Below are positions 1 to 64,000 of a stretch of DNA of 64,000 nucleotides, piece after piece. This stretch comes from Rathayibacter oskolensis. GTDB taxonomy: Bacteria; Actinomycetota; Actinomycetes; Actinomycetales; Microbacteriaceae. Both the position numbers and the translations under genes were made by a program. The notes below the pieces were generated by a model. That model saw nothing but the letters and a program-made list of their open reading frames with translations, had not been told where the DNA came from and searched no databases. Location of the stretch: assembly GCF_900177245.1 (NCBI RefSeq), contig NZ_FXBM01000001.1, forward strand, positions 744,001 through 808,000, in the 5' to 3' direction. Within the stretch, counting starts at the first letter, position 1; each line of letters starts with the position of its first letter.

Positions 1-1008
1 GCTGAAGAACAACGCGGAGAGCATCTGAGCCATCTGCCCGTCCCTGACGGGCGCGACGACCGTGAACAGCTGCGGTTCGGAAAGGACCTCGTCGACGAAG
101 AACTCCGGTCGAGTGCTCACCCGCGCCAGAGTCGGCCGGGCCAGGACGTCCAGCCGGCCGATGACACCCGAGACCCGGCGGTCGAGATCGTCCGGACTAA
201 GGCTGAGCATCGGACGCAGCCGCTCCGCCCCCGCCGAGCCGGGATAGCGCTGGATCGTCGAGGCGAAGACCTCCCTGTCTCGGAGCATCGCCAGGAGCGA
301 CTGGGTCGTGATCCGGCCCCGACGGGGGGAGTCGCGCGCGAGCTCGAGGACTCCACGAAGCAACATCATGTCTTGATTGAAGAAGTAGGGGTCGGTGTTC
401 GGAGGCGCCGAACGGCCCAGGATGCTGCCGACGGCGTTGTCGACATCGCCGTCATCGCTCAGCTCGGCGACCCAGTTCCAGCTCACCGATCGACTCGGAT
501 CCCCGTAGTCGAGGGAGCGTGCTCTCACCCCGACCGCACGGCCTTCGCGGTCGACCTGCTCCCTGATCTCGCGGTGCAGGTCTCCGCGCACATCCACGGT
601 AGCGACCGAGTACCCGGCGCGCAGTCCCGCGACGATCCACGGCACGAGGAAGCTCTGGGTCTTGCCACTCCCGGGCGGGCCGATGACGGCCGCATTGCGC
701 TCCATAGCAGCCGCAGGCAGTGCTGTCCGGCCGAGGTACCCCCTGGTCGGGTGCAGGAAACGTCCGAGGGGGAACTCACCGTCCCGCAGGCCGGGCGGGA
801 CGGATCCGATGCCGAGCACGCCGCGGTAGTCGTAGTAGCCGTCCGTGCCGCCGTCCATGGGCGGGGCGTCGCCCGGCCCGAGGACGCCGCGACGAGCGGC
901 TCGTGACGAGAGCCCGGCGGCGATGCTCGTCGCGGCGTTCTCGGAGGCTCGGACCATCCCGGTCGCGACAGCGTGCGACGCGCGCCACACGGGTCCGATC
1001 CACGGCAT
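1..1008 (-). CDS. VirD4/TraG-like coupling ATPase, 3' end beyond window
   Basis: The frame reads open from an ATG at 1008 to the left edge (336 codons, no stop), so only the N-terminal part is visible. A Walker A motif GPPGSGKT lies at residues 110-117, followed by VDVRGDLHREI, a position where type IV secretion coupling proteins carry a DPKGE-like segment. Further on are SWNWVAEL and a NTDPYFFNQDMMLLRG segment, also typical of the VirD4/TraG P-loop family that pumps DNA or protein. The N-terminus shows no clear pair of membrane helices, unlike classical VirD4. A purine-rich stretch (GCGAGAGGGGG) precedes the ATG. The gene diverges from the vWA-phosphatase-kinase operon across 240 bp. Walker B and the C-terminal domain are outside the window, so family membership is fairly sure but function is not. 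Confidence 0.72.
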   Translation of the reverse strand, partial: MPWIGPVWRASHAVATGMVRASENAATSIAAGLSSRAARRGVLGPGDAPPMDGGTDGYYDYRGVLGIGSVPPGLRDGEFPLGRFLHPTRGYLGRTALPAAAMERNAAVIGPPGSGKTQSFLVPWIVAGLRAGYSVATVDVRGDLHREIREQVDREGRAVGVRARSLDYGDPSRSVSWNWVAELSDDGDVDNAVGSILGRSAPPNTDPYFFNQDMMLLRGVLELARDSPRRGRITTQSLLAMLRDREVFASTIQRYPGSAGAERLRPMLSLSPDDLDRRVSGVIGRLDVLARPTLARVSTRPEFFVDEVLSEPQLFTVVAPVRDGQMAQMLSALFFS

Positions 1009-1060
1009 CAGCCGCCCCCTCTCGCCCTGGAGCCTGTCGCTGCACCCTCCAGTGGGATGT

Positions 1061-1091
1061 TTGACAGCGCCTCGTGCCGGCGTGCTATAAA
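1061..1091 (+). promoter_or_regulatory. Predicted promoter of the vWA-PP2C-kinase operon
   Basis: A perfect TTGACA (1061-1066) is followed after 19 bp by TATAAA (1086-1091), preceded by TG at 1083-1084 as in extended -10 elements. It stands out in this GC-rich sequence and points into the operon starting at 1249, leaving a leader of about 150 nt. The spacer is slightly longer than the usual 17 bp. Prediction from sequence only. Confidence 0.5.
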
Positions 1092-1173
1092 TGCAGCCTC
1101 TGATAAAGACGCAATGTCTCGATAGAGTCTCGCCGAGCAGTATGGCACACCGGCCGAGCGGGCACCACGAACT

Positions 1174-1233
1174 CTTCCAGCACCGACTCGCGGACACTCC
1201 GACCGGGTCGGAGAACCTTCCAGCATCGACTCG
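1174..1233. promoter_or_regulatory. Palindrome flanked by direct repeats, operator candidate
   Basis: A perfect interrupted palindrome CTCCGACC-G-GGTCGGAG covers 1197-1213. It sits between two copies of a 17-bp direct repeat, CTTCCAGCAYCGACTCG, at 1174-1190 and 1217-1233, differing at one base and 43 bp apart. The cluster lies in the leader upstream of the vWA start and inside the region shared with the divergent ATPase gene. It could bind a dimeric regulator or fold as a leader hairpin; no regulator gene is visible nearby. Confidence 0.4.
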
Positions 1234-1248
1234 AACGGGGACCAGCCC

Positions 1249-2010
1249 ATGGGCGAACTCAGCGACAAGTACTTCGTGATGCCCTTCTACATCGTCGTGG
1301 ACGTGTCGTACTCGATGGAGGAGAACGGCGGGATACGCGCGATGCCCCAGCTGGTGCCCGCGATCAGGACGGCGCTCGCGGAGAAGCCGCTCGTGCACGA
1401 CATCCTGAGGATCTCGATCCTCGAGTTCGCCGGCACGGCGAACGTGCTCGTGCCGATGAGCCGGCCCAACGAGCTCGGCTCCCCGGACTTCGCGGTCCGG
1501 GGCGACGGCACGAACTACGCCGCAGCGCTGGCGCTCCTGAAGGAGCGCATCATCGCCGACGTCGCGACCCTGAAGAGCCAGAATCTCGACGTCTACCGCC
1601 CCGCGGTCTTCTTCCTGACCGACGGCGAGCCCAACGTCGGTCCAGCCTGGGAGAAGGCCTTCGCCGAGCTCACCTACTTCGACCCCGCGACCGGCGCGGG
1701 ATTCAAGGCCTATCCGCTCTTCGTCCCGCTCGGAGTGGGTGCCGCGTCTCGGACCGTCCTCGGGCAGATGGCGTTCCCTCCTGACGTCTCCCGGCTCTAC
1801 ATGGCCGTCGATCCCGCCGCGGTTCAGGCGGCGATCATCGAAATGGCGAACGTGATGGCGCACACCACCGTCTCGAGCGGGAACACGGCCGTCGGCGCCC
1901 TGGGCTCCGGGGGGAGCGAGGAGCCTCAGCACGTCCTCCCGGACGAGCGCGACCTCGGTCCCGGCGTCACGGTCTCCGCCTCGCAGTACCAGGGTGGAAG
2001 CTTCATCTGA
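1249..2010 (+). CDS. TerY-like von Willebrand factor A domain protein
   Basis: This 253-residue protein is almost entirely one vWA domain. The metal-ion adhesion site is intact: D18-V-S20-Y-S22, T88 in the GDGTNY turn, and D125 in FLTDGEPN. Such cytosolic TerY-type vWA proteins act as adaptors that gather partner proteins around a bound divalent cation. After about residue 215 the tail becomes Gly/Ser-rich and low in complexity. There is no signal peptide. The ATG at 1249 follows an ACGGGGAC ribosome-binding stretch. The stop overlaps the phosphatase start by one base (TGATG), so the two are translationally coupled. vWA, PP2C and kinase genes in this order match the TerY-phosphorylation triad described from comparative genomics. 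The fold is near certain; the biological role is inferred from context. Confidence 0.88.
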   Translation: MGELSDKYFVMPFYIVVDVSYSMEENGGIRAMPQLVPAIRTALAEKPLVHDILRISILEFAGTANVLVPMSRPNELGSPDFAVRGDGTNYAAALALLKERIIADVATLKSQNLDVYRPAVFFLTDGEPNVGPAWEKAFAELTYFDPATGAGFKAYPLFVPLGVGAASRTVLGQMAFPPDVSRLYMAVDPAAVQAAIIEMANVMAHTTVSSGNTAVGALGSGGSEEPQHVLPDERDLGPGVTVSASQYQGGSFI

Positions 2011-2891
2011 TGCCGCGCACGGACGGGCTGGCGCCCCTCGCCCGCTACACCATCGGCGAGCCCGGGCTCGCCTTCGACGGGGTCAGGGCCTCGCTGACGA
2101 GCGGAGTGCGAGCCCCCCACGACACGGTCGTCGACGCCCTCGATCACCCGCGCCTCTCCCTCCGTGCCGCGAGCGTCCGGGGTCTCGTCCACCGCGACGC
2201 AGGCACCCCGCGCCAGGACGCGTTCCGTGTGGCCGAGGGCGACCAGACGATCGTCATCGCCGTCGCCGACGGAGTGGGCTCGCTCCCGCTCTCGCACGTC
2301 GCCGCCCAGTGCGCCGTCGACGCGGCCGTGGAGCTCGTCATCGCGGGCGGTGCGCACCTCCAGCGGGCCGATCCGGTCGCGTGGGGTGCACTGTTCGACC
2401 GGATCTCCGAGATCGTCAGGCACGAGGCGTCGACCGTCCACGCGGGAGAGGCGCGCGAGGCGATGGCGACGACGCTCTGCTGCGCGGTGGTCGACCTCGA
2501 GGCCCAGGTGGTCGTCACGGCCGGCGTCGGCGACTCCTCCTGCTTCCTCCTCCGGGACGGCGCATGGGAGAGCCTCTCGGGCGGGAAGGAGCGCGCCTCC
2601 GCCTCCGGCGTCGTCTCGAACCGCACCGAGGTCCTCCCGGCGCGGGTGAGGACTCGAGTGGTCGTCCGCGAGACCGAGGTGCGGCCGGGCGACGCCCTCG
2701 TCGTCGCCTCGGACGGGATCGGCGACGCGATCGGGGACGGCGGCAGCACGAGCGCGGCGACCCTCGCCGAGTGGTGGCGCACGGCCCCAGCACCGCTCGA
2801 CTTCGCCGCTCAGGTCGGCTTCGGCCGGCTCTCGTTCACCGACGACCGCACCGCCGTCGTCGGCTGGCTGCTCGGCCCCGACCGCGCATGA
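2010..2891 (+). CDS. PP2C-family Ser/Thr protein phosphatase
   Basis: A 293-residue PPM/PP2C phosphatase, expected to hydrolyse phosphoserine/threonine using two metal ions. Visible motifs in order: RQDAF (69-73), the metal-binding DG of VADGVGS (D87-G88), GVGDSSC (172-178), the metal-binding ASDGIGD (S234-D235-G236) and the terminal DDR (278-280). About 50 residues precede the catalytic core and show no signal peptide or membrane segment, so it should act in the cytoplasm. It starts on the last base of the vWA stop codon, and its own stop overlaps the kinase ATG by four bases (ATGA). That linkage makes the downstream kinase, or a protein it phosphorylates, the natural substrate. Catalytic residues look complete. 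Confidence 0.9.
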   Translation: MPRTDGLAPLARYTIGEPGLAFDGVRASLTSGVRAPHDTVVDALDHPRLSLRAASVRGLVHRDAGTPRQDAFRVAEGDQTIVIAVADGVGSLPLSHVAAQCAVDAAVELVIAGGAHLQRADPVAWGALFDRISEIVRHEASTVHAGEAREAMATTLCCAVVDLEAQVVVTAGVGDSSCFLLRDGAWESLSGGKERASASGVVSNRTEVLPARVRTRVVVRETEVRPGDALVVASDGIGDAIGDGGSTSAATLAEWWRTAPAPLDFAAQVGFGRLSFTDDRTAVVGWLLGPDRA

Positions 2892-4501
2892 CAGCACCCC
2901 GCGTGGACGAGCGACAGCTCGGACGGACGACGAGGCTCGGCAGGGGCGGCGCAGCGACGGTGTTCGCGGTGCCGGACTACACGGTGCGCGACTTCCCTGG
3001 CGCACTCGCGTTCAAGCGGTTCACCGCCCTTCCCGAGCCGTCGCTGGTCGATCATCTCGACACCGTCGCCTCCTTCCGGATGGGGCTGGGCCCCGACGAG
3101 AGACGGCGACTCGATGCACTCACGTCCTGGCCACTGCGTCTGGTGACGGACGGGACGGACCGGGTCTGCGGGATCCTGCTCCCGCAGGCGCAGCGGCAGT
3201 TCTTCTACACGGTCGCGGACCGGACGCTGAACTCTTTCGGCGACAGCCGTCCGAGCGAACTCCAGCACCTGTTCGGACCCTGGGAGGACGCGCGCGAGCA
3301 GGGTGTCTCCTGCCCGCCGAAGGACGACACGACCACCCGGCTCGCCCTCGTCCTGTCGGTCTGCGCGACTTTCGCCGTCCTCGAGCGGCACGGGATCGTC
3401 TTCGGCGACGTGTCCTCGGGCAACATCCTCTACTCGCTCGACCCGGTTCCGCGCACCCTCCTCATCGACTGCGACGCCGTCGCCATCACGGGGACGAGGA
3501 CGTCGGCCATCCAGGGGGTCACCCCGGGCTTCACGCCGCCCGAGGGGTCCGGGACAGCGGACGTCTACACCGATCGCTACAAGCTCGGCCTGCTCATCCT
3601 GCGCTCGCTCGCCCCGGCACTCGTCCAGGGTCACTTCGTCCGAGCGCCGAGCAACGTCCGCCCGCTCCTGAGCGACCGACTGGACGAACCGGGGCTGAGG
3701 ATGCTCGAGGACGCCCTCTCCGAGGACCGCGAGGCACGTCCGTCGGCCGGCGAGTGGTTCACCCACCTGCATGCTCTGCTGAGTGAGCGCACGAGTCCGC
3801 CGGTGATCGACTCCGTCGAGCTCGATCACCCGATCGTGGTCGAAGGGGCCGAGCTCGTCCTTCAGGTGAGGAGCCGGGGCGCGCTGACGCTCCGGATCGA
3901 CTGCCCTGGAGGCGAGGTGATCGAGTCGGCGGCGTCCGGCGGCGACACCGTCCGGTTCACCGCCATGCAGAGCGGTGCCGTTCGCGTGCTCGCCGCGAAC
4001 CACTTCGGGCAGGCGAGCGACGACACGCGCTCCGTGCGGGTGCTGCCCGTTCCGACGCCGACCTACGTTCCACTCCCGACGCCGGTGCTGCCCGGCCTCG
4101 ACCGCGAGGACCTCTACATCCTCGAGCGCGGACTCGACGCGGCAGGGGCCACTCGGGACCGGGACGAGCCGTTCCGGCTCGCCGCGGCTGCGTCCTCGTC
4201 GGCCTCGGCCGGCCGGATCGGGGTGGACCAGCTCCTGGACCTCGCCGCCGGCGCCCAGCGTCTCGCGCGCGAACTCGAGTTCCCGGTCTTCACGCCCCTG
4301 ACCACGACGGAGCAGATCGAGGCCGCCGCCCGTGGCCGTCTCGCCGGGCGCGGGCGCCGGGAGATCGCCCGCCGCGAGCGGGCCAGAGATTTCGCCCTCG
4401 GCGCCGCCGCCGTCCGCGCCGAGGGTCGAACGCTGAGCACCAGGGCGGCGTCCGGGATGCGGAACCTCTACACACGACTGACGAGAACGGCGGGCTCATG
4501 A
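2888..4501 (+). CDS. Atypical Ser/Thr protein kinase with C-terminal beta domain
   Basis: The start is the ATG in the ATGA overlap with the phosphatase stop; the frame is open further upstream, but that part shadows the phosphatase gene. The 537-residue product has a glycine-rich loop (LGRGGAATVFAV, 17-28), the ATP-anchoring lysine in AFKRF (K43), a catalytic loop GDVSSGN (D174, N179) and a metal-binding LIDCDAV in which DFG is replaced by DCD (194-196). GFTPPE (214-219) stands for the APE motif. This GD...GN/DCD pattern is typical of kinases in TerY-type triads. Residues from about 303 to 390 look like an immunoglobulin-like beta sandwich; a proline-rich linker and a basic helical tail follow. 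No membrane segment is seen. It overlaps the DUF4407 gene by four bases. Confidence 0.85.
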   Translation: MTAPRVDERQLGRTTRLGRGGAATVFAVPDYTVRDFPGALAFKRFTALPEPSLVDHLDTVASFRMGLGPDERRRLDALTSWPLRLVTDGTDRVCGILLPQAQRQFFYTVADRTLNSFGDSRPSELQHLFGPWEDAREQGVSCPPKDDTTTRLALVLSVCATFAVLERHGIVFGDVSSGNILYSLDPVPRTLLIDCDAVAITGTRTSAIQGVTPGFTPPEGSGTADVYTDRYKLGLLILRSLAPALVQGHFVRAPSNVRPLLSDRLDEPGLRMLEDALSEDREARPSAGEWFTHLHALLSERTSPPVIDSVELDHPIVVEGAELVLQVRSRGALTLRIDCPGGEVIESAASGGDTVRFTAMQSGAVRVLAANHFGQASDDTRSVRVLPVPTPTYVPLPTPVLPGLDREDLYILERGLDAAGATRDRDEPFRLAAAASSSASAGRIGVDQLLDLAAGAQRLARELEFPVFTPLTTTEQIEAAARGRLAGRGRREIARRERARDFALGAAAVRAEGRTLSTRAASGMRNLYTRLTRTAGS

Positions 4502-5928
4502 GCGCACTGGGAAGCGGACTGGTCTGGCTCGGCGGCGCTCGACAGGACGTGATCGTCGACGCTCCGGGCGAGCGCCCGCGCTTCCGCGCGATGGGGCTCG
4601 TGATCCTGAGCACGGCAGCACTGTCCGGCGTCTCGGCGGCCTACGCCGTCGTGATGGCCCTCAGCCTGCCCGCACCGATCGCGATCCTGATCGGCGCGTT
4701 CTGGGGACTCGTCATCCTCAACCTGGACCGTCTGCTGGTCGTCGGGATGCAGAAGCAGAAGAGCGTGCTGCACAACATCGGGCTCGCCCTGCCGCGCGTC
4801 CTCCTCGCCCTCATCGTCGGAACCGTCATCTCGACGCCCCTGACCCTGCAGGTCTTCGACAAGGAGATCCAGACCGAGATCGTGAGGATGTCGGAGGAGA
4901 GGGAGGCCGCCTACAAGAACGAGCTCGCCACGGATCCCGAACTGGCGAAGATCCCCGCGCTCGAAGCGGAGATCGCGGCGAACCAGCAGATCGTCAACGC
5001 CGGCGGCGGCCTCGTCGATCTGAGCAAGGACCAGAACTACGTCGCCGCGCAGAAGGCGACGGCCGACGCGCAGGCCGCCTACGACCAGGCGAACGCCACG
5101 TGGCTCGGAGAGCTGGACGGATCGAACGGCACGGGGATCGTCGGCGATGGGCCGATCACGCGGTCGAAGAAGCTCGACCGAGATCTCAAGCTCGACGCGT
5201 TGAGCGCGGCCAAGGAGGCGGAGGCCACCGCGAAAACTGCCGCGCAGCAGAACCTCGCCGCATCAGCCAGCACGGCTCTCGCGGACGCCGACGCCCAGCT
5301 GGTCGCCGACCGCGCGGAGCTCGCCGCCCTGGTGCAGCAGCGGGATGAGAAGACGGCGGGCTACCAGTCGCTCGCGGCGAACAGCGGCGGGATCCTCGCG
5401 CGCCTCGAGGCGCTGTTCCGCCTCGGGGAGGCGAACCCGCTGTTGAATCTCGCGCACCTGATGCTGGCGGCGTTGTTCGTCGCGATCGAGCTGCTCCCGG
5501 TCGTCTTCAAGACGCTCGCGAACCTCGGGTCGCCGACCGCGTACGACCGCGTCGCCGAGATCAAGGATCGCGCGGTGGTCGAAGGGGGAGAGATCTGGGC
5601 CCAGCGCCACGCAGAGGCCATCGAGCAGCTCGCGGCGGTCCAGGTCCACACAGCGCACGACATGGCCAATCGTCAGATCGATTCGGGGATCGCTGTGAAC
5701 GAGAAGGTGATCGGGCAGCAGGAGATCGTCGTGACGCGGGCGCTCGATGTCTGGGGCGAGTACGCAGCAGAACGAGCGGAGTCGAAGATCCGAGAGTGGG
5801 AGGAGACGCTGGCGCGCCAGGCGGACGCCACGGGTCAGACGCACGCCTCCGGCGCGACTCCGCCGCCCCGATCGCAGCCGCCGGGATTCGTGAGCGGGCT
5901 CGGGCTCCCGGCACCCGAGAGCATCTGA
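4498..5928 (+). CDS. DUF4407-family membrane coiled-coil protein
   Basis: The 476-residue product has three N-terminal hydrophobic helices (about 32-55, 58-83 and 98-118), a long Ala/Glu/Lys-rich segment predicted to be coiled coil or helical hairpin (about 120-300), a fourth hydrophobic helix (314-340) and a charged C-terminal tail ending in a proline-rich stretch. The WGLVILNLDRLLV segment in helix two and the IELLPVVFKTLANLG segment in helix four are hallmarks of DUF4407, a family without established function. The first codon overlaps the kinase stop (ATGA), so it is part of the same translation-coupled operon. It could anchor the vWA-phosphatase-kinase module to the membrane or be its phosphorylated effector; both are inference. 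Confidence 0.85.
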   Translation: MSALGSGLVWLGGARQDVIVDAPGERPRFRAMGLVILSTAALSGVSAAYAVVMALSLPAPIAILIGAFWGLVILNLDRLLVVGMQKQKSVLHNIGLALPRVLLALIVGTVISTPLTLQVFDKEIQTEIVRMSEEREAAYKNELATDPELAKIPALEAEIAANQQIVNAGGGLVDLSKDQNYVAAQKATADAQAAYDQANATWLGELDGSNGTGIVGDGPITRSKKLDRDLKLDALSAAKEAEATAKTAAQQNLAASASTALADADAQLVADRAELAALVQQRDEKTAGYQSLAANSGGILARLEALFRLGEANPLLNLAHLMLAALFVAIELLPVVFKTLANLGSPTAYDRVAEIKDRAVVEGGEIWAQRHAEAIEQLAAVQVHTAHDMANRQIDSGIAVNEKVIGQQEIVVTRALDVWGEYAAERAESKIREWEETLARQADATGQTHASGATPPPRSQPPGFVSGLGLPAPESI

Positions 5929-5938
5929 GGGTCCCATC

Positions 5939-6307
5939 GTGCAGGGAACTGCTGGATCCGGATGGAGGCGTGTGCTCCGCGGCGCCGGACGGGTGAAGGA
6001 CATCGCCGAGGCGGCGATGCTCGTGGTGAATCCCCTCATCACGCCACCCCCCGTCGCGCCGGAGCCGGTCCGGAGCGATCGACCTGCGCTCGTCCGCGCC
6101 GCCGAGAAGCCACCGGTGCGACCCACCACGCGCGAGCAGTTCGAGGCACTCGACGAATCGCAGCGGCGGCTCGAACGGCAGCGCCGTGCGGAGGCCATGC
6201 AGGCAGGTCGCGAAGGCCGCGACGCTCGGATCGAGCAGCACCCCGAGCCGATTCGTCGTCGGGACGACGAGACACGCCGAGCCCGGTCTCGCCGACGCGC
6301 ACGCTGA
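5939..6307 (+). CDS. Small basic hypothetical protein, last gene of the operon
   Basis: A possible 122-residue protein starting with GTG ten bases after the DUF4407 stop, preceded by GAGGG. It has a short hydrophobic patch near residues 20-38 (DIAEAAMLVVNPLI), a proline-rich stretch, and a C-terminal half dominated by Arg, Glu and Asp that ends in an arginine-rich tail. No family is recognised. Position and direction favour a fifth operon member, but the basic, low-complexity composition could also arise by chance in GC-rich DNA. It ends 22 bp before a convergent gene. Confidence 0.45.
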   Translation: MQGTAGSGWRRVLRGAGRVKDIAEAAMLVVNPLITPPPVAPEPVRSDRPALVRAAEKPPVRPTTREQFEALDESQRRLERQRRAEAMQAGREGRDARIEQHPEPIRRRDDETRRARSRRRAR

Positions 6308-6329
6308 TCTCCCCGAGACGTGTCGGCGC

Positions 6330-6722
6330 CTACTCCGCGTTCCCGTCCAGCAGGTCCGACACCGAGCGGTGGAGCTCGACGCGCTCCTTGCGGACCGACT
6401 CCGAGACCGAGCGCATCGCCGTGATGCGGTCCACGATCACGTGGACCCGCTCCACCGGGACGACGCGCGTCGTGACGACCGGCTGCTCCGCGTGGAGGAC
6501 GAACGTCAGGGGAGCAGGCGCAGCCTCCCCGCCCGACACGGTCCCCTCGAGGGGCTCGCGCTCGATCACGAGCTCCTCGCGGCGGACCTGGAGGGTGACG
6601 GTCCGCTCCTCCGTGACGATCACCCTGCGGATCCGCACGCGCTCGGTCGCGGTGCGGACCGTCGTCACGTCGAGGCGCTCCTCCGAGCGGATCACCGACA
6701 CCTGCTCGTCGGGCGTGCTCAT
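6330..6722 (-). CDS. DUF2382 (YsnF/AvaK-like) domain protein
   Basis: A 130-residue protein built around a DUF2382 domain, an alternating charged/hydrophobic beta pattern with repeats such as RSEERLDV and VTEERTVTLQVRREEL. DUF2382 proteins are linked to general stress and desiccation in bacteria, but their biochemical role is unknown. The ATG at 6722 overlaps the stop of the upstream YihY gene (ATGA), so the two are translated as a pair. A full-size PRC-barrel/DUF2382 protein is encoded just upstream on the same strand, so two DUF2382 proteins flank the membrane gene. Confidence 0.78.
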   Translation of the reverse strand: MSTPDEQVSVIRSEERLDVTTVRTATERVRIRRVIVTEERTVTLQVRREELVIEREPLEGTVSGGEAAPAPLTFVLHAEQPVVTTRVVPVERVHVIVDRITAMRSVSESVRKERVELHRSVSDLLDGNAE

Positions 6723-7774
6723 TTCTCGGGCCGCCCGGCGGTCTCGCGCAGCTCGCGGCCGTCCGCGACGTCCTCCGCGTGCTTCTTCGCCTTCTTCTCG
6801 CTCAGGCGGGTGTCGCGCGGCGGGAGCTGGAGGTCCTCCTCCGCCTCGATGCCGGCCTGCAGCTGGCGGCCGCGCTCGAGCTCGGCGTCGAACTCCGCAC
6901 CGAACAGCAGCGCGAGGTTGGTGATCCAGAGCCAGAGGAGGAAGACGATCACGCCACCGAGTGCGCCGTAGGTCTTGTTGTAGTTGCTGAAGTTCGCCAC
7001 GTAGAACGCGAAGCCGGCGGAGGCGAGCGCCCAGATGACGAGGGCGACGATGGATCCGAGGCTGGTCCAGCGGAACTTCGGCTGCCGCACGTTGGGCGAC
7101 CAGTGGTAGAGCACGGCGATGATGACGATCATCAGCACGATCAGGACCGGCCACTTCGCGATGCCCCAGACCGTGAGGGCGACCTCGCCGAGTCCGATGG
7201 CGTCTCCGATCGCCTCCGCGACGGGGCCGCTGAGTACGAGGATCAGGCCCGCGACCACGAGCAGTGCCACCGTGACGATCGTGATCGCCAGCATGGTCGG
7301 GCGGAGCTTCCAGATCGGGCGGCCCTCGTCGATGCCGTAGATGCGGTTCATCGCGCGTCCGAACGCCCCGACGTACCCGGAGGCGGACCAGAGTGCGCCG
7401 AGCAGACCCGTGACGAAGGCGACGCCCGCGGCGGAGGACGAGGTCAGCTCCTGCAGCGGACCGCGGACGGTGTCGAGGACGTCGGGCGAGACGAAGCCGC
7501 CCGCGATCTCGAGGACGGTGCTCGTCGTCGTCTCGGCCTGCCCGAAGAGCCCGAGGATCGACACGATCGCCAGGAGGCCAGGGAACAGGGCGAGCACCGC
7601 GTAGTAGGTGAGAGCGGCGGCGAGGTCTGTGCACTGGTCGGCGCCGAACTCGCGCAGCGTCTTCTTGAGGACGTAGCCCCACGAGCGCGCGGTGACCTCG
7701 GTGGGTGCATCGGGCTTCCGGGAATCGTCGGGATCGACGGCGGTTCGATCGCGGTCGGCGCTGGTCTGGGACAC
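6719..7774 (-). CDS. YihY/BrkB-family integral membrane protein
   Basis: A 351-residue protein of the YihY/virulence factor BrkB family. It shows the family opening ADQCTDLAAALTYYAVLALFPGLLA, about six hydrophobic helices, the YNKTYGALGGVIVFLLWLWITN segment near the end of the core, and a charged C-terminal tail. The family is sometimes mislabelled ribonuclease BN; transport or envelope functions have been proposed but not settled. The GTG start is supported by GAGGAG five bases upstream. It is coupled to the following DUF2382 gene by a 4-base overlap. A second, more distant YihY paralogue lies at 40970-42058. Confidence 0.88.
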   Translation of the reverse strand: MSQTSADRDRTAVDPDDSRKPDAPTEVTARSWGYVLKKTLREFGADQCTDLAAALTYYAVLALFPGLLAIVSILGLFGQAETTTSTVLEIAGGFVSPDVLDTVRGPLQELTSSSAAGVAFVTGLLGALWSASGYVGAFGRAMNRIYGIDEGRPIWKLRPTMLAITIVTVALLVVAGLILVLSGPVAEAIGDAIGLGEVALTVWGIAKWPVLIVLMIVIIAVLYHWSPNVRQPKFRWTSLGSIVALVIWALASAGFAFYVANFSNYNKTYGALGGVIVFLLWLWITNLALLFGAEFDAELERGRQLQAGIEAEEDLQLPPRDTRLSEKKAKKHAEDVADGRELRETAGRPEK

Positions 7775-7889
7775 GGTTCTCCTCGGTCTTCTCCCCGCGA
7801 TCGCCCGGTGGCGTCGTGGAGTCGTGGACGCCCGCAGCGGCGGAGGCGTTCGACGCCCCCGCCGCTGCGGTTCGTGATGGTGGCTGCGG

Positions 7890-8741
7890 TCAGCGACCGT
7901 CGACGGAGCGGCCGGTGGTCGCGTCGTCGATCTCGATCTCCTCGTGGCTGACGTCCTCGGTCACCTGCTGGTTCTCGGTGACGGTCTCGGTGCCGAGCGA
8001 GACGCGCTCGACCGGGACGGTCTCCTTCGCGGCGACGACGCGCTCCTCGGTGAGCACGACCTCGTGCTCCTCCTCGCTCAGGTCCGGGCCGGACGTGGCC
8101 GAGTCGACGGTGGCGTCGGTGATCGGCTCGCGGACGACACGCACCTCGTCGTGGCTGACGGGGACGGTGACCGTCTCCTGCTCGGTGACCACGTGCTTGC
8201 GGAGTCGGGCGCGCCCGGCCTCCACGCGCTCGGTGCCGACGTGCAGCTGCTCCTCGGAGCGGGTCATCGCGTCGTCGGTGGTCGGGCCGGAGGTGTCGTG
8301 ACCGACGTTCGTGTCGATGCCGGTCGTCCCGGTCGTGCCGGTCGTGTCCGGCGTGCTCGAGTCGAGGTCGGTCGTGCCGCCGAAGCCGGCAGCGCTGTCG
8401 ACGTTCTCGGTCTCGGAGGCGGACGCCGCGCCCGAGAGGTTGTAGTAGCGGTACAGGTCCGCCTCCTCGTCGGCGTTGAGCGCGCCGTCGGCGTCGATGC
8501 GGGGGGCGTCCTTCACGTACGACTTGTCGTAGGCGACGCTGAGGCTGCCGTCGGCGAACGAGGCGCCCTCGAGCGGGACGAACGACTCCGAGGTGCCGAA
8601 GAGGCCGGTGCGGACGGTCGCCCAGACCGGCGTGCCGCTGTCGTCGGCGACGTAGACCTGCTCGACAGTGCCGATCTTGTCTCCGTCGGAGCCGTGGACG
8701 GGGGAACCGATGATGCTGTCGATCGCGGTGGTGTCGATCAT
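7890..8741 (-). CDS. PRC-barrel plus DUF2382 stress protein
   Basis: The ATG at 8741 follows AGAAGGAAG at good distance; an in-frame ATG 42 bases upstream lacks a ribosome-binding site. The 283-residue protein begins with a PRC-barrel-like domain (IIGSPVHGSDGDKIGTVEQVYV, about 8-90), has a Thr/Gly/Asp-rich linker rich in TTGTTG, and ends with a DUF2382 domain containing three repeated blocks of the type RxxEELxVxTERV...RxRKHVVTEQETVTVPV. This is the usual architecture of the family. It is acidic and apparently cytosolic. The 115 bp between it and the YihY gene carry no obvious terminator, so co-transcription is possible. Confidence 0.85.
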   Translation of the reverse strand: MIDTTAIDSIIGSPVHGSDGDKIGTVEQVYVADDSGTPVWATVRTGLFGTSESFVPLEGASFADGSLSVAYDKSYVKDAPRIDADGALNADEEADLYRYYNLSGAASASETENVDSAAGFGGTTDLDSSTPDTTGTTGTTGIDTNVGHDTSGPTTDDAMTRSEEQLHVGTERVEAGRARLRKHVVTEQETVTVPVSHDEVRVVREPITDATVDSATSGPDLSEEEHEVVLTEERVVAAKETVPVERVSLGTETVTENQQVTEDVSHEEIEIDDATTGRSVDGR

Positions 8742-8918
8742 GTGACTTCCTTCTCTCGTGAGCGGGATGAGGCGTCGCCGCACGACGGGCGGTGGGTGTC
8801 CGTCCGTGGCAGAAGGGGTGTGCTCCGAACCGTGCTGCGTCGTCGTCCCCGACCGTAGACGGCCGATTCCGAGCGGTCACGGAGCTTGACAGCGCACCGG
8901 TCCACGCGAGATCCTGCG

Positions 8919-8937
8919 CCGTGTTTGGGGGACACGG
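8919..8937 (-). terminator. Possible terminator after the membrane protein gene
   Basis: CCGTGT (8919-8924) and ACACGG (8932-8937) can form a six-pair stem 19 bases beyond the stop of the gene at 8956. There is no T-tract, so this is a weak prediction. The remaining DNA from 8742 to 8955 holds the upstream region of the PRC-barrel gene and no other recognisable gene. Confidence 0.25.
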
Positions 8938-8955
8938 GTCCGCCCCGCCCGCGGG

Positions 8956-9843
8956 TCAGCGCAGAGTCGCGTTCGGCTCGTCCCAGTTCTCGATCGTCTG
9001 CAGCACCCAGAACACTGCGAACAGCGCGAGGGCTCCGGCCTCACCGAGCAGGAGCCACTGCTCGCCGAGCAGCTGCGCGCCCCGTCCGCTGACGACCAGG
9101 CCCAGGAGCAGCAGCTCGACCAGCGCGATCAGCACGGCGAGGACCGCGTAGCAGCCCGAGTAGAGGCGGGGCGAGCCGGGGCCGGTCACCCCCTCCGCGC
9201 GCACCGCGACCGCGTGCACCGCCGCGACGACCGCGATGAGGAGGAAGAACACTCCCGCGGCGGTGTAGTGCGCGGCGAGCCCGAACGACGGCAGGGTCGA
9301 CCAGACGCCGACGGCCGCGAGCAGGGCGGCGCCGATGCCGGCGCGGGTCAGCGCCCACGCGTCGAGGGAGCGATCGAGCGCGAGGAACAGCACGGAGGCG
9401 GCGAGCACGGCCGCGGCGACGGCCAGGTAGGCGAGCATCCCGGCCGTGATCTCGTCGCCCGCGCTCGCCGAGAGGCAGCGACCGGCGTCCCCCGGGCAGC
9501 CCGCGCCGGTCAGTCTCGCGAGCTCGGCCGAGGAGAGCGGGGCCGGAACCAGCGCGATGACCGGCGCGGTCATCCCGGCGAGCAGGAGGAGGAAGCGCCG
9601 GAGGCTGCGCCCCGCGAGGACGACGAGGGCGACGCTCACGGCGAGGAGCGATCCGACGAAGACGGAGCGCACCGGCGTGTAGTACGCGGCGCTGATCGAT
9701 CGGAGCGGACCGAGGGCGACGAGGTGCCAGCCGACGCCCACCGCGAGCAGGAGAACGGCCGCGATGAGCGAGACGCGGACGTAGCGGTAGGTCCGGAGGG
9801 ACGAGACGGTCCCGGCGCCGCCGAGGGCGTCCGCGCGCGCCAC
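8956..9843 (-). CDS. Multi-pass membrane protein of unknown function
   Basis: A 295-residue protein with about eight hydrophobic segments, starting shortly after a basic N-terminus. The segment SISAAYYTPVRSVFVGSLLA resembles a motif seen in uncharacterised actinobacterial membrane proteins, and a loop near residues 115-135 contains two cysteines (GCPGDAGRC) that could form an extracytoplasmic disulfide. No transporter signature, catalytic motif or conserved charged residue in a membrane segment could be recognised. It ends five bases after the PPOX gene on the same strand, so the two probably share a transcript. Confidence 0.75.
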   Translation of the reverse strand: MARADALGGAGTVSSLRTYRYVRVSLIAAVLLLAVGVGWHLVALGPLRSISAAYYTPVRSVFVGSLLAVSVALVVLAGRSLRRFLLLLAGMTAPVIALVPAPLSSAELARLTGAGCPGDAGRCLSASAGDEITAGMLAYLAVAAAVLAASVLFLALDRSLDAWALTRAGIGAALLAAVGVWSTLPSFGLAAHYTAAGVFFLLIAVVAAVHAVAVRAEGVTGPGSPRLYSGCYAVLAVLIALVELLLLGLVVSGRGAQLLGEQWLLLGEAGALALFAVFWVLQTIENWDEPNATLR

Positions 9844-9848
9844 GCCCG

Positions 9849-10235
9849 CTACTCCGCGCGCAGACCCGACGAGCCGAGGGCGAAGTCGACGTCGATGCGG
9901 ATCGCCACGCGCAGGGGGTTCGGGCGGGGGGCGCGGTAGCGCGCCGAGTAGAGATCGACGGCGTGCTGCACCGCCTCCGGCTCCTCCTCGATCGACGCGG
10001 GACCGCCGAGGCTGAGCCAGCGGATCCCGTCGACCTGCCCGACCGTCGCGGTGCCGGAGCGACGGACGTTGAGCACCTTCTGGCTCTCGCGCGAGGTGAT
10101 GATGCGGACGACGCCGTCCTCCCAGGTGAAGCCGACGGCGACGACGTGCAGGCGCCCGTTCTGCCAGGGGGTCGACAGGGTGGCGAGGTGGCGGTCGGTC
10201 ACGAAGGCGACGCCGTCGGCACTGAGGATGCTCAT
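9849..10235 (-). CDS. PPOX-class, probably F420-dependent oxidoreductase
   Basis: A 128-residue flavin/deazaflavin-binding split-barrel protein. The start at 10235 (MSILSADG) was chosen because the open frame further upstream is Arg/Ser-rich and runs into the thiolase region. The strand pattern FVTDRHLATLSTPWQNGRLHVVAVGFTWEDG, then SRESQKVLNVRRSGTATV, is typical of the small PPOX-class F420-dependent enzymes, which reduce diverse substrates using coenzyme F420H2. The substrate cannot be told from sequence. It lies 28 bp from the thiolase gene on the same strand. Confidence 0.82.
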   Translation of the reverse strand: MSILSADGVAFVTDRHLATLSTPWQNGRLHVVAVGFTWEDGVVRIITSRESQKVLNVRRSGTATVGQVDGIRWLSLGGPASIEEEPEAVQHAVDLYSARYRAPRPNPLRVAIRIDVDFALGSSGLRAE

Positions 10236-10263
10236 CGCTCGAGCGTATCCGCCGGTCCGGCGC

Positions 10264-11454
10264 TCACGCGCCGAGGAGGAGCGCCTCGCCCTGGCCGCCG
10301 CCTCCGCAGAGCGCGGCGACGCCGAGCCCGCCACCGCGGCGACGGAGCGCGAGCGCGAGGTGCAGCGCGAGGCGGGCCCCGGAGGCGCCGACGGGGTGTC
10401 CGAGCGCGATGGCGCCTCCGTCGAGGTTGACCGACTCGGGAGGGATGCCGAGGTCGTCGGCCGACTGCAGCACCACGGAGGCGAACGCCTCGTTGATCTC
10501 GATCAGATCGAGATCCGCGACAGCGGCTCCCCGGCGCGACAGTGCCCGGAGGATCGCGGCGGACGGCTGCGAGTGCAGCGAGTTGTCGGGCCCTGCGACC
10601 TGGCCGTGCTCGAGGATCTCGGCCAGCCACGGCAGCCCGCGACGCAGGGCCCACCCCTTCGAGACCACGACGAGCGCCGCGGCCCCGTCGGTCAGCGGCG
10701 AGGAGCTGCCCGCCGTGATCGTCCCGTCGGGCGAGAAGGCGGGCCGCAGCCCCGCCAGGATCTCGATCGTCGTCTCGGGGCGGATCCCGTCGTCGTCCGC
10801 GAGGACGAGGTCGTCGCCGCGCCTCTGCGGGACGGTGACCGGTGCGATCTCCTCGGCCAGCACGCCCGCCGCCCGCGCGTCGGCGGCCCGCTGATGCGAG
10901 AGCGCCGCGTAGGCGTCCTGCCGTTCGCGGCGGATGCCGCGCTCGGCGTTCCCGTCATCGGTGACGCGCCCCATGATCCGCCGATCGAAGGGATCGAGCA
11001 GTCCGTCGTGCAGCAGCGCGTCCTCGAGCGGGCGGGCACCGACTCCCACGCCCGCCCGCGCGTCGAGCAGCAGGTGCGGCGCGCCGGTCATCGACTCCTG
11101 CCCGCCCGCGACGACGACCGAGGCCTCACCGGCGCGGACCAGTCGCGCCGCGTCGATCACGGCGGTCAGCCCCGAGAGGCACAGCTTGTTGATCGTGACG
11201 GTCGGCACCTCCCAGCCGAGACCGGCACGGATCGCCGTCTGGCGTGCGGGTCCCTGGCCGGCACCGGCCTGGATCACCTGGCCGAGGACCACCGCGTCGA
11301 CGTCGTCGGGTGCGGCCGCCGACCGATCGAGCGCCGCGCGGACGGCGACGGCCCCGAGCTCGACGGCCGTCAGGGTGGCGAAGGCGCCGCCGAAGCGGGC
11401 GAACGGGGTCCGCGCGCCGCCGAGGATCACGGGGGTGGTGTCGTCAACCGACAT
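10264..11454 (-). CDS. Acetyl-CoA acetyltransferase / thiolase
   Basis: A full-length 396-residue thiolase. The nucleophilic cysteine is C92 in NKLCLSG; the C-terminal catalytic elements are EINEAF, GHPVGASGAR and CGGGGQGEA. These support condensation or cleavage of acyl-CoA with acetyl-CoA in the cytoplasm. It is followed upstream on the same strand by a medium-chain reductase-like gene and an acyl-CoA ligase gene, so the three form a likely lipid or branched-chain acid module. The gap to the reductase gene is 42 bp. Whether degradation or biosynthesis is its main role is not visible. Confidence 0.92.
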   Translation of the reverse strand: MSVDDTTPVILGGARTPFARFGGAFATLTAVELGAVAVRAALDRSAAAPDDVDAVVLGQVIQAGAGQGPARQTAIRAGLGWEVPTVTINKLCLSGLTAVIDAARLVRAGEASVVVAGGQESMTGAPHLLLDARAGVGVGARPLEDALLHDGLLDPFDRRIMGRVTDDGNAERGIRRERQDAYAALSHQRAADARAAGVLAEEIAPVTVPQRRGDDLVLADDDGIRPETTIEILAGLRPAFSPDGTITAGSSSPLTDGAAALVVVSKGWALRRGLPWLAEILEHGQVAGPDNSLHSQPSAAILRALSRRGAAVADLDLIEINEAFASVVLQSADDLGIPPESVNLDGGAIALGHPVGASGARLALHLALALRRRGGGLGVAALCGGGGQGEALLLGA

Positions 11455-11496
11455 GGGGGCTCCTTCTCGACGGTGAGACCGGCCGCTGCGGCGGGG

Positions 11497-12441
11497 TCAC
11501 GGGACCAGGACGATCTTCCCGCGGACGTGCCCGTCCTCGCTCAGGCGGTGCGCCTCCGCGACCTCGTCGAGGGGGAGACGCGGACCGATCTCGACCGAGA
11601 ATCGCCCCTCCACGACGAGCCGGACGGCGAGCGGGACCGCCTCGCGGCGCAGGCGCTGCTCCTGCTCGGTCAGCGGGACGGGGCTGCCTCCCGACCAGGC
11701 TCGGATGCCCAACTCCGCCGCCCGAGCGCCCGCCACCACGGTGCCGACGTGCTGCCGGTCGGCGACGAGTGCCAGGGAGGCGGCGAGCGCCTCGTCGGTG
11801 CCCGCCGCGTCGAGCACTCGGTCGACGCCGTCGGGCGCGGCCGCGCGCAGGCGCTCCAGGAGTCCCGGTCCGTAGGCGACCGGCACGGCCCCGAGCTCGC
11901 GCAGGCGGTCGTGGTTGCGCGGGCTCGCCGTGGCGATGACGGTCGCGCCGCGTTCGCGCGCGAACTGGACGGCGGCCTGCCCGACCGCTCCGGCGCCGGC
12001 GTGGACGACGAAGGTCGACCCCTCCTCGACGCCGAGCGACACGACGGCCTGATAGGCGGTGCCGACCGGGATGCCCAGCGCCGCCGCCTCCTCGAACCCG
12101 AGCCCCGCGGGCTTCGCGTCGAGGCACTCGGGCGCGACGACCACGGAGGCGGCGTAGGTGCCGACCGCGCCCGTCACGACGACCTCGTCGCCGACCGACC
12201 AGCCCGGCACGCGAGCGCCGACGGCGGTGATCACACCGGAGCCGTCGGCCCCCACTCGCCGCGGCGACGTGATCGGCGGGCTGGGCCGCACTCCCGAGCG
12301 GATCTTCCACTCGATCGGGTTGACCCCGGCCGCCCTCACGGCGACGACGACGGCGTCGTCGGGCGCCTCGGGCTCGGGGGCGTCGACCACCTCGAGCACC
12401 TCCGGTCCGCCGATCTCGCGGTACTGCACGATCCTCGCCAT
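11497..12441 (-). CDS. Zinc-independent MDR, quinone oxidoreductase-like
   Basis: A 314-residue medium-chain dehydrogenase/reductase with N-terminal GroES-like fold (GVNPIEWKIRSG) and a Rossmann NADPH site HAGAGAVGQAAVQFA around residues 146-160. Zinc-binding cysteines are absent, which fits the quinone oxidoreductase/enoyl reductase branch. The ATG at 12441 follows a strong GGAGGAGG site. Substrate unknown; enones or quinones are typical of the family. It lies between the thiolase and acyl-CoA ligase genes, and the tight spacing suggests one operon. Confidence 0.87.
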   Translation of the reverse strand: MARIVQYREIGGPEVLEVVDAPEPEAPDDAVVVAVRAAGVNPIEWKIRSGVRPSPPITSPRRVGADGSGVITAVGARVPGWSVGDEVVVTGAVGTYAASVVVAPECLDAKPAGLGFEEAAALGIPVGTAYQAVVSLGVEEGSTFVVHAGAGAVGQAAVQFARERGATVIATASPRNHDRLRELGAVPVAYGPGLLERLRAAAPDGVDRVLDAAGTDEALAASLALVADRQHVGTVVAGARAAELGIRAWSGGSPVPLTEQEQRLRREAVPLAVRLVVEGRFSVEIGPRLPLDEVAEAHRLSEDGHVRGKIVLVP

Positions 12442-12467
12442 GTCGTCCTCCTCCGACTCGTCGGGGG

Positions 12468-14168
12468 TCAGTCCATCAGCTTCTGGCGGACCTCGCGCCG
12501 GAGCACCTTGCCGATCAGCGAGGTCGGCAGCTCGGTCACCACGTCGATCCGCTTGGGCACCTTGTAGGGAGTCAGGTGGACGCGGCAGAAGTCGCGCAGC
12601 GCCTCGGTGTCGACCGCGGTGCCGGGGCGGAGGACGACGGCGGCGGCGACGCTCTCGCCTCCGTCGGCGCGGGGGAGCCCGACGACGGCGGCGCGGACGA
12701 CGTCGGGGTAGGACTCGAGGACACCCTCGACCTCGGACGGCGAGACGTTGAACCCGCCGGTGATGATGAGCTCCTTCGCCCGGTCGACGATGGTGACGAA
12801 GCCGTCGGCCGAGACGGTCGCGATGTCGCCGGTGCGGAGCCAGCCTCCTGCCAGCAGCGTCTCTGCCGTGTCGTCCGGGCGCTTCCAGTAGCCCTGGAAC
12901 ACCTGCGGCCCGCGCAGGAGCAGCTCGCCCGACTCGCCGGCCCCGCGATCGACCGACGGATCGGCGGGGTCGACCAGCCGGATCTCTGTGCTCGGGAACG
13001 GCACGCCGACGGTGCCCGGGCGGCGGGTGGGCCCGACCGGGTTGCCGAGGGCGACCGGGGAGGACTCCGTCATCCCGTAGCCCTCGACGAGCAGGCCGCG
13101 GCTCGCCCGCTCCCAGCGGTCGACGGTCGCGACGGGGAGGCCCATGGCTCCCGAGATCGCGAAGCGGATGCCGCGCAGATCGATCTCGTGCCGCTCCGAT
13201 GCTCGCGCGAGCGCCTCGTAGACCGGGGGCACGGCCGGCAGGAACGTCGGCGGGGAGGACTTGGCCGCCGCCTTGACCAGTCCGACGTCGAAGGTGGGGA
13301 ACAGCACGACCCTGGCGCCGATGCTGATCGCGAACGTGAGGCAGAGGGTGAGCCCGTAGGCGTGGAACAGCGGCAGGACCGCGTAGAAGGTCTCGTCGCC
13401 CTCGCGCAGACCCGGGACCCAGGCCCGCCCCTGCATCGCGTTCGCGCGGAGGTTGGCGTGCGAGAGGATCGCGCCCTTCGGCGTGCCCGTCGTGCCGCTG
13501 GTGTACTGCAGCAGGGCCGTGTCGCCGAGGGAGGGGCGCGGGTGCGACCGTGCGAGACGCCGGCCGCCCAGGAGGCGGTCGAACGGGACGAGCGTCCGGG
13601 TGCGCGTGCGCGCGGTCAGCTTGGCGCGGGCGGCTCGGGCCCTGGGCAGGGGCAGCCGCAGCGCGAGGCGCTTGGCGAGCGGGAACGACTCCGTCAGATC
13701 GACCGACACGACCCGCTCGATGCCGAGGTCGGCGGGCATCGTCGCGACGACGTCGGCGACCTTGTTCCAGACCACTGCGAAGCGGGCGCCGTGGTCCTCG
13801 AACTGCCGGCGCAGCTCCCGGGGCGTGTAGAGCGGGTTGTGCTCGACGACGATCGCGCCCAGCCGCAGCGCCGCATAGAAGGCGACCACGTGCTCGGGGC
13901 AGTTCGGGAGGACGAGCGCGACCCGGTCGCCGGGGCGGACGCCGAGCCTGCGGAGGCCCTCCGCCGCCCGCGACACGCGATCGCCGAGCTCGGCGTAGCT
14001 CGTCTCGGCGCCGAAGAACTCGAGGGCCGTGCCGCGCCGGTAGCGCGCCACCGAGTCCTCGAGCAGATCGACGAGCGTCTGGGTGGGCGGATCGATCTCG
14101 GTCGGGACGCCCTCCGCGTAGGAGGTCAGCCACGGCTTCGTCGCCAGGTCAGGGGTTCCGGGGGTCAC
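12468..14168 (-). CDS. Long-chain fatty-acid-CoA ligase (AMP-dependent)
   Basis: An adenylate-forming ligase of about 566 residues that converts fatty acid, ATP and CoA to acyl-CoA. Seen in order: the P-loop-like LLQYTSGTTGTPKGAI, the FHAYG segment, GYGMTESSP, the hinge GWLRTGD, IITGGFNVSPSEVE, and the catalytic lysine in TSLIGKVLRREVR. The GTG at 14168 gives the usual N-terminus (TPGTPDLATKPWLTSYAEGVP); the frame is open 20 codons further, but that part is Arg-rich and lacks family similarity. The ribosome-binding site is weak at both starts. First gene of the lipid module and divergent from the DinB gene across 89 bp. Confidence 0.88.
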   Translation of the reverse strand: MTPGTPDLATKPWLTSYAEGVPTEIDPPTQTLVDLLEDSVARYRRGTALEFFGAETSYAELGDRVSRAAEGLRRLGVRPGDRVALVLPNCPEHVVAFYAALRLGAIVVEHNPLYTPRELRRQFEDHGARFAVVWNKVADVVATMPADLGIERVVSVDLTESFPLAKRLALRLPLPRARAARAKLTARTRTRTLVPFDRLLGGRRLARSHPRPSLGDTALLQYTSGTTGTPKGAILSHANLRANAMQGRAWVPGLREGDETFYAVLPLFHAYGLTLCLTFAISIGARVVLFPTFDVGLVKAAAKSSPPTFLPAVPPVYEALARASERHEIDLRGIRFAISGAMGLPVATVDRWERASRGLLVEGYGMTESSPVALGNPVGPTRRPGTVGVPFPSTEIRLVDPADPSVDRGAGESGELLLRGPQVFQGYWKRPDDTAETLLAGGWLRTGDIATVSADGFVTIVDRAKELIITGGFNVSPSEVEGVLESYPDVVRAAVVGLPRADGGESVAAAVVLRPGTAVDTEALRDFCRVHLTPYKVPKRIDVVTELPTSLIGKVLRREVRQKLMD

Positions 14169-14257
14169 CCGAGCGAGTATCCGGCACTCGCCTCGGCGGA
14201 TCCTCCGAGCGCGCCGCAAGGGGTGCACGGGTGCGCGGACCCGAGCAGACTGGCGGT

Positions 14258-14776
14258 ATGAGTGCAGCCATCGACCTCCTCCGAGACGGCTTCGGCCGCG
14301 TGCACGAGACCGTGCACGCCGTCCTCGACGACGTCACCCCCGAGCAGCTCGCCTACCGGCCCGACCCCGAGGCGAACTCGATCGCCTGGCTCGTCTGGCA
14401 CCTCACCCGGGTGCAGGACGACCACCTCGCGCCGCTCGCCGACCGCGAGCAGGTCTGGACGGCGGACGGCTTCCACGAGCGCTCGGGTCTGCCGTTCTCG
14501 CCCGAGGCGAGCGGCTACGGGCAGTCGCCCGCCGAGGTCGGGGCGCTCGCCGCGCTCCCGGCCGAGCTGCTCACCGCCTACGTCGACGCCGTGCACGAGC
14601 GGACCCTCGCCTACCTCGGCACCCTCGACGACGACGAGCTGCCGCGCGTCGTGGACACCCGCTGGGACCCGCCGGTCACCCTCGCAGTGCGCCTGGTCTC
14701 GGTCCTCGACGACGACATCCAGCACGCCGGCCAGGCCGCGTTCGTGAAGGGCCTCGCCGAGCGCGCAGGCCGCTGA
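14258..14776 (+). CDS. DinB-family (DUF664) protein
   Basis: A 172-residue four-helix-bundle protein. IAWLVWHLTRVQDDHL holds the first metal-binding histidine pair of the DinB/YfiT fold and DDDIQHAGQAAFVKG the third. Many family members are metal-dependent transferases using mycothiol or similar thiols, which would fit an actinobacterium; the substrate is unknown. The ATG at 14258 was chosen over the long open frame upstream, which shadows the ligase gene. It is followed 29 bp later by a GT-C membrane protein gene. Confidence 0.85.
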   Translation: MSAAIDLLRDGFGRVHETVHAVLDDVTPEQLAYRPDPEANSIAWLVWHLTRVQDDHLAPLADREQVWTADGFHERSGLPFSPEASGYGQSPAEVGALAALPAELLTAYVDAVHERTLAYLGTLDDDELPRVVDTRWDPPVTLAVRLVSVLDDDIQHAGQAAFVKGLAERAGR

Positions 14777-14805
14777 CCGCACGCGCCGCCGTCTACGGTG
14801 GCGGG

Positions 14806-16230
14806 GTGCGGAGTGTGCGAGCGATCCCGGCTGCGGCCGTCTTCGCGCTCGCGACCGTGCTGACCCTCCTGGGCTCGTGGATCCCGTCGTACTGGAACGA
14901 CGAGGCCGCCACTCTCCGCCTCGCCCGCCTCCCGCTCGACGAGCTGCTCGCGTTCGTGCAGCAGAAGGACGCCGTGCACGCGGTGTACGCGCTGCTGATG
15001 CACGGCTGGATCGCGGTCGCCGGAGAGTCGGAGCTCGCCGTGCGCGCACCCTCCGCCGTCGCGACCGGTGCGGCGGCCGTCGGCGTGCTCGTCCTCCTGC
15101 GCGAGGCCGGGCCGCCACGGGCGGCGGTGCTCGCCGCGATCGTGTTCGTGCTCCTGCCGCGCTCCTCCTTCAACGGGACGGAGGCGCGATCGTACGCGCT
15201 GACGACGGCGCTGGTCGTGTGGGCCGCGGTGCTCGTGCTCCGGGCCGCCCGTGACGGAGGCGCCGTGCGCTGGGTGGCCGTCGTCGTGGTCGCAGGAGCG
15301 GCGAACGCCGTGTTCCTCTACTCGGTGCTGGTGCTGCCCACGTTCGTGGTGCTCGCGGCGGCGGTCGCTGAGCGCAGGCGCCGAGCCGTCGTGGTCGGCT
15401 CGATCGCCGCGCTGCTCTCGGCGCTCGCCGCGATCCCGATCCTCGTGCTGGCGGCCGGTCAGAGCTCTCAGATCGGCTGGCTGCGATCGCAGCCGGTGAA
15501 CGCGTGGACCGTCGTGGTCGAGCCGTTCTTCGGCTCCTCCTGGTGGCTGGCCGCGCTCGTCGTCGCCGTGCTCGCGGTGGCGGCGGCGCGGACGAGGCGG
15601 ACGACGCTCCCGATCCTGCCCGCCCTCGTGCTCTGGCTGCTGGCACCCGCCGTGATCCTGCTCGTGGCGAGCGCCGTCGTCGGTCCGTCGTACACGCCCC
15701 GCTACCTGAGCATGAGCTCGCCCGCCCTCGCGATGCTGCTCGGGCTGGCTCTGGCCACCTGGCGCCCCGTCGTCTCGGCGGCCCTCGTCGGCGTCCTCGC
15801 GGCCGCCTCGCTGCCCGCCCTCCTCGGCATGCGCACCGAGACGGGCAAGCCGGCGGGGCAGGATCTGCGGGCCCTCGCCCGCACGATCGAGGAGGGCGCG
15901 CTCCCCGGCGACGCCTTCCTCCTCGACGACACCGGGACCGTGTCGCTGCGGCCCCGGGTCGCTCTCGCCGCCTACCCCGACGCCTTCGCCGGTCTCGACG
16001 ACGTCGCACTCCTGGCTCCCTACCCGACCACCGGCAGCTACTCCGACGCGCTGCTCGACGACGCCGAGCTGCGCGCGGCGCTCGAGGGCGAGAGCCGGGT
16101 CTGGGTCGCCGTCCCCGACTCCGACCCCGACGCCTTCGCGTGGCTCCGCGAGGAGGGCTTCGAGCCGGGGGAGCAGGTGCGCGTGCCGACCGTCGTGGTG
16201 ACCCTGTGGCAGCGGGAGGCGAGCGGCTGA
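14806..16230 (+). CDS. GT39/GT-C-type membrane glycosyltransferase-like protein
   Basis: A 474-residue polytopic protein with about ten hydrophobic helices. The first periplasmic loop has SYWNDEAATLRLARL, matching the acidic WxDEA motif of GT-C glycosyltransferases that use polyprenyl-phosphate sugars, followed by HAVYALLMHGW, as in GT39-like mannosyltransferases. The last 120 residues form a soluble extracytoplasmic domain. GTG start. Sugar donor and acceptor cannot be deduced. It ends 116 bp before the citrate-lyase-like gene. Confidence 0.8.
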   Translation: MRSVRAIPAAAVFALATVLTLLGSWIPSYWNDEAATLRLARLPLDELLAFVQQKDAVHAVYALLMHGWIAVAGESELAVRAPSAVATGAAAVGVLVLLREAGPPRAAVLAAIVFVLLPRSSFNGTEARSYALTTALVVWAAVLVLRAARDGGAVRWVAVVVVAGAANAVFLYSVLVLPTFVVLAAAVAERRRRAVVVGSIAALLSALAAIPILVLAAGQSSQIGWLRSQPVNAWTVVVEPFFGSSWWLAALVVAVLAVAAARTRRTTLPILPALVLWLLAPAVILLVASAVVGPSYTPRYLSMSSPALAMLLGLALATWRPVVSAALVGVLAAASLPALLGMRTETGKPAGQDLRALARTIEEGALPGDAFLLDDTGTVSLRPRVALAAYPDAFAGLDDVALLAPYPTTGSYSDALLDDAELRAALEGESRVWVAVPDSDPDAFAWLREEGFEPGEQVRVPTVVVTLWQREASG

Positions 16231-16346
16231 GCTCGCCGGAGAGGCCTCACTGGAGGCGTCGACCGAGCCGCTAGCCTGGATCCGGCACTGCCGCTGAGCG
16301 ACGATGCCCGCGGAGCGAGGACCGCGCCATCGAGAGGACCCATCAC

Positions 16347-17213
16347 GTGACGTTGCCCACCCCCGCCCCCACCGCACTGAAGCGCAAGGGGCGCGATGTC
16401 GCCCCCGAGATCGCGCGCTCGTGGCTGCTGGTCAACGCGACCCGGACCGAGACCTTCGACGCCGCCCACGCGTCGCGCGCCGATCAGGTCGTGCTCGACA
16501 TCGAGGACGCCGTCGACCCGAAGGCCAAGCCCGGAGCGCGATCCGATGTCGTCGAGTGGCTGAAAGGCGACAAGCGCGCCTGGGTGCGCATCAACGACCA
16601 CTCCACCGCGTTCTGGTCGGACGACGTCGACGCGCTGAAGGGCCTCCCCGGGCTCGCCGGCGTCATGCTCGCCAAGACCGAGGCAGCGGAGCACGTCACC
16701 GAGACCTTCGACCGGCTCGGCGGGTCCACCCCCGTGCTGGCGCTGGTGGAGTCGGCGCTCGGCATCGAGGAGGCCGTCTCGATCGCGCGCGCCCGTGGCA
16801 CCTTCCGCCTCGCGTTCGGCAGCGGCGACTACCGCCGCGACACCGGCACCAGCGCCGACGACCTGGCGATGGCCTACCCGCGCTCGCGCCTCGTCGTCGC
16901 CTCGCGGATCGGCGACCTCCCCGGCCCCATCGACGGGCCGACCGTGTCGAACAGCCACCCCGTCCTCCGCGAGCAGTCGGCCCTGACCGTCTCCCTCGGT
17001 CTCACCGGCAAGCTCTGCCTCGACACCGAGCAGCTCGCGGTGATCAACGAGGTCATCAGCCCCACTCCGTCCGACGTGGCCTGGGCGCGCGACTTCCTCG
17101 ACGACTTCGAGGCGCGCGGGCGCGTCATCCGCGACGGCAGCGACCTGCCGCGGCTGGGCCGGGCGAAGAAGATCGACAAGCTGGCGACGGCCTTCGGTGT
17201 GAACCCGCTCTGA
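16347..17213 (+). CDS. HpcH/HpaI aldolase / citrate lyase beta-like CoA ester lyase
   Basis: A 288-residue TIM-barrel protein of the CitE-like family. Visible elements are SWLLVNATR, the metal-coordinating VLDIEDAVDPKAK segment, WVRIND, and the second metal ligand in ALVESALGIEEA, followed by FGSGDYRRD. Such stand-alone CitE homologues cleave or hydrolyse CoA esters such as malyl-CoA or citramalyl-CoA. The start is GTG after a weak GAGAGGA site. No partner citrate lyase subunits are nearby. Confidence 0.85.
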   Translation: MTLPTPAPTALKRKGRDVAPEIARSWLLVNATRTETFDAAHASRADQVVLDIEDAVDPKAKPGARSDVVEWLKGDKRAWVRINDHSTAFWSDDVDALKGLPGLAGVMLAKTEAAEHVTETFDRLGGSTPVLALVESALGIEEAVSIARARGTFRLAFGSGDYRRDTGTSADDLAMAYPRSRLVVASRIGDLPGPIDGPTVSNSHPVLREQSALTVSLGLTGKLCLDTEQLAVINEVISPTPSDVAWARDFLDDFEARGRVIRDGSDLPRLGRAKKIDKLATAFGVNPL

Positions 17214-17265
17214 TCCGTTCGCCCGGGGGCGCTCGCGACACGCGCGTCTCCGGGTCACACTGGGG

Positions 17266-17302
17266 AACGACGACACCGGGCACGACGACACCGGGCACGA
17301 CG
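17266..17302. repeat. 15-bp tandem repeat, about 2.5 copies
   Basis: ACGACGACACCGGGC recurs with a period of 15 bases between the lyase and VOC genes, and the third partial copy runs into the GAAGGAG ribosome-binding site of the next gene. Small copy-number changes would alter the leader length. No gene lies here. Confidence 0.6.
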
Positions 17303-17314
17303 AAGGAGCCTCGC

Positions 17315-17788
17315 ATGGGCGCAGTCAGCACGTTCCTCTGGTTCGACGACGGGGCGGGGGAGGCGGCCGACCTCTACACGAGCCTGATCCCGAACTCGCG
17401 GATCCTCGACAAGCAGGTCCTGCCCGAGGGCTCGCCCTCGCCCGGCACCGTGCTGACGGTGAGCTTCGAGCTCGACGGCCAGAGCTTCCAGGCGATGAAC
17501 GCCGGGCCGAGGTTCCCGTTCACCGAGGCGATCTCGATCGTCATCGCGGTCGACGATCAGGCCGAGCTCGACCGGCTGTGGGATGCGCTCCTCGCCGACG
17601 GCGGGCAGGAGAGCCGGTGCGGCTGGCTCAAGGACCGCTGGGGGCTCTGGTGGCAGATCGTGCCGCGCGTCCTGGCGTCGCTCCTGAGCGGCTCCGACCC
17701 CGAGGGCGCCTCTCGCGCCACGCAGGCGATGCTGGCCATGGGCCGACTCGACATCCGCGCTCTCGAAGAGGCCTATGCCGGCGCGTGA
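17315..17788 (+). CDS. VOC-family (PhnB-like) protein
   Basis: A 157-residue glyoxalase-fold protein of the PhnB / '3-demethylubiquinone methyltransferase-like' VOC group: FLWFDDGAGEAADLYTSLIPNSRI at the N-terminus, SFELDGQSFQAMNAGPRFPFTEAIS in the middle, and CGWLKDRWGLWWQIVPRVL near the end. These proteins are found widely in actinobacteria with no settled reaction. The ATG at 17315 follows GAAGGAG. The end overlaps the next gene by 14 bases. Confidence 0.87.
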   Translation: MGAVSTFLWFDDGAGEAADLYTSLIPNSRILDKQVLPEGSPSPGTVLTVSFELDGQSFQAMNAGPRFPFTEAISIVIAVDDQAELDRLWDALLADGGQESRCGWLKDRWGLWWQIVPRVLASLLSGSDPEGASRATQAMLAMGRLDIRALEEAYAGA

Positions 17789-18479
17789 GTCCGGGCGCCC
17801 GCGCCGCTCGACCTCGATGCGTCGCGCCTACCTCCGCGACTACCGCTACGCCTACGGATCGCGCTTCGCGCACCTGCGCGACGGCTGGGACGTGTCGCAC
17901 TACTCCTCCGGAGACGCAGCGCCGGTGCTGCTCATCCCGGGCGTCTACGAGACGTGGCAGTTCCTGCAGCCGGTCGCCGACCGCCTGCACGGGGCCGGCC
18001 ACCCGATCCACGTGCTGCCGGCGCTGGGATACAACACCCGACCGATCGTCGCCTCCGCGGCGCTCGGCCAGCAGTATCTGCGCGAGAACGATCTGAGCGG
18101 AGTCGTGGTCGTCGCGCACAGCAAGGGCGGACTGATCGGCAAGCACATGATGGTCGTCGACGACCTCGACGAGAAGCGGATCGTCCGGATGATCGCGGTC
18201 TCGACGCCGTTCAACGGGTCGCCGCTCGCGAGGATCGCCCCGGCGCGGGCGCTGCGGGAGTTCGCGCCGCACCGGCCGGTGATCCGCACTCTGCTCGCCG
18301 AGCGCGACGCCGACTCGCGCATCACGTCGATCTACGGGATGCGCGATCAGTACATCCCGGGCGGGAGCCGCCTCGTGGGGGCACGCGAGAACATCGCCGT
18401 GTCGGTGGTCGGTCACTTCGCGCTGCTGTCGCACCCGCGGGTGCTCGACCTCATCGCCTCGCGCGTGGACCGGGAGTGA
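17775..18479 (+). CDS. Alpha/beta-hydrolase, lipase-like
   Basis: A 234-residue alpha/beta-hydrolase. The oxyanion region reads LLIPGVYETWQFLQPVADRL, and the nucleophile elbow is AHSKGG with S116, a variant of GxSxG where the first glycine is alanine, as in some triacylglycerol lipases. An Asp near 185-195 and the histidine in VVGHFALLSHP probably complete the triad. No signal peptide; the N-terminus is basic. The ATG at 17775 overlaps the VOC gene; an in-frame ATG at 17817 is an alternative. Confidence 0.82.
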   Translation: MPARESGRPRRSTSMRRAYLRDYRYAYGSRFAHLRDGWDVSHYSSGDAAPVLLIPGVYETWQFLQPVADRLHGAGHPIHVLPALGYNTRPIVASAALGQQYLRENDLSGVVVVAHSKGGLIGKHMMVVDDLDEKRIVRMIAVSTPFNGSPLARIAPARALREFAPHRPVIRTLLAERDADSRITSIYGMRDQYIPGGSRLVGARENIAVSVVGHFALLSHPRVLDLIASRVDRE

Positions 18480-18494
18480 GCTCCGCGCCCGGGG

Positions 18495-18932
18495 TCAGGA
18501 CCAGGGCGTGAGCAGCACGAGCGGGATCTCGCGCTCCGTCTTCGTCTGGTACACCGCGTAGTCGGGCCAGGCGGCGACCGACCGCTCCCACCAGACCACG
18601 CGCTCCTCGCCCTCGAGCACGCGCGCGGTGTAGTCCTTCTTGACCGGACCGTCCTGCAGCTCGACGTGCGGCTCCTTGAGCATGTTGCCGTACCAGACCG
18701 GGTGCTCGGGCGCCCCGCCCTTCGAGGCGACGACGACGTACTCGCCGTCGTGCTCGACGCGCATGAGGGCGGTCTTGCGCAGCCTGCCGCTGCGGGAGCC
18801 GACCGTCGTCAGCACGATGATCGGCTTGCCGCGGAGGAGGTTCCCCTCCGCACCATCGGTCGCTTCGTACAGCTCCGCCTGCTCGCGGGCCCAGGCGGAC
18901 GTGCTCGGTTCGTATTCTCCGGTGAGGGGCAT
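18495..18932 (-). CDS. Ddn-like deazaflavin (F420)-dependent nitroreductase
   Basis: A 145-residue split-barrel protein of the deazaflavin-dependent nitroreductase family. [25 protein letters not shown] and [19 protein letters not shown] are signature segments for F420 binding, and [23 protein letters not shown] is the typical C-terminal helix. Members reduce quinones or nitro compounds with F420H2; the physiological substrate is unknown. Single gene, convergent with the lipase gene. Confidence 0.9.
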
Positions 18933-19027
18933 TCCCCGATCGTACGTCGGCTCGCGCGCGGGGTGGGGACGGCGGATCGACGCCGTGGCTGCCCGGCTCC
19001 GACCCTCCGGTGCACGAGGATGGTCCG

Positions 19028-20626
19028 GTGCAGCCGGCAGACCAGCTCGACCCCGCGCTCGTGGCGCTCCTCCGCGAGGATCTCGCCCGCGCCCGCTACC
19101 GGGTCGACGCGGTCAGGGAGCTGTGGGGCGAGGCCGCGGGCGAGGCGCTGCACCGCGGCGACCGCGTGCCCGCGAGGCGCGCCCTCGAGCGGGCGGGCGA
19201 CTCGGGGCCGCTGGTGTCGCTGGCGCGACTGTTCCTCCTCGCTGATCCGATCTCCGCGGAGTCGGCGGGCCGGGCGTTCTCGACCCTCGGCCTCGACGGC
19301 GCGATCGAGCTCGGTCTCGTCGTGGCGGAGGCGGGAGCCGTCGTGACCGCCGCGATCGATCTGCGTCCCTACGATCTGGTCGACCTGCGCGGAGCGGCGT
19401 CGTGGTGGATCGCCTCCGACCTCGGCGAGCTGGCCCTCGGGCGCGCCCTCGATGAGGACCACGTCCTGGGAGTGGGCGGCGCGAGCCTCACGCTGACGGG
19501 GCTGATGATCCAGCGGGCGGTCGGCAGCGTGCTCGATCTGGGCACGGGCTGCGGGATCCAGGCGCTGCACGCCTCCCGTCACGCGCAGCGGGTGGTCGCC
19601 ACGGACATCTCGGAGCGCGCTATCTCCTTCGCCGCGTTCAACGCTGCGCTCAACGGCATCGACACCATCGAGTTCCGGCTCGGCAGCCTCTACGAGCCGG
19701 TCGCTGGCGAGCGCTTCGACCACATCGTGACCAACCCGCCCTTCGTGATCACTCCGCGGGCGGCGGGCGTCCCCTCCTACGAGTACCGCGACGGCGGCCT
19801 CGAGGGCGACGAGATCGTGCACCGGGTCGTCGTCGGCGCGGCCGAGCACCTCGTCCCCGGCGGCATCGCGCAGCTGCTGGGCAACTGGGAGTACCGCGAG
19901 TCGGGCGACGCGTTCGACCGCGTGCGCGGCTGGCTGGACGACGCGCGCAGCCCCCTCTCACGAGCGCTCGAGCCGGAGCCCGCGGGACTCGACGCCTGGA
20001 TGGACGGCACCGCGTCACCGCTGGACGTGTGGATCGTGGAGCGCGAGCGCCAGGACCCGGCGGTCTACGCCGAGACCTGGATCCGCGACGGCGGGACGAC
20101 CCGCGGGGCCGACTTCGACCTGCTCGTCGACGCCTGGGTCGGCGACTTCGAGCGGCGGGGTGTGACCGGGGTCGGCTTCGGCTACGTCACTCTGCGCCTC
20201 CCCGCGACCGCTCGCCCGCCTCTCCGGCGCTTCGAGAGAATCGACGCCGCCTTCGCGACGGCGGGCCTCGGCGGGCATCTCGCGGACTGCCTCGACGCCG
20301 CGGAGGCGCTGTCCGGTATTGACGACGCGGCCCTCGCCGGACTCGCCCTGTCGGTCGCCGGCGACGTCACCGAGGAGCGGCACTACTGGCCGGGCAACGA
20401 CGACCCGACGGTGCTCCGGCTCCGGCAGGGGGGCGGCTTCGCCCGCGTCGAGGACGTCGACACGGCGCTCGCCGCGGTCGTCGGCGCCTCGGACGGCGAG
20501 CTGTCGCTGGGCGCGATCGTCTCGGCCGTGGCCTCGCTCCTGCAGGTGGACGAGGCGGCGGTGCGGGAGTCGGTGCTGCCGCAGGTGCGCGAGCTCGTCG
20601 CCACGGGGATGCTGCACCTGCCCTGA
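19028..20626 (+). CDS. Large HemK-like class I methyltransferase
   Basis: A 532-residue protein with a SAM-binding DLGTGCG at 170-176 and the TNPPF motif at 235-239, the signature of N5-glutamine or N6-adenine methyltransferases such as HemK/PrmC. About 150 residues precede the core and about 250 follow, including a probable winged-helix-like end, so it is larger than PrmC (about 280 residues). Such long actinobacterial homologues are usually annotated only as methyltransferases. The GTG at 19028 is preferred because GAGGA precedes it; a GTG at 19010 is in frame but has no such site. The residue next to the NPPF motif suggests a planar amide or amine target. Confidence 0.82.
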
Positions 20627-20643
20627 CCGCCGCTCGTCTCCTT

Positions 20644-20714
20644 CGCGAGGGAACCCGTTCTCGCCGAGGTGCCGCGTTCTCGACGGTGTCTCGGCGAGAA
20701 CGGGTTCCCTCGCG
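20644..20714. terminator. Perfect 25-bp inverted repeat between convergent genes
   Basis: The arms 20644-20668 and 20690-20714 are exact reverse complements (start CGCGAGGGAACCC, end CTCGGCGAG side), separated by 21 bases. It lies 17 bp past the methyltransferase stop and 22 bp past the RNase H stop on the other strand. It can act as a bidirectional terminator, but the stem is far longer than usual and lacks T-tracts, so a dispersed repetitive element is equally possible. Confidence 0.7.
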
Positions 20715-20735
20715 GCAGGGACGGGCGCCCGAGGG

Positions 20736-22228
<1,493 letters not shown>

Positions 22229-22251
22229 CCGGCGCCTCCCGGCACCCTCGG

Positions 22252-22278
22252 CTGGTCGAGCAGAGCCGTCTCGAGACC
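22252..22278. repeat. Dispersed GGTCGAG...CTCGAGACC element, short copy
   Basis: CTGGTCGAG is followed 9 bases later by CTCGAGACC, giving an imperfect stem-loop. It belongs to the same family as the elements at 33932-33969 and 58357-58391. It sits between convergent genes where a terminator is expected. Confidence 0.55.
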
Positions 22279-22308
22279 CGTCGATTCCAGGACGGGAGGC
22301 GACGCACC

Positions 22309-23103
22309 TCACCCCGCGCGCCGGGCGATCGTCACCCGCGTGGCGTACGGCATCGCCACGCGCCCCTCTGCGCCGAACTCCTCCTCGAGCACCCGCTCCA
22401 CCGCCGCGAGCGTCGCCGCGAGCTCGTCCTCCGGCATCGCGATCACGTAGCTCCGGGAGGCGAACATGTCGAGCACGCCCGCCCGGTCGAGCTCGAACAC
22501 CCAGTCGAACTCGGCGTACGCCACCCGCTCGAGCGCCGCTCCGAGCGGAGGCCGCACCGTCTCGAACCGCTCGGCGGGGGAGGAGCCCGCGACCTCGCCG
22601 AGCCGCCGCACCCAGGGGACGCTTTCGTCGCGGATGTTCCAGACCAGCGCCAGCACGCCTCCCGGCACGAGCACCCGGGCCACCTCGGCGCTCGCCCGCT
22701 CGGCGTCGACCCAGTGCCACGACTGCGCCGCCGTCACGAGCTCCGTCGAGGCGTCCGCGAGCGGAAGCGCCTCCGCCGTCCCCTCCACCGCCGCGACCGA
22801 CGGGAGGTTCTCGCTGAGTCGACCGAGCATCGCGGCATCGGGCTCGACGGCCGTCACCTCGAGGCCCCGCGACACGAGCGAGGCCGTGAACTTGCCCGTC
22901 CCTGCCCCGAGATCCGCCACGCGCACCCGATCGGAGGCGTCGGCGCCCGCCGCGCGCGCCCGCTCGGGCACGGAGGCGCCCGCCACCCGCGACGGTGCGT
23001 GAGCGACCGCCCAGTCCACCGCGTCGTCCGGGTACCCGGGCCGTCCGCGGTCGTAGGCGTCGACGGCCGTGCCGAAGGAGCGGGAGGGATCGGAGTCGGT
23101 CAT
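22309..23103 (-). CDS. SAM-dependent class I methyltransferase
   Basis: A 264-residue methyltransferase. Motif I is ADLGAGTGKFTASLVSRG (about 63-80), motif II acidic residue in VTAVEPDAAM, motif post-I SWHWVDAERA and motif III VLVPGGVLALVWN. The opening FGTAVDAYDRGRPGYPDDAV is shared with the family of small-molecule methyltransferases often tied to trans-aconitate or unknown substrates. A 20-residue insertion after APSR is Ala/Arg-rich. It is 10 bp from the aroQ gene on the same strand. Confidence 0.87.
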   Translation of the reverse strand: MTDSDPSRSFGTAVDAYDRGRPGYPDDAVDWAVAHAPSRVAGASVPERARAAGADASDRVRVADLGAGTGKFTASLVSRGLEVTAVEPDAAMLGRLSENLPSVAAVEGTAEALPLADASTELVTAAQSWHWVDAERASAEVARVLVPGGVLALVWNIRDESVPWVRRLGEVAGSSPAERFETVRPPLGAALERVAYAEFDWVFELDRAGVLDMFASRSYVIAMPEDELAATLAAVERVLEEEFGAEGRVAMPYATRVTIARRAG

Positions 23104-23113
23104 GCCCCCGACG

Positions 23114-23569
23114 CTACGCCTGGCGGGTCGCGGCCTCCAGGTGCCGGGCGAGCACGTCCACGGCGTAGCCGTAGCCGGCGATCCCGGCGCCGACGATCAC
23201 GGCGACCGCGATGTCCGAGAGATAGGAGTGGCGCCGGAACTCCTCGCGCCGATGCACGTTGCTGACGTGCACCTCGACCATCGGCAGCTCCGTCGCGAGC
23301 ACCGCGTCCCTGAGGGCGATCGAGGTGTGCGTGTAGGCGCCGGCGTTCAGCACGATCGCGGAGGCGGTGCCCCGCGCTGCGTGCAGGCGGTCGACGATCG
23401 CCCCCTCCGCATTGCTCTGGAAGAACTCGACCTCGAGACCGAGGCCGTGCGCGCGCTCGGTGGCGAGCGCATCGGCGTCGGCGAGCGTGTCGGCGCCGTA
23501 CACCGCCGGTTCGCGCGTGCCGAGCAGGTTCAGGTTCGGGCCGTTGACGACCAGGATCGGGAGGGTCAC
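23114..23569 (-). CDS. aroQ: Type II 3-dehydroquinate dehydratase
   Basis: A 151-residue type II dehydroquinase of the shikimate pathway. Seen are [18 protein letters not shown] with the catalytic tyrosine, the arginine in the flexible lid, [15 protein letters not shown] for substrate binding, and the [17 protein letters not shown] segment with the catalytic histidine. Length fits the dodecameric enzyme. GTG start. No other shikimate gene is in the neighbourhood, so it is encoded as an isolated gene beside a methyltransferase. Confidence 0.94.
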
Positions 23570-23594
23570 GCTCCGACCCTATCGTCGGGCCCGC

Positions 23595-24554
23595 TCACTC
23601 CAGCGGCAGCGCGGCGAGGCCGATCGGGAGCGGAGGCAGGGCCGCGCGCAGCCGGATGAGCTCGCGCGCGTGCGCGTCGAGCCGCCGGTCCTCGTCGGTC
23701 AGCGGGTCGAGTGCGGGCACCGTCTCGGCCGTTCCGCCGTCGCCTCGGACGACGAACACGCTCATGCACTGCGTCATCAGCTCGAGCACCCCGGTGCGGG
23801 GATCGCCCGAGCGCACGTGGATCGCGAGGTGCATGCTGCGCGGCCCGGTGTGGATGAGCCGCGCCTCCACCTCGACGAGGTGCCCGATGCGCACCGGCCG
23901 GTAGAAGTGGATGCCGCCGGAGTAGACGGCGACGGCGTCCTTCCCCGTCCAGCCCTGCGCGACCGCGTTCGCGGCCTCGTCGATCCAGCGCATCACGATG
24001 CCGCCGTGCGCGTTGCCGCCCCAGTTCACGTCGCCGGGCGCGGCGAGGAAGCGGAAGACGATCCGGGGGCCGGTTCCCGCCTCCGTGTACTCCTGCTCGC
24101 GCATCACCCCGTGCAGCGCGCGGCGGCCGTCGATGCGGGCAGCGGCACCCTCGGCCAGCGCGAGGTCCTCAAGCGAGCGGGGGCGCCACTCAGGCACCGG
24201 CCGGGGCGTCTTGTCCTCGTCCACCGCGACGAAGATCAGGAGGCAGTGGGTCGCCTCCTCGTAGCGCCCCGTCCGCGGATCCGCCTGCGCGACCTCGACG
24301 AGCACGTGCATGCTCGTGCGGCCGGTGTGGATGACCCGGGCGCTCGCCTCGATCAGGTTGCCGACCGCGATCGGCCGGGTGAAGTGCACGTTGCCGACGT
24401 ACGCCGTGACGCAGTAGCCGCCGCTCCAGCCCACGGCGCAGGCGTAGCCGGCCTTGTCGATCCACTCCAGCACGCGCCCGGCTTGGGCGCTGCGGCCGTC
24501 GGCCGTCGCGTCCTGGGGGGCGGCGAGGAAGCGGAGGGTGATGCGGTCGGTCAT
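23595..24554 (-). CDS. Acyl-CoA thioesterase with two hotdog domains
   Basis: A 319-residue protein made of two tandem hotdog domains (about 1-125 and 160-285). Each carries a VEWID/MRWID helix start (GRVLEWIDKAGYACA and GIVMRWIDEAANAVA), an HF-[TY]-RP turn and a RVIHTGRTSMHV or RLIHTGPRSMHL strand. The second also shows NWGGNAHGG, the usual active-site loop. Such enzymes hydrolyse acyl-CoA. Upstream of the ATG, after 16 bp, begins a tandem repeat array, so regulation or leader structure may be unusual. Confidence 0.9.
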   Translation of the reverse strand: MTDRITLRFLAAPQDATADGRSAQAGRVLEWIDKAGYACAVGWSGGYCVTAYVGNVHFTRPIAVGNLIEASARVIHTGRTSMHVLVEVAQADPRTGRYEEATHCLLIFVAVDEDKTPRPVPEWRPRSLEDLALAEGAAARIDGRRALHGVMREQEYTEAGTGPRIVFRFLAAPGDVNWGGNAHGGIVMRWIDEAANAVAQGWTGKDAVAVYSGGIHFYRPVRIGHLVEVEARLIHTGPRSMHLAIHVRSGDPRTGVLELMTQCMSVFVVRGDGGTAETVPALDPLTDEDRRLDAHARELIRLRAALPPLPIGLAALPLE

Positions 24555-24570
24555 GGTGGGTCCGTCGTTC

Positions 24571-24618
24571 GGTGTCGATCACACAGGGTGTCGATCGCAC
24601 AGGGTGTCGATCGCACAG
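24571..24618. repeat. Three tandem 16-bp repeats upstream of thioesterase
   Basis: Three head-to-tail units GGTGTCGATCRCACAG (24571-24586, 24587-24602, 24603-24618); only the first differs, by one base. Each unit contains a near-palindrome around CGATCG. The array begins 17 bp upstream of the thioesterase ATG, where it would be in the 5' untranslated region or promoter. It could be a multi-site operator or slippage-prone repeat. The rest of 24555-24710 contains no gene. Confidence 0.75.
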
Positions 24619-24685
24619 GGAGGAGGGGGAGTGGACCCGCGGAGGGTTGCGAGAAGGGGGATGCCCCCCCGCGGGCCACAGGGGA

Positions 24686-24701
24686 TGCCGACGAGTCGGC
24701 A
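24686..24701 (-). terminator. Probable terminator of pckG
   Basis: The perfect stem TGCCGA-CGAG-TCGGCA lies 10 bases beyond the pckG stop. No T-tract follows, as is common in actinobacteria. Confidence 0.45.
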
Positions 24702-24710
24702 CGTTCGGGG

Positions 24711-26597
24711 TCAGGCCGCGAGCGGCAGCCTCTCGGCGAGCAGCCGCAGCCGCAGGGCGGTGAGCTCGGCCGTCAGCTCCGGAGGGAGCCGGTCGCCGAA
24801 CCGCGCGAAGAACTGCTCGGTCAGGGTGCACTCGTCGAGCCAGGCCTCCACGGGCACCGAGAAGAGCTCGGCCTCCGCCTCGGCCGAGAGACGGAGTCCG
24901 TGGGTGTCGATCGACACGGGGAGATCTCCCAGAGGGCTGCGGCGAGCCTCGGCGAGCCCCTCCATCCGGCGCACCAGCCACTGGATCACCCGGACGTTCT
25001 CGCCGAAGCCGGGCCACAGGAAGGAGCCGTCGGCGTCCTTCCGGAACCAGTTGACCTGGAAGATCGCGGGAGCCTTCGCGCCGAGGTCCGCGCCGATCGA
25101 GAGCCAGTGCGCGAAGTAGTCGGCCATGTTGTACCCGCAGAAGGGCAGCATCGCGAAGGGATCGCGGCGCAGCTCCCCGACGGTCCCCTCCGCCGCTGCC
25201 GTCTTCTCGGAGGCGATCGTCGCGCCCAGGAAGACCCCGTGCTGCCACGAGGTGGCCTGCGTGACCAGCGGCACGTTGCTCGCCCGGCGACCGCCGAAGA
25301 CGATCGCGTCCAGCGGCACGCCCTCGAAGGCGTCCCAGTCGTCCGAGAGCGACGGGCACTGCAGAGCCGGCGCGGTGAAGCGCGCGTTGGGGTGCGCAGC
25401 GGGTGTCCCGGAGGAGGGGGTCCACGGCTCTCCGCGCCAGTCGGTCAGGCGCTCGGGGACCTCGTCGGTGAGGCCCTCCCACCAGACGTCGCCGTCCTCG
25501 CGGAGGGCGACGTTCGTGAAGATCGTGTTGCCCCAGAGGGTGTGCACGGCGTTCGGGTTCGACGACTGGCCGGTTCCGGGGGCGACTCCGAAGAAGCCGG
25601 TCTCGGGGTTCATCGCCCAGAGGCGCCCGTCCTCGCCCTTCTTCATCCAGGTGATGTCGTCGCCGAGCGTCTCGACGCTCCAGCCGGGGAGCGCAGGACG
25701 CATCATGGCGAGGTTCGTCTTCCCGCACGCGCTCGGGAACGCGGCGGCGACGTGGTAGCGCCGCCCCTCCGGCGAGACGATGCGGATCAGCAGCATGTGC
25801 TCGGCGAGCCAGCCCTCCTCGCGGCCCATCGCCGAGGCGATGCGCAGCGCGAAGCACTTCTTCGCCAGGAGCGCGTTGCCCCCGTAGCCGGAGCCGAACG
25901 ACCAGATCTCGCGCGTCTCGGGGAACTGGGTGATGTACTTCGTCTCGTTGCAGGGCCAGGCGACGTCCTCCCGTGTCGTGCCGTCCGCGTCCCGGAGCGG
26001 GAGGCCCACCGAGTGCACGCCCCGCACGAACGCGGTCTCCTCGGTGAAGGCGGCGAGCGGAGCGGCTCCGACGCGCGCCATGATCCGCATGTTCAGAACG
26101 GCGTAGGCGGAGTCGGTCAGCTGCACTCCCAGCTGCGAGAGCGGACCGCCGACCGGGCCCATCGAGAAGGGGACGACGTACATCGTGCGGCCGCGCATCG
26201 ATCCGGCGAAGTAGGGGGCGATCTCCTCCTTCATCGCGGCCGCCTCGCGCCAGTTGTTCGTGGGCCCGGCGTCGGCCTCGTCGGTGGTGCAGATGAAGGT
26301 GCGGTCCTCGACGCGGGCGACGTCGTCGGGGTCGGTCCGGGCGAGGAACGAGCCGGGGCGCCACTCCGGATTCAGGGGGAGGAGCTTGCCCTCCTCGACC
26401 ATGCGCCCGGTGAGGCGGTACCACTCGGCGGGGGAGCCGTCGCACCACTCGATCGCGTCGGGCTCGAGGATCGCCGCCGTCTCGCGGACCCAGCGGCGCA
26501 GCGCCAGGGGAGCGGCCGGGACCGTCGGTGCCTCGACGGCGGTCGGCGCGGTCATGGTGCTCGGCTCGAGCCGGACGGTGTTGGTGAAGATGCTCAT
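24711..26597 (-). CDS. pckG: GTP-dependent phosphoenolpyruvate carboxykinase
   Basis: A 628-residue GTP-type PEPCK converting oxaloacetate and GTP to PEP, GDP and CO2, the entry step of gluconeogenesis. Seen are the P-loop-like kinase motif [14 protein letters not shown] with the reactive cysteine, [15 protein letters not shown], the metal/substrate segment [12 protein letters not shown], the NNW motif and the guanine-binding [23 protein letters not shown]. Length is normal. The gene is transcribed away from a RamB-like regulator across 190 bp, which probably controls it according to carbon source. Confidence 0.97.
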
Positions 26598-26787
26598 GGT
26601 GGCTCCGCTTTCTGGTCTGTCGTCGTCGACGGGTGGGGAGTCGGTCTCGAGCCGGTTCGTGCGGTCGAGCGGCGGCCTGTGGCGCCTGAAGCCAGAATGG
26701 AGGAGGATCAGCGGGTATTCCCGGGCCTCGCACCGTCAAGAACCCCAGTTTTTTCGCCTCCGTCACAACCGACCGCAGGAGCTCGCC

Positions 26788-28248
26788 GTGACCGATCCCT
26801 CCAGTCCGTCCTCCAGGACCGACGCCGCCCTCCTCGGGCAGCGCATTCGGCACTTCCGCACCCGGCGAGGTCTCACCCTCGGCCAGCTGGCCGAGCGCGT
26901 GGGCGTCTCGGGGAGTCAGCTCTCGCTCATCGAGACCGGGCGCCGCGAGCCGCGGCTCTCGCTGATGCAGGGTCTCGCCTCGGCGCTCGGAGTCGAGCTC
27001 GCCGCGCTGCTGTCGGACGAGCCGCCGAGCGAGCGCGCGGCGCTCGAGATCGAGCTCGCGCGCGTGCAGAAGGGGTCGCTCTACCGCTCCCTCGGCCTGC
27101 CGGAGTTCAAGGTGAACAAGGCGCTGACCACGCCGGTCCTGGAGGCGTTCCTCGGGGTGTACCGCGAGCTCGCCCGCCGCAAGAGCGAGGCGAGCGCGAC
27201 ACCGGAGGAGGCGCGGCGGGCCAACACCGCGCAGCGCCTCCAGCTGCGCGAGCGCAACGCCTACCTGCCCGAGATCGAGAGCGTCGCCGGCGAGATGCTG
27301 CGGACGGTCGGGCACCGGGGCGGGGCGCTCACCCACAGCTCGGTGTCGAGGATGGCGCGGCATCTCGGCTTCGAGATCATCCACGTCGGCGACCTCCCGC
27401 ACTCGGCGCGATCCGTGATCGACCTCGCGAACGGGCGGATCTACCTCCCGCCGGCCTCGATCCCGGGCGGGCACGGGCTCCGCGCACTCGCGCTGCAGGC
27501 GATGGCGCACCGGATCCTCGGGCACGAGCGCCCGGTGACCTACGCCGACTTCCTCCGCCAGCGCCTCGAGATCAACTACTTCGCGGCGGCCTGCCTGATG
27601 CCGCTCGAGCCGGCGGTGGCGTTCCTGCAGGAGGCGAAGCGCGAGCGCGACATCTCGGTCGAGGACTTCCGCGACGGCTTCGGCGTCACCCACGAGGCCG
27701 CCGCGCTGCGCTTCACGAACCTCCTGACCTCGCACCTCGACATCCGGATGCACTTCCTCCGCGTGCTCGGCGACGGCTCGATCCAGAAGGCCTACGAGAA
27801 CGACTCGCTGCCGCTGCCGACCGACGTCACCGGCGCCGTCGAGGGGCAGGTGGTCTGCCGCTACTGGTCGGCGCGCTCGGCGTTCAGCCGCACCAACCGC
27901 ACGACGGAGTACTACCAGTACGTCGACACTCCCGCCGGGACCTTCTGGTCGGCCTCGCAGACCGGGACGACGGCGACCGAGGAGTTCTCGATCACCGTCG
28001 GCGTCCCGTTCGCCGAGGCGCGGTTCTTCCGAGGCCGCGACACCGACCGCCGCGAGCTCTCGCGCTGCCCCGACGAGTCGTGCTGCCGCCGGGCTCCCGA
28101 CGAGCTCGCGCAGCGGTGGGACGGCAACGCCTGGCCCAGCGCGCGCCTGCACGCCCACGTGCTCGCGCCGCTCCCCTCGGGTACCTTCCCCGGGATCGAC
28201 GACGCCGAGGTCTACGAGTTCCTCGACGCCCACGCCCGCGAGTCCTGA
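26788..28248 (+). CDS. RamB-like XRE regulator with IrrE-type and DUF2083 domains
   Basis: A 486-residue regulator starting at GTG 26788 after GCAGGAG; the open frame upstream shadows pckG. Residues about 14-70 form an HTH_3/XRE domain (IRHFRTRRGLTLGQLAERVGVSGSQLSLIETGRREP). The middle has an IrrE/ImmA-type peptidase-like domain (ALAQAMAHRILGHE), and the end is a DUF2083-type domain with cysteines in CPDESCC. This architecture is that of RamB, which represses acetate and glyoxylate genes in Corynebacterium and its relatives. Divergence from pckG fits control of gluconeogenesis. The HExxH zinc motif is not intact, so it is probably a sensor rather than a protease. Confidence 0.88.
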   Translation: MTDPSSPSSRTDAALLGQRIRHFRTRRGLTLGQLAERVGVSGSQLSLIETGRREPRLSLMQGLASALGVELAALLSDEPPSERAALEIELARVQKGSLYRSLGLPEFKVNKALTTPVLEAFLGVYRELARRKSEASATPEEARRANTAQRLQLRERNAYLPEIESVAGEMLRTVGHRGGALTHSSVSRMARHLGFEIIHVGDLPHSARSVIDLANGRIYLPPASIPGGHGLRALALQAMAHRILGHERPVTYADFLRQRLEINYFAAACLMPLEPAVAFLQEAKRERDISVEDFRDGFGVTHEAAALRFTNLLTSHLDIRMHFLRVLGDGSIQKAYENDSLPLPTDVTGAVEGQVVCRYWSARSAFSRTNRTTEYYQYVDTPAGTFWSASQTGTTATEEFSITVGVPFAEARFFRGRDTDRRELSRCPDESCCRRAPDELAQRWDGNAWPSARLHAHVLAPLPSGTFPGIDDAEVYEFLDAHARES

Positions 28249-28271
28249 CCCGGAGACGCCCCGCGAGCGGC

Positions 28272-29270
28272 TCAGCCCGAGATCAGGGCCCGCGCCGTGC
28301 CCTCGTCGAGGATCAGGTCGGTGATCAGGCCCGCGGCCAGCGCGCCGCGCAGCCCCGGCAGCTTCGAGGCCCCCGACACGACGCAGATCCGCCGCGAGGC
28401 GCGCGCGACCGTCGAGAGGTCCGGGCCGCTTGCACGTTCGTTCATCGGGATGTCGTCCCAGGTCCCGTCGGAGCGGTAGAAGACCGTCGCGACATCGCCG
28501 ACGACTCCCGACCCGCTCAGCGAGGTGAAGTCGCTCGCCTCCAGATAGCCGCCGATGTAGACCTTCGACGGCACCGCCGCGAAGGGCGAGCCGAGGCCGA
28601 AGAGCGCGACGTCCATCCGCTGCTGCAGCTCGAGCACGCGCTTGGTCGAGCGCTCGCGCCAGACCGCCTTCTTCGTCATCGGGTCGTCGAAGAACGCCGG
28701 CACCGGGAACTGCTGCACCTTGGCCGCGTAGGCGTCGCCGAAGCGGCGGAGGATCTCGCTCGAGTAGTTGATGCCGGTCGTCTCGGTGTTGCCTGCGCCG
28801 TTCAGCTGCACGATCTGGGTGTTGTGCGTCTCCTTGGCGATCAGGTGGCGGCTGATCGCGCTCATCGTCGACCCCCACGCGATCCCGACGATCATGTTGG
28901 AGTCGATGAACTGCCCGAGGATCCGCGCGGCCGAGAGCGCCACCCGCTCGAGCCGGTCGATCTCGCTGGTGTGATCGGGCACCGGCACGATGTGCGCGGT
29001 GATGTCGAAGTGGGCGCGCACCTCGGCCGACAGGGCGCTCGCCCGGTCGAGCGGGGAGCGGATCTGGATGTCGACGAGGCCCGTCGCCCTCGCGTGCGAG
29101 AGCAGGCGCGAGACCGACGAGCGCGACGTGTGCAGCTCGTGCGCGATGGCGTCCATCGTCAGGTCCTGCATGTAGTAGAGCTGTGCGGCGCGGAGCGCAT
29201 CCCGTGTCTTGTCCGGATGGGTCGCGTGCGTCGTCTCGTCGAGTTCGACGACCGGTCGGACAGGGGTCAT
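28272..29270 (-). CDS. SorC-family transcriptional regulator next to glp genes
   Basis: A 332-residue SorC/DeoR-type sugar-binding regulator. The N-terminal HTH reads MDAIAHELHTSRSSVSRLLSHARATGLVDI; the rest is the sugar-phosphate binding domain with IVGIAWGSTMSA, NGAGNT and LFGLGSPFA. The ATG at 29270 follows AAGGAG; a GTG five codons upstream lacks a site. It diverges from glpD, and both promoters overlap one inverted repeat, so it probably senses glycerol-3-phosphate or a related triose phosphate and controls glpDFK and itself. The ligand is inferred from context. Confidence 0.87.
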   Translation of the reverse strand: MTPVRPVVELDETTHATHPDKTRDALRAAQLYYMQDLTMDAIAHELHTSRSSVSRLLSHARATGLVDIQIRSPLDRASALSAEVRAHFDITAHIVPVPDHTSEIDRLERVALSAARILGQFIDSNMIVGIAWGSTMSAISRHLIAKETHNTQIVQLNGAGNTETTGINYSSEILRRFGDAYAAKVQQFPVPAFFDDPMTKKAVWRERSTKRVLELQQRMDVALFGLGSPFAAVPSKVYIGGYLEASDFTSLSGSGVVGDVATVFYRSDGTWDDIPMNERASGPDLSTVARASRRICVVSGASKLPGLRGALAAGLITDLILDEGTARALISG

Positions 29271-29296
29271 TGCCGCTCCTTGCACGTATTTCCACC

Positions 29297-29325
29297 CGTA
29301 TTGACCGGATGTGTTGTCGGGTCAA
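29297..29325. promoter_or_regulatory. Overlapping promoters and operator between SorC gene and glpD
   Basis: TTGACC (29301-29306) and GGGTCAA (29319-29325) form an inverted repeat. Read leftwards, TTGACC at 29325-29320 is followed after 17 bp by AATACG (29302-29297), a credible promoter for the regulator gene. Read rightwards, TTGACC at 29301 can serve as a -35 for glpD, with a weaker -10 near 29324. A regulator bound here would cover both. Confidence 0.45.
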
Positions 29326-29424
29326 GGATGGCTGTATTCCTCCGCGAAATCAATCGTCCACCTCACAGGCGGACAGTACGTGAAGGCACCGACGAAGCAC
29401 CTACGACACGAAGGCGAGTACGAA

Positions 29425-31182
29425 GTGGCACAGTCTGCCGGAACTCCCGGAAACACCGCTCTCCGCGAGAGCGTCTCCGCCCTGCGCGAGAACCCCCGCG
29501 CCGCCGTCCTCGTGATCGGTGGTGGCATCAACGGCATCGGCACGTTCCGCGAGCTCGCGCTCAACGGCGTCGACGTCGCGCTCGTCGAGCGGGGCGACTA
29601 CGTCTCGGGTGCGTCCAGCGCGTCGAGCCACATGATCCACGGAGGCATCCGCTACCTCGAGAACGGCGAGTTCCGTCTCGTCAACGAGGGGGTGCACGAG
29701 CGCAACGGACTGCTGAAGATCGCTCCTCATTACGTGAAGCCCCTGCAGACCACGATCCCGATCTACTCGACGTTCTCGGGCATCCTCGCGGCTCCGCTGC
29801 GCTTCCTGACCCACAAGTCGGGCAAGCCGCAGGAGCGCGGAGCGCTGCTGATCAAGGTCGGCCTGACGCTCTACGACTTCTTCTCCCGCGACGGAGGCAG
29901 CGTCCCGCGCCACCAGTTCCACGGCCGCAAGCGCTCCCTCAGCGAGCTGCCGAAGCTCGATCCGAGGATCAAGTACACCGCCACCTACTTCGACGCCTCC
30001 GTGCACGAGCCCGAGCGGCTCGCCCTCGACGTCCTCCGCGACGCGCTCGTGGGCGGCAAGAAGGCCCGCGCCGCGAACTACGTCGAGGCCGTCGGCGCCG
30101 ACGAGAAGGGCGTCGTCCTCCGCGACCGCGAGAGCGGCGAGGAGTTCACCTTCGAGGCGGACGTCGTGGTGAACGTCTCCGGTCCCTGGACCGACTTCAC
30201 CAACACGGCGCTCGGCACGACCACGAAGTTCATGGGCGGCACCAAGGGCTCGCACATCGTGCTCGACAACCCCGAGCTGGTCGAGGCCTGCGAGGGCCGC
30301 GAGATGTTCTTCGAGCACAGCGACGGCCGCATCGTGCTGATCTACCCGCTCAAGGGACGCGTCATGGTCGGCACCACCGACATCGATGCCGACCCGAACG
30401 AGCCGGCCGTCTGCACCGAGGAGGAGATCGACTACTTCTTCGAGCTGGTGAACCACGTCTTCCCCTCCATCCCTGTCGACCGCTCGCAGATCGTCTTCAA
30501 GTTCTCCGGCATCCGCCCGCTGCCCCGTCACGACGACGAGACCCCCGGCTTCGTCTCCCGCGACTACCGCATCGAGCCCTCCACGCTCCCCGGAGCAGGA
30601 GGAGCCACAGTGCTGAGCCTGGTCGGCGGCAAGTGGACGACGTTCCGCGCCCTGTCCGAGCACCTCTCGAACGAGGTCTTCAAGCGGATCGGCGTGACGC
30701 GCCGGGTCTCGACCGTGAAGACGGCGATCGGAGGCGGCAAGGGCTTCCCGCGCACCGACGCGTCCCGCGCGCAGTGGATCAGCCAGCACCGCTCCGGGCT
30801 GTCCTCCGCCCGCACCGGCCAGCTGCTCGAGCGCTACGGCACGCGTGCCGAGGAGGTCATCGAGGCCCTCGCCGACGGTCACGACGAGGCGCTCGACTTC
30901 GACAAGGACTTCACGACCGGTGAGATCCGCTACCTTGCGCAGCACGAGAGCGTCGTGCACCTGATCGACCTGGTCATGCGCCGCACCAACCACGCCTTCA
31001 CGGGCGGACTGAGCCGCGAACTGCTCGAGGAGCTCGCCGAGCACACCGGAGGGGTCCTCGGCTGGGACGACGCCGAGCGCGCCGCCGAGGTCGACGCGAC
31101 CATCGCGCACCTCAAGGAGTACAACGGAGTCGATGTCGGAGGCTCCTCCGTCCAGGCTCCGACCGCCGTCCCCGCAAGCTAG
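29425..31182 (+). CDS. glpD: Aerobic glycerol-3-phosphate dehydrogenase
   Basis: A 585-residue FAD enzyme oxidising glycerol-3-phosphate to dihydroxyacetone phosphate and passing electrons to quinone at the membrane face. The N-terminal dinucleotide fold is VLVIGGGINGIGTFRELALNGVDVALVERGDY; then SHMIHGGIRYL, the GPWTD segment, and LVGGKWTTFRALSEHL near the C-terminal domain. The GTG at 29425 follows AAGGCGAG and gives the usual N-terminus; a GTG at 29380 is an alternative. First gene of the glycerol locus, followed by a strong hairpin and then glpF and glpK. Confidence 0.95.
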   Translation: MAQSAGTPGNTALRESVSALRENPRAAVLVIGGGINGIGTFRELALNGVDVALVERGDYVSGASSASSHMIHGGIRYLENGEFRLVNEGVHERNGLLKIAPHYVKPLQTTIPIYSTFSGILAAPLRFLTHKSGKPQERGALLIKVGLTLYDFFSRDGGSVPRHQFHGRKRSLSELPKLDPRIKYTATYFDASVHEPERLALDVLRDALVGGKKARAANYVEAVGADEKGVVLRDRESGEEFTFEADVVVNVSGPWTDFTNTALGTTTKFMGGTKGSHIVLDNPELVEACEGREMFFEHSDGRIVLIYPLKGRVMVGTTDIDADPNEPAVCTEEEIDYFFELVNHVFPSIPVDRSQIVFKFSGIRPLPRHDDETPGFVSRDYRIEPSTLPGAGGATVLSLVGGKWTTFRALSEHLSNEVFKRIGVTRRVSTVKTAIGGGKGFPRTDASRAQWISQHRSGLSSARTGQLLERYGTRAEEVIEALADGHDEALDFDKDFTTGEIRYLAQHESVVHLIDLVMRRTNHAFTGGLSRELLEELAEHTGGVLGWDDAERAAEVDATIAHLKEYNGVDVGGSSVQAPTAVPAS

Positions 31183-31202
31183 ACAGGGCGGACGGCGCGA
31201 AA

Positions 31203-31252
31203 CGACGGGAGTCCCGGGCGAGTCGAGAACTCGGGCCGGGACTTCCGTCGTG
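31203..31252 (+). terminator. Strong hairpin between glpD and glpF
   Basis: A 16-bp stem (31203-31218 with 31237-31252, one G-T pair) encloses a second small stem CGAGT/ACTCG. It lies 20 bp past the glpD stop. It could end part of the transcripts or stabilise the glpD messenger, allowing glpFK to have its own promoter in 31253-31360. Confidence 0.6.
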
Positions 31253-31374
31253 ACAACGCACAAACGTGCACGCGTCGCTCCTTGTCGGGGCGTCGGGGCG
31301 CGGATAACTTCACACTCGTCGGGCATCGATGCCCGCTGCGGACGCCCGGTTGCGTCCGTTCTCAAGAGGAGGAA

Positions 31375-32142
31375 ATGGTCAACGTGGACAATCTCGGAGT
31401 GGTGTTCCTGAGCGAAGTCGTGGGGACGGCGATGCTCGTCCTTCTCGGCTGCGGTGTCGTCGCCAACGTCGCGCTCGTCAAGAACAAGGGTTTCAACGGC
31501 GGGTTCCTGATGGTGAACATCGGCTGGGGCTTCGCAGTCTTCGCCGGTGTGATCGTCTCCTACAACTCGGGCGCGCACCTCAACCCGGCGGTGACGCTCG
31601 GTCTGGCCGCCAGTGGGGCGGAGGAGTTCGGATCGGGCGTGCCGGTCAACATCGTCTCGATCCTGATGTACATCCTCGCCCAGATGATCGGAGCCATCCT
31701 CGGCGCCGTCTTCTGCTGGCTGGCCTACAAGCAGCACTTCGACGAGGAGCCCGACGCGGCCAACAAGCTCGGCGTCTTCTCGACGGGTCCCGCGATCCGC
31801 TCGTACGGCTGGAACTTCCTCACCGAGGTCATCGGCACCTTCGTCCTCGTCTTCGTGGTCATCGGCTTCGGCGGCGGACGCCAGGGCGACGGCGGACTCG
31901 CCGCACTCGGCGCGCTGCCCGTCGCCATCCTCGTGATCGCGATCGGCGCCTCCCTCGGTGGCCCGACCGGCTACGCGATCAACCCTGCCCGCGACCTCGG
32001 CCCCCGCATCGCGCACGCTCTGCTGCCGATCAAGGGCAAGGGCTCGAGCGACTGGAGCTACGCGTGGGTGCCGGTCGCCGGACCGATCGTCGGTGGTGTG
32101 CTGGCCGGTCTCGCGTCGACCGCGCTGCTCCCCATCCTCTGA
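31375..32142 (+). CDS. glpF: Glycerol uptake facilitator (aquaglyceroporin)
   Basis: A 255-residue MIP-family channel with six membrane helices and the two half-helix motifs SGAHLNPAVT and GYAINPARDLGPR. The aspartate after the second NPAR marks a glycerol facilitator rather than a pure water channel. It lets glycerol diffuse in for capture by GlpK. The ATG at 31375 follows GAGGAGGAA. glpK follows after 44 bp with its own strong ribosome-binding site. Confidence 0.95.
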   Translation: MVNVDNLGVVFLSEVVGTAMLVLLGCGVVANVALVKNKGFNGGFLMVNIGWGFAVFAGVIVSYNSGAHLNPAVTLGLAASGAEEFGSGVPVNIVSILMYILAQMIGAILGAVFCWLAYKQHFDEEPDAANKLGVFSTGPAIRSYGWNFLTEVIGTFVLVFVVIGFGGGRQGDGGLAALGALPVAILVIAIGASLGGPTGYAINPARDLGPRIAHALLPIKGKGSSDWSYAWVPVAGPIVGGVLAGLASTALLPIL

Positions 32143-32186
32143 GCCGTCGCACCGCAGTTCACCCCATTACGAAGGAGTAATCACTC

Positions 32187-33701
32187 ATGGCTGACTACGT
32201 CATCGCTATCGACCAGGGGACCACGTCGTCCCGCGCCATCATCTTCGACAAGAAGGGGTCGATCGTCTCCACCGGCCAGAAGGAGCACGAGCAGATCTTC
32301 CCGCGGGCCGGATGGGTCGAGCACGACCCGATCGAGATCTGGAACAACGTCCGCGAGGTCATCGGCCAGGCGCTGTCCCGCGCCGACCTGACGCGTCACG
32401 ACATCGCCTCCGTCGGCATCACCAACCAGCGCGAGACGGCTGTCGTCTGGGACAAGACCACCGGCAAGCCGGTCTACAACGCCATCGTCTGGCAGGACAC
32501 GCGGACGCAGTCGATCGTCGACCGCCTGGCGGGCGACGAGGGCACCGACCGGTTCAAGTCCATCGTCGGTCTGCCGCTCGCCACCTACTTCTCGGGCACG
32601 AAGATCGTCTGGATCCTCGAGAACGTCGAGGGTGCCCGCGAGAAGGCGGAGGCGGGCGACCTCCTCTTCGGCACCACCGACACCTGGGTCCTCTGGAACC
32701 TCACCGGAGGCACCGACGGCGGCGTGCACAAGACCGACGTCACGAACGCCTCCCGCACGCTCTTCCTCGACCTCGAGACCCTGGAGTGGCGCGACGACAT
32801 CCTCGAGGCCTTCGGGGTGCCGAAGTCGATGCTCCCCGAGGTCTGCTCCTCGTCCGAGGTCTACGGCCAGGTGGAGGCGTCGTCGCTGCTGCGCGAGGTG
32901 CCGATCGCCGGCATCCTGGGCGACCAGCAGGCGGCGACCTTCGGTCAGGCGGCGTTCGACCCGGGCGAGGCGAAGAACACCTACGGCACCGGCAACTTCC
33001 TGATCTTCAACACCGGCACCGAGATCGTGCACTCCAAGAACGGGCTGCTCACCACCATCGGCTACAAGCTCGGCGACGGCGAGGTGCACTACGCACTCGA
33101 GGGCTCGATCGCGGTCTCGGGCTCGCTCATCCAGTGGCTGCGCGACAACCTGGGCCTCATCGGATCGGCGCCCGAGGTCGAGACGCTGGCCGCCACGGTC
33201 GAGGACAACGGAGGCGCGTACTTCGTCCCCGCGTTCTCGGGACTCTTCGCGCCCTACTGGCGCTCGGACGCCCGCGGTGCGCTCGTCGGCCTCACCCGTT
33301 ACGTCAACAAGGGCCACATCGCCCGCGCCGCGCTCGAGGCGACCGCGTTCCAGACCCGCGAGGTCCTCGACGCCGTCAACGCCGACTCCGGTGTGCCGCT
33401 GCAGGAGCTCAAGGTCGACGGCGGCATGATCGCCAACAACCTGCTCATGCAGTTCCAGGCCGACATCCTCGGCGTCCCCGTCGTCCGCCCGGTGGTCGCC
33501 GAGACCACCGCCCTCGGAGCGGCCTACGCCGCGGGCCTCGCGGTCGGCTTCTGGGCCAACCTCGACGACCTGCGTCAGAACTGGCAGGAGGACTCGCGCT
33601 GGACCCCGCAGATGGACCAGGACGAGGCCGCCCGCCAGTACCGCCTCTGGAAGAAGGCCGTCACGAAGACCTTCGACTGGGTGGACGAGGACGTGCAGTA
33701 G
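32187..33701 (+). CDS. glpK: Glycerol kinase
   Basis: A 504-residue FGGY kinase that phosphorylates glycerol to glycerol-3-phosphate using ATP. Seen are [13 protein letters not shown] at the N-terminus, [25 protein letters not shown], the substrate loop [13 protein letters not shown] with the GTGNF turn, and [18 protein letters not shown] with [11 protein letters not shown] near the C-terminus. The ATG follows GAAGGAG. The glpFK pair ends at a hairpin just downstream. Confidence 0.97.
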
Positions 33702-33707
33702 TCCATT

Positions 33708-33732
33708 CCACGGCGGTCCCTGCCCGCCGTGG
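33708..33732 (+). terminator. Terminator of the glp transcript
   Basis: CCACGGCGG (33708-33716) pairs perfectly with CCGCCGTGG (33724-33732) across seven bases, six bases after the glpK stop. Confidence 0.65.
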
Positions 33733-33815
33733 CGCGGTCGGCTTAGTGAGGTGGTCGCGTCCCACGGGGCGTCCTGCGTCCGGCTAGGAGGAATCGCTGA
33801 CACGCGATTCCTCCG
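33733..33815 (-). repeat. Degenerate copy of the 130-bp dispersed repeat
   Basis: Read on the minus strand this stretch contains the repeat's hairpin GAATCGCGTGTCAGCGATTC followed by blocks corresponding to GACGC..., ACCACCTC and AAGCCGACCGCGCC of the units at the right end of the window. It fills part of the gap between glpK and the HAD gene; 33816-33931 holds only G/C-rich sequence with no recognisable gene. Confidence 0.55.
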
Positions 33816-33931
33816 TTCGCCTCGGCCTTCGGGAGTGGGACCTCGGTCTTCGACCGGCGGAGCGCCTCGGTTCGACCCTCGGGTCGGGTCGGGGCGCTTC
33901 GGCGTTCCGGTGGGGGCAGCTCGCGTGTCTG

Positions 33932-33969
33932 CTGGTCGAGTAGCGGCCGCAGGCGGCGTGTCGAGACCC
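33932..33969. repeat. Dispersed GGTCGAGTAGC...TCGAGACC element
   Basis: CTGGTCGAGTAGC, a GC-rich centre of about 15 bases and GTGTCGAGACC form an imperfect palindrome. The copy at 58357-58391 shares both ends. Placed just after the HAD gene on the minus strand. Confidence 0.6.
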
Positions 33970-33992
33970 ACCTCCCTGCGGAGGTCCCACCC

Positions 33993-34727
33993 TCAGCTCA
34001 GCCGCCACCCGTCGACGAGGGCTGCGAGCTCGTCGAGTGAGCCGATGCGGCGCACGCCCAGGGCGAGAGCCTCCGGAGGCAGGGCGCGGCCGTGCTCCGG
34101 GCCGCCGACGCGGTCGAGCCACACTCCGCGGAGGCCGGCACGGGCGGCCCCGAGGGCGTCGGTGGTGAGGCGGTCCCCGACGTAGAGGGCCTCCTCCGGA
34201 GCGACGCCGAACCGCTCGCAGGCGATCTCGAAGATGCGCGGGTCGGGCTTGGTCACGCCGACCTCTCCGGAGGCGATCACGTGCTCGACGCGATCGCGCA
34301 GCCCGATCCCGTCGATCTTGCCGGCCTGGAAGACCGGGTCGCCGTTCGTGATGATCCCGATCCGCACACCGGAGGCGTCCAGGCGATCGAGTGCGCGGAG
34401 CGCATCGTCGTGCAGCGTCCAGTGGGCGGTGTAGTGCGCGAGGTAGGCGCCGAACCACTCACTCGCCTCCTCCGGCGAGAGCACCACGCCGACCGCGGCG
34501 GCGAAGGCTGCGGCCCTCGCCTGCCGCTGGCCCTCGTAGTCGAGCTCGCCGGCGAGGTAGCGGTGGTAGTGCTCCTCCTCGAGCTCGTACCAGAGCCGCT
34601 GCGTCTCGGCGGCGTCTGCGGGGTACGGCGCCCCGAGCGCGGCGGAGTAGGAGGCGATCCCCTCGCGCACGGCGCGGGCGTGCGCGAAGAGGGTGTCGTC
34701 GAGGTCGAAGAGCGCGAGCGTCAGCAC
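33993..34727 (-). CDS. HAD-superfamily hydrolase
   Basis: A 244-residue HAD phosphatase with motif I FDLDDTLF (nucleophile Asp in the first ten residues), a helical cap (about 15-100), motif II GIITNGDP, the lysine in VTKPDPRIFEIA and motif IV YVGDRLTTDALGA. It resembles YjjG/pyrimidine-5'-nucleotidase-type members, but the substrate is not certain. GTG start. It lies 13 bp after trpS on the same strand and may be co-transcribed with trpS and xthA. Confidence 0.88.
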   Translation of the reverse strand: MLTLALFDLDDTLFAHARAVREGIASYSAALGAPYPADAAETQRLWYELEEEHYHRYLAGELDYEGQRQARAAAFAAAVGVVLSPEEASEWFGAYLAHYTAHWTLHDDALRALDRLDASGVRIGIITNGDPVFQAGKIDGIGLRDRVEHVIASGEVGVTKPDPRIFEIACERFGVAPEEALYVGDRLTTDALGAARAGLRGVWLDRVGGPEHGRALPPEALALGVRRIGSLDELAALVDGWRLS

Positions 34728-34740
34728 CGCGGGCCCCGGC

Positions 34741-36635
<1,895 letters not shown>

Positions 36636-36722
36636 CCAGACAGTCTATTTGGAGCAGCTGACGCTGCTCCTCCGCGGCGGGCGGGGACCGCCGCGGACAA
36701 CGAACACAGCCGGCGGCCCGCT

Positions 36723-36763
36723 CCTGCGTCACCTTCCCTCGGAGAAGAAGAAGGCGACGCAGG
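36723..36763 (-). terminator. Terminator of the fructose PTS operon
   Basis: CCTGCGTCACCTTC (36723-36736) and GAAGGCGACGCAGG (36750-36763) form a 14-pair stem with one mismatch, 50 bp beyond the EIIBC stop. No gene lies between xthA and the PTS gene (36636-36812). Confidence 0.6.
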
Positions 36764-36812
36764 CGCGGACCGCCGGCAGGACCGCTCAGGACGGTCGTTC
36801 GGGGGGACCCGG

Positions 36813-38645
36813 TCAGACGGCGACGGCGCGGGCCGTGGCAGGCTCCGGCACCTCGGCGACGACCGGGGCGCGCTTGACGCTCTTGAGGATGATCACGGCG
36901 ATGGCCGTCACGACCATGCCGACGAGGATCGCGACCAGGTAGAGCAGCGGCTGGCCGACGAGCCCGGTCACCCAGATGCCGCCGTGAGGAGCGCGGAGGG
37001 TCGAGCCGAAGAGCGCGACGAGCGCACCGGTGGTGGCCGAGCCGATCATCGCCGAGGGGATCACCCGGAGCGGGTCGACCGCCGCGAACGGGATGGCCCC
37101 CTCCGAGATGAACGACGCGCCGAGCAGGTAGGCGGCCTTGCCGTTCTGGCGCTCGGCATCGGTGAACAGGCGCTTGCGCAGCGAGGTGGCGAGGGCGAGA
37201 CCCAGGGGAGGCGTCATGCCCGCGGCCATCACGATGGCCATGACCTTGAACTGCACCGAGTTCGGGTCGCCGTCGGCCGGCACGGAGGCGAGACCGGTCG
37301 TCGCGAAGGCGTAGGCCACCTTGTTGACGGGTCCGCCCATGTCGAACGCCATCATCAGGCCGAGGATGATCCCCAGGATGATCAGGTTGCCGCCGGAGAG
37401 GCCGGACAGCCAGGCCGACAGGCCCTCGCTGAGCGCGCGGAGGGGAGCGCCGAGCACCACGAACATCAGGAACCCGGTGATGAACGTCGCGATCAGCGGG
37501 ATGATCACGACGGGCATCAGCGACTTGAAGGCCGCCGGCAGCTTGATCCGCGAGATGTAGAGCGCCGCGTAGCCGGCGATGAAGCCGGAGGCGAGACCGC
37601 CGAGGAACCCGGCGCCGACGGTGACCGCCACCGCACCGCCGAGGAAGCCCGGGGCGATGCCGGGGCGGTCGGCGATGCCGAAGGCGATGAAGCCCGACAG
37701 CACCGGGACGAGGAACGCGAACGTCGCGCCTCCGATCAGGAACATCACGCCGGCCCAGTCGGTGATGTTGAAGGCGTCGAAGCCGTTGTCGATGATCTGC
37801 TGCGGCGTGTAGCTGACGATCTGGTAGCCGCCGAAGAGGAACGACAGCGCGATCAGCAGTCCGCCCGCCGCGACGAACGGGATCATGTAGGAGACGCCGG
37901 TCATCAGGTTCTGCCGGATGCGCGTGCCGACGCCGACCTTCTTGGGTGCGGCGGCGGGCGCGGGGGCAGCGCTGCGGGCCGGAGCGCCGCCGGCCGGCGT
38001 CGTGGAGCGCAGCGCGAGGGCGCGGTCGAGGACCTCGTCGGGCTTGGCCAGCGCCTCGGCGACCCCGACCTGGAGGATCGGCTTGCCGGCGAAGCGGTCC
38101 TTGCCGCGGATCTCGAGGTCGGCGGCGAGGATGACGACGTCGGCGGCGGCGATGTCGCCTGCGGTCATCTCCTCGGAGCCCGCTGCCCCCTGGGTCTCGA
38201 CGTGGATCGGGTAGCCGCGCTTCTTCGCGGCCTGCTCGAGAGCCTCGGCCGCCATGTAGGTGTGAGCGATGCCGGCGATGCAGCTGGTCACCGCGACGAA
38301 GCGGGGGGCGTCGGAGGAGGCGGTCGCCGCGGCGGGCGCGTCCTGCACCTTCGCGACGGCCCGGTCGATGACGTCCGCGGCCTTGGCGAGCGCCTCCGAG
38401 GTGCCGACCTCGAGGGTCGGCTTGCCGGCGAAGCGGTCCTTGCCGCGGACCTCGAGGTCGGCGGCGAGGATCACGACGTCGGCGTCGGCGATCGTCCGGT
38501 CGGACATGGGGTCGGAGCCGGCCGCGCCCTGGGTCTCGACCTGGATCTCGTAGCCCTTCTTCTTCGCGGCCTGCTCGAGAGCCTCCGCCGCCATGTAGGT
38601 GTGGGCGATGCCGGCGATGCAGCTGGTGACGGCGACGATCCTCAT
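36813..38645 (-). CDS. fruA: Fructose PTS enzyme IIB-IIB-IIC
   Basis: A 610-residue membrane permease of the fructose phosphotransferase system. It starts with two tandem EIIB-fructose domains of nearly identical sequence (residues 1-105 and 115-215), each with TSCIAGIAHTYMA containing a phosphorylatable cysteine (C9 and C122). A Pro/Ala linker leads to the EIIC domain with about nine membrane helices, including GGPVNKVAYAFATTG and EGAIPFAAVDPLRVIPS. It imports fructose as fructose-1-phosphate, the FruK substrate. The start overlaps the EIIA stop by four bases. Confidence 0.95.
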   Translation of the reverse strand: MRIVAVTSCIAGIAHTYMAAEALEQAAKKKGYEIQVETQGAAGSDPMSDRTIADADVVILAADLEVRGKDRFAGKPTLEVGTSEALAKAADVIDRAVAKVQDAPAAATASSDAPRFVAVTSCIAGIAHTYMAAEALEQAAKKRGYPIHVETQGAAGSEEMTAGDIAAADVVILAADLEIRGKDRFAGKPILQVGVAEALAKPDEVLDRALALRSTTPAGGAPARSAAPAPAAAPKKVGVGTRIRQNLMTGVSYMIPFVAAGGLLIALSFLFGGYQIVSYTPQQIIDNGFDAFNITDWAGVMFLIGGATFAFLVPVLSGFIAFGIADRPGIAPGFLGGAVAVTVGAGFLGGLASGFIAGYAALYISRIKLPAAFKSLMPVVIIPLIATFITGFLMFVVLGAPLRALSEGLSAWLSGLSGGNLIILGIILGLMMAFDMGGPVNKVAYAFATTGLASVPADGDPNSVQFKVMAIVMAAGMTPPLGLALATSLRKRLFTDAERQNGKAAYLLGASFISEGAIPFAAVDPLRVIPSAMIGSATTGALVALFGSTLRAPHGGIWVTGLVGQPLLYLVAILVGMVVTAIAVIILKSVKRAPVVAEVPEPATARAVAV

Positions 38646-39094
38646 GACACGACGACCTCTCTGGCGATGATGTCCGCGACCTCCTGGCCGCTGGTCGCGG
38701 CGCGGAGGGACCCGGTGAAGGACTCGTGGATCAGCTTCCGGGCGAGCTGGGCGAGGATCTTGAGGTGGGCCTGGTCGGCGCCGTCGGGCGCGGCGATCAG
38801 GAAGATCAGGTCGGCGGGGCCGTCGGGGGCGCCGAAGTCGACGCCCTGCTTCGCGATGCCGACGGCGACGCTCGGCGAGACGACGTGCGCCGAACGGGCG
38901 TGGGGGATGCCGATGCCGCCGGGCATGCCGGTGGCCATCTGCGACTCGCGGTCGCGGACGTCGGCCAGGAAGCCGTCGAGGTCGGTGACGCGGCCGGCGT
39001 CTGCGAGCGTCTTCGCGAGCTGCGCGGTGGCCTCGTCCTTCGTCGCGGCGGTGAGGTCGACGATGACCGTCGACGCCTCGGTGAGAGCAGTCAT
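38642..39094 (-). CDS. Fructose PTS enzyme IIA
   Basis: A 150-residue EIIA-fructose/mannitol domain. The phosphoacceptor is H65 in MPGGIGIPHARSAHV. It receives phosphate from HPr and passes it to the EIIB cysteines. Overlaps fruK upstream and fruA downstream by four bases each (ATGA), giving strict translational coupling. No HPr domain is fused, so a separate HPr is needed. Confidence 0.95.
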   Translation of the reverse strand: MTALTEASTVIVDLTAATKDEATAQLAKTLADAGRVTDLDGFLADVRDRESQMATGMPGGIGIPHARSAHVVSPSVAVGIAKQGVDFGAPDGPADLIFLIAAPDGADQAHLKILAQLARKLIHESFTGSLRAATSGQEVADIIAREVVVS

Positions 39095-40050
39095 GCGCTC
39101 AGTTCTCCAATCGGGAGGTGTGAATCGGGGTTCTCGACGACAGTGACGTCGTCGAGGCGGAGGGAATCGGGTCCCGGGGCTTCACTGCCCGGGAGCTGGA
39201 CGGCTGCGGTACCCCACGCGACGGCGGTCGCGAGGCGCTCCGCCTCCGTGGCGTCGGTCGCCGACAGGTAGCCCGCGAGGGTGCTGTCGCCGGCGCCGAC
39301 GGTCGAGAGGGGCACGACGGCGGGTGCGCCCGCCCACCACGACGACTCCGTCGTGACGAGCAGGGCGCCGTGCTCTCCGAGACTCACGAGCGCTCGCGCG
39401 TCCGGGAGTCGGAGGAGGGCGCGGGCCCCGGCGACGACGTCTCCGACCGTCGGCAGGGAGCGGCCGAGGAGCTCCTCGAGCTCCTCGAGATTGGGCTTCA
39501 CCAGGGTGGCGGTGCCGGCCGCGATGATCGTGGTCAGCGGTGCCCCCGAGGTGTCCACGGCGAGAGGGACGCCGAAGTGCAGGGCGAGACGGCCGAGGGC
39601 CGGGTAGAAGTCGTCGCCCAGGCCGGGAGGGACGCTGCCGCAGGCGACGAGCCAGCGCGGCGCCGCGACGACGTGGTCGCAGATGAGCTCCGAGAACGCC
39701 TTCGCCTCGTCGGGCGTGACGGCCGGGCCCGGCTCGTTGATCTTGGTCGTGCGGCCGGTGCGGTCGTCGACCACGGTGATGTTCGTCCGGATCGGCTGCG
39801 CGATCGGCGCACTCGCCGAGCGGACTCCCGCCGCCTCGAGCATGGCCGAGAGATCGAGGCCCGTGGAGGCGTCCGCCGGGTAGACCGCGGTCGCGTCGAC
39901 CCCGTTGCGGGCGAGGGCGCGGGCGACGTTGACGCCCTTGCCGGCCGGATCGCGGCGCACGTCGTGGGCCCGGTTGACCTCGCCGACGGCGAATCCGCTC
40001 GTCGAGAGGGTGACGTCGATGCTCGGGTTGGCGGTGACGGTGACGATCAT
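39091..40050 (-). CDS. fruK: 1-phosphofructokinase
   Basis: A 319-residue PfkB-family sugar kinase phosphorylating fructose-1-phosphate to the 1,6-bisphosphate. Seen are VTANPSIDVTLS, the GKGVNVARALARNG substrate segment, and the second signature GAGDSTLAGYL with the catalytic aspartate. The ATG overlaps the fruR stop by four bases, and its own stop overlaps the EIIA start. Confidence 0.95.
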   Translation of the reverse strand: MIVTVTANPSIDVTLSTSGFAVGEVNRAHDVRRDPAGKGVNVARALARNGVDATAVYPADASTGLDLSAMLEAAGVRSASAPIAQPIRTNITVVDDRTGRTTKINEPGPAVTPDEAKAFSELICDHVVAAPRWLVACGSVPPGLGDDFYPALGRLALHFGVPLAVDTSGAPLTTIIAAGTATLVKPNLEELEELLGRSLPTVGDVVAGARALLRLPDARALVSLGEHGALLVTTESSWWAGAPAVVPLSTVGAGDSTLAGYLSATDATEAERLATAVAWGTAAVQLPGSEAPGPDSLRLDDVTVVENPDSHLPIGELSA

Positions 40051-40808
40051 GCGCGGACGACCTCCGGGCCGGCCGACTCGATGTCGTCGGCGAGCTCGTC
40101 GTCGACGTCGGTGTCGGTGATGACGGTGTCGATCGCCGACAGCGGCGCGACGTGGCCGAAGTCCTGGCGGCCGAACTTCGAGTGGTCCGCGAGCACGACG
40201 ACGCGGCGGGCGGAGTGGATGATCGCGGTCTTCACGACCGCCTCGTCGAGATCCGGGGTCGTGAGTCCCCGCTCCCGGCTGATGCCGTTCGTGCCGATGA
40301 AGGCGACATCGACCGAGACGCTCGAGATCACCTGGGTGACCCAGGGACCCACTGCGGCCTGGGTCACTCCGCGCAGGTGACCGCCGATGAGGTGGAGGTC
40401 GATGTTGGGCCGGCTGACGAGCGCCATCGCGACGGGGAGGGAGTGGGTGACGACCGTCAGCCGGCGGTTCAGGGGGAGGAGTTCGGCGAGGCGGACCGTC
40501 GTGGTCCCGGCGTCGATCGCGATCGATCCGCCGTCGGGGACCTCGGCCAGCGCCGCCGTCGCGATGCGGTCCTTCTCGGCGGCGAGGTGACCCTCGCGGG
40601 CGGCGACCTCGGGCTCGATGCCGAGCCGCTCGACCGGGATCGCTCCACCGTGGGCGCGGCGGAGGAGTCCGCGCTTCTCGAGGCTCGTGAGGTCGCGTCG
40701 GATTGTCTCGGGCGTGACCGCGAGGGACTGCGCGAGGTCGCGGACCTCGACCCGCCCGTTCGTGCGAGCGCGGTCCAGGATCGCCTGGTGCCGCTCCGGT
40801 GCGTACAT
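40047..40808 (-). CDS. fruR: DeoR-family repressor of the fructose operon
   Basis: A 253-residue DeoR regulator. The HTH is VRDLAQSLAVTPETIRRDLTSLEKRG (about 22-47), and the sugar-phosphate sensing domain includes IAIDAGTTTVRLAELL, DVAFIGTNGIS and VLADHSKFGR. It is the first gene of the fru operon, so it probably controls its own transcription in response to fructose-1-phosphate or the bisphosphate. Confidence 0.92.
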   Translation of the reverse strand: MYAPERHQAILDRARTNGRVEVRDLAQSLAVTPETIRRDLTSLEKRGLLRRAHGGAIPVERLGIEPEVAAREGHLAAEKDRIATAALAEVPDGGSIAIDAGTTTVRLAELLPLNRRLTVVTHSLPVAMALVSRPNIDLHLIGGHLRGVTQAAVGPWVTQVISSVSVDVAFIGTNGISRERGLTTPDLDEAVVKTAIIHSARRVVVLADHSKFGRQDFGHVAPLSAIDTVITDTDVDDELADDIESAGPEVVRA

Positions 40809-40884
40809 GTGGACTCCGTCGTCTCGCTCTGATGATGCTCGCGATCCGCGGTGTCGTCTCCGACCTCGGATCTGCGTTTACATC

Positions 40885-40931
40885 TTTTTAGACCCGTTCG
40901 TGTGGCTTGTCAACAGAAACGGACATGTCCG
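40885..40931 (-). promoter_or_regulatory. fru operon promoter and operator palindrome
   Basis: On the minus strand TTGACA (40913-40908) and TAAAAA (40890-40885) are 17 bp apart, a near-consensus promoter. Just upstream is the perfect 12-bp palindrome CGGACATGTCCG (40920-40931), a possible operator. The start codon of fruR is about 75 bases from the -10. The rest of 40809-40969 carries no gene. Confidence 0.6.
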
Positions 40932-40969
40932 ACAGGCGTGGAACAGCGCAGCCGGTCGAGGCCGGGACG

Positions 40970-42058
40970 TCACGCCGCGATGTCGTCCAGCTCGTCGTCG
41001 AGCTTGGCGAGCTGGCGCTCGAGACGACGCCGCTTGAAGACCGACGCGTCGTCGAGCGCGCGGCGGATCCGGTCCCGCTCGGCCTCGGCGAGCGTCCGGC
41101 GGGCCGCGCGGAGCTGCTCCTCCTGCTCGCGCTCGCGTTCCTCCGGCGTGAGTCGTCGCGCCGAGATGCCCGCGTCGCTCATGCCGATCGAGATCCAGGA
41201 GGCGGCGATCAGGATCACCTGGCAGACGAGGTTGAACCAGATCAGCAGACCGATCAGCACGGCGAAGGAGGCGAGCAGGGGGTTCCGCGACGCACCGCCC
41301 AGAAGCTGGGATCCGAGGATCTTCAGCGCTCCGAGCGCGATGCCCCCCATCAGCGAGCCGACCCAGAGGTTCTTCCACGGGATCGGGATCCCCGAGAGGA
41401 TGCGGAAGGCACCCGCGAGCGTCGCGGTGTCGAGGACGAGCATGAGCAGGAGCCCGACGACGGTTCCCACGATCTGGCCGACGGCGGAGTCGCTGCTGAT
41501 CCCCAGCACGTCGAAGGCCACGTCGACGAACGAGGTCGAGACGACCGAGAGGACGGCCGAGACGAGCAGGACGGCGCCGAAGACGAGTGCGAGGCCCGCG
41601 TCCTTCAGCTTGAGCAGGAGGAAGAACGTGGTGGGGCCGGGCAGGGTGAAGAGGATCCGGACGGCCTGGCGCAGGCTCCCGAGGAAGTTCAGACCCGTCA
41701 GGATCACGCCCGCGGCCGCGATCGCTCCCGTCCAGCCGAGGATGGACGAGTCGAGGAGCAGGTCGACGGACACCGGCGAGGAATCGCCGTCGCCGATCAG
41801 CCCCGGGACGGAGCGGTTCACGAGCTCGATCAGCGAGTCGCGGAGGACCCCGTCGTCGCGCACCCAGAACCCGAACACCGCGAAGAAGACGAAGAGGGCG
41901 GCGAACACCGCGAACAGTGCCTGGAAGGCGAGCCCCGAGGCGAACAGCGGCCCGCCGGTCTCGGAGTAGTGCAGGAACACGCGCACCGGCCGAGTGCGCA
42001 TGAGCCTCTCGAACAGCGCCGGTATCCCGCGCGGGCCGTCGGATGCCGCCTCCGTCAT
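40970..42058 (-). CDS. Second YihY/BrkB-family membrane protein
   Basis: A 362-residue YihY-family protein with about six hydrophobic helices; FLHYSETGGPLFASGLAFQALFAVFAALF is the family opening and WFNLVCQVILIAASWISIG the end of the core. A highly charged helical tail of about 60 residues (Arg/Glu-rich) follows, which may contact cytoplasmic partners. It is clearly diverged from the copy at 6719-7774 and has no DUF2382 partner. The ATG at 42058 gives MTEAASDGPRGIPALFERL. Confidence 0.87.
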   Translation of the reverse strand: MTEAASDGPRGIPALFERLMRTRPVRVFLHYSETGGPLFASGLAFQALFAVFAALFVFFAVFGFWVRDDGVLRDSLIELVNRSVPGLIGDGDSSPVSVDLLLDSSILGWTGAIAAAGVILTGLNFLGSLRQAVRILFTLPGPTTFFLLLKLKDAGLALVFGAVLLVSAVLSVVSTSFVDVAFDVLGISSDSAVGQIVGTVVGLLLMLVLDTATLAGAFRILSGIPIPWKNLWVGSLMGGIALGALKILGSQLLGGASRNPLLASFAVLIGLLIWFNLVCQVILIAASWISIGMSDAGISARRLTPEEREREQEEQLRAARRTLAEAERDRIRRALDDASVFKRRRLERQLAKLDDELDDIAA

Positions 42059-42078
42059 GCCTCCAGCGTAGGACGCTC

Positions 42079-42148
42079 GTGCACGCTCGATGTCGCCCTG
42101 CACGCCCGATCGGCGGAACGGGCGTGCACGGCGGCATCCGACGTGCGA
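42079..42148. repeat. 70-bp GTGCAC repeat, copy 1
   Basis: Four GTGCAC-like hexamers at 42079, 42098 (CTGCAC), 42124 and 42143 (GTGCGA) with spacings of about 19, 26 and 19 bases. The inner pair forms an inverted repeat TGCACGCCCG/CGGGCGTGCA. The same arrangement recurs at 42452-42521 on the other side of the DUF559 remnant. Confidence 0.65.
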
Positions 42149-42150
42149 GC

Positions 42151-42432
42151 TCAGCGGGTGCGGCCGCGGGCGAGAGTCGCGAGGATCGTCGCCGACGTCC
42201 GGCTCCAGTCGTGGACGACAGCCGCGTACCCGAATCGGAGAACGGTGTACCCGCGAAGGACGGCCGCAGCGTCGCGCCGCCGATCGCGGGTGAACGCGTC
42301 GGCGGTCCCCTGCCACCGGCGGCCGTCGAGCTCGATCACCAGCCAGTCGTCGATCAGCAGGTCGACGCGCCCCACGCCGCGACCCCGTCGGGCGGCTGCC
42401 GGGCGTCTCCGTGCACATCGGAGGCCGATCAC
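42151..42432 (-). pseudogene. Truncated DUF559 (Vsr-like endonuclease) remnant
   Basis: A 93-codon frame holding only the second half of a DUF559 domain: GRVDLLIDDWLVIELDGRRWQG with the nuclease-like D...E-x-D core, then a DRRRDAAAVLRGYTVLRFGY segment. Full-length actinobacterial proteins are about 280-310 residues with an N-terminal winged helix; here the N-terminus is missing and replaced by an Arg-rich stretch after a GTG without a good ribosome-binding site. It lies exactly between two copies of a 70-bp repeat, so it is probably a decayed remnant of a larger insertion. A short functional nuclease is less likely. Confidence 0.6.
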
Positions 42433-42451
42433 CGCCTGTGGAGGAGAGGCC

Positions 42452-42521
42452 GTGCACGGCAGAAGCCGCCGTGCACGCCGGATCCGAGGATCGAGCGTGC
42501 ACGACGGCTCCGGTCGTGCAG
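42452..42521. repeat. 70-bp GTGCAC repeat, copy 2
   Basis: GTGCAC at 42452, 42471 and 42497 and GTGCAG at 42516, with spacings of 19, 26 and 19 bases as in the copy at 42079-42148. A further GTGCAC lies at 42411 inside the DUF559 remnant. It ends six bases before the sdhB stop codon region. Confidence 0.65.
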
Positions 42522-42526
42522 GGTGA

Positions 42527-43288
42527 TCAGGCGCGGCCGCGGATGACGGCCTGCTTCACCTCGGCGATCGCCTGCGTGATCTGGATGCCGCGCGGGCACG
42601 CCTCCGTGCAGTTGAAGGTCGTGCGGCAGCGCCACACGCCCTCCTTGTCGTTGAGGATGTCCAGGCGCGCTCCACCCGCGTCGTCGCGGGAGTCGAAGAT
42701 GAAGCGGTGCGCGTTCACGATCGCGGCCGGGCCGAAGTACTGCCCGTCCGTCCAGAACACCGGGCACGACGAGGTGCACGCGGCGCAGAGGATGCACTTG
42801 GTGGTGTCGTCGAAGCGGGCGCGGTCGGCGACCGACTGCACGCGCTCCTTGCCCTTGGGGGCCGCGGTGTTCGCGATCAGGAACGGCTGCACCTCGCGGT
42901 ACGACGCGAAGAACGGCTCCATGTCGACGACGAGGTCCTTCTCGAGGGGCAGCCCCTTGATCGCCTCGATGTAGATCGGCTGCGAGATGTCGAGATCCTT
43001 GATCAGCGTCTTGCAGGCGAGGCGGTTGCGGCCGTTGATGCGCATCGCGTCGGAGCCGCAGATGCCGTGGGCGCACGAGCGGCGGAACGTCAGCGAACCG
43101 TCCTGGTCCCACTTGATGCGGTGCAGGGCGTCGAGGACGCGGTCGGTCGAGAACATCTCGACGTCGAAGTCCTGCCAGCGCGGCTCAGCGTCCACCTCGG
43201 GGTCGAAGCGGCGGATGATGAAGGTGACGGTGAACGCCTCCGGAGCCGCGGGGGCGGCGGGGAGCTGCTCGAGGGTAGCTGTCGACAT
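42527..43288 (-). CDS. sdhB: Succinate dehydrogenase iron-sulfur subunit
   Basis: A 253-residue SdhB. The [2Fe-2S] cluster site is SCAHGICGSDAMRINGRNRLAC, and the C-terminal [4Fe-4S] and [3Fe-4S] sites are CILCAACTSSCPVFW and CRTTFNCTEACPRGI. It passes electrons from SdhA to the membrane anchor. The start is two bases after the sdhA stop region. Last gene of sdhCDAB. Confidence 0.97.
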   Translation of the reverse strand: MSTATLEQLPAAPAAPEAFTVTFIIRRFDPEVDAEPRWQDFDVEMFSTDRVLDALHRIKWDQDGSLTFRRSCAHGICGSDAMRINGRNRLACKTLIKDLDISQPIYIEAIKGLPLEKDLVVDMEPFFASYREVQPFLIANTAAPKGKERVQSVADRARFDDTTKCILCAACTSSCPVFWTDGQYFGPAAIVNAHRFIFDSRDDAGGARLDILNDKEGVWRCRTTFNCTEACPRGIQITQAIAEVKQAVIRGRA

Positions 43289-43290
43289 GG

Positions 43291-45126
43291 CTAGTACTTC
43301 CTCTCCATCGGCTGGTACCGGGTGATCACGACGGGCTTCCAGTCGAGGCGGATGTGGTCGCCCGCGTCGGAGGAGTGGGCGTCACCGGAGAGGTACGCCA
43401 TCGTGTGCTGCATGTAGTTGTCGTCGTCGCGCTTGGGGAAGTCGTCGCGCATGTGACCGCCCCGGCTCTCCTTGCGGTTACGAGCGGAGTAGACGACGAC
43501 CTCGGCGAGATCGAGCAGGAATCCCAGCTCGACGGCCTCGAGGAGGTCGGTGTTGAAGCGCTTGCCCTTGTCCTGCACCGAGATGTTGCGGAACCGGTCG
43601 CGGAGTCGCTGGATCGTGTCGGTGACCGACTCGAGCGACTCGTCGGTGCGGAACACCTGAGCGTTCTTGTCCATCTCGTCCTGCAGCTCCTTGCGGATCG
43701 AGGCGATCCGCTCGGTGCCGGTGGCGCCGCGGAGGGAGGCGAGCATGTCGCGGATCGCTCCGGCCGGGTCGGCGGGCAGAGGGGTGAAGTCGACCGTCTG
43801 GGAGTAGTCGGCGGCGTTGTTGCCGCTGCGCTTCCCGAACACGTTGATGTCGAGGAGGGAGTTGGTCCCGAGGCGGTTCGAGCCGTGGACCGAGACGCAG
43901 GCGCACTCGCCCGCGGCGTAGAGCCCGGGGACGACGGTGCTGTTGTCCGAGAGGACCTCGGCCTTCACGTTGGTCGGGATGCCGCCCATCGCGTAGTGCG
44001 CGGTCGGCATGACCGGCACAGGCTCGACGACCGGGTCGACGCCCAGGTAGGTGCGGGCGAACTCGGTGATGTCGGGGAGCTTCGTCTCGAGCACCTCGGC
44101 GCCGAGGTGCGTGCAGTCCAGCAGCACGTAGTCCTTGTGCGGGCCGGCGCCGCGTCCCTCCGCCACCTCCTGGACCATGCAGCGGGCGACGATGTCGCGC
44201 GGCGCGAGGTCCTTGATGGTGGGGGCGTAGCGCTCCATGAAGCGCTCGCCGGAGGCGTTGCGGAGGATCGCACCCTCTCCTCGCGCTCCCTCGGTGAGCA
44301 GGATGCCCAGGCCCGCGAGCCCGGTCGGGTGGAACTGGAAGAACTCCATGTCCTCGAGCGGCAGACCCTTGCGCCAGATGATGCCGACGCCGTCGCCCGT
44401 GAGGGTGTGCGCGTTGGAGGTCGTCTTGTAGATCTTGCCGAAGCCGCCGGTGGCGAAGATGATCGCCTTCGCCTGGAACACGTGGAGCTCGCCGGTCGCG
44501 AGCTCGTAGGCCACGACACCCGAGGGCTTCTGCACGCCGTCGATCTCGGTCATCACGAGGTCGAGCACGTAGAACTCGTTGTAGAAGTTGATGCCGAGAC
44601 GGACGCAGTTCTGGAACAGCGTCTGAAGGATCATGTGCCCGGTGCGGTCGGCGGCGTAGCAGGCCCGGCGGACGGGCGCCTTGCCGTGGTCGCGGGTGTG
44701 CCCGCCGAAGCGGCGCTGGTCGATCTTGCCGTCTTCCGTGCGGTTGAAGGGCAGGCCCATGTTCTCGAGGTCGATGACCGCGTCGATGGCCTCCTTCGCG
44801 AGGATCTCGGCCGCGTCCTGGTCGACGAGGTAGTCGCCGCCCTTGACGGTGTCGAAGGTGTGCCACTCCCAGCTGTCCTCCTCGACGTTCGCGAGGGCGG
44901 CGGCCATGCCGCCCTGCGCGGCTCCCGTGTGGGAGCGCGTCGGGTAGAGCTTCGAGATCACGGCGGTCTTCGCCTTCGGGCCGGCCTCGATCGCCGCCCG
45001 CATCCCGGCGCCGCCGGCGCCGACGATCACCACGTCGAACTGGTGGTAGTGGACGCCGTCGGGGCCGACGGTCTGCGTGAAGGCGCTCTGGTCGGCGCCG
45101 CCGTGGGTGTGGCCTGCTGTGCTCAC
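43291..45126 (-). CDS. sdhA: Succinate dehydrogenase flavoprotein subunit
   Basis: A 611-residue SdhA that oxidises succinate to fumarate with covalent FAD. The N-terminal FAD fold is [19 protein letters not shown], the flavinylated histidine lies in [16 protein letters not shown], and HPTGL, the active-site [11 protein letters not shown] and [20 protein letters not shown] segments are all present. Length is normal. sdhB follows directly and sdhD is 64 bp upstream. Confidence 0.97.
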
Positions 45127-45190
45127 TGGGGAGATGCTCCGATGTGCGGGAAGGGAGGGAGGTGGACGGGAGTGGCGCGGCTCGGCGGGA

Positions 45191-45634
45191 TCAGGCCGAG
45201 CAGAACGACGCCAGCAGTGCGGGGTCGGCGCCGGGCGGGCACGGGTCGAACGCGAAGACGACCCAGGTGCCGAGGGCGATCAGCGAGACGACGGCGACGA
45301 GGATGCCGCCCTTGAAGGCCCGCGCCAGCAGCGGCGAGGTCGCGTAGTCGTTGACCAGGGTCCGCATGCCGTTGCCGCCGTGGATCAGGGCGAGCCAGAG
45401 CATCAGGACGTCCCACCACTGCCAGAACGGGTTGGCCAGCTTGCCGCCGACGAAGCCGAAGTCGATGGCCTTGATGCCGTCGCCGAGGAGGAGGTTGTAG
45501 ATCAGGTGCCCGAAGATCAGGACGATCAGCACGACGCCGGAGGCGCGCATGTAGATCCACCCCCACTTCTCCCAGTTCGTGCCGGAGGAGCGGACGGGGG
45601 TGTGCGGGGTTCGCGGTGCTGCGACGGTGCTCAC
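45191..45634 (-). CDS. sdhD: Succinate dehydrogenase membrane anchor subunit
   Basis: A 147-residue protein with three hydrophobic helices; [24 protein letters not shown] starts the first and [16 protein letters not shown] ends the second. The histidine in the first helix and that in LIHGGNG are likely haem or quinone ligands. It anchors SdhAB with SdhC. Position between sdhC and sdhA supports the call. Confidence 0.88.
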
Positions 45635-45641
45635 AGTGACC

Positions 45642-46064
45642 TCACTCGCTGAAGACGTTGATCAGGTGGCGGGGTGCGAAGCCGAGCATCAGCACGACCC
45701 ACAGGCCGATGACGACCCAGAAGAGCACGCGCTGGTTGCGCGTCGCCCAGCTCCAGAAGTCGACCAGGATGATGCGCAGGCCGTTCAGGGCGTGGAACGC
45801 GATCGCGCCCACCAGACCCGTCTCGCCGAGGCCCATGATCGGGTTCTTGTACGTTCCGATGACCGCGTTGTACGCCTCCGGGCTCACAGCGATGAGAGCC
45901 GAGTCGAGGACGTGCACGAGGAGGAAGAAGAAGATGGCGACACCGGTGATCCGGTGCAGCACCCACGACCACATGCCTTCGCGACCCCGGTACAGGGTGC
46001 CGGCCGGACGCCGGATCTTCCTCTGCTTCCGGGGTGCGAGGGTTTGAGCAGCTTGAACTGACAC
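45642..46064 (-). CDS. sdhC: Succinate dehydrogenase cytochrome b556 subunit
   Basis: A 140-residue anchor subunit with three membrane helices; MWSWVLHRITGVAIFFFLLVHVLDSALI carries the conserved HRxTG and a haem-ligand histidine, and FHALNGLRIILVDF the second. The GTG at 46064 is chosen because GGAGGG lies six bases upstream; a TTG two codons earlier would be too close to it. First gene of the operon. Confidence 0.9.
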   Translation of the reverse strand: MSVQAAQTLAPRKQRKIRRPAGTLYRGREGMWSWVLHRITGVAIFFFLLVHVLDSALIAVSPEAYNAVIGTYKNPIMGLGETGLVGAIAFHALNGLRIILVDFWSWATRNQRVLFWVVIGLWVVLMLGFAPRHLINVFSE

Positions 46065-46161
46065 GAACAACCCTCCCTGGTTGTGTGCTCCGACGGCCTG
46101 ACCGGACCCGCGTCTCGAGGACGGGGGCGGGGCGGGGGAGCGACGAGAAACTCGCCCTCCG

Positions 46162-46207
46162 ATTCTAAGCGGGGCCGCCCGGATCCGCGGCTAAGGCGAG
46201 CCTTAGC
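46162..46207 (-). promoter_or_regulatory. sdh promoter region with iron-box-like palindrome
   Basis: GCTAAGG-CGAG-CCTTAGC (46190-46207) is a perfect interrupted palindrome resembling DtxR/IdeR iron boxes (TTAGG...CCTAA type). A -10-like TAGAAT lies at 46167-46162 on the minus strand, so a repressor bound at the palindrome would abut the -35 region of sdhCDAB. The palindrome also overlaps the stop codon of the upstream mannosyltransferase, so a terminator is the alternative. Confidence 0.4.
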
Positions 46208-47327
46208 TACGGCCCGCCAGTGCGGCTCCCGCGCCGGCCGTCGCGTAGTGGACCAGCAGCTCGTCGGTCAGAGCGCTCCAGGTCCGGTGCAGCACGCGCC
46301 GGCGGCCGGCCTCGCCGAGTCGGGCGCGGAGCCCGGGGTCGCGCACCAGGCGCTCCACCTGCCTCCGCAGATCGGAGTCGCTCTCGGGCGCGTAGAGCAG
46401 GCCGTCGACTCCGTGCTCGATGAGGTCGGTCGGTCCGCCAGCGTGCGGTGCGACGACCGCGGTGCCCGAGGCCTGCGCCTCCTGCACCGTCTGGCCGAAG
46501 GTCTCCTCCGTGCCGGTGTGCACGAACACGTCGAGGGCCGCGAAGACCGCGGGCAGCCGCTCGCCGTCGAGGCGGCCGAGCATCCGGGCCCGCGGGCCGA
46601 GACGGGAGGCGACGCGGGCGGAGGAGGGGCCGTAGCCGCCGACGACGATCTCGGCTCCCGGGAGAGAGGTGAGGGACGAGAGCCGCTCGACCCGCTTCTC
46701 GGGCGAGATCCGGCCGATGTACCCCACCAGTGCGTCGCCCTCGCCGAGAGTCGCGCGGACGTCGAGGGCGTAGGGCGAGGAGCGCATCCGCGGGTGGAAG
46801 CGGTCGCTCTGCACGCCGCGCCCCCAGAGCGCGGTCCTCTCGATGCCGGCCGCCGCGAGATCGTCGAGGGCGCTGCTCGAGGGAGCGAGCGTCAGGTCGG
46901 CGCCCGCGTGGATCTGGCGGATGACCTTCCAGGCGAGGGCTCTGGCGCCCCGGATGCCGTAGCGGGCGGCGAATCGCGCGACGTCGGTCTGGTAGATGGC
47001 GACGCTGGGCACGCCGAGGCGGCCCGCGGAGGCGATGGCCCGTGCCCCCAGTAAGAAGGGCGAGGCGACGTGCACGACGTCGGGCTCGAAGTCGGCCAGC
47101 TCGCGGGTGAGGGCGAGCGTGGGGATGCCGACCGGGAAGTCCCGGTAGGCGATGGCGGGGTGCTCGACGACGCGGTGACCGGCGTAGCGTGCGGGCGCAC
47201 CCGCGGCGGGGCACACGACGAGGGCCTCGATGCCGCGCGCCGTGAACTCGTCGAGCACCCGCAGGACGCTCGTGGTCACTCCGTTCAACGACGGAAGGAA
47301 GCTCTCGGTGACGACCGCGACTCTCAC
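46203..47327 (-). CDS. GDP-mannose-dependent mannosyltransferase (GT4)
   Basis: A 374-residue GT-B fold retaining glycosyltransferase, similar to actinobacterial MgtA/PimB-type enzymes. The N-terminus VAVVTESFLPSLNGVTTSV binds acceptor, and the C-terminal half has GRISPEKRVERL and the HTGTEETFGQTVQEAQASG nucleotide-sugar site. The GTG at 47327 was chosen over an upstream start because the extra 30 residues are Arg/Pro-rich without similarity. It diverges from manC, which makes its donor, supporting a role in mannolipid or lipoglycan synthesis. Confidence 0.88.
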   Translation of the reverse strand: MRVAVVTESFLPSLNGVTTSVLRVLDEFTARGIEALVVCPAAGAPARYAGHRVVEHPAIAYRDFPVGIPTLALTRELADFEPDVVHVASPFLLGARAIASAGRLGVPSVAIYQTDVARFAARYGIRGARALAWKVIRQIHAGADLTLAPSSSALDDLAAAGIERTALWGRGVQSDRFHPRMRSSPYALDVRATLGEGDALVGYIGRISPEKRVERLSSLTSLPGAEIVVGGYGPSSARVASRLGPRARMLGRLDGERLPAVFAALDVFVHTGTEETFGQTVQEAQASGTAVVAPHAGGPTDLIEHGVDGLLYAPESDSDLRRQVERLVRDPGLRARLGEAGRRRVLHRTWSALTDELLVHYATAGAGAALAGRS

Positions 47328-47415
47328 ACCCCGGACGCTACGGGCCGCGTGTGAACGACGGCGCGCGGCCGGGTGAACGGACGGTCGCGGTCGGGCGCCC
47401 TTGTATCCTGCGGTC

Positions 47416-48549
47416 ATGACATCACCTGAGACCGATGGCCGCGCCCCGCTCGACCGCTTCTACAGCGTGATCCCCGCCGGCGGGATCGGCTCGAGGCTCT
47501 GGCCGCTCTCGAGGGCCGACGCCCCGAAGTTCCTGCACGACCTGACGGGCTCGGGTCAGACGCTCCTGCGCGACACCTGGGACAGGCTCGCGCCGATCTC
47601 GGGCGCCGACCGCATCATGGTCGTCACCGGTCGCGCGCACCGCGCCGCGGTGGAGCAGCAGCTCGAGCACCTCGAGGACCGCAACGTCGTCCTCGAGAGC
47701 GAGCCGCGCGACTCCTCGGCCGCGATCGGCCTCGCCGCCGCGATCCTCGAGCGCCGCGAGCCCGGAGTCATCATCGGCTCGTTCGCCGCCGACCACGTGA
47801 TCAGCGGCCAGCCCCTCTTCCACGACGCGGTCGCGGAGGCGGTCGTCGCCGCCGACGCCGGCTTCATCGCCACGATCGGCATCACGCCGACCGAGCCCGC
47901 CGTCGGCTTCGGCTACATCAAGACGGGCGAGCACCTCGGCATCGACGGCGCCGCCCACACGCTGGCCGTCGACTCCTTCGTCGAGAAGCCCGACGCCGAC
48001 ACCGCGCGCACCTATGTCGCGAGCGGTCAGTACCTCTGGAACGCGGGGATGTTCATCGCGCGCGCCGACCGCCTGCTCGAGGAGCTCGGCCGGTCGAAGC
48101 CGAAGCTGCTCGCCGGCCTTCTCGAGCTCGCGGAGGTGTGGGACACCCCCGAGCGCGGTGCCGCCGTCGACCGCATCTGGCCCGGACTGGAGAAGATCGC
48201 GATCGACTACTCCGTCGCCGAGCCGGCCGCGGCCGCCGGCAAGCTCGCGGTCGTGCCCGGTCACTTCTCGTGGGACGACGTGGGCGACTTCGCCTCCATC
48301 GCGAAGCTGCACGCGAGCGGTCTGCGCTCCGATCTGGCGATCCTCGGCGAGGACGCCCGCGTGCTGGTCGACTCCGCCACCGGCATCGTCGTGAGCGGCG
48401 GCAACCGCACCATCGCGCTGATCGGAGTGAAGGACATCGTCGTCGTCGACACCCCCGACGCCCTCCTGGTCACCACCACCGAGAACGCCCAGAAGGTCAA
48501 GGGCGTCGTCGACGCCCTCCGCCTCTCCGGCCGCACCGACGTCCTCTAG
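47416..48549 (+). CDS. manC: Mannose-1-phosphate guanylyltransferase
   Basis: A 377-residue nucleotidyltransferase making GDP-mannose. The signature is VIPAGGIGSRLWPLSRADAPKFL with the catalytic arginine/lysine pattern; FAADHVI and VDSFVEKPD follow, then GQYLWNAGMF and FSWDDVGDF. It lacks the fused isomerase domain of longer ManC proteins, as usual in actinobacteria. The ATG at 47416 is preferred over a TTG at 47401. Confidence 0.95.
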   Translation: MTSPETDGRAPLDRFYSVIPAGGIGSRLWPLSRADAPKFLHDLTGSGQTLLRDTWDRLAPISGADRIMVVTGRAHRAAVEQQLEHLEDRNVVLESEPRDSSAAIGLAAAILERREPGVIIGSFAADHVISGQPLFHDAVAEAVVAADAGFIATIGITPTEPAVGFGYIKTGEHLGIDGAAHTLAVDSFVEKPDADTARTYVASGQYLWNAGMFIARADRLLEELGRSKPKLLAGLLELAEVWDTPERGAAVDRIWPGLEKIAIDYSVAEPAAAAGKLAVVPGHFSWDDVGDFASIAKLHASGLRSDLAILGEDARVLVDSATGIVVSGGNRTIALIGVKDIVVVDTPDALLVTTTENAQKVKGVVDALRLSGRTDVL

Positions 48550-48580
48550 CCCCGCCCGCCCGCGCCCCGAGCCCCTCGTC

Positions 48581-48755
48581 AGCACCGCGGAGCCCTCCGC
48601 CTGCCCACCGTCCGATCGCGCGCAGCGCGGAGCTCTCGGCCTGGCCGGTGTTCGATCGCGCGCAGCGCGGAGCTCTCGGACTGCCCGGTGTTCGATCGCG
48701 CGCAGCGCGGAGCTCTCGGCCTGCCCTGCGTCCGATCGCGCGCAGCGCGGAGCCC
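48581..48755. repeat. 40-bp tandem repeats downstream of manC
   Basis: Four units with an exact 40-base period, anchored by CGATCGCGCGCAGCGCGGAG at 48613, 48653, 48693 and 48733, plus a degenerate fifth at 48581. Units end in GCTCTCGGCCTGCC-like sequence. The period is not a multiple of three, so it does not encode a repeated peptide. The rest of 48550-49071 holds another dispersed repeat, a hairpin and no gene. Confidence 0.85.
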
Positions 48756-48829
48756 ACGAGCCCGACCTGGCCCGAGGCTCACCGCGACAAGCGAGCGCAC
48801 AGACTCGAGTGACACAGGAGGGAGGGCCG

Positions 48830-48912
48830 CGAGCGGGAATCGCGTGCGAGCGATTCCCGCCAGCCCGACGCGCCCCGCTCTGCGATACGCACCATGTCGC
48901 CGAGCCGACCGC
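48830..48912 (+). repeat. Copy of the 130-bp dispersed repeat
   Basis: Contains GGGAATCGCGTGCGAGCGATTCCC (hairpin arms), GACGCGCCCCGCTCTGCG and GCCGAGCCGACCGCG in the same order as the tandem units at the right end of the window. Confidence 0.65.
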
Positions 48913-48913
48913 G

Positions 48914-48940
48914 GGGGAGGAGGCGTGGCGCCTCCTCCCC
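48914..48940 (+). terminator. 12-bp perfect hairpin before the nucleoside locus
   Basis: GGGGAGGAGGCG (48914-48925) and CGCCTCCTCCCC (48929-48940) pair perfectly around TGG. It can end manC or repeat-region transcription before the lipoprotein gene at 49072. Confidence 0.6.
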
Positions 48941-49071
48941 AGATCAACACTGTGTAACGCTTCCCGCAGGAGGCCTGCCCGGCGGCTGAGCGAACCGTCA
49001 CATTGGGTAACGTGAGCGGATCGACGCCCCGCTGCGCTGGTCGCGCGGGGCCGCATCCTGGAGGACGAATC

Positions 49072-50157
49072 TTGACCATCACCACGCGTAAGGCCGCGTT
49101 CGGCGGCTTGGCCGCCCTCGGCGTCACCGCGCTTCTCGCCGGTTGCGCCTCCGCCCCCGAGGAGAGCGACTCGAGCGCTGCCGCCGGCGGCGACTTCCTG
49201 CCCTGCATGGTCTCGGACTCGGGCGGGTTCGACGACAAGTCGTTCAACGAGCTGGGCTACAACGGCCTGACCTCCGCGGCCGAGGAGCTGGGTGTCGAGC
49301 CCATCACCGTGACCTCGGAGTCCGAGACCGACTACGACCCCAACATCACGAGCCTCATCGACCAGGGCTGCAACCTGATCATCACCGTCGGCTTCGCCCT
49401 GGCGGACGCGACCGCGGCCGCTGCCGAGGCGAACACCGACATCGACTTCGCCATCATCGACGACGCGTCGATCGACCTGCCGAACGTCAAGCCGATTACG
49501 TTCGACACGTCGCAGTCCGCGTTCCTCGCGGGCTACGCCGCGGCGTCCTACTCGAAGACCGGCGTCGTCGGCACCTTCGGCGGCCAGCAGTTCCCGACCG
49601 TCACCATCTTCATGGACGGCTTCGCCGACGGCGTGAACTACCACAACGAGCAGAAGGGGACCGACGTCCAGGTCGTCGGCTGGGACGTCGACGCGCAGAC
49701 CGGCTCCTTCACCGGAGGCTTCGCGGCCGGTGTCGAGGCCAAGTCGGCCGCGCAGTCGCTGATCGACCAGAACGCGGACGTCATCCTCCCCGTCGGCGGT
49801 CCGATCTTCCAGTCGGCCATCGAGGCGATCCGCGACTCCGGCAAGGAGATCGCCATGGTCGGTGTCGACGCCGACCTGTACGAGACCTACCCGGACGGCT
49901 CCGACCTCTACCTGACCTCCATCCTCAAGGGGATCGAGGCGGGCACGAACGATGTGACCAGCACCGCTGGCGCCGACGAGTTCGACGCCACGCCCTACGT
50001 GGGCACGCTCGAGAACGACGGAGTCGGCATCGCGCCGTTCCACGACTTCGAGTCGAAGGTGTCGGCCGACCTGCAGGGCGAGCTCGACACCATCAAGGAG
50101 GGCATCATCGACGGTTCGATCACCGTCGAGTCGCCGTCCGCTCCCGCCGCCTCCTAG
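49072..50157 (+). CDS. BMP-family nucleoside-binding lipoprotein
   Basis: A 361-residue BMP/PnrA-type solute-binding protein. It starts with TTG at 49072 after GGAGGACGAATC. The signal peptide has the lipobox LLAGC with lipid-modified C25, followed by an Asp/Ser-rich linker. The mature domain opens with VSDSGGFDDKSFNELGYNG, includes FALADATAAAAEA, TFDTSQSAFLAGYAAA and GGQQFPTVTIFMDGF, all typical of nucleoside-binding PnrA homologues. It delivers nucleosides to the ABC permease encoded downstream. A strong terminator separates it from the ATPase gene, which would let it be made in excess. Confidence 0.93.
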   Translation: MTITTRKAAFGGLAALGVTALLAGCASAPEESDSSAAAGGDFLPCMVSDSGGFDDKSFNELGYNGLTSAAEELGVEPITVTSESETDYDPNITSLIDQGCNLIITVGFALADATAAAAEANTDIDFAIIDDASIDLPNVKPITFDTSQSAFLAGYAAASYSKTGVVGTFGGQQFPTVTIFMDGFADGVNYHNEQKGTDVQVVGWDVDAQTGSFTGGFAAGVEAKSAAQSLIDQNADVILPVGGPIFQSAIEAIRDSGKEIAMVGVDADLYETYPDGSDLYLTSILKGIEAGTNDVTSTAGADEFDATPYVGTLENDGVGIAPFHDFESKVSADLQGELDTIKEGIIDGSITVESPSAPAAS

Positions 50158-50168
50158 GCGCGGCAGTC

Positions 50169-50211
50169 AGAGGCCGGTCGGCCCGAGTCCTCTCGGAGCC
50201 GACCGGCCTCT
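50169..50211 (+). terminator. Perfect 14-bp hairpin after the lipoprotein gene
   Basis: AGAGGCCGGTCGGC (50169-50182) pairs exactly with GCCGACCGGCCTCT (50198-50211). Its position between binding-protein and ATPase genes fits partial termination or messenger stabilisation. Confidence 0.75.
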
Positions 50212-50325
50212 CCCGTTCCCGGGGCCGACTCCCGAGCCCGACGTCGCGACTCGGACGCCGTGCGCCGCGCCGGGGCGCCCGGCTCGCGGCGAGTCGGCGA
50301 GCACCGCCGAAGTTAGATTGGTGAC

Positions 50326-51846
50326 ATGAAGCTCGAACTGCGGGGCATCACGAAGCGCTTCGGCGCCCTGGTGGCCAACGATCACATCGACCTCACGGTC
50401 GAACCCGGCGAGATCCACTGCCTCCTCGGCGAGAACGGTGCGGGCAAGTCGACTCTCATGAACGTGCTCTACGGCCTGTACCAGGCCGAGGAGGGCGAGA
50501 TCCTGCTCGACGACGCCGTCCAGCACTTCTCGGGCCCCGGTGACGCCATGAAGGCGGGCATCGGGATGGTGCACCAGCACTTCATGCTCGTCCCCGTCTT
50601 CTCCGTGGCCGAGAACGTCATGCTCGGGCACGAGCAGACGAAGTCGGGCGGTCGCCTCGATCTCGCCGCCGCGCGCGCCCGCGTCCGCGAGATCTCGGAG
50701 CGGTTCGGCTTCGACGTCGACCCGGACGCCATCGTCGAGGATCTCCCGGTCGGCGTCCAGCAGCGCGTCGAGATCATCAAGGCGCTGTCGCGCGACGCCA
50801 GAGTCCTCGTCTTCGACGAGCCGACGGCCGTGCTGACCCCGCAGGAGACCGACGAGCTGATCGCGATCATGCGACAGCTGCGCGCCTCCGGAACAGCGAT
50901 CGTCTTCATCACGCACAAGCTGCGCGAGGTGCGGGAGGTGGGCGACCGCATCACGGTCATCCGCCTCGGCAAGGTCGTCGGCGAGGCGTCGCCGACGGCG
51001 AGCAACGCCGAGCTGGCGTCGCTCATGGTCGGCCGTGCGGTCGAGCTGACCGTGCAGAAGGAGCCGGCACGGGCCGGCGACGAGGCGCTGGTCGTCGGCA
51101 ATCTCACCGTCAGGGACGCGAACGGCCAGGCCGTCGTCGACGACGTCTCGTTCGAGGTGCGACGCGGCGAGATCCTCGCGATCGCCGGCGTCCAGGGCAA
51201 CGGTCAGACCGAGCTCGCCGAGGCGATCATGGGACTGCAGGAGCGGGTCGAGGGCTCGGTGACGCTCGACGGCAAGCGGCTCGACGGTCTGACGGTCCGC
51301 CGCGTGCTCGACTCCGGAGTGGGTTTCGTGCCCGAGGACCGCACCGAGGACGGCCTGGTGGCCGAGTTCACGATCGCCGAGAACCTCATGCTCGACCGCA
51401 GCGACGGCGAGCCCTTCGTCAAGGGCCTGAGCCTGCAGCTGAAGGACCTCGACCGCTTCGCCGAGGAGCGCGTGCGCGAGTTCGACGTGCGCGCGCAGGG
51501 GATCGGGACCCACGTGGGCCGGCTCTCCGGCGGCAACCAGCAGAAGGTCGTGCTCGCGCGGGAGCTGAGCCGCGACCTGCGGCTGTTCATCGCGGCGCAG
51601 CCCACCCGCGGCATCGACGTCGGATCGATCGAGTTCGTTCACAAGCGCATCGTCGAGACGCGGGACACCGGCGTCCCCGTCATCGTCGTCTCGACCGAGC
51701 TCGACGAGGTCGCAGCGCTCGCCGACCGCATCGCGGTCATGTACAAGGGCGGCATCATCGGCATCGTCCCCGCCGACACCCCCCGCGAAGTCCTGGGGCT
51801 CATGATGGCCGGGCAGTCGCCCGCCGAGAAGGGAGCGGCGGCGTGA
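50326..51846 (+). CDS. Nucleoside ABC transporter ATPase (two ATPase domains)
   Basis: A 506-residue twin ATPase of the PnrA/RbsA type. The first domain has Walker [10 protein letters not shown] (35-43) and Walker [15 protein letters not shown] with the signature variant [10 protein letters not shown]; the second has a degenerate Walker [10 protein letters not shown] and the signature [17 protein letters not shown], as usual in this family. It powers nucleoside import. Stop overlaps the next start by four bases. Confidence 0.95.
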
Positions 51847-53153
51847 GCGATGCGCAACTGCCCGCGGTCGATCCCGACGCGGAGAGCGAGAAGGCGTCCG
51901 GACTCGAGCCGGGTCAGAAGCCGGGTCAGGAGGTTCGACCGGGCCCCGTCGAGAGCGGCGCGTCGCGCGTCCTCCGCGAGATCCTCTCCGGGACCGCGCT
52001 GATGTCGGTGCTCGCCGTGCTGCTCTCGCTGATCGCGGGCGGGGTGCTCATCGCCGCGACCGACACCGATGTCCAGGCCGCCGCCGGGTACTTCTTCGCT
52101 CGCCCGCTCGACACCCTCCAGGCGATCTGGCAGTCGGTCGCCGGGGCGTACTCCTCGCTCTTCCAGGGCTCGATCTACAACTTCCGCCGAGACGGGTTCG
52201 CGAACGGCATCAAGCCGCTGACCGACACCCTCGCCTTCGCGACGCCGCTGATCGCGGGCGGTCTCGGAGTGGCGCTCGCGTTCCGTGTCGGACTGTTCAA
52301 CATCGGCGGCCGCGGCCAGATGCTGATCGCCGCCGCCTGCGCGGGCTGGGTCGGCTTCTCCTTCGACCTCCCCTGGGGAGTGCACCTCGTCGTCACCCTG
52401 GCCGCGGGAATCCTCGGCGGTGCCCTCTGGGGAGGACTGGTCGGCCTCCTGAAGGCGCGGACCGGCGCGCACGAGGTGATCCTGACGATCATGCTCAACT
52501 ACGTCGCCTTCTACCTCATCTCCTACCTCCTGCGCACACCGGGAGCCCTCCAGGCGCCGGGCTCGAACAACCCGAAGGCGCCGGGGATGAAGGAGACCGC
52601 GATCTTCCCTGACCTGCTGGGGCCCGCCTACTCGCTGAACCTCGGCTTCCTGTTCGCGATCCTCGCGACGGTGTTCGTCTGGTGGCTGCTCACCCGCTCC
52701 AGCACGGGCTTCAAGTTCCGGGCGGTCGGCGAGAACCCGCACGCCGCCCGCGTGGCCGGCATCGACGTCAAGAGCAGCTACATCTGGGCGATGCTGCTCT
52801 CGGGCGGCCTGCTCGGCCTGGCGGGCAGCGCGCAGGTGATGGGCACCGTGACCACGGGCTTCACCTCCGGGATCGACGCGGGCATCGGCTTCGACGCGAT
52901 CACGGTCGCCCTCCTCGGCCGCTCGCGTCCGTGGGGCGTGTTCTTCGCCGGCATCCTCTTCGGTGCCTTCAAGGCGGGTGGCTACTCCATGCAGGCCGCC
53001 GAGGGCGTGCCGATCGACGTCGTCCTGGTCGTCCAGTCGCTCATCGTGCTCTTCATCGCCGCGCCGCCCCTCGTGCGCGCCGTCTTCCGCCTCCCGACGC
53101 CCGGGGCCGCCCCGAAGCGTCGCTCGCGCCGCACCTCGGAGGTGTCCGCATGA
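51843..53153 (+). CDS. Nucleoside ABC transporter permease 1
   Basis: A 436-residue permease of the BPD_transp_2 family with about nine membrane helices. [28 protein letters not shown], the [15 protein letters not shown] segment and [19 protein letters not shown] are characteristic. A charged N-terminal tail of about 45 residues precedes the first helix. Coupled by four-base overlaps on both sides. Confidence 0.94.
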
Positions 53154-54421
53154 CCACCGCAGTCGCTCCGGCGCCCTCGTCCTCCCGCGTCGCGATCCGC
53201 AGTTGGAAGGCTCCGATCGCCTTCGGCGTCTTCGCCCTGCTCGCCGTCGTCCTGTTCGTCGTCTTCGGGCGCGACGGCACGAGCGCGTTCCGGCTCGCGG
53301 CGGGCGACGACTTCTTCGCCCTGCCCGACATCCCGTTCCCGACCCGTGCGACGGGTGCCGTGGTGGCGCTGCTGACCGTGGGCCTCGCCGTGGTCGCGTT
53401 CGTGCTCACCAGGGCGGCGCGGCGCATCCCGCTCTGGCTGTCGACGGTCTTCGCTCTGGTCTTCCTGATCGGCTTCCTCGTGTGGGCGTCCGCCGGTGCG
53501 ACGCTCCCGGTCTCGGGACTCCTGCTGGGCACCGTCGGGCTCGCGACCCCGCTGATCTTCGGCTCCCTCGGCGGAGTGATCTCGGAGCGGGTCGGAGTCG
53601 TCAACGTGGCGATCGAGGGCCAGCTGCTGGCGGGCGCGTTCACGGCGGCGATGGTCGCCTCCATCACCCGCCAGCCCGTCCTCGGGCTCGTCGCGGCGAT
53701 GCTCGCGAGCGTGCTCGTCTCGTTCGTGCTCGCGGCCTTCGCCATCAAGTACGTGGTCGACCAGGTGATCGTCGGAGTCGTCCTGAACGTCCTCGTCACG
53801 GGTCTGACGAGCTTCCTCTACTCGCAGGTGCTGACGGCCGACTCGGCGACCTTCAACTCGCCGGTCCAGTTCGAGCGCCTGCCGATCCCGGTGCTGAGCC
53901 AGATCCCGATCGTCGGCGCGGTGCTCTTCAACCAGACGGTGATCGTCTACCTGATGTACCTCGCGATCTTCGCGGTGTGGTGGGGGCTGTACAAGACCAA
54001 GGGGGGGCTGCGCCTCCGCGCGGTCGGTGAGCACCCGCAGGCGGCCGACACGGTCGGGATCGACGTGGCGCGCACGCGGTTCTGGAACGTCTCGCTCGCC
54101 GGCGCGATCGCCGGGATCGGCGGCGCCTACTACACGCTCGACGCGGTCGGGGCGTTCGGCAAGGAGATGACGGCGGGCGCGGGCTTCATCGCGCTGGCCG
54201 CCGTGATCTTCGGGCGCTGGGACCCGATCCGCGCGACGCTCGCCTCCCTGCTGTTCGGCTTCGCGACCAACCTGCAGAACGTGCTCGGAGTCATCGGCTC
54301 GCCGGTCCCGAGCGAGTTCATGCTGATGCTGCCCTACGTCGTGACGATCTTCGCCGTCGCGGGCCTGGTCGGGCAGTCGCGCGGCCCGGCGGCCGCGGGC
54401 AAGCCCTACCTGAAGTCCTGA
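53150..54421 (+). CDS. Nucleoside ABC transporter permease 2
   Basis: A 423-residue second permease, starting with the ATG in the ATGA overlap. It has about ten helices; the family core TPLIFGSLGGVISERVGVVNVAIEGQLLAGAF and the later GAGFIALAAVIFGRWDP are present. An extra N-terminal region of about 110 residues has two helices. Forms the heteromeric pore with permease 1. Confidence 0.94.
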   Translation: MTTAVAPAPSSSRVAIRSWKAPIAFGVFALLAVVLFVVFGRDGTSAFRLAAGDDFFALPDIPFPTRATGAVVALLTVGLAVVAFVLTRAARRIPLWLSTVFALVFLIGFLVWASAGATLPVSGLLLGTVGLATPLIFGSLGGVISERVGVVNVAIEGQLLAGAFTAAMVASITRQPVLGLVAAMLASVLVSFVLAAFAIKYVVDQVIVGVVLNVLVTGLTSFLYSQVLTADSATFNSPVQFERLPIPVLSQIPIVGAVLFNQTVIVYLMYLAIFAVWWGLYKTKGGLRLRAVGEHPQAADTVGIDVARTRFWNVSLAGAIAGIGGAYYTLDAVGAFGKEMTAGAGFIALAAVIFGRWDPIRATLASLLFGFATNLQNVLGVIGSPVPSEFMLMLPYVVTIFAVAGLVGQSRGPAAAGKPYLKS

Positions 54422-54432
54422 GAGGAGTCGAC

Positions 54433-54837
54433 ATGACGGACATCGACTGGGCGGCGCTGCGCAGCACCGCCCTCGAGGCCATGGGGCGCGCCTACGCGCC
54501 CTACTCGAAGTTCCCGGTGGGGGTCGCGGCGCTGGTCGACGACGGACGCGTCATCTCGGGCTGCAACGTCGAGAACGCGTCCTACGGACTGACCCTCTGC
54601 GCCGAGTGCGCGCTGGTCTCGTCCCTGCACATGACCGGCGGCGGGCGCCTCGTCGCCTTCACCTGCGTCGATGGCAACGGGGCGACCCTGATGCCGTGCG
54701 GCCGGTGCCGCCAGCTGCTCTTCGAGCACTCGGCCGAGGGGATGCTCCTCGAGACCGTCTCCGGCGTCCGCACGATCGAGGAGGTCATCCCCGACGCGTT
54801 CGGCCCGCGCACCCTCGAGGCGTTCGCGGGGGAGTAG
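54433..54837 (+). CDS. cdd: Cytidine deaminase
   Basis: A 134-residue zinc deaminase converting cytidine and deoxycytidine to uridine. Zinc ligands are C56 with catalytic E58 in TLCAECAL, and C89/C92 in MPCGRCRQ. GCNVENASYG binds substrate. A GAGAGGAG site precedes the ATG, 11 bp after the permease gene. Confidence 0.96.
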   Translation: MTDIDWAALRSTALEAMGRAYAPYSKFPVGVAALVDDGRVISGCNVENASYGLTLCAECALVSSLHMTGGGRLVAFTCVDGNGATLMPCGRCRQLLFEHSAEGMLLETVSGVRTIEEVIPDAFGPRTLEAFAGE

Positions 54838-54880
54838 CCCTCCTCTCGTCGCCCCCCGCCACCTTGATCAGAGGACCCGC

Positions 54881-56191
54881 ATGACCGGCACCACCGCCCC
54901 CGTCGAATCGTTCGACGCCGTCGACATCATCCGCACCAAGCGCGATCGGGGGACGCTCTCGACCGCCGAGATCGACTGGCTCGTCGACGCCTACACGCGC
55001 GGCTACGTCGCCGACGAGCAGATGGCCGCCTTCGCGATGGCCGTGCTGCTCAACGGGATGGACCGCGACGAGATCCGCGATCTGACCCTGGCGATGATCG
55101 CCAGCGGCGAGCGGATGCACTTCGACGGGCTGGGCAAGCGCACCGTCGACAAGCACTCCACGGGCGGGGTGGGCGACAAGATCACGCTGCCGCTGATGCC
55201 GCTGGTCGCCTCCTTCGGCGTCGCCGTGCCGCAGCTCTCGGGCCGAGGCCTCGGCCACACCGGCGGCACGCTCGACAAGCTCGAGGCGATCCCGGGATGG
55301 CGCGCCGAGCTCAGCAACGACGAGATGTTCGAGCAGCTGCGCACGGTCGGAGGCGTCGTCTGCGCCGCCGGGTCGGGGCTCGCTCCGGCCGACAAGAAGC
55401 TCTACGCCCTGCGCGACATCACCGGCACGGTCGAGGCGATCCCGCTGATCGCCTCCTCGATCATGTCGAAGAAGATCGCGGAGGGGACCGATGCGCTGGT
55501 CCTCGACGTCAAGTTCGGCTCGGGGGCCTTCATGGTCGACATCGAGCGCTCGCGCGAGCTCGCACGGGCGATGGTCGATCTCGGCAACGACGCGGGCGTG
55601 CGGACCACGGCGCTGCTCACCAACATGAACGTCCCCCTCGGCCTCGCGATCGGCAACGCGAACGAGGTCCGGGAGTCGGTCGAGGTGCTCGCGGGAGGCG
55701 GGCCGGCCGACGTCCGCGAGCTGACCCTCGCCCTCGCCCGCGAGATGCTCGCGCTCGCCGGGCTGCCCGACGCCGACGTCGAGGGTGCTCTCGACGGCGG
55801 CGCGGCGATGGACACGTGGCGCGCCGTGATCAGGGCCCAGGGAGGCGATCCCGACGCGGCGCTGCCCGTCGCGCGCGAGACGCACGTCGTCGTCGCGGAG
55901 CGGGACGGCGTGCTCGTCGATCAGCGGGCGCTGCCGTTCGGCATCGCCGCCTGGCGGCTCGGCGCGGGGCGCGCGCGGCAGCAGGACGCGGTCCAGCACG
56001 CAGCGGGCATCGACCTGCACGCGAAGCCGGGTGACCGCGTGCGGGCGGGCGACCCCCTGTTCACGCTCTCGGCGGACGAGCCCGCGCGGTTCGAGCGCGC
56101 GCTGGGTGCGCTCGAGGGCGCCTACCGGATCGGGGACGAGGGCGAGCCCGTTCTCGACGGCGGCCCACTGGTGGCCGAGCGCATCGCCTGA
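54881..56191 (+). CDS. deoA: Thymidine/pyrimidine-nucleoside phosphorylase
   Basis: A 436-residue phosphorylase cleaving thymidine, deoxyuridine or uridine to base and (deoxy)ribose-1-phosphate. The phosphate-binding KHSTGGVGDK, GRGLGHTGGTLDKLEAIPG signature, and SSIMSKKIAEGTDALVLDVKFGSGAFM are all present. A C-terminal domain follows. Part of the salvage operon, 43 bp after cdd. Confidence 0.95.
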   Translation: MTGTTAPVESFDAVDIIRTKRDRGTLSTAEIDWLVDAYTRGYVADEQMAAFAMAVLLNGMDRDEIRDLTLAMIASGERMHFDGLGKRTVDKHSTGGVGDKITLPLMPLVASFGVAVPQLSGRGLGHTGGTLDKLEAIPGWRAELSNDEMFEQLRTVGGVVCAAGSGLAPADKKLYALRDITGTVEAIPLIASSIMSKKIAEGTDALVLDVKFGSGAFMVDIERSRELARAMVDLGNDAGVRTTALLTNMNVPLGLAIGNANEVRESVEVLAGGGPADVRELTLALAREMLALAGLPDADVEGALDGGAAMDTWRAVIRAQGGDPDAALPVARETHVVVAERDGVLVDQRALPFGIAAWRLGAGRARQQDAVQHAAGIDLHAKPGDRVRAGDPLFTLSADEPARFERALGALEGAYRIGDEGEPVLDGGPLVAERIA

Positions 56192-56317
56192 CGCGCGCGG
56201 CTCGCTCCGGGTCCGCTCGAAGCTGACGCGGCGTCGGTGCGGCGCCACCGGAGGCGCCGGCTGCGAGGCGACCCTCTAAGGTGGTCCGCGAACCGTCGCC
56301 CGACCCCGAGGAGCACC

Positions 56318-57439
56318 GTGACCGAGATCACCGAGGAGTACCTCCTTCCGGGGGAGGGCATCCTCATCGACGACCTGCCGAAGGTGTCGCTGCACGACCA
56401 TCTCGACGGCGGTCTGCGCGCCGAGACGATCATCGAGCTGTCGGAGGCCGCAGGCCTCCCTCTGCCCGCGACCGACCCGGGCGCGCTCCGCGACTGGTTC
56501 ACCACGACGGCCGACTCGGGCTCGCTGGTCGACTACATCGCCACCTTCGAGACCACCGTCGCGGTCATGCAGACCGCTCCCGCCCTCGAGCGCGTGGCGC
56601 GGGAGTTCGTGCTCGACCTCGCGGCCGACGGCGTGATCCACGGCGAGGTCCGCTGGGCGCCCGAGCAGCACCAGCGCCAGGGCCTCACTCTCGACGCCGC
56701 CGTCGAAGCCGTTCAGGCGGGGATCGAGCAGGGCGTCCAGGAGGCGGCCGCGCACGGCTCCCGCCTCCGTGTCGGCCAGCTGATCACCGCGATGCGGCAC
56801 ACCGACCGGTCGCTCGAGGTCGCCGAGCTGGCGCTCCGGCACCGCGAACGCGGGGCCGTCGGCTTCGACATCGCCGGCGCGGAGGCGGGCTTCCCGGCGT
56901 CACTGCACCGTCCCGCGTTCGAGCTCCTCGCGGCCGCGCACTTCCCGACGACCGTCCACGCGGGCGAGGCCGACGGACTCGACAGCATCCGCTCGGCGCT
57001 CCTCGACGGCCGCGCGCTGCGGCTCGGACACGGTGTGCGCCTCGCCGAGGACGTCCGCATCGAGCGGCAGGACGACGACGCGAGCTACGTCACCCTCGGC
57101 GAGCTCGCCGAGTGGGTCAAGGACCGCGAGATCGCCCTCGAGCTGAGCCCGTCCTCCAACCTGCAGACCGGCGCGATCGCCGCCTGGGGGACCGAGCTCG
57201 CCGACCACCCCTTCGACCTGCTGTACCAGCTGGGATTCCGCGTGACCGTCAACACCGACAACCGCCTCATGAGCGCAACGACGCTCAGCCGCGAGCTCGC
57301 GCTGCTGTCGGACGCGTTCGGCTACGACCTCGACGACTTCGAGGCCTTCCAGGTCAACGCCGCCCACGCCGCCTTCCTGCCGCTCGACGAGCGGCGCGAG
57401 CTCGTCGAGGCCATCACCTCCGGCTTCGAGGCGGCCTGA
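56318..57439 (+). CDS. add: Adenosine deaminase
   Basis: A 373-residue TIM-barrel deaminase converting adenosine to inosine. Zinc ligands lie in KVSLHDHLDGGL and TTVHAGEADG; LSPSSNLQTGA and VTVNTDNRLMS hold catalytic and zinc residues, and RLGHGVRL the catalytic His. GTG at 56318 after GAGGAG. A small hairpin (56240-56259) in the 126-bp gap upstream may modulate expression. Two bases separate it from the PTS EIIA gene. Confidence 0.95.
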   Translation: MTEITEEYLLPGEGILIDDLPKVSLHDHLDGGLRAETIIELSEAAGLPLPATDPGALRDWFTTTADSGSLVDYIATFETTVAVMQTAPALERVAREFVLDLAADGVIHGEVRWAPEQHQRQGLTLDAAVEAVQAGIEQGVQEAAAHGSRLRVGQLITAMRHTDRSLEVAELALRHRERGAVGFDIAGAEAGFPASLHRPAFELLAAAHFPTTVHAGEADGLDSIRSALLDGRALRLGHGVRLAEDVRIERQDDDASYVTLGELAEWVKDREIALELSPSSNLQTGAIAAWGTELADHPFDLLYQLGFRVTVNTDNRLMSATTLSRELALLSDAFGYDLDDFEAFQVNAAHAAFLPLDERRELVEAITSGFEAA

Positions 57440-57441
57440 CC

Positions 57442-57909
57442 GTGCCGCTCGACCCGCTCACCGACGACGCGATCGCACTGCGGCACGAGGCCTCGAGCTG
57501 GCGGGAGGCGGTCCTCGAGGCCGGCCGTGCGCTGGAGCGGAGCGGAGCGGTCGACCCCCCCTACTCGCGCCGCATGGTCGAGCAGGTCGACGTCCTCGGT
57601 CCCTACATCGTGATCGCCCCCGGACTCGCGCTCGCCCACGCCCGACCGGGCAACGACGTGCACGCCGACGGCCTCTCGGTGGTCACGCTCGCCGAGCCGG
57701 TCGCGTTCGGGCACAGCACCAACGACCCCGTCTCGGTGGTCATCGGCATCGCCGCCACCCAGGCGCACGGCCACGTCGGCTTCATCTCGGGCCTGGCCGA
57801 CGTCCTCAGCAGACCCGACGCGATCGGCGCCCTGGCTGCCGCACGCACGGTCGGCAGCATCAACGCCGTCCTCACGGACGACACCCCGCACCACGGAAGA
57901 AGCTCATGA
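57442..57909 (+). CDS. PTS EIIA (ascorbate/mannitol type) without EIIC nearby
   Basis: A 155-residue PTS EIIA-2 domain of the UlaC type; the phosphoacceptor is H66 in APGLALAHARPGND. GTG start two bases after the add stop. It overlaps EIIB by four bases. No EIIC gene follows in the window; 0.25 kb of repeats and then genes on the other strand come next. Either an unlinked EIIC is used or the pair has a regulatory role in nucleoside-derived sugar use. Confidence 0.87.
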   Translation: MPLDPLTDDAIALRHEASSWREAVLEAGRALERSGAVDPPYSRRMVEQVDVLGPYIVIAPGLALAHARPGNDVHADGLSVVTLAEPVAFGHSTNDPVSVVIGIAATQAHGHVGFISGLADVLSRPDAIGALAAARTVGSINAVLTDDTPHHGRSS

Positions 57910-58178
57910 AGATCGTCACCCTCTGCGGAGCCGGCATCGGCACCTCGGCCATCCTGAAGCTCGGCGCGGAGCGCGCCCTCGAAGCCCTCGACCTCGAAGC
58001 GGAGGTGATCGCCTCGGACGTCGCGTCGATCGGTGCTCTCGCCGCCGACGCGCAGGTGATCCTCACCTCGAGCGAGCTCGTCGACCGGATCGGCCAGACC
58101 TTCGCCGAAGTGGTCGTCATCGACAACTACCTCGACCAGACGGAGATCACGGAGAAGATCGAGCGCGCGTTGGGCTGA
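57906..58178 (+). CDS. PTS EIIB (lactose/ascorbate type)
   Basis: A 90-residue EIIB with the phosphorylated cysteine C7 in TLCGAGIGTSAILK and a Rossmann-like alternation. Overlaps EIIA by four bases. Its stop codon lies inside a terminator hairpin, so the operon ends here. Confidence 0.9.
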   Translation: MKIVTLCGAGIGTSAILKLGAERALEALDLEAEVIASDVASIGALAADAQVILTSSELVDRIGQTFAEVVVIDNYLDQTEITEKIERALG

Positions 58179-58194
58179 GCCGTCGGCTCAGCCC
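58172..58194 (+). terminator. Terminator of the nucleoside operon
   Basis: GGGCTGAGCC (58172-58181) pairs perfectly with GGCTCAGCCC (58185-58194) and includes the EIIB stop; a T-run follows at 58207-58210. Confidence 0.75.
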
Positions 58195-58210
58195 ACCGCG
58201 GCACCATTTT

Positions 58211-58330
58211 CTGAGCCGCTCCCCGCGCGGCTCAGCGCGGTCGGCTCCGCGAGGTGGTGCGTTCCACAGAGCGGGTCGCGTCGCGCTGCCTCCAATCGCT
58301 CTCACGCGATTCTCGGTCGCGCGCTCTACC
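58211..58330 (-). repeat. Inverted copy of the 130-bp dispersed repeat
   Basis: Read on the minus strand it matches the right-end tandem units over about 120 bases, including GAGAATCGCG/AGCGATT arms, CAGCGCGACGCGACCCGCTCTG, GGAACGCACCACCTCG and the CTGAGCCGCGCGGGGAGCGGCTCAG hairpin. Confidence 0.75.
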
Positions 58331-58356
58331 TTGCGCGAGGTCGCGGCGGACACCTG

Positions 58357-58391
58357 CTGGTCGAGTAGCCGCGCAGCGGCGTATCGAGACT
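58357..58391. repeat. Dispersed GGTCGAGTAGC...TATCGAGAC element
   Basis: CTGGTCGAGTAGCCGCG followed by CAGCGGCGTATCGAGAC, a palindromic intergenic element of the family seen at 22252 and 33932. No gene lies in 58195-58428. Confidence 0.65.
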
Positions 58392-58428
58392 TCGCGCGAG
58401 CGGGCCCACGCAGCACGAGCCGCTCGAC

Positions 58429-60096
58429 TCAGCGGAGGAGGTCGGCGGCGCCCTCGCGCAGGGCGGCGAGGCGCGACTCCACGGCGGTCCGGCGCGCGGC
58501 GGCGTCGGGTTCGGACGACCAGGCGTCGAGGTAGAGCTTCACCTTGGGCTCGGTGCCGCTCGGCCGGGCGATCAGACGGGCGCCGTCGAGGCTGAAGCGC
58601 AGCGCATCCGTCGCCCCGAGCGCGCCGCCGGCGGCGAGCAGATCCTCGGACCGCTCCACGGCGAGTCCGCCGATCGAGCGGGGAGGCTCGGCCCGCAGGC
58701 GCGCCATGATCCGGCCGATCTCGGACAGGTCGGTGACCCGCAGCGAGATCTGCGCCGAGCCGAACAGGCCGAAGCGCTCGGCGAAGGCGTCGAGCTCGTC
58801 GGCGATCGTCCGGCCGTCCTCGGCGAGCGAGCTCGCGAGCGAGAGGAACGCCACCGCTGCTGAGATGCCGTCCTTGTCGCGCACGATCCGCGGATCCACG
58901 AGGTAGCCGAGCGCCTCCTCGTAGCCGAAGACGAGATCGGGCACCCGCGAGATCCACTTGAAGCCGGTCAGCGTCTCGACGAAGGAGAGTCCGTAGTCGG
59001 CCGCGACGGCAGCGAGCGCGGGGGAGGAGACGATCGAGCACGCCAGCGCGCCTCCGGAGCGGCCGCCGGCCCTTGCCTGCTCCGCCGCACGCCAGCCGAG
59101 CAGTGAACCCACCTCGTTGCCGGTCAGCCGGCGGAATCCCTCCGGCGCGGACGGGTCGGGGATCGCCGCGGCGAAGCGGTCGGCGTCGGGATCGTTCGCG
59201 ACGATCAGCTCGGCGCGCCCGGAGCGGGCGGTGGCGTAGGCGAGATCGAGCGCACCGTCCTCCTCCGGGTTGGGGAAGGCGACGGTCGGGAACGCGGCGT
59301 CGGGATCGATCTGCTCGACGACCACGGCCGGCTCGTCGAAGCCGGCGGCCGAGAGCACCCGGTGCGTCGTCTCCCAGCCGACCCCGTGCATCGCCGTGTA
59401 GACGACGCGCAGCGGCGCCGCTTGCGCGCCCACCGTGGCCGTCGCCTCGATGTAACCCGAGACGACGGACTCGTCGGCGATCCGGTACTCGCCCCGGGGC
59501 AGCTCGGGGACCCGTCGCTCGCGGGCGACGGCGAGGATCCGGTCGGCGATCTCGGAGTCGACGGGCGGCACGATCTGCGAGCCCTCGTCGGCACCGCCGA
59601 GGTACACCTTGTAGCCGTTGTCCTGGGGCGGGTTGTGGCTCGCCGTCACCATCACACCGGCGTCGGCGTCGAGGTGCCGGACCGCGAACGCGAGCACCGG
59701 TGTCGGCAGCAGCCGCGGGAGGAGGACGGCGTCCACGCCGGCCCCCGCCATCAGCGCCGCCGAGTCCTCGGCGAACACGCGGGAGTTCTTGCGCCCGTCG
59801 TACCCGATGACGACGACGGGCCGATCGCCGCCGCGCGCGAGCAGGTGCTCGGCGATCCCGACGGCGGCCTGCGACACGAGGACGCGGTTCATCCGGTTCG
59901 AGCCCGCCGCGATCGCGCCCCGGAGGCCGGCGGTGCCGAAGGCGAGCCGCTCCCCGAAGCGGTCCGCGAGCTCGGTGGCGGCCGACGCGTCTCCCGCGGC
60001 GTCCGCCTGGAGCAGCGCGACGAGCTCCTGACGGGTCTCGGGATCGGGGTCCTGGGCGAGCCAGTCCTCCGCCAGTGCTCGGATCGCGGCCGTCAC
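58429..60096 (-). CDS. Phospho-sugar mutase (phosphopentomutase/phosphoglucomutase type)
   Basis: A 555-residue alpha-D-phosphohexomutase-family enzyme. The phosphoserine loop is VTASHNPPQDNGYK, the metal loop VANDPDADRFAA, the sugar loop GYEEALGY and the phosphate loop RPSGTEPKVKLY. FGTAGLRGAIAAGSNRMN opens the domain. Next to a nucleoside phosphorylase it probably interconverts ribose-1-phosphate and ribose-5-phosphate, though glucose phosphate is equally possible by sequence. GTG start overlaps the PNP stop by four bases. Confidence 0.9.
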   Translation of the reverse strand: MTAAIRALAEDWLAQDPDPETRQELVALLQADAAGDASAATELADRFGERLAFGTAGLRGAIAAGSNRMNRVLVSQAAVGIAEHLLARGGDRPVVVIGYDGRKNSRVFAEDSAALMAGAGVDAVLLPRLLPTPVLAFAVRHLDADAGVMVTASHNPPQDNGYKVYLGGADEGSQIVPPVDSEIADRILAVARERRVPELPRGEYRIADESVVSGYIEATATVGAQAAPLRVVYTAMHGVGWETTHRVLSAAGFDEPAVVVEQIDPDAAFPTVAFPNPEEDGALDLAYATARSGRAELIVANDPDADRFAAAIPDPSAPEGFRRLTGNEVGSLLGWRAAEQARAGGRSGGALACSIVSSPALAAVAADYGLSFVETLTGFKWISRVPDLVFGYEEALGYLVDPRIVRDKDGISAAVAFLSLASSLAEDGRTIADELDAFAERFGLFGSAQISLRVTDLSEIGRIMARLRAEPPRSIGGLAVERSEDLLAAGGALGATDALRFSLDGARLIARPSGTEPKVKLYLDAWSSEPDAAARRTAVESRLAALREGAADLLR

Positions 60097-60926
60097 AGCG
60101 CGGCCGTGATGCCGGCGAGCAGGCGCGCGAGGTCGTCCTCGGCGTTGCGTCCCGCCTCCAGCACCTCCTCATGGCTGAGCGGCGTCTTCTGGATGCCCGC
60201 CGCCAGGTTCGTGATCAGCGACATGCCGAGCACCTCCATGCCCGCCTCCCGCGCGGCGATCGCCTCGAGCGCCGTCGACATGCCGACGATGTGCCCGCCC
60301 ATGATGCGGGCCATCTGCACCTCCGCCGGGGTCTCGTAGTGCGGGCCGCGGAACTGCACGTAGACGCCGTCGTCGAGGTCCGCGCGGGTCTCGCGCGCGA
60401 GCGCGCGCAGGCGTGCCGAGTAGAGATCGGTGAGATCGACGAAGGTGGCGCCCTCGAGCGGGGAGTCGGCGGTGAGGTTGATGTGGTCGCTGATCAGCAC
60501 CGGCGTGCCCGGAGTCCAGTGCTCCTTGATGCCGCCCGCTCCGTTGGTCAGGATCATGACCGTGGCGCCGGTCGCCGCGGCCGTGCGCACGCTGTGGGCG
60601 ACGCGGCGGACACCGTAGCCCTCGTAGTAGTGGGTGCGCGCCCCGATGATGAGCGCGCGCCTGCCGGACGGCAGCAGCACCGAGCGCAGGCTCCCGCCGT
60701 GCCCGTGCACCGCCGGCTTCGAGAAGCCGAGGATCTCGGTGGCCGGCACCGTGGCCGTGGTCTCGCCGATCAGGTCGGCGGCCTTGCCCCAGCCGCTGCC
60801 GAGGGTGAGGGCGATGTCGTGTCTCTCGACGCCCGTCGCCTCGGCGATCCGGGCGGCGGCGTCGGCCGCGATCGCGAAGGGATCGGCGTCGGGGGAGTCG
60901 AGCGGATTCGGGGTCTGATCGGACAT
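60093..60926 (-). CDS. punA: Purine nucleoside phosphorylase (trimeric type)
   Basis: A 277-residue PNP splitting inosine and guanosine into base and ribose-1-phosphate. Seen are TLGSGWGKAADLI, the phosphate-binding HGHGGSLR, ARTHYYEGYG, TNGAGGI, QFRGPHYETPAEV and GMSTALEAIAAREAG. First gene of a two-gene transcript with the mutase, complementing the salvage operon on the other strand. Its start is 94 bp from the divergent LpdA-like gene. Confidence 0.94.
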   Translation of the reverse strand: MSDQTPNPLDSPDADPFAIAADAAARIAEATGVERHDIALTLGSGWGKAADLIGETTATVPATEILGFSKPAVHGHGGSLRSVLLPSGRRALIIGARTHYYEGYGVRRVAHSVRTAAATGATVMILTNGAGGIKEHWTPGTPVLISDHINLTADSPLEGATFVDLTDLYSARLRALARETRADLDDGVYVQFRGPHYETPAEVQMARIMGGHIVGMSTALEAIAAREAGMEVLGMSLITNLAAGIQKTPLSHEEVLEAGRNAEDDLARLLAGITAAL

Positions 60927-61020
60927 CCCACCACCCTAGCCAGGGCGCGCGGGAGTGCAGAGTCGCTGCGGTCCCGCCCCGCGATTGGGCGAACTCTCAG
61001 CGGGAGGGGATGATGGAGGC

Positions 61021-62460
61021 ATGGCTTACGAGTTCGAGCGCACGCAGAGGATCGCCGTTCTCGGAGGGGGACCCGGCGGCTACGAAGCAGCCATCGCGGG
61101 AGCCCAGCTCGGCGCGGAGGTGACGCTGGTCGAGCGGGTGGGTGTCGGCGGCTCCGCGGTCATCACCGACGTCGTCCCGTCGAAGTCGCTCATCGCGACT
61201 GCGGAGGCGACGAACGCCATCGGCGAGGCGGCCGACCTGGGCGTGCAGTTCTTCACGCGCTCGGAGCAGACCAACAAGCCGGTCCGGCCCGAGGTCGCCG
61301 TGAACCTCGCCACCGTCAACAAGCGCCTCCTCGGGCTCGCGCGGCAGCAGTCGGAGGACATGCGCGCGAACCTCGTGCACCACGGCGTCAAGATCATCCA
61401 GGGCGACGGGCGCCTGGACGGCACGAACGCGCTGATCGTGTCGACCGCCGCCGGCGGCGAGGGCATGGACTTCGACCGGATCGAGGCCGACACGATCGTC
61501 GTCTCGGTCGGCGCGAGCCCGCGCGTGCTGCCGACCGCCGCGCCCGACGGCGAGCGGATCATGAGCTGGACCCAGCTCTACAACCTCAAGTCGGTTCCCG
61601 AGCACCTGATCGTGGTCGGCTCCGGCGTGACCGGCGCGGAGTTCGCCTCCGCCTACCGCGCGCTCGGCGCGAGGGTGACCCTCATCTCCTCCCGCGACCA
61701 GGTCCTCCCCGGCGAGGACGCCGACGCCGCAGCGGTCATCGAGAACGTCTTCAAGCGCAACGGGATGGTCGTGCTCTCGAAGTCGCGGGCCGACCGTGTC
61801 GAGCGCACGGAGACGGGCGTGCGGGCGATCCTGTCCGACGGTCGCGTCGTCGAGGGGTCGCACTGCCTGATGGCGGTCGGCTCCGTGCCGAACACCGCCG
61901 GCATCGGCCTCGAGGACGCCGGCGTGCAGCTGACCGAGTCCGGTCACATCCGCGTCAACCGGGTGGCCCGGACGAGCGTGCCGTCGATCTACGCGGCGGG
62001 CGACTGCACGACGTTCCTGCCGCTCGCCTCCGTCGCCGCCATGCAGGGGCGCACCGGGGTCTTCCACGCGATGGGTGATGCCGTGAACCCGACCGAGGTG
62101 CGCAACGTCGCGGCCAACATCTTCACGCAGCCCGAGATCGCGACCGTCGGCTGGAGCCAGCGCGAGATCGAGGAGGGCATCGCGCAGGGTGAGATCTACA
62201 AGCTGCCGCTCGCCGCGAACCCCCGCGCGAAGATGATGGGGATCCGCGACGGCTTCGTGAAGCTGTTCGCGCGCACCGGCTCCGGCACCGTCATCGGAGG
62301 CGTCATCGTCGCCCCGAAGGCCAGCGAGCTGATCTTCCCCCTCGCGCTCGCCGTCGAGCACCGGCTCACCGTCGACCAGGTCGCCCGCGCCTTCACCGTC
62401 TACCCGAGCCTCACCGGCTCCATCTCGGACGCGGCGCGCGCCATGCACATCGTCAGCTGA
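61021..62460 (+). CDS. lpdA: LpdA-like NAD(P)H-quinone dehydrogenase
   Basis: A 479-residue flavoprotein disulfide reductase-family protein. FAD fold VLGGGPGGYEAAIAGAQLGAEV and NAD(P) fold VVGSGVTGAEFASAYRALGA are intact, followed by the YAAGDCT segment and the C-terminal dimerisation domain. The redox CxxxxC pair of lipoamide dehydrogenases is absent (GGSAVITDVVPSK), as in mycobacterial LpdA, which reduces quinones. ATG at 61021 after GGAGG. Transcribed alone. Confidence 0.88.
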   Translation: MAYEFERTQRIAVLGGGPGGYEAAIAGAQLGAEVTLVERVGVGGSAVITDVVPSKSLIATAEATNAIGEAADLGVQFFTRSEQTNKPVRPEVAVNLATVNKRLLGLARQQSEDMRANLVHHGVKIIQGDGRLDGTNALIVSTAAGGEGMDFDRIEADTIVVSVGASPRVLPTAAPDGERIMSWTQLYNLKSVPEHLIVVGSGVTGAEFASAYRALGARVTLISSRDQVLPGEDADAAAVIENVFKRNGMVVLSKSRADRVERTETGVRAILSDGRVVEGSHCLMAVGSVPNTAGIGLEDAGVQLTESGHIRVNRVARTSVPSIYAAGDCTTFLPLASVAAMQGRTGVFHAMGDAVNPTEVRNVAANIFTQPEIATVGWSQREIEEGIAQGEIYKLPLAANPRAKMMGIRDGFVKLFARTGSGTVIGGVIVAPKASELIFPLALAVEHRLTVDQVARAFTVYPSLTGSISDAARAMHIVS

Positions 62461-62540
62461 CGCTCCGGGCGCGATCGCCGCAGACGGCAGCAGCGCTGCG
62501 GCATCGAGGGAGGTCGATGGTCGCCAGGGTGCGCACCCGG

Positions 62541-63005
62541 TCAGTCGTCGTAGGCCCCCGCGAGCCGGGACTGGAGTGCTGTGAGGGCGACCCCGAGGGT
62601 GCAGCCGGTCTGCAGGACGCCGGCCGCCGCCATGGCCGCCCAGGTCTCCTCGGGCGCCCACAGCAGCGTCGACCACCCGAGGAATCCGAGCAGAGCCGAC
62701 CCGCCGTACAGGAGGGCCGCGGTCCGCCGCGGGATCTCGATCGAACCGGCTCCGGCGCGGAGCGCGCCGGGGGCGAGGAGCAGCGCCAGGAGTGCTGCGG
62801 CGACGAGGAGGACCGTCGCCCGCGGGGCAGCGACTCCGACGAGGGCGGCGGTGCAGATCCACGACAGGCCGGCGATGAGCGCGAGGCCGAGGATCAGGCC
62901 GCTGCTGCTGCTCGGCAGCGTCGACAGCTCACCGCGCTCGTCGGGGTCCTCGTCGTCGAACCCCTCCGCGATCGGGAGAGCGGTCCACCGTCGTTCGGCG
63001 TTCAC
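62541..63005 (-). CDS. Small membrane protein coupled to an AraC-domain regulator
   Basis: A 154-residue protein with four hydrophobic helices (about 35-55, 60-80, 93-110 and 118-137) after an acidic cytoplasmic N-terminus. No family recognised. The GTG at 63005 overlaps the stop of the AraC-domain gene by four bases (GTGA), so it is translated only after it. Possibly the regulated target or a membrane partner. Confidence 0.7.
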   Translation of the reverse strand: MNAERRWTALPIAEGFDDEDPDERGELSTLPSSSSGLILGLALIAGLSWICTAALVGVAAPRATVLLVAAALLALLLAPGALRAGAGSIEIPRRTAALLYGGSALLGFLGWSTLLWAPEETWAAMAAAGVLQTGCTLGVALTALQSRLAGAYDD

Positions 63006-63469
63006 GACCGGCCCTCGTCCGCCGTCGCCGCGAGGGGCCCCTCCCGGGTGACGCTCGTCCGGAACCAGGCGGCGAGCGCGGGGGTGCGCCGGTAGCGGAC
63101 GAAGTCGCGGTCGAGGTCGGCTGTGCTTCGATAGCCGGCGCTGCGGGCGATGTCCTCGAGGGCGCCCGGGCGGTGAGGTGTGCGGGCCATGAGCGTTCCG
63201 GCGCGCTCGAGGCGCCGTGACGCGAGATGCTCCTCCAGCGGCAGGGAGTAGAAGCGCCGGAATCGCAGGCGCAGCATCACGGTCGACACGCGCAGCTCCC
63301 GGGCGAGACCGGCGATCGTGAATCGGCGGTCGAGGTAGCGCTCGTTCACCAGCGCCGCGGTCGCGATCGCGAGCAGGTCGTGCCGCCGCCTCGAACGCCT
63401 GGAGCGGAGTGGGGCTCGTCGCCTCACACGGGAGTCGACGAGCAGGATCTTCTTGCGAGTGACAGCCAT
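63002..63469 (-). CDS. Stand-alone AraC-type DNA-binding protein
   Basis: A 155-residue protein consisting almost only of an AraC-type double HTH: FTIAGLARELRVSTVMLRLRFRRFYSLPLEEHL and LEDIARSAGYRSTADLDRDFVRYRRTPALAAWF. The usual ligand-binding domain is missing; the N-terminus is a basic stretch of about 30 residues. It is the first gene of a coupled pair with a small membrane protein. DNA binding is likely; its signal is unknown. Confidence 0.82.
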   Translation of the reverse strand: MAVTRKKILLVDSRVRRRAPLRSRRSRRRHDLLAIATAALVNERYLDRRFTIAGLARELRVSTVMLRLRFRRFYSLPLEEHLASRRLERAGTLMARTPHRPGALEDIARSAGYRSTADLDRDFVRYRRTPALAAWFRTSVTREGPLAATADEGRS

Positions 63470-63560
63470 GCTGGTGGGACGTCGCCCCGCCCCCCGTACT
63501 CACGCCCTTGCGCGAACTGACCCCCCGGCGGCGCACCCGCGCCCCTCCCACCGGATCGCA

Positions 63561-64000
63561 CAACCCGCTCCATGGTGAGCACCCCGTCGAGATGGCGACT
63601 GCCCCGAGCCTCGCAGTGACCGGCTCGGACGGAAACTCGGTCGAGCGCGCGTTCGAGAATCGCGTGTCAGCGATTCGAGGCAGTGCGACGCGCCCCGCTC
63701 TGCGGAACGCATCACCTCGACAAGCCGACTGCGCCGAGCCGCGTAGGGAGCGGCTCGGTCGACAACACGGTCGAGCGCGCGTCCGAGAATCGCGTGTCAG
63801 CGATTCTCGGCAGTGCGACGCACCCCGCTCTGCGGAACGCACCCCGTCGAGAAGCGGACCGCGCCGAACCGCGTAGGGAGCGGCTCGGACGGGGACACGT
63901 TCGAGCGCGCGTCCGAGAATCGCGTGTCAGCGATTCGAGGCAGCGCGACGCACCCCGCTCTGCGGAACGCACCCCGTCGACAAGCCGACTGCGCCGAGCC
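63561..64000 (+). repeat. Tandem 130-bp repeats running off the right edge
   Basis: TCGAGCGCGC recurs at 63641, 63771 and 63901, an exact 130-bp period. Each unit holds a hairpin GAATCGCG-TGTCA-GCGATTC, the block GCGACGCRCCCCGCTCTGCGG and a second stem CCGAGCCG...CGGCTCGG. A partial unit precedes at 63561-63620, and the last continues past the window. Open frames in it are by-products; 63470-63560 contains no recognisable gene. Confidence 0.85.

Follow-up and report, generated by a model that had tools for sequence, protein, structure and literature searches.

The TerY-P triad consists of a vWA protein, a PP2C phosphatase and a Ser/Thr kinase (Anantharaman et al. 2012, cited in PMC11090510). 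In the passages of PMC11090510 that deal with TerY-P kinases, these carry a zinc ribbon, as in the CoCoNuT systems, or an OB-fold at their C-terminal place, and a TerY-P-like module with an OB-fold kinase is an antiphage module (Gao et al. 2020 as cited there). The kinase-PP2C-vWA theme also occurs in the GAP1-N2 GTPase-centric conflict systems of actinobacteria (Kaur et al. 2020, PMC7159879); the word DUF4407 does not occur in that paper. The Pfam entry of DUF4407 (PF14362) assigns no function to this widespread family.

The window analysed here is a stretch of 64,000 nt from Rathayibacter oskolensis (GCF_900177245.1, NZ_FXBM01000001.1, 744,001–808,000, forward strand). By sequence comparison it contains a triad of TerY-P-like kind, with an Ig-like domain at the end of the kinase, and a DUF4407 gene downstream. 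The genes for the TerY-like vWA domain protein (1249..2010, 253 aa), the PP2C-type Ser/Thr phosphatase (2010..2891, 293 aa), the protein kinase (2888..4501, 537 aa) and the DUF4407 membrane protein (4498..5928, 476 aa) all lie on the + strand and overlap by 1 base (at 2010), 4 bases (2888–2891) and 4 bases (4498–4501). These ORF coordinates bear out the four overlapping genes of the original prediction, and the first three, being adjacent on one strand, constitute a TerY-P triad in the broad sense. The locus thus resembles the described triad in its three gene types, their adjacency and overlap, and its intact MIDAS, phosphatase and kinase residues; it differs in ending with DUF4407 and in having relatives that include pseudokinase and kinase-less forms.

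The vWA protein matched Pfam VWA_2 (3.6e-07), and its MIDAS is intact as predicted, with D18, S20, S22, T88 and D125 invariant across 10 vWAs; at E 0.1 it had no NCBIfam or PADLOC match. The phosphatase was likewise confirmed as a complete PP2C (PP2C_2, 3.3e-25), its metal-binding Asp residues being intact and D70, D87, D175, D235 and D279 invariant across 9 PP2Cs. A small basic ORF (5939..6307, +) had also been noted after the four genes, and we could not confirm it. Its GC3 is 0.75 versus 0.88–0.93 in the four genes, the gene caller did not report it, a Pfam search gave no match, and tblastn at E 1e-3 found no match in sets of 74 and 129 loci. The ORF is therefore probably not a gene, judging from these sequence criteria.

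The kinase matched no Pfam family at E 0.1 and was assigned through alignment with 15 relatives. The catalytic residues K43, D174, N179 and D194 (of the DCD motif) are all present in the residue table, in agreement with the predicted GD...GN and DCD motifs, and the positions D174 of the kinase and D235 of the phosphatase had been named correctly. Foldseek matched the kinase model to solved kinases at E about 1e-8, the model being a modest one (mean pLDDT 63, and below 50 over residues 174–213, the catalytic-loop region). Behind the N-terminal kinase domain, and absent from the earlier description, lies an Ig-like domain at residues about 303–397 (3785..4087, +), followed by a helical tail. An Ig profile scored 2.6e-32 on the window kinase, itself one of the 13 profile rows; a nine-row profile retrieved titin and axonin Ig domains from the PDB, and the strands were modelled at pLDDT 72–89. 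No CxxC, the sign of a zinc ribbon, occurs anywhere in the window kinase, and the place of the OB-fold is occupied by the Ig-like domain. Compared with the OB-fold antiphage module as cited, the locus shares the vWA/PP2C/kinase logic but has an Ig-like domain at the OB-fold place and a membrane protein in the operon. An Ig-like domain is, on profile evidence, the hallmark of the DUF4407-linked kinases; as the profile was built from alignment A6, the Herbiconiux, most Rhodococcus and window matches arise by construction, while L001, L178, L228, L231 and L129 were not among its rows, and the search covered loci other than L198–L227.

The membrane protein is a full-length DUF4407 match (PF14362, 248.2 bits versus a gathering cut-off of 31.3, profile positions 2–294 of 297, E 1.4e-73). 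Its AlphaFold2 model (pLDDT 87.4) and hydropathy agree on the predicted four membrane helices, which lie at about 34–52, 59–78, 94–112 and 318–336, the second having its hydropathy peak at 50–68 and its model helix at 59–84. Further model helices span 121–145, 149–167, 179–207 and 219–295 and agree with the predicted 180-residue coiled coil. The helical hairpin 113–311 is probably extracytoplasmic and helix 348–444 probably cytoplasmic. Hydropathy and loop charge are modest evidence that the N-terminus, the short loop (about 79–93) and this 97-residue helix face the enzymes, with the coiled coil outside; charge backs the topology only partly, because the C-terminal tail is acidic too (13 K/R, 20 D/E). 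As the coiled coil is predicted on the far side of the membrane from the enzymes, DUF4407 may be a sensor rather than an effector. The original prediction, in which kinase and phosphatase together control a coiled-coil effector in the membrane, is thus upheld in the coupling of triad and DUF4407, but the coiled coil is probably out of reach of the enzymes, and catalysis is not an invariant part of such systems, as shown below.

The link with DUF4407 is no local chance. Among 381 genomes of the Rhodococcus family, all 11 full-length Ig-type kinases that were found lay on the same strand as a DUF4407 gene and 1.05–1.8 kb from it (measured between matched stretches), whereas none of the 19 genomes with other related kinases had DUF4407 nearby; 11 of these 19 do carry DUF4407, at a distance of 1.3 Mb or more or on a different contig. 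Of 398 Microbacteriaceae genomes, 11 had the kinase at E < 1e-30 (19 at E <= 0.001, 8 weak matches of 7e-05 to 9e-04 being excluded as general kinases), so that the operon is not a fixed housekeeping locus. DUF4407 was present in 10 of these 11, and in 9 of them it shares contig and strand with the kinase at 0.8–13.2 kb, the gap in Herbiconiux-type genomes reaching 13 kb, so that the pair is not always one operon. Some kinases or DUF4407 genes may be missed in these counts, since only the first few candidates were scored per genome (3 for the kinase and 5 for DUF4407 in Microbacteriaceae, 4 and 6 in the Rhodococcus family, and 4 at class level). The neighbourhood survey thus showed the predicted coupling to recur widely, with complete vWA/PP2C/kinase/DUF4407 sets in five loci besides the window (L035, L038, L041, L178 and L228). 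One locus, L129, has a triad with an Ig-like kinase but no DUF4407.

That DUF4407 is a mere passenger, the triad acting alone and the coupling having no function, is nevertheless worth weighing, as most DUF4407 genes lack a kinase partner (100 of the 112 genomes with DUF4407 in the Rhodococcus family, 19 of 29 in Microbacteriaceae), and DUF4407 is in turn missing from most triads, being present in one of 20 class-level triad stretches (20 of 29 matches examined). We consider this reading very improbable given the contrast of 11/11 for Ig-type against 0/19 for other related kinases. Furthermore, gene order around the linked kinases varies while closeness to DUF4407 is kept, a Rhodococcus plasmid carries a gene that joins DUF4407 and a protein kinase in one product, PP2C and FHA genes following downstream, and DUF4407 and the Ig-like domain outlast the loss of catalysis.

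The joint absence of vWA, PP2C and kinase catalysis is a new result. Nineteen genomes were searched whole for the vWA and PP2C of the triad. Four had both, with intact kinases; 14 lacked both and contained no competent kinase (13 pseudokinases and one without a kinase domain); the remaining genome, G779 (L011), was unreadable, the kinase N-terminus lying beyond the available sequence, as it does in L017, whose genome is outside the 19. The rule that genomes without vWA and PP2C have no intact kinase therefore fits all 18 readable genomes, which amount to 2–3 independent comparisons in favour of co-loss, none opposite and up to one without difference, so that a sign test is not significant. Four of the 19 (G972, G974, G1005 and G1029) and locus L178 were examined after the rule was framed, and all fit. 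Five further Herbiconiux-type kinases were also pseudokinases. At L231 the kinase domain is gone and an Ig-only protein adjoins DUF4407; this DUF4407 is closest to that of the complete L178 set. The exception is L001 on a Rhodococcus opacus plasmid, where the kinase is intact; triad-type vWA and PP2C were not found in a search of the 745 kb plasmid only, an empty result that is weak by itself, and membrane helices one and two are missing from the DUF4407 reading frame. The kinase residue table omits L075–L128 and L149–L177 (short stretches, mostly repeats), from which the five further Herbiconiux-type kinases above were read separately, and the kinases of L228–L230 were read by eye. Profiles A7 and A9 include proteins of the window, L041, L129 and L178 (A7 also of L035), with L038 and L228 outside them. 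Two trees differ in the placement of L178, and the window and L228 form long branches.

Catalysis is thus, as read from these sequences, not an invariant part of DUF4407-linked systems, because it is repeatedly missing, along with vWA and PP2C, from systems that retain DUF4407 and the Ig-like domain. We tentatively propose, at a little under even chances, that a cytoplasmic Ig-like protein pairs with DUF4407 in a membrane signalling device of two parts, which works without catalysis and is governed in some lineages by a TerY-P-type kinase/phosphatase/vWA layer. After loss of vWA and phosphatase the kinase would decay, first to a pseudokinase and in the end to an adaptor with only the Ig-like domain. 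This would have happened independently at least three times, provided that active sites, once lost, do not return. The natural series of full set, pseudokinase and Ig-only forms hints at the part that the switch cannot do without, and supplies ready-made variants for experiments.

For the window operon itself, we lean slightly towards a membrane-anchored variant of the TerY-P switch, with DUF4407 and the Ig-like protein as the core and kinase, PP2C and vWA as a regulatory layer. DUF4407 would sit in the membrane with its hairpin outside and its N-terminus, short loop and long helix inside, and the cytoplasmic kinase would dock onto it via the Ig-like domain, as genomic linkage suggests. Kinase and PP2C would determine how the complex is phosphorylated, with the tail of DUF4407, the vWA protein or the two together as the most likely substrate. 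A role as metal-dependent scaffold would fall to the vWA protein. Kinase activity, PP2C and vWA would together be the layer that is jointly absent in some lineages. With such a switch the TerY-P family would gain a branch bound to the membrane, and DUF4407 a partner, a probable topology and a docking domain open to testing. Gene content, overlaps, active-site residues, linkage and joint absence are observed in the sequences, and the topology, the docking, the substrate, the signalling direction and the physiological input are inferred from them.

An antiphage system of TerY-P-like kind, in which firing of the kinase makes DUF4407 damage or seal off the cell, would be compatible with the core model; we rate it as possible but short of probable. 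PADLOC gave only kinase-domain matches in the window operon (best MkoA, 2.8e-08), no nuclease is encoded there, and another 10 genes of the window, at 9.8–20.6 kb, are metabolic or without assignment. In five Herbiconiux loci, 10 genes lying between kinase and DUF4407 were scanned, and none was a known defence gene.

A switch related to Ter that responds to envelope or metal stress, in which the outer part of DUF4407 would sense metal or damage to the envelope and the triad would relay the signal, is rather unlikely, although several loci fit it. The complete set L035 is adjoined by TerD, TerC/DUF475 and a second TerD gene, TerD and TerC/DUF475 occur at L041, and TerD at L038; the hairpin is predicted to be extracytoplasmic, and TerY-P is described in passages of PMC11090510 as a hypothesised metal-sensing switch. 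Against this, no Ter family was found in the 16 neighbouring window ORFs, in a window that begins only 1.2 kb before the operon. GAP1 domains were likewise absent from the 5 operon and 16 neighbouring ORFs, again with about 1.2 kb of sequence upstream. GAP1 genes do adjoin the DUF4407-linked locus L036, which also has a TerD domain; unlike the GAP1-N2 systems described by Kaur et al., this locus has a pseudokinase and lacks vWA and PP2C. The membrane-anchored switch remains our preferred reading.

The intervening genes of the Herbiconiux loci include two without match, and otherwise encode dehydrogenases, a peptidase, regulators, an NYN protein and a DUF6036 protein. Related loci here, like the described TerY-P triads, include ones with Ter genes and restriction systems, and defence-type genes are frequent among their neighbours.

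Four head-to-tail genes lie on the forward strand of the window (1249 – 5928), with overlaps of 1, 4 and 4 bases in the ORF coordinates, in agreement with the original prediction. Pfam assigned the first (1249 – 2010), second (2010 – 2891) and fourth (4498 – 5928) to VWA_2 (3.6e-07), PP2C_2 (3.3e-25) and DUF4407 (1.4e-73), and no family was returned at E 0.1 for the third (2888 – 4501). The kinase motifs of this third product align with those of 15 relatives, and its model, which is modest (pLDDT 63) with a poorly modelled catalytic loop, matched solved kinases at E about 1e-8. Alignment confirmed that the vWA MIDAS residues are intact and invariant across 10 vWAs, as are the five metal Asp residues across 9 PP2Cs; K43, D174, N179 and D194 of the kinase are likewise all present in the residue table. 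A fifth, small ORF formerly counted with these genes lacks a coding signal, and no homologue of it was found in the loci searched. To the left, a partial gene truncated by the window start (1 – 1008, reverse strand) resembles a type IV secretion/conjugative coupling protein (PF02534, 9.6e-08), and this similarity suggests a conjugative element beside the operon.

The kinase had been described by its GD...GN and DCD motifs; this was right for the catalytic residues and overlooked an Ig-like domain. This beta-rich domain of about 95 residues is C-terminal to the kinase domain, with modelled strands at 306 – 386. A nine-domain profile matched PDB Ig domains by sequence alone, including a titin chain (1.4e-04) and axonin-1 (2.4e-04), each through one passing stretch, and further Ig chains with E-values as low as 3.8e-08 when scored whole. 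Pfam named none of the domains scanned above its cut-offs. In the gene sets called, the profile matches DUF4407-linked proteins and, outside these, the kinase of one triad (vWA, PP2C and kinase) without DUF4407 (L129, in a genome shared with L089). A weak match (0.0018) was a 246 aa protein convergent to a second DUF4407 gene in Microbacteriaceae genome G349 (L148, 8832 – 18115), where a kinase and PP2C pair lies about 5 – 7 kb beyond. According to PMC11090510, described TerY-P kinases have a zinc ribbon or OB-fold at this position, whereas the window kinase has the Ig-like domain; reading through its sequence found no CxxC.

The neighbourhood survey bore out the predicted coupling of DUF4407 with triads, which recurs in Microbacteriaceae, the Rhodococcus family and L178, a complete locus. 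A two-row DUF4407 alignment, used to scan genomes, picked out 68 loci, 16 with a related kinase within the retrieved DNA (nine Herbiconiux, seven Rhodococcus or Prescottella); some of the remaining 52 are on short contigs and some have general kinases only. Among 398 Microbacteriaceae genomes, the kinase was found at E < 1e-30 in 11, DUF4407 above cut-off in 29, and both in 10; in nine of these ten they share one contig and strand, 0.8 – 13.2 kb apart, and in G159 they are on separate contigs. The eleventh kinase genome (G377) has a vWA-PP2C-kinase triad without DUF4407, adjoining type I restriction genes. The 381 Rhodococcus-family genomes gave kinase profile matches in 31 and DUF4407 in 112: full-length kinases (E < 1e-100) in 11 of the 31, every one on the same strand as DUF4407 and 1.05 – 1.8 kb away; the Ig-like part alone, adjoining DUF4407, in one (G1029); and other kinases in 19, none near DUF4407. 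At class level, vWA, PP2C and kinase are on one strand in 18 of 20 retrieved stretches (one of the others has kinases on the opposite strand; one, from a contig end, has no vWA), and both DUF4407 and the Ig-like domain occur only in L178. A second, different DUF4407-kinase coupling is found on Rhodococcus plasmid pLW2 (L002, 5890 – 8376), where DUF4407 is fused to a different Ser/Thr kinase, followed by PP2C, FHA and FtsW/RodA genes. Within several kb of the DUF4407 gene in seven Modestobacter loci (L018, L020, L022, L023, L032, L051 and L055), ordinary DFG Ser/Thr kinases are encoded on the opposite strand.

The most interesting part is a co-loss series from full set through pseudokinase to Ig-only protein. 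In the residue table, kinases linked to DUF4407 fall into two states. Where vWA and PP2C are in the locus (the window, L035, L038, L041, L178 and L228), all four catalytic residues are intact. The Herbiconiux kinases read, with no vWA or PP2C in the locus, have lost the Lys, Asn and metal Asp; these are gone too from L036, L037 and L056, partly through other substitutions, and all four are gone from L042. Whole-genome searches for the triad's vWA and PP2C in 19 genomes with a linked kinase found both (4e-71 and 5e-76 or better) in four, with the kinase intact, and neither in 14, none of which has a competent kinase; matches in these 14 were weak PP2Cs (4e-07 to 1e-03) in 13, none in one, and a single vWA (1.7e-4) on another contig. 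In the last (G779), neither was found and the kinase is unreadable. Four of the 19, together with L178, turned up after the pattern was noted: G972, a new lineage, combines an intact kinase with both vWA and PP2C; G974 and G1005, which are closely related to known cases, have pseudokinases and neither partner found; G1029, where vWA and PP2C were not found either, has lost the kinase domain and keeps an Ig-like protein of 214 residues, encoded immediately downstream of DUF4407; and L178 has the complete set with an intact kinase. Five further Herbiconiux-type kinases, read from locus sequence only, are pseudokinases.

INDEPENDENCE. The well-supported branches of the kinase tree require two or more pseudokinase changes; the DUF4407 tree, in which the Ig-only case is included as well, requires three or more changes of state, of which a gain could be one. 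L178 stands apart from the Rhodococcus pseudokinases in the kinase tree, and the DUF4407 tree unites it with them in one clade; by DUF4407, L231 (Ig-only) and L178 (complete) are each other's nearest relatives, with support 100/100. Two to three independent pairs run in the same direction, none in the opposite, and up to one is without difference, too few for significance to be assigned. The exception, L001 on an R. opacus plasmid, has an intact kinase, a DUF4407 frame without the first two membrane helices, and no triad-type vWA or PP2C found on that plasmid; we infer a recently broken locus. L037 (Rhodococcus sp. IEGM 1379) carries a cyanobacterial family label in the tree tool, probably an error.

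The DUF4407 model is good (pLDDT 87.4, pTM 0.55) and places membrane helices at about 34 – 52, 59 – 78, 94 – 112 and 318 – 336. A helical hairpin separates the third from the fourth, which is followed by a 97-residue helix. The charges of the loop after helix two (3 K/R, 1 D/E) and hairpin (19 K/R, 31 D/E) suggest an N-terminus inside and hairpin outside, modestly since the tail, inside on such a topology, is also acidic (13 K/R, 20 D/E). Enzymes would then reach only the N-terminus, short loop and C-terminal helix. In the simplest scheme, the Ig-like domain may dock to this inner face, kinase and PP2C may control the phosphorylation of DUF4407 or vWA, and the vWA may hold the complex together. 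Joint loss would be expected if phosphorylation is a toggle, because loss of PP2C leaves kinase activity unopposed. Persistence of DUF4407 and the Ig-like protein without the phosphorylation layer means that the pair does something without it.

Neither the triad nor its GAP1 theme is new. In the literature searched, DUF4407 appears in table entries only, with no mention together with PP2C, vWA and kinase; the 2012 paper defining TerY-P might mention it.

Rhodococcus-family loci have a 192 – 211 aa protein between DUF4407 and kinase (L035, 9546 – 10142; L036, 9626 – 10204; L178, 7550 – 8185; and relatives), 24 – 62% identical to the L035 copy among seven aligned and without a Pfam match in the two copies scanned. 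A 204 – 224 aa protein with three hydrophobic segments, absent from the window operon, lies directly upstream of DUF4407 in loci of this family (L035, 7260 – 7919; L042, 7318 – 7992; L178, 5391 – 6044). Convergent to the L042 pseudokinase locus of Prescottella subtropica are VWA_CoxE, DUF5682 and MoxR-type AAA genes (11704 – 16216, reverse strand). A small protein immediately upstream of the L178 kinase (8415 – 8927) has a DA1-like match (4.1e-08), and two TIR-domain genes (12629 – 13846, reverse strand, 1.3e-19; 16949 – 19099, forward strand, 5.5e-15) lie ~1 – 5 kb from the complete set of L228.
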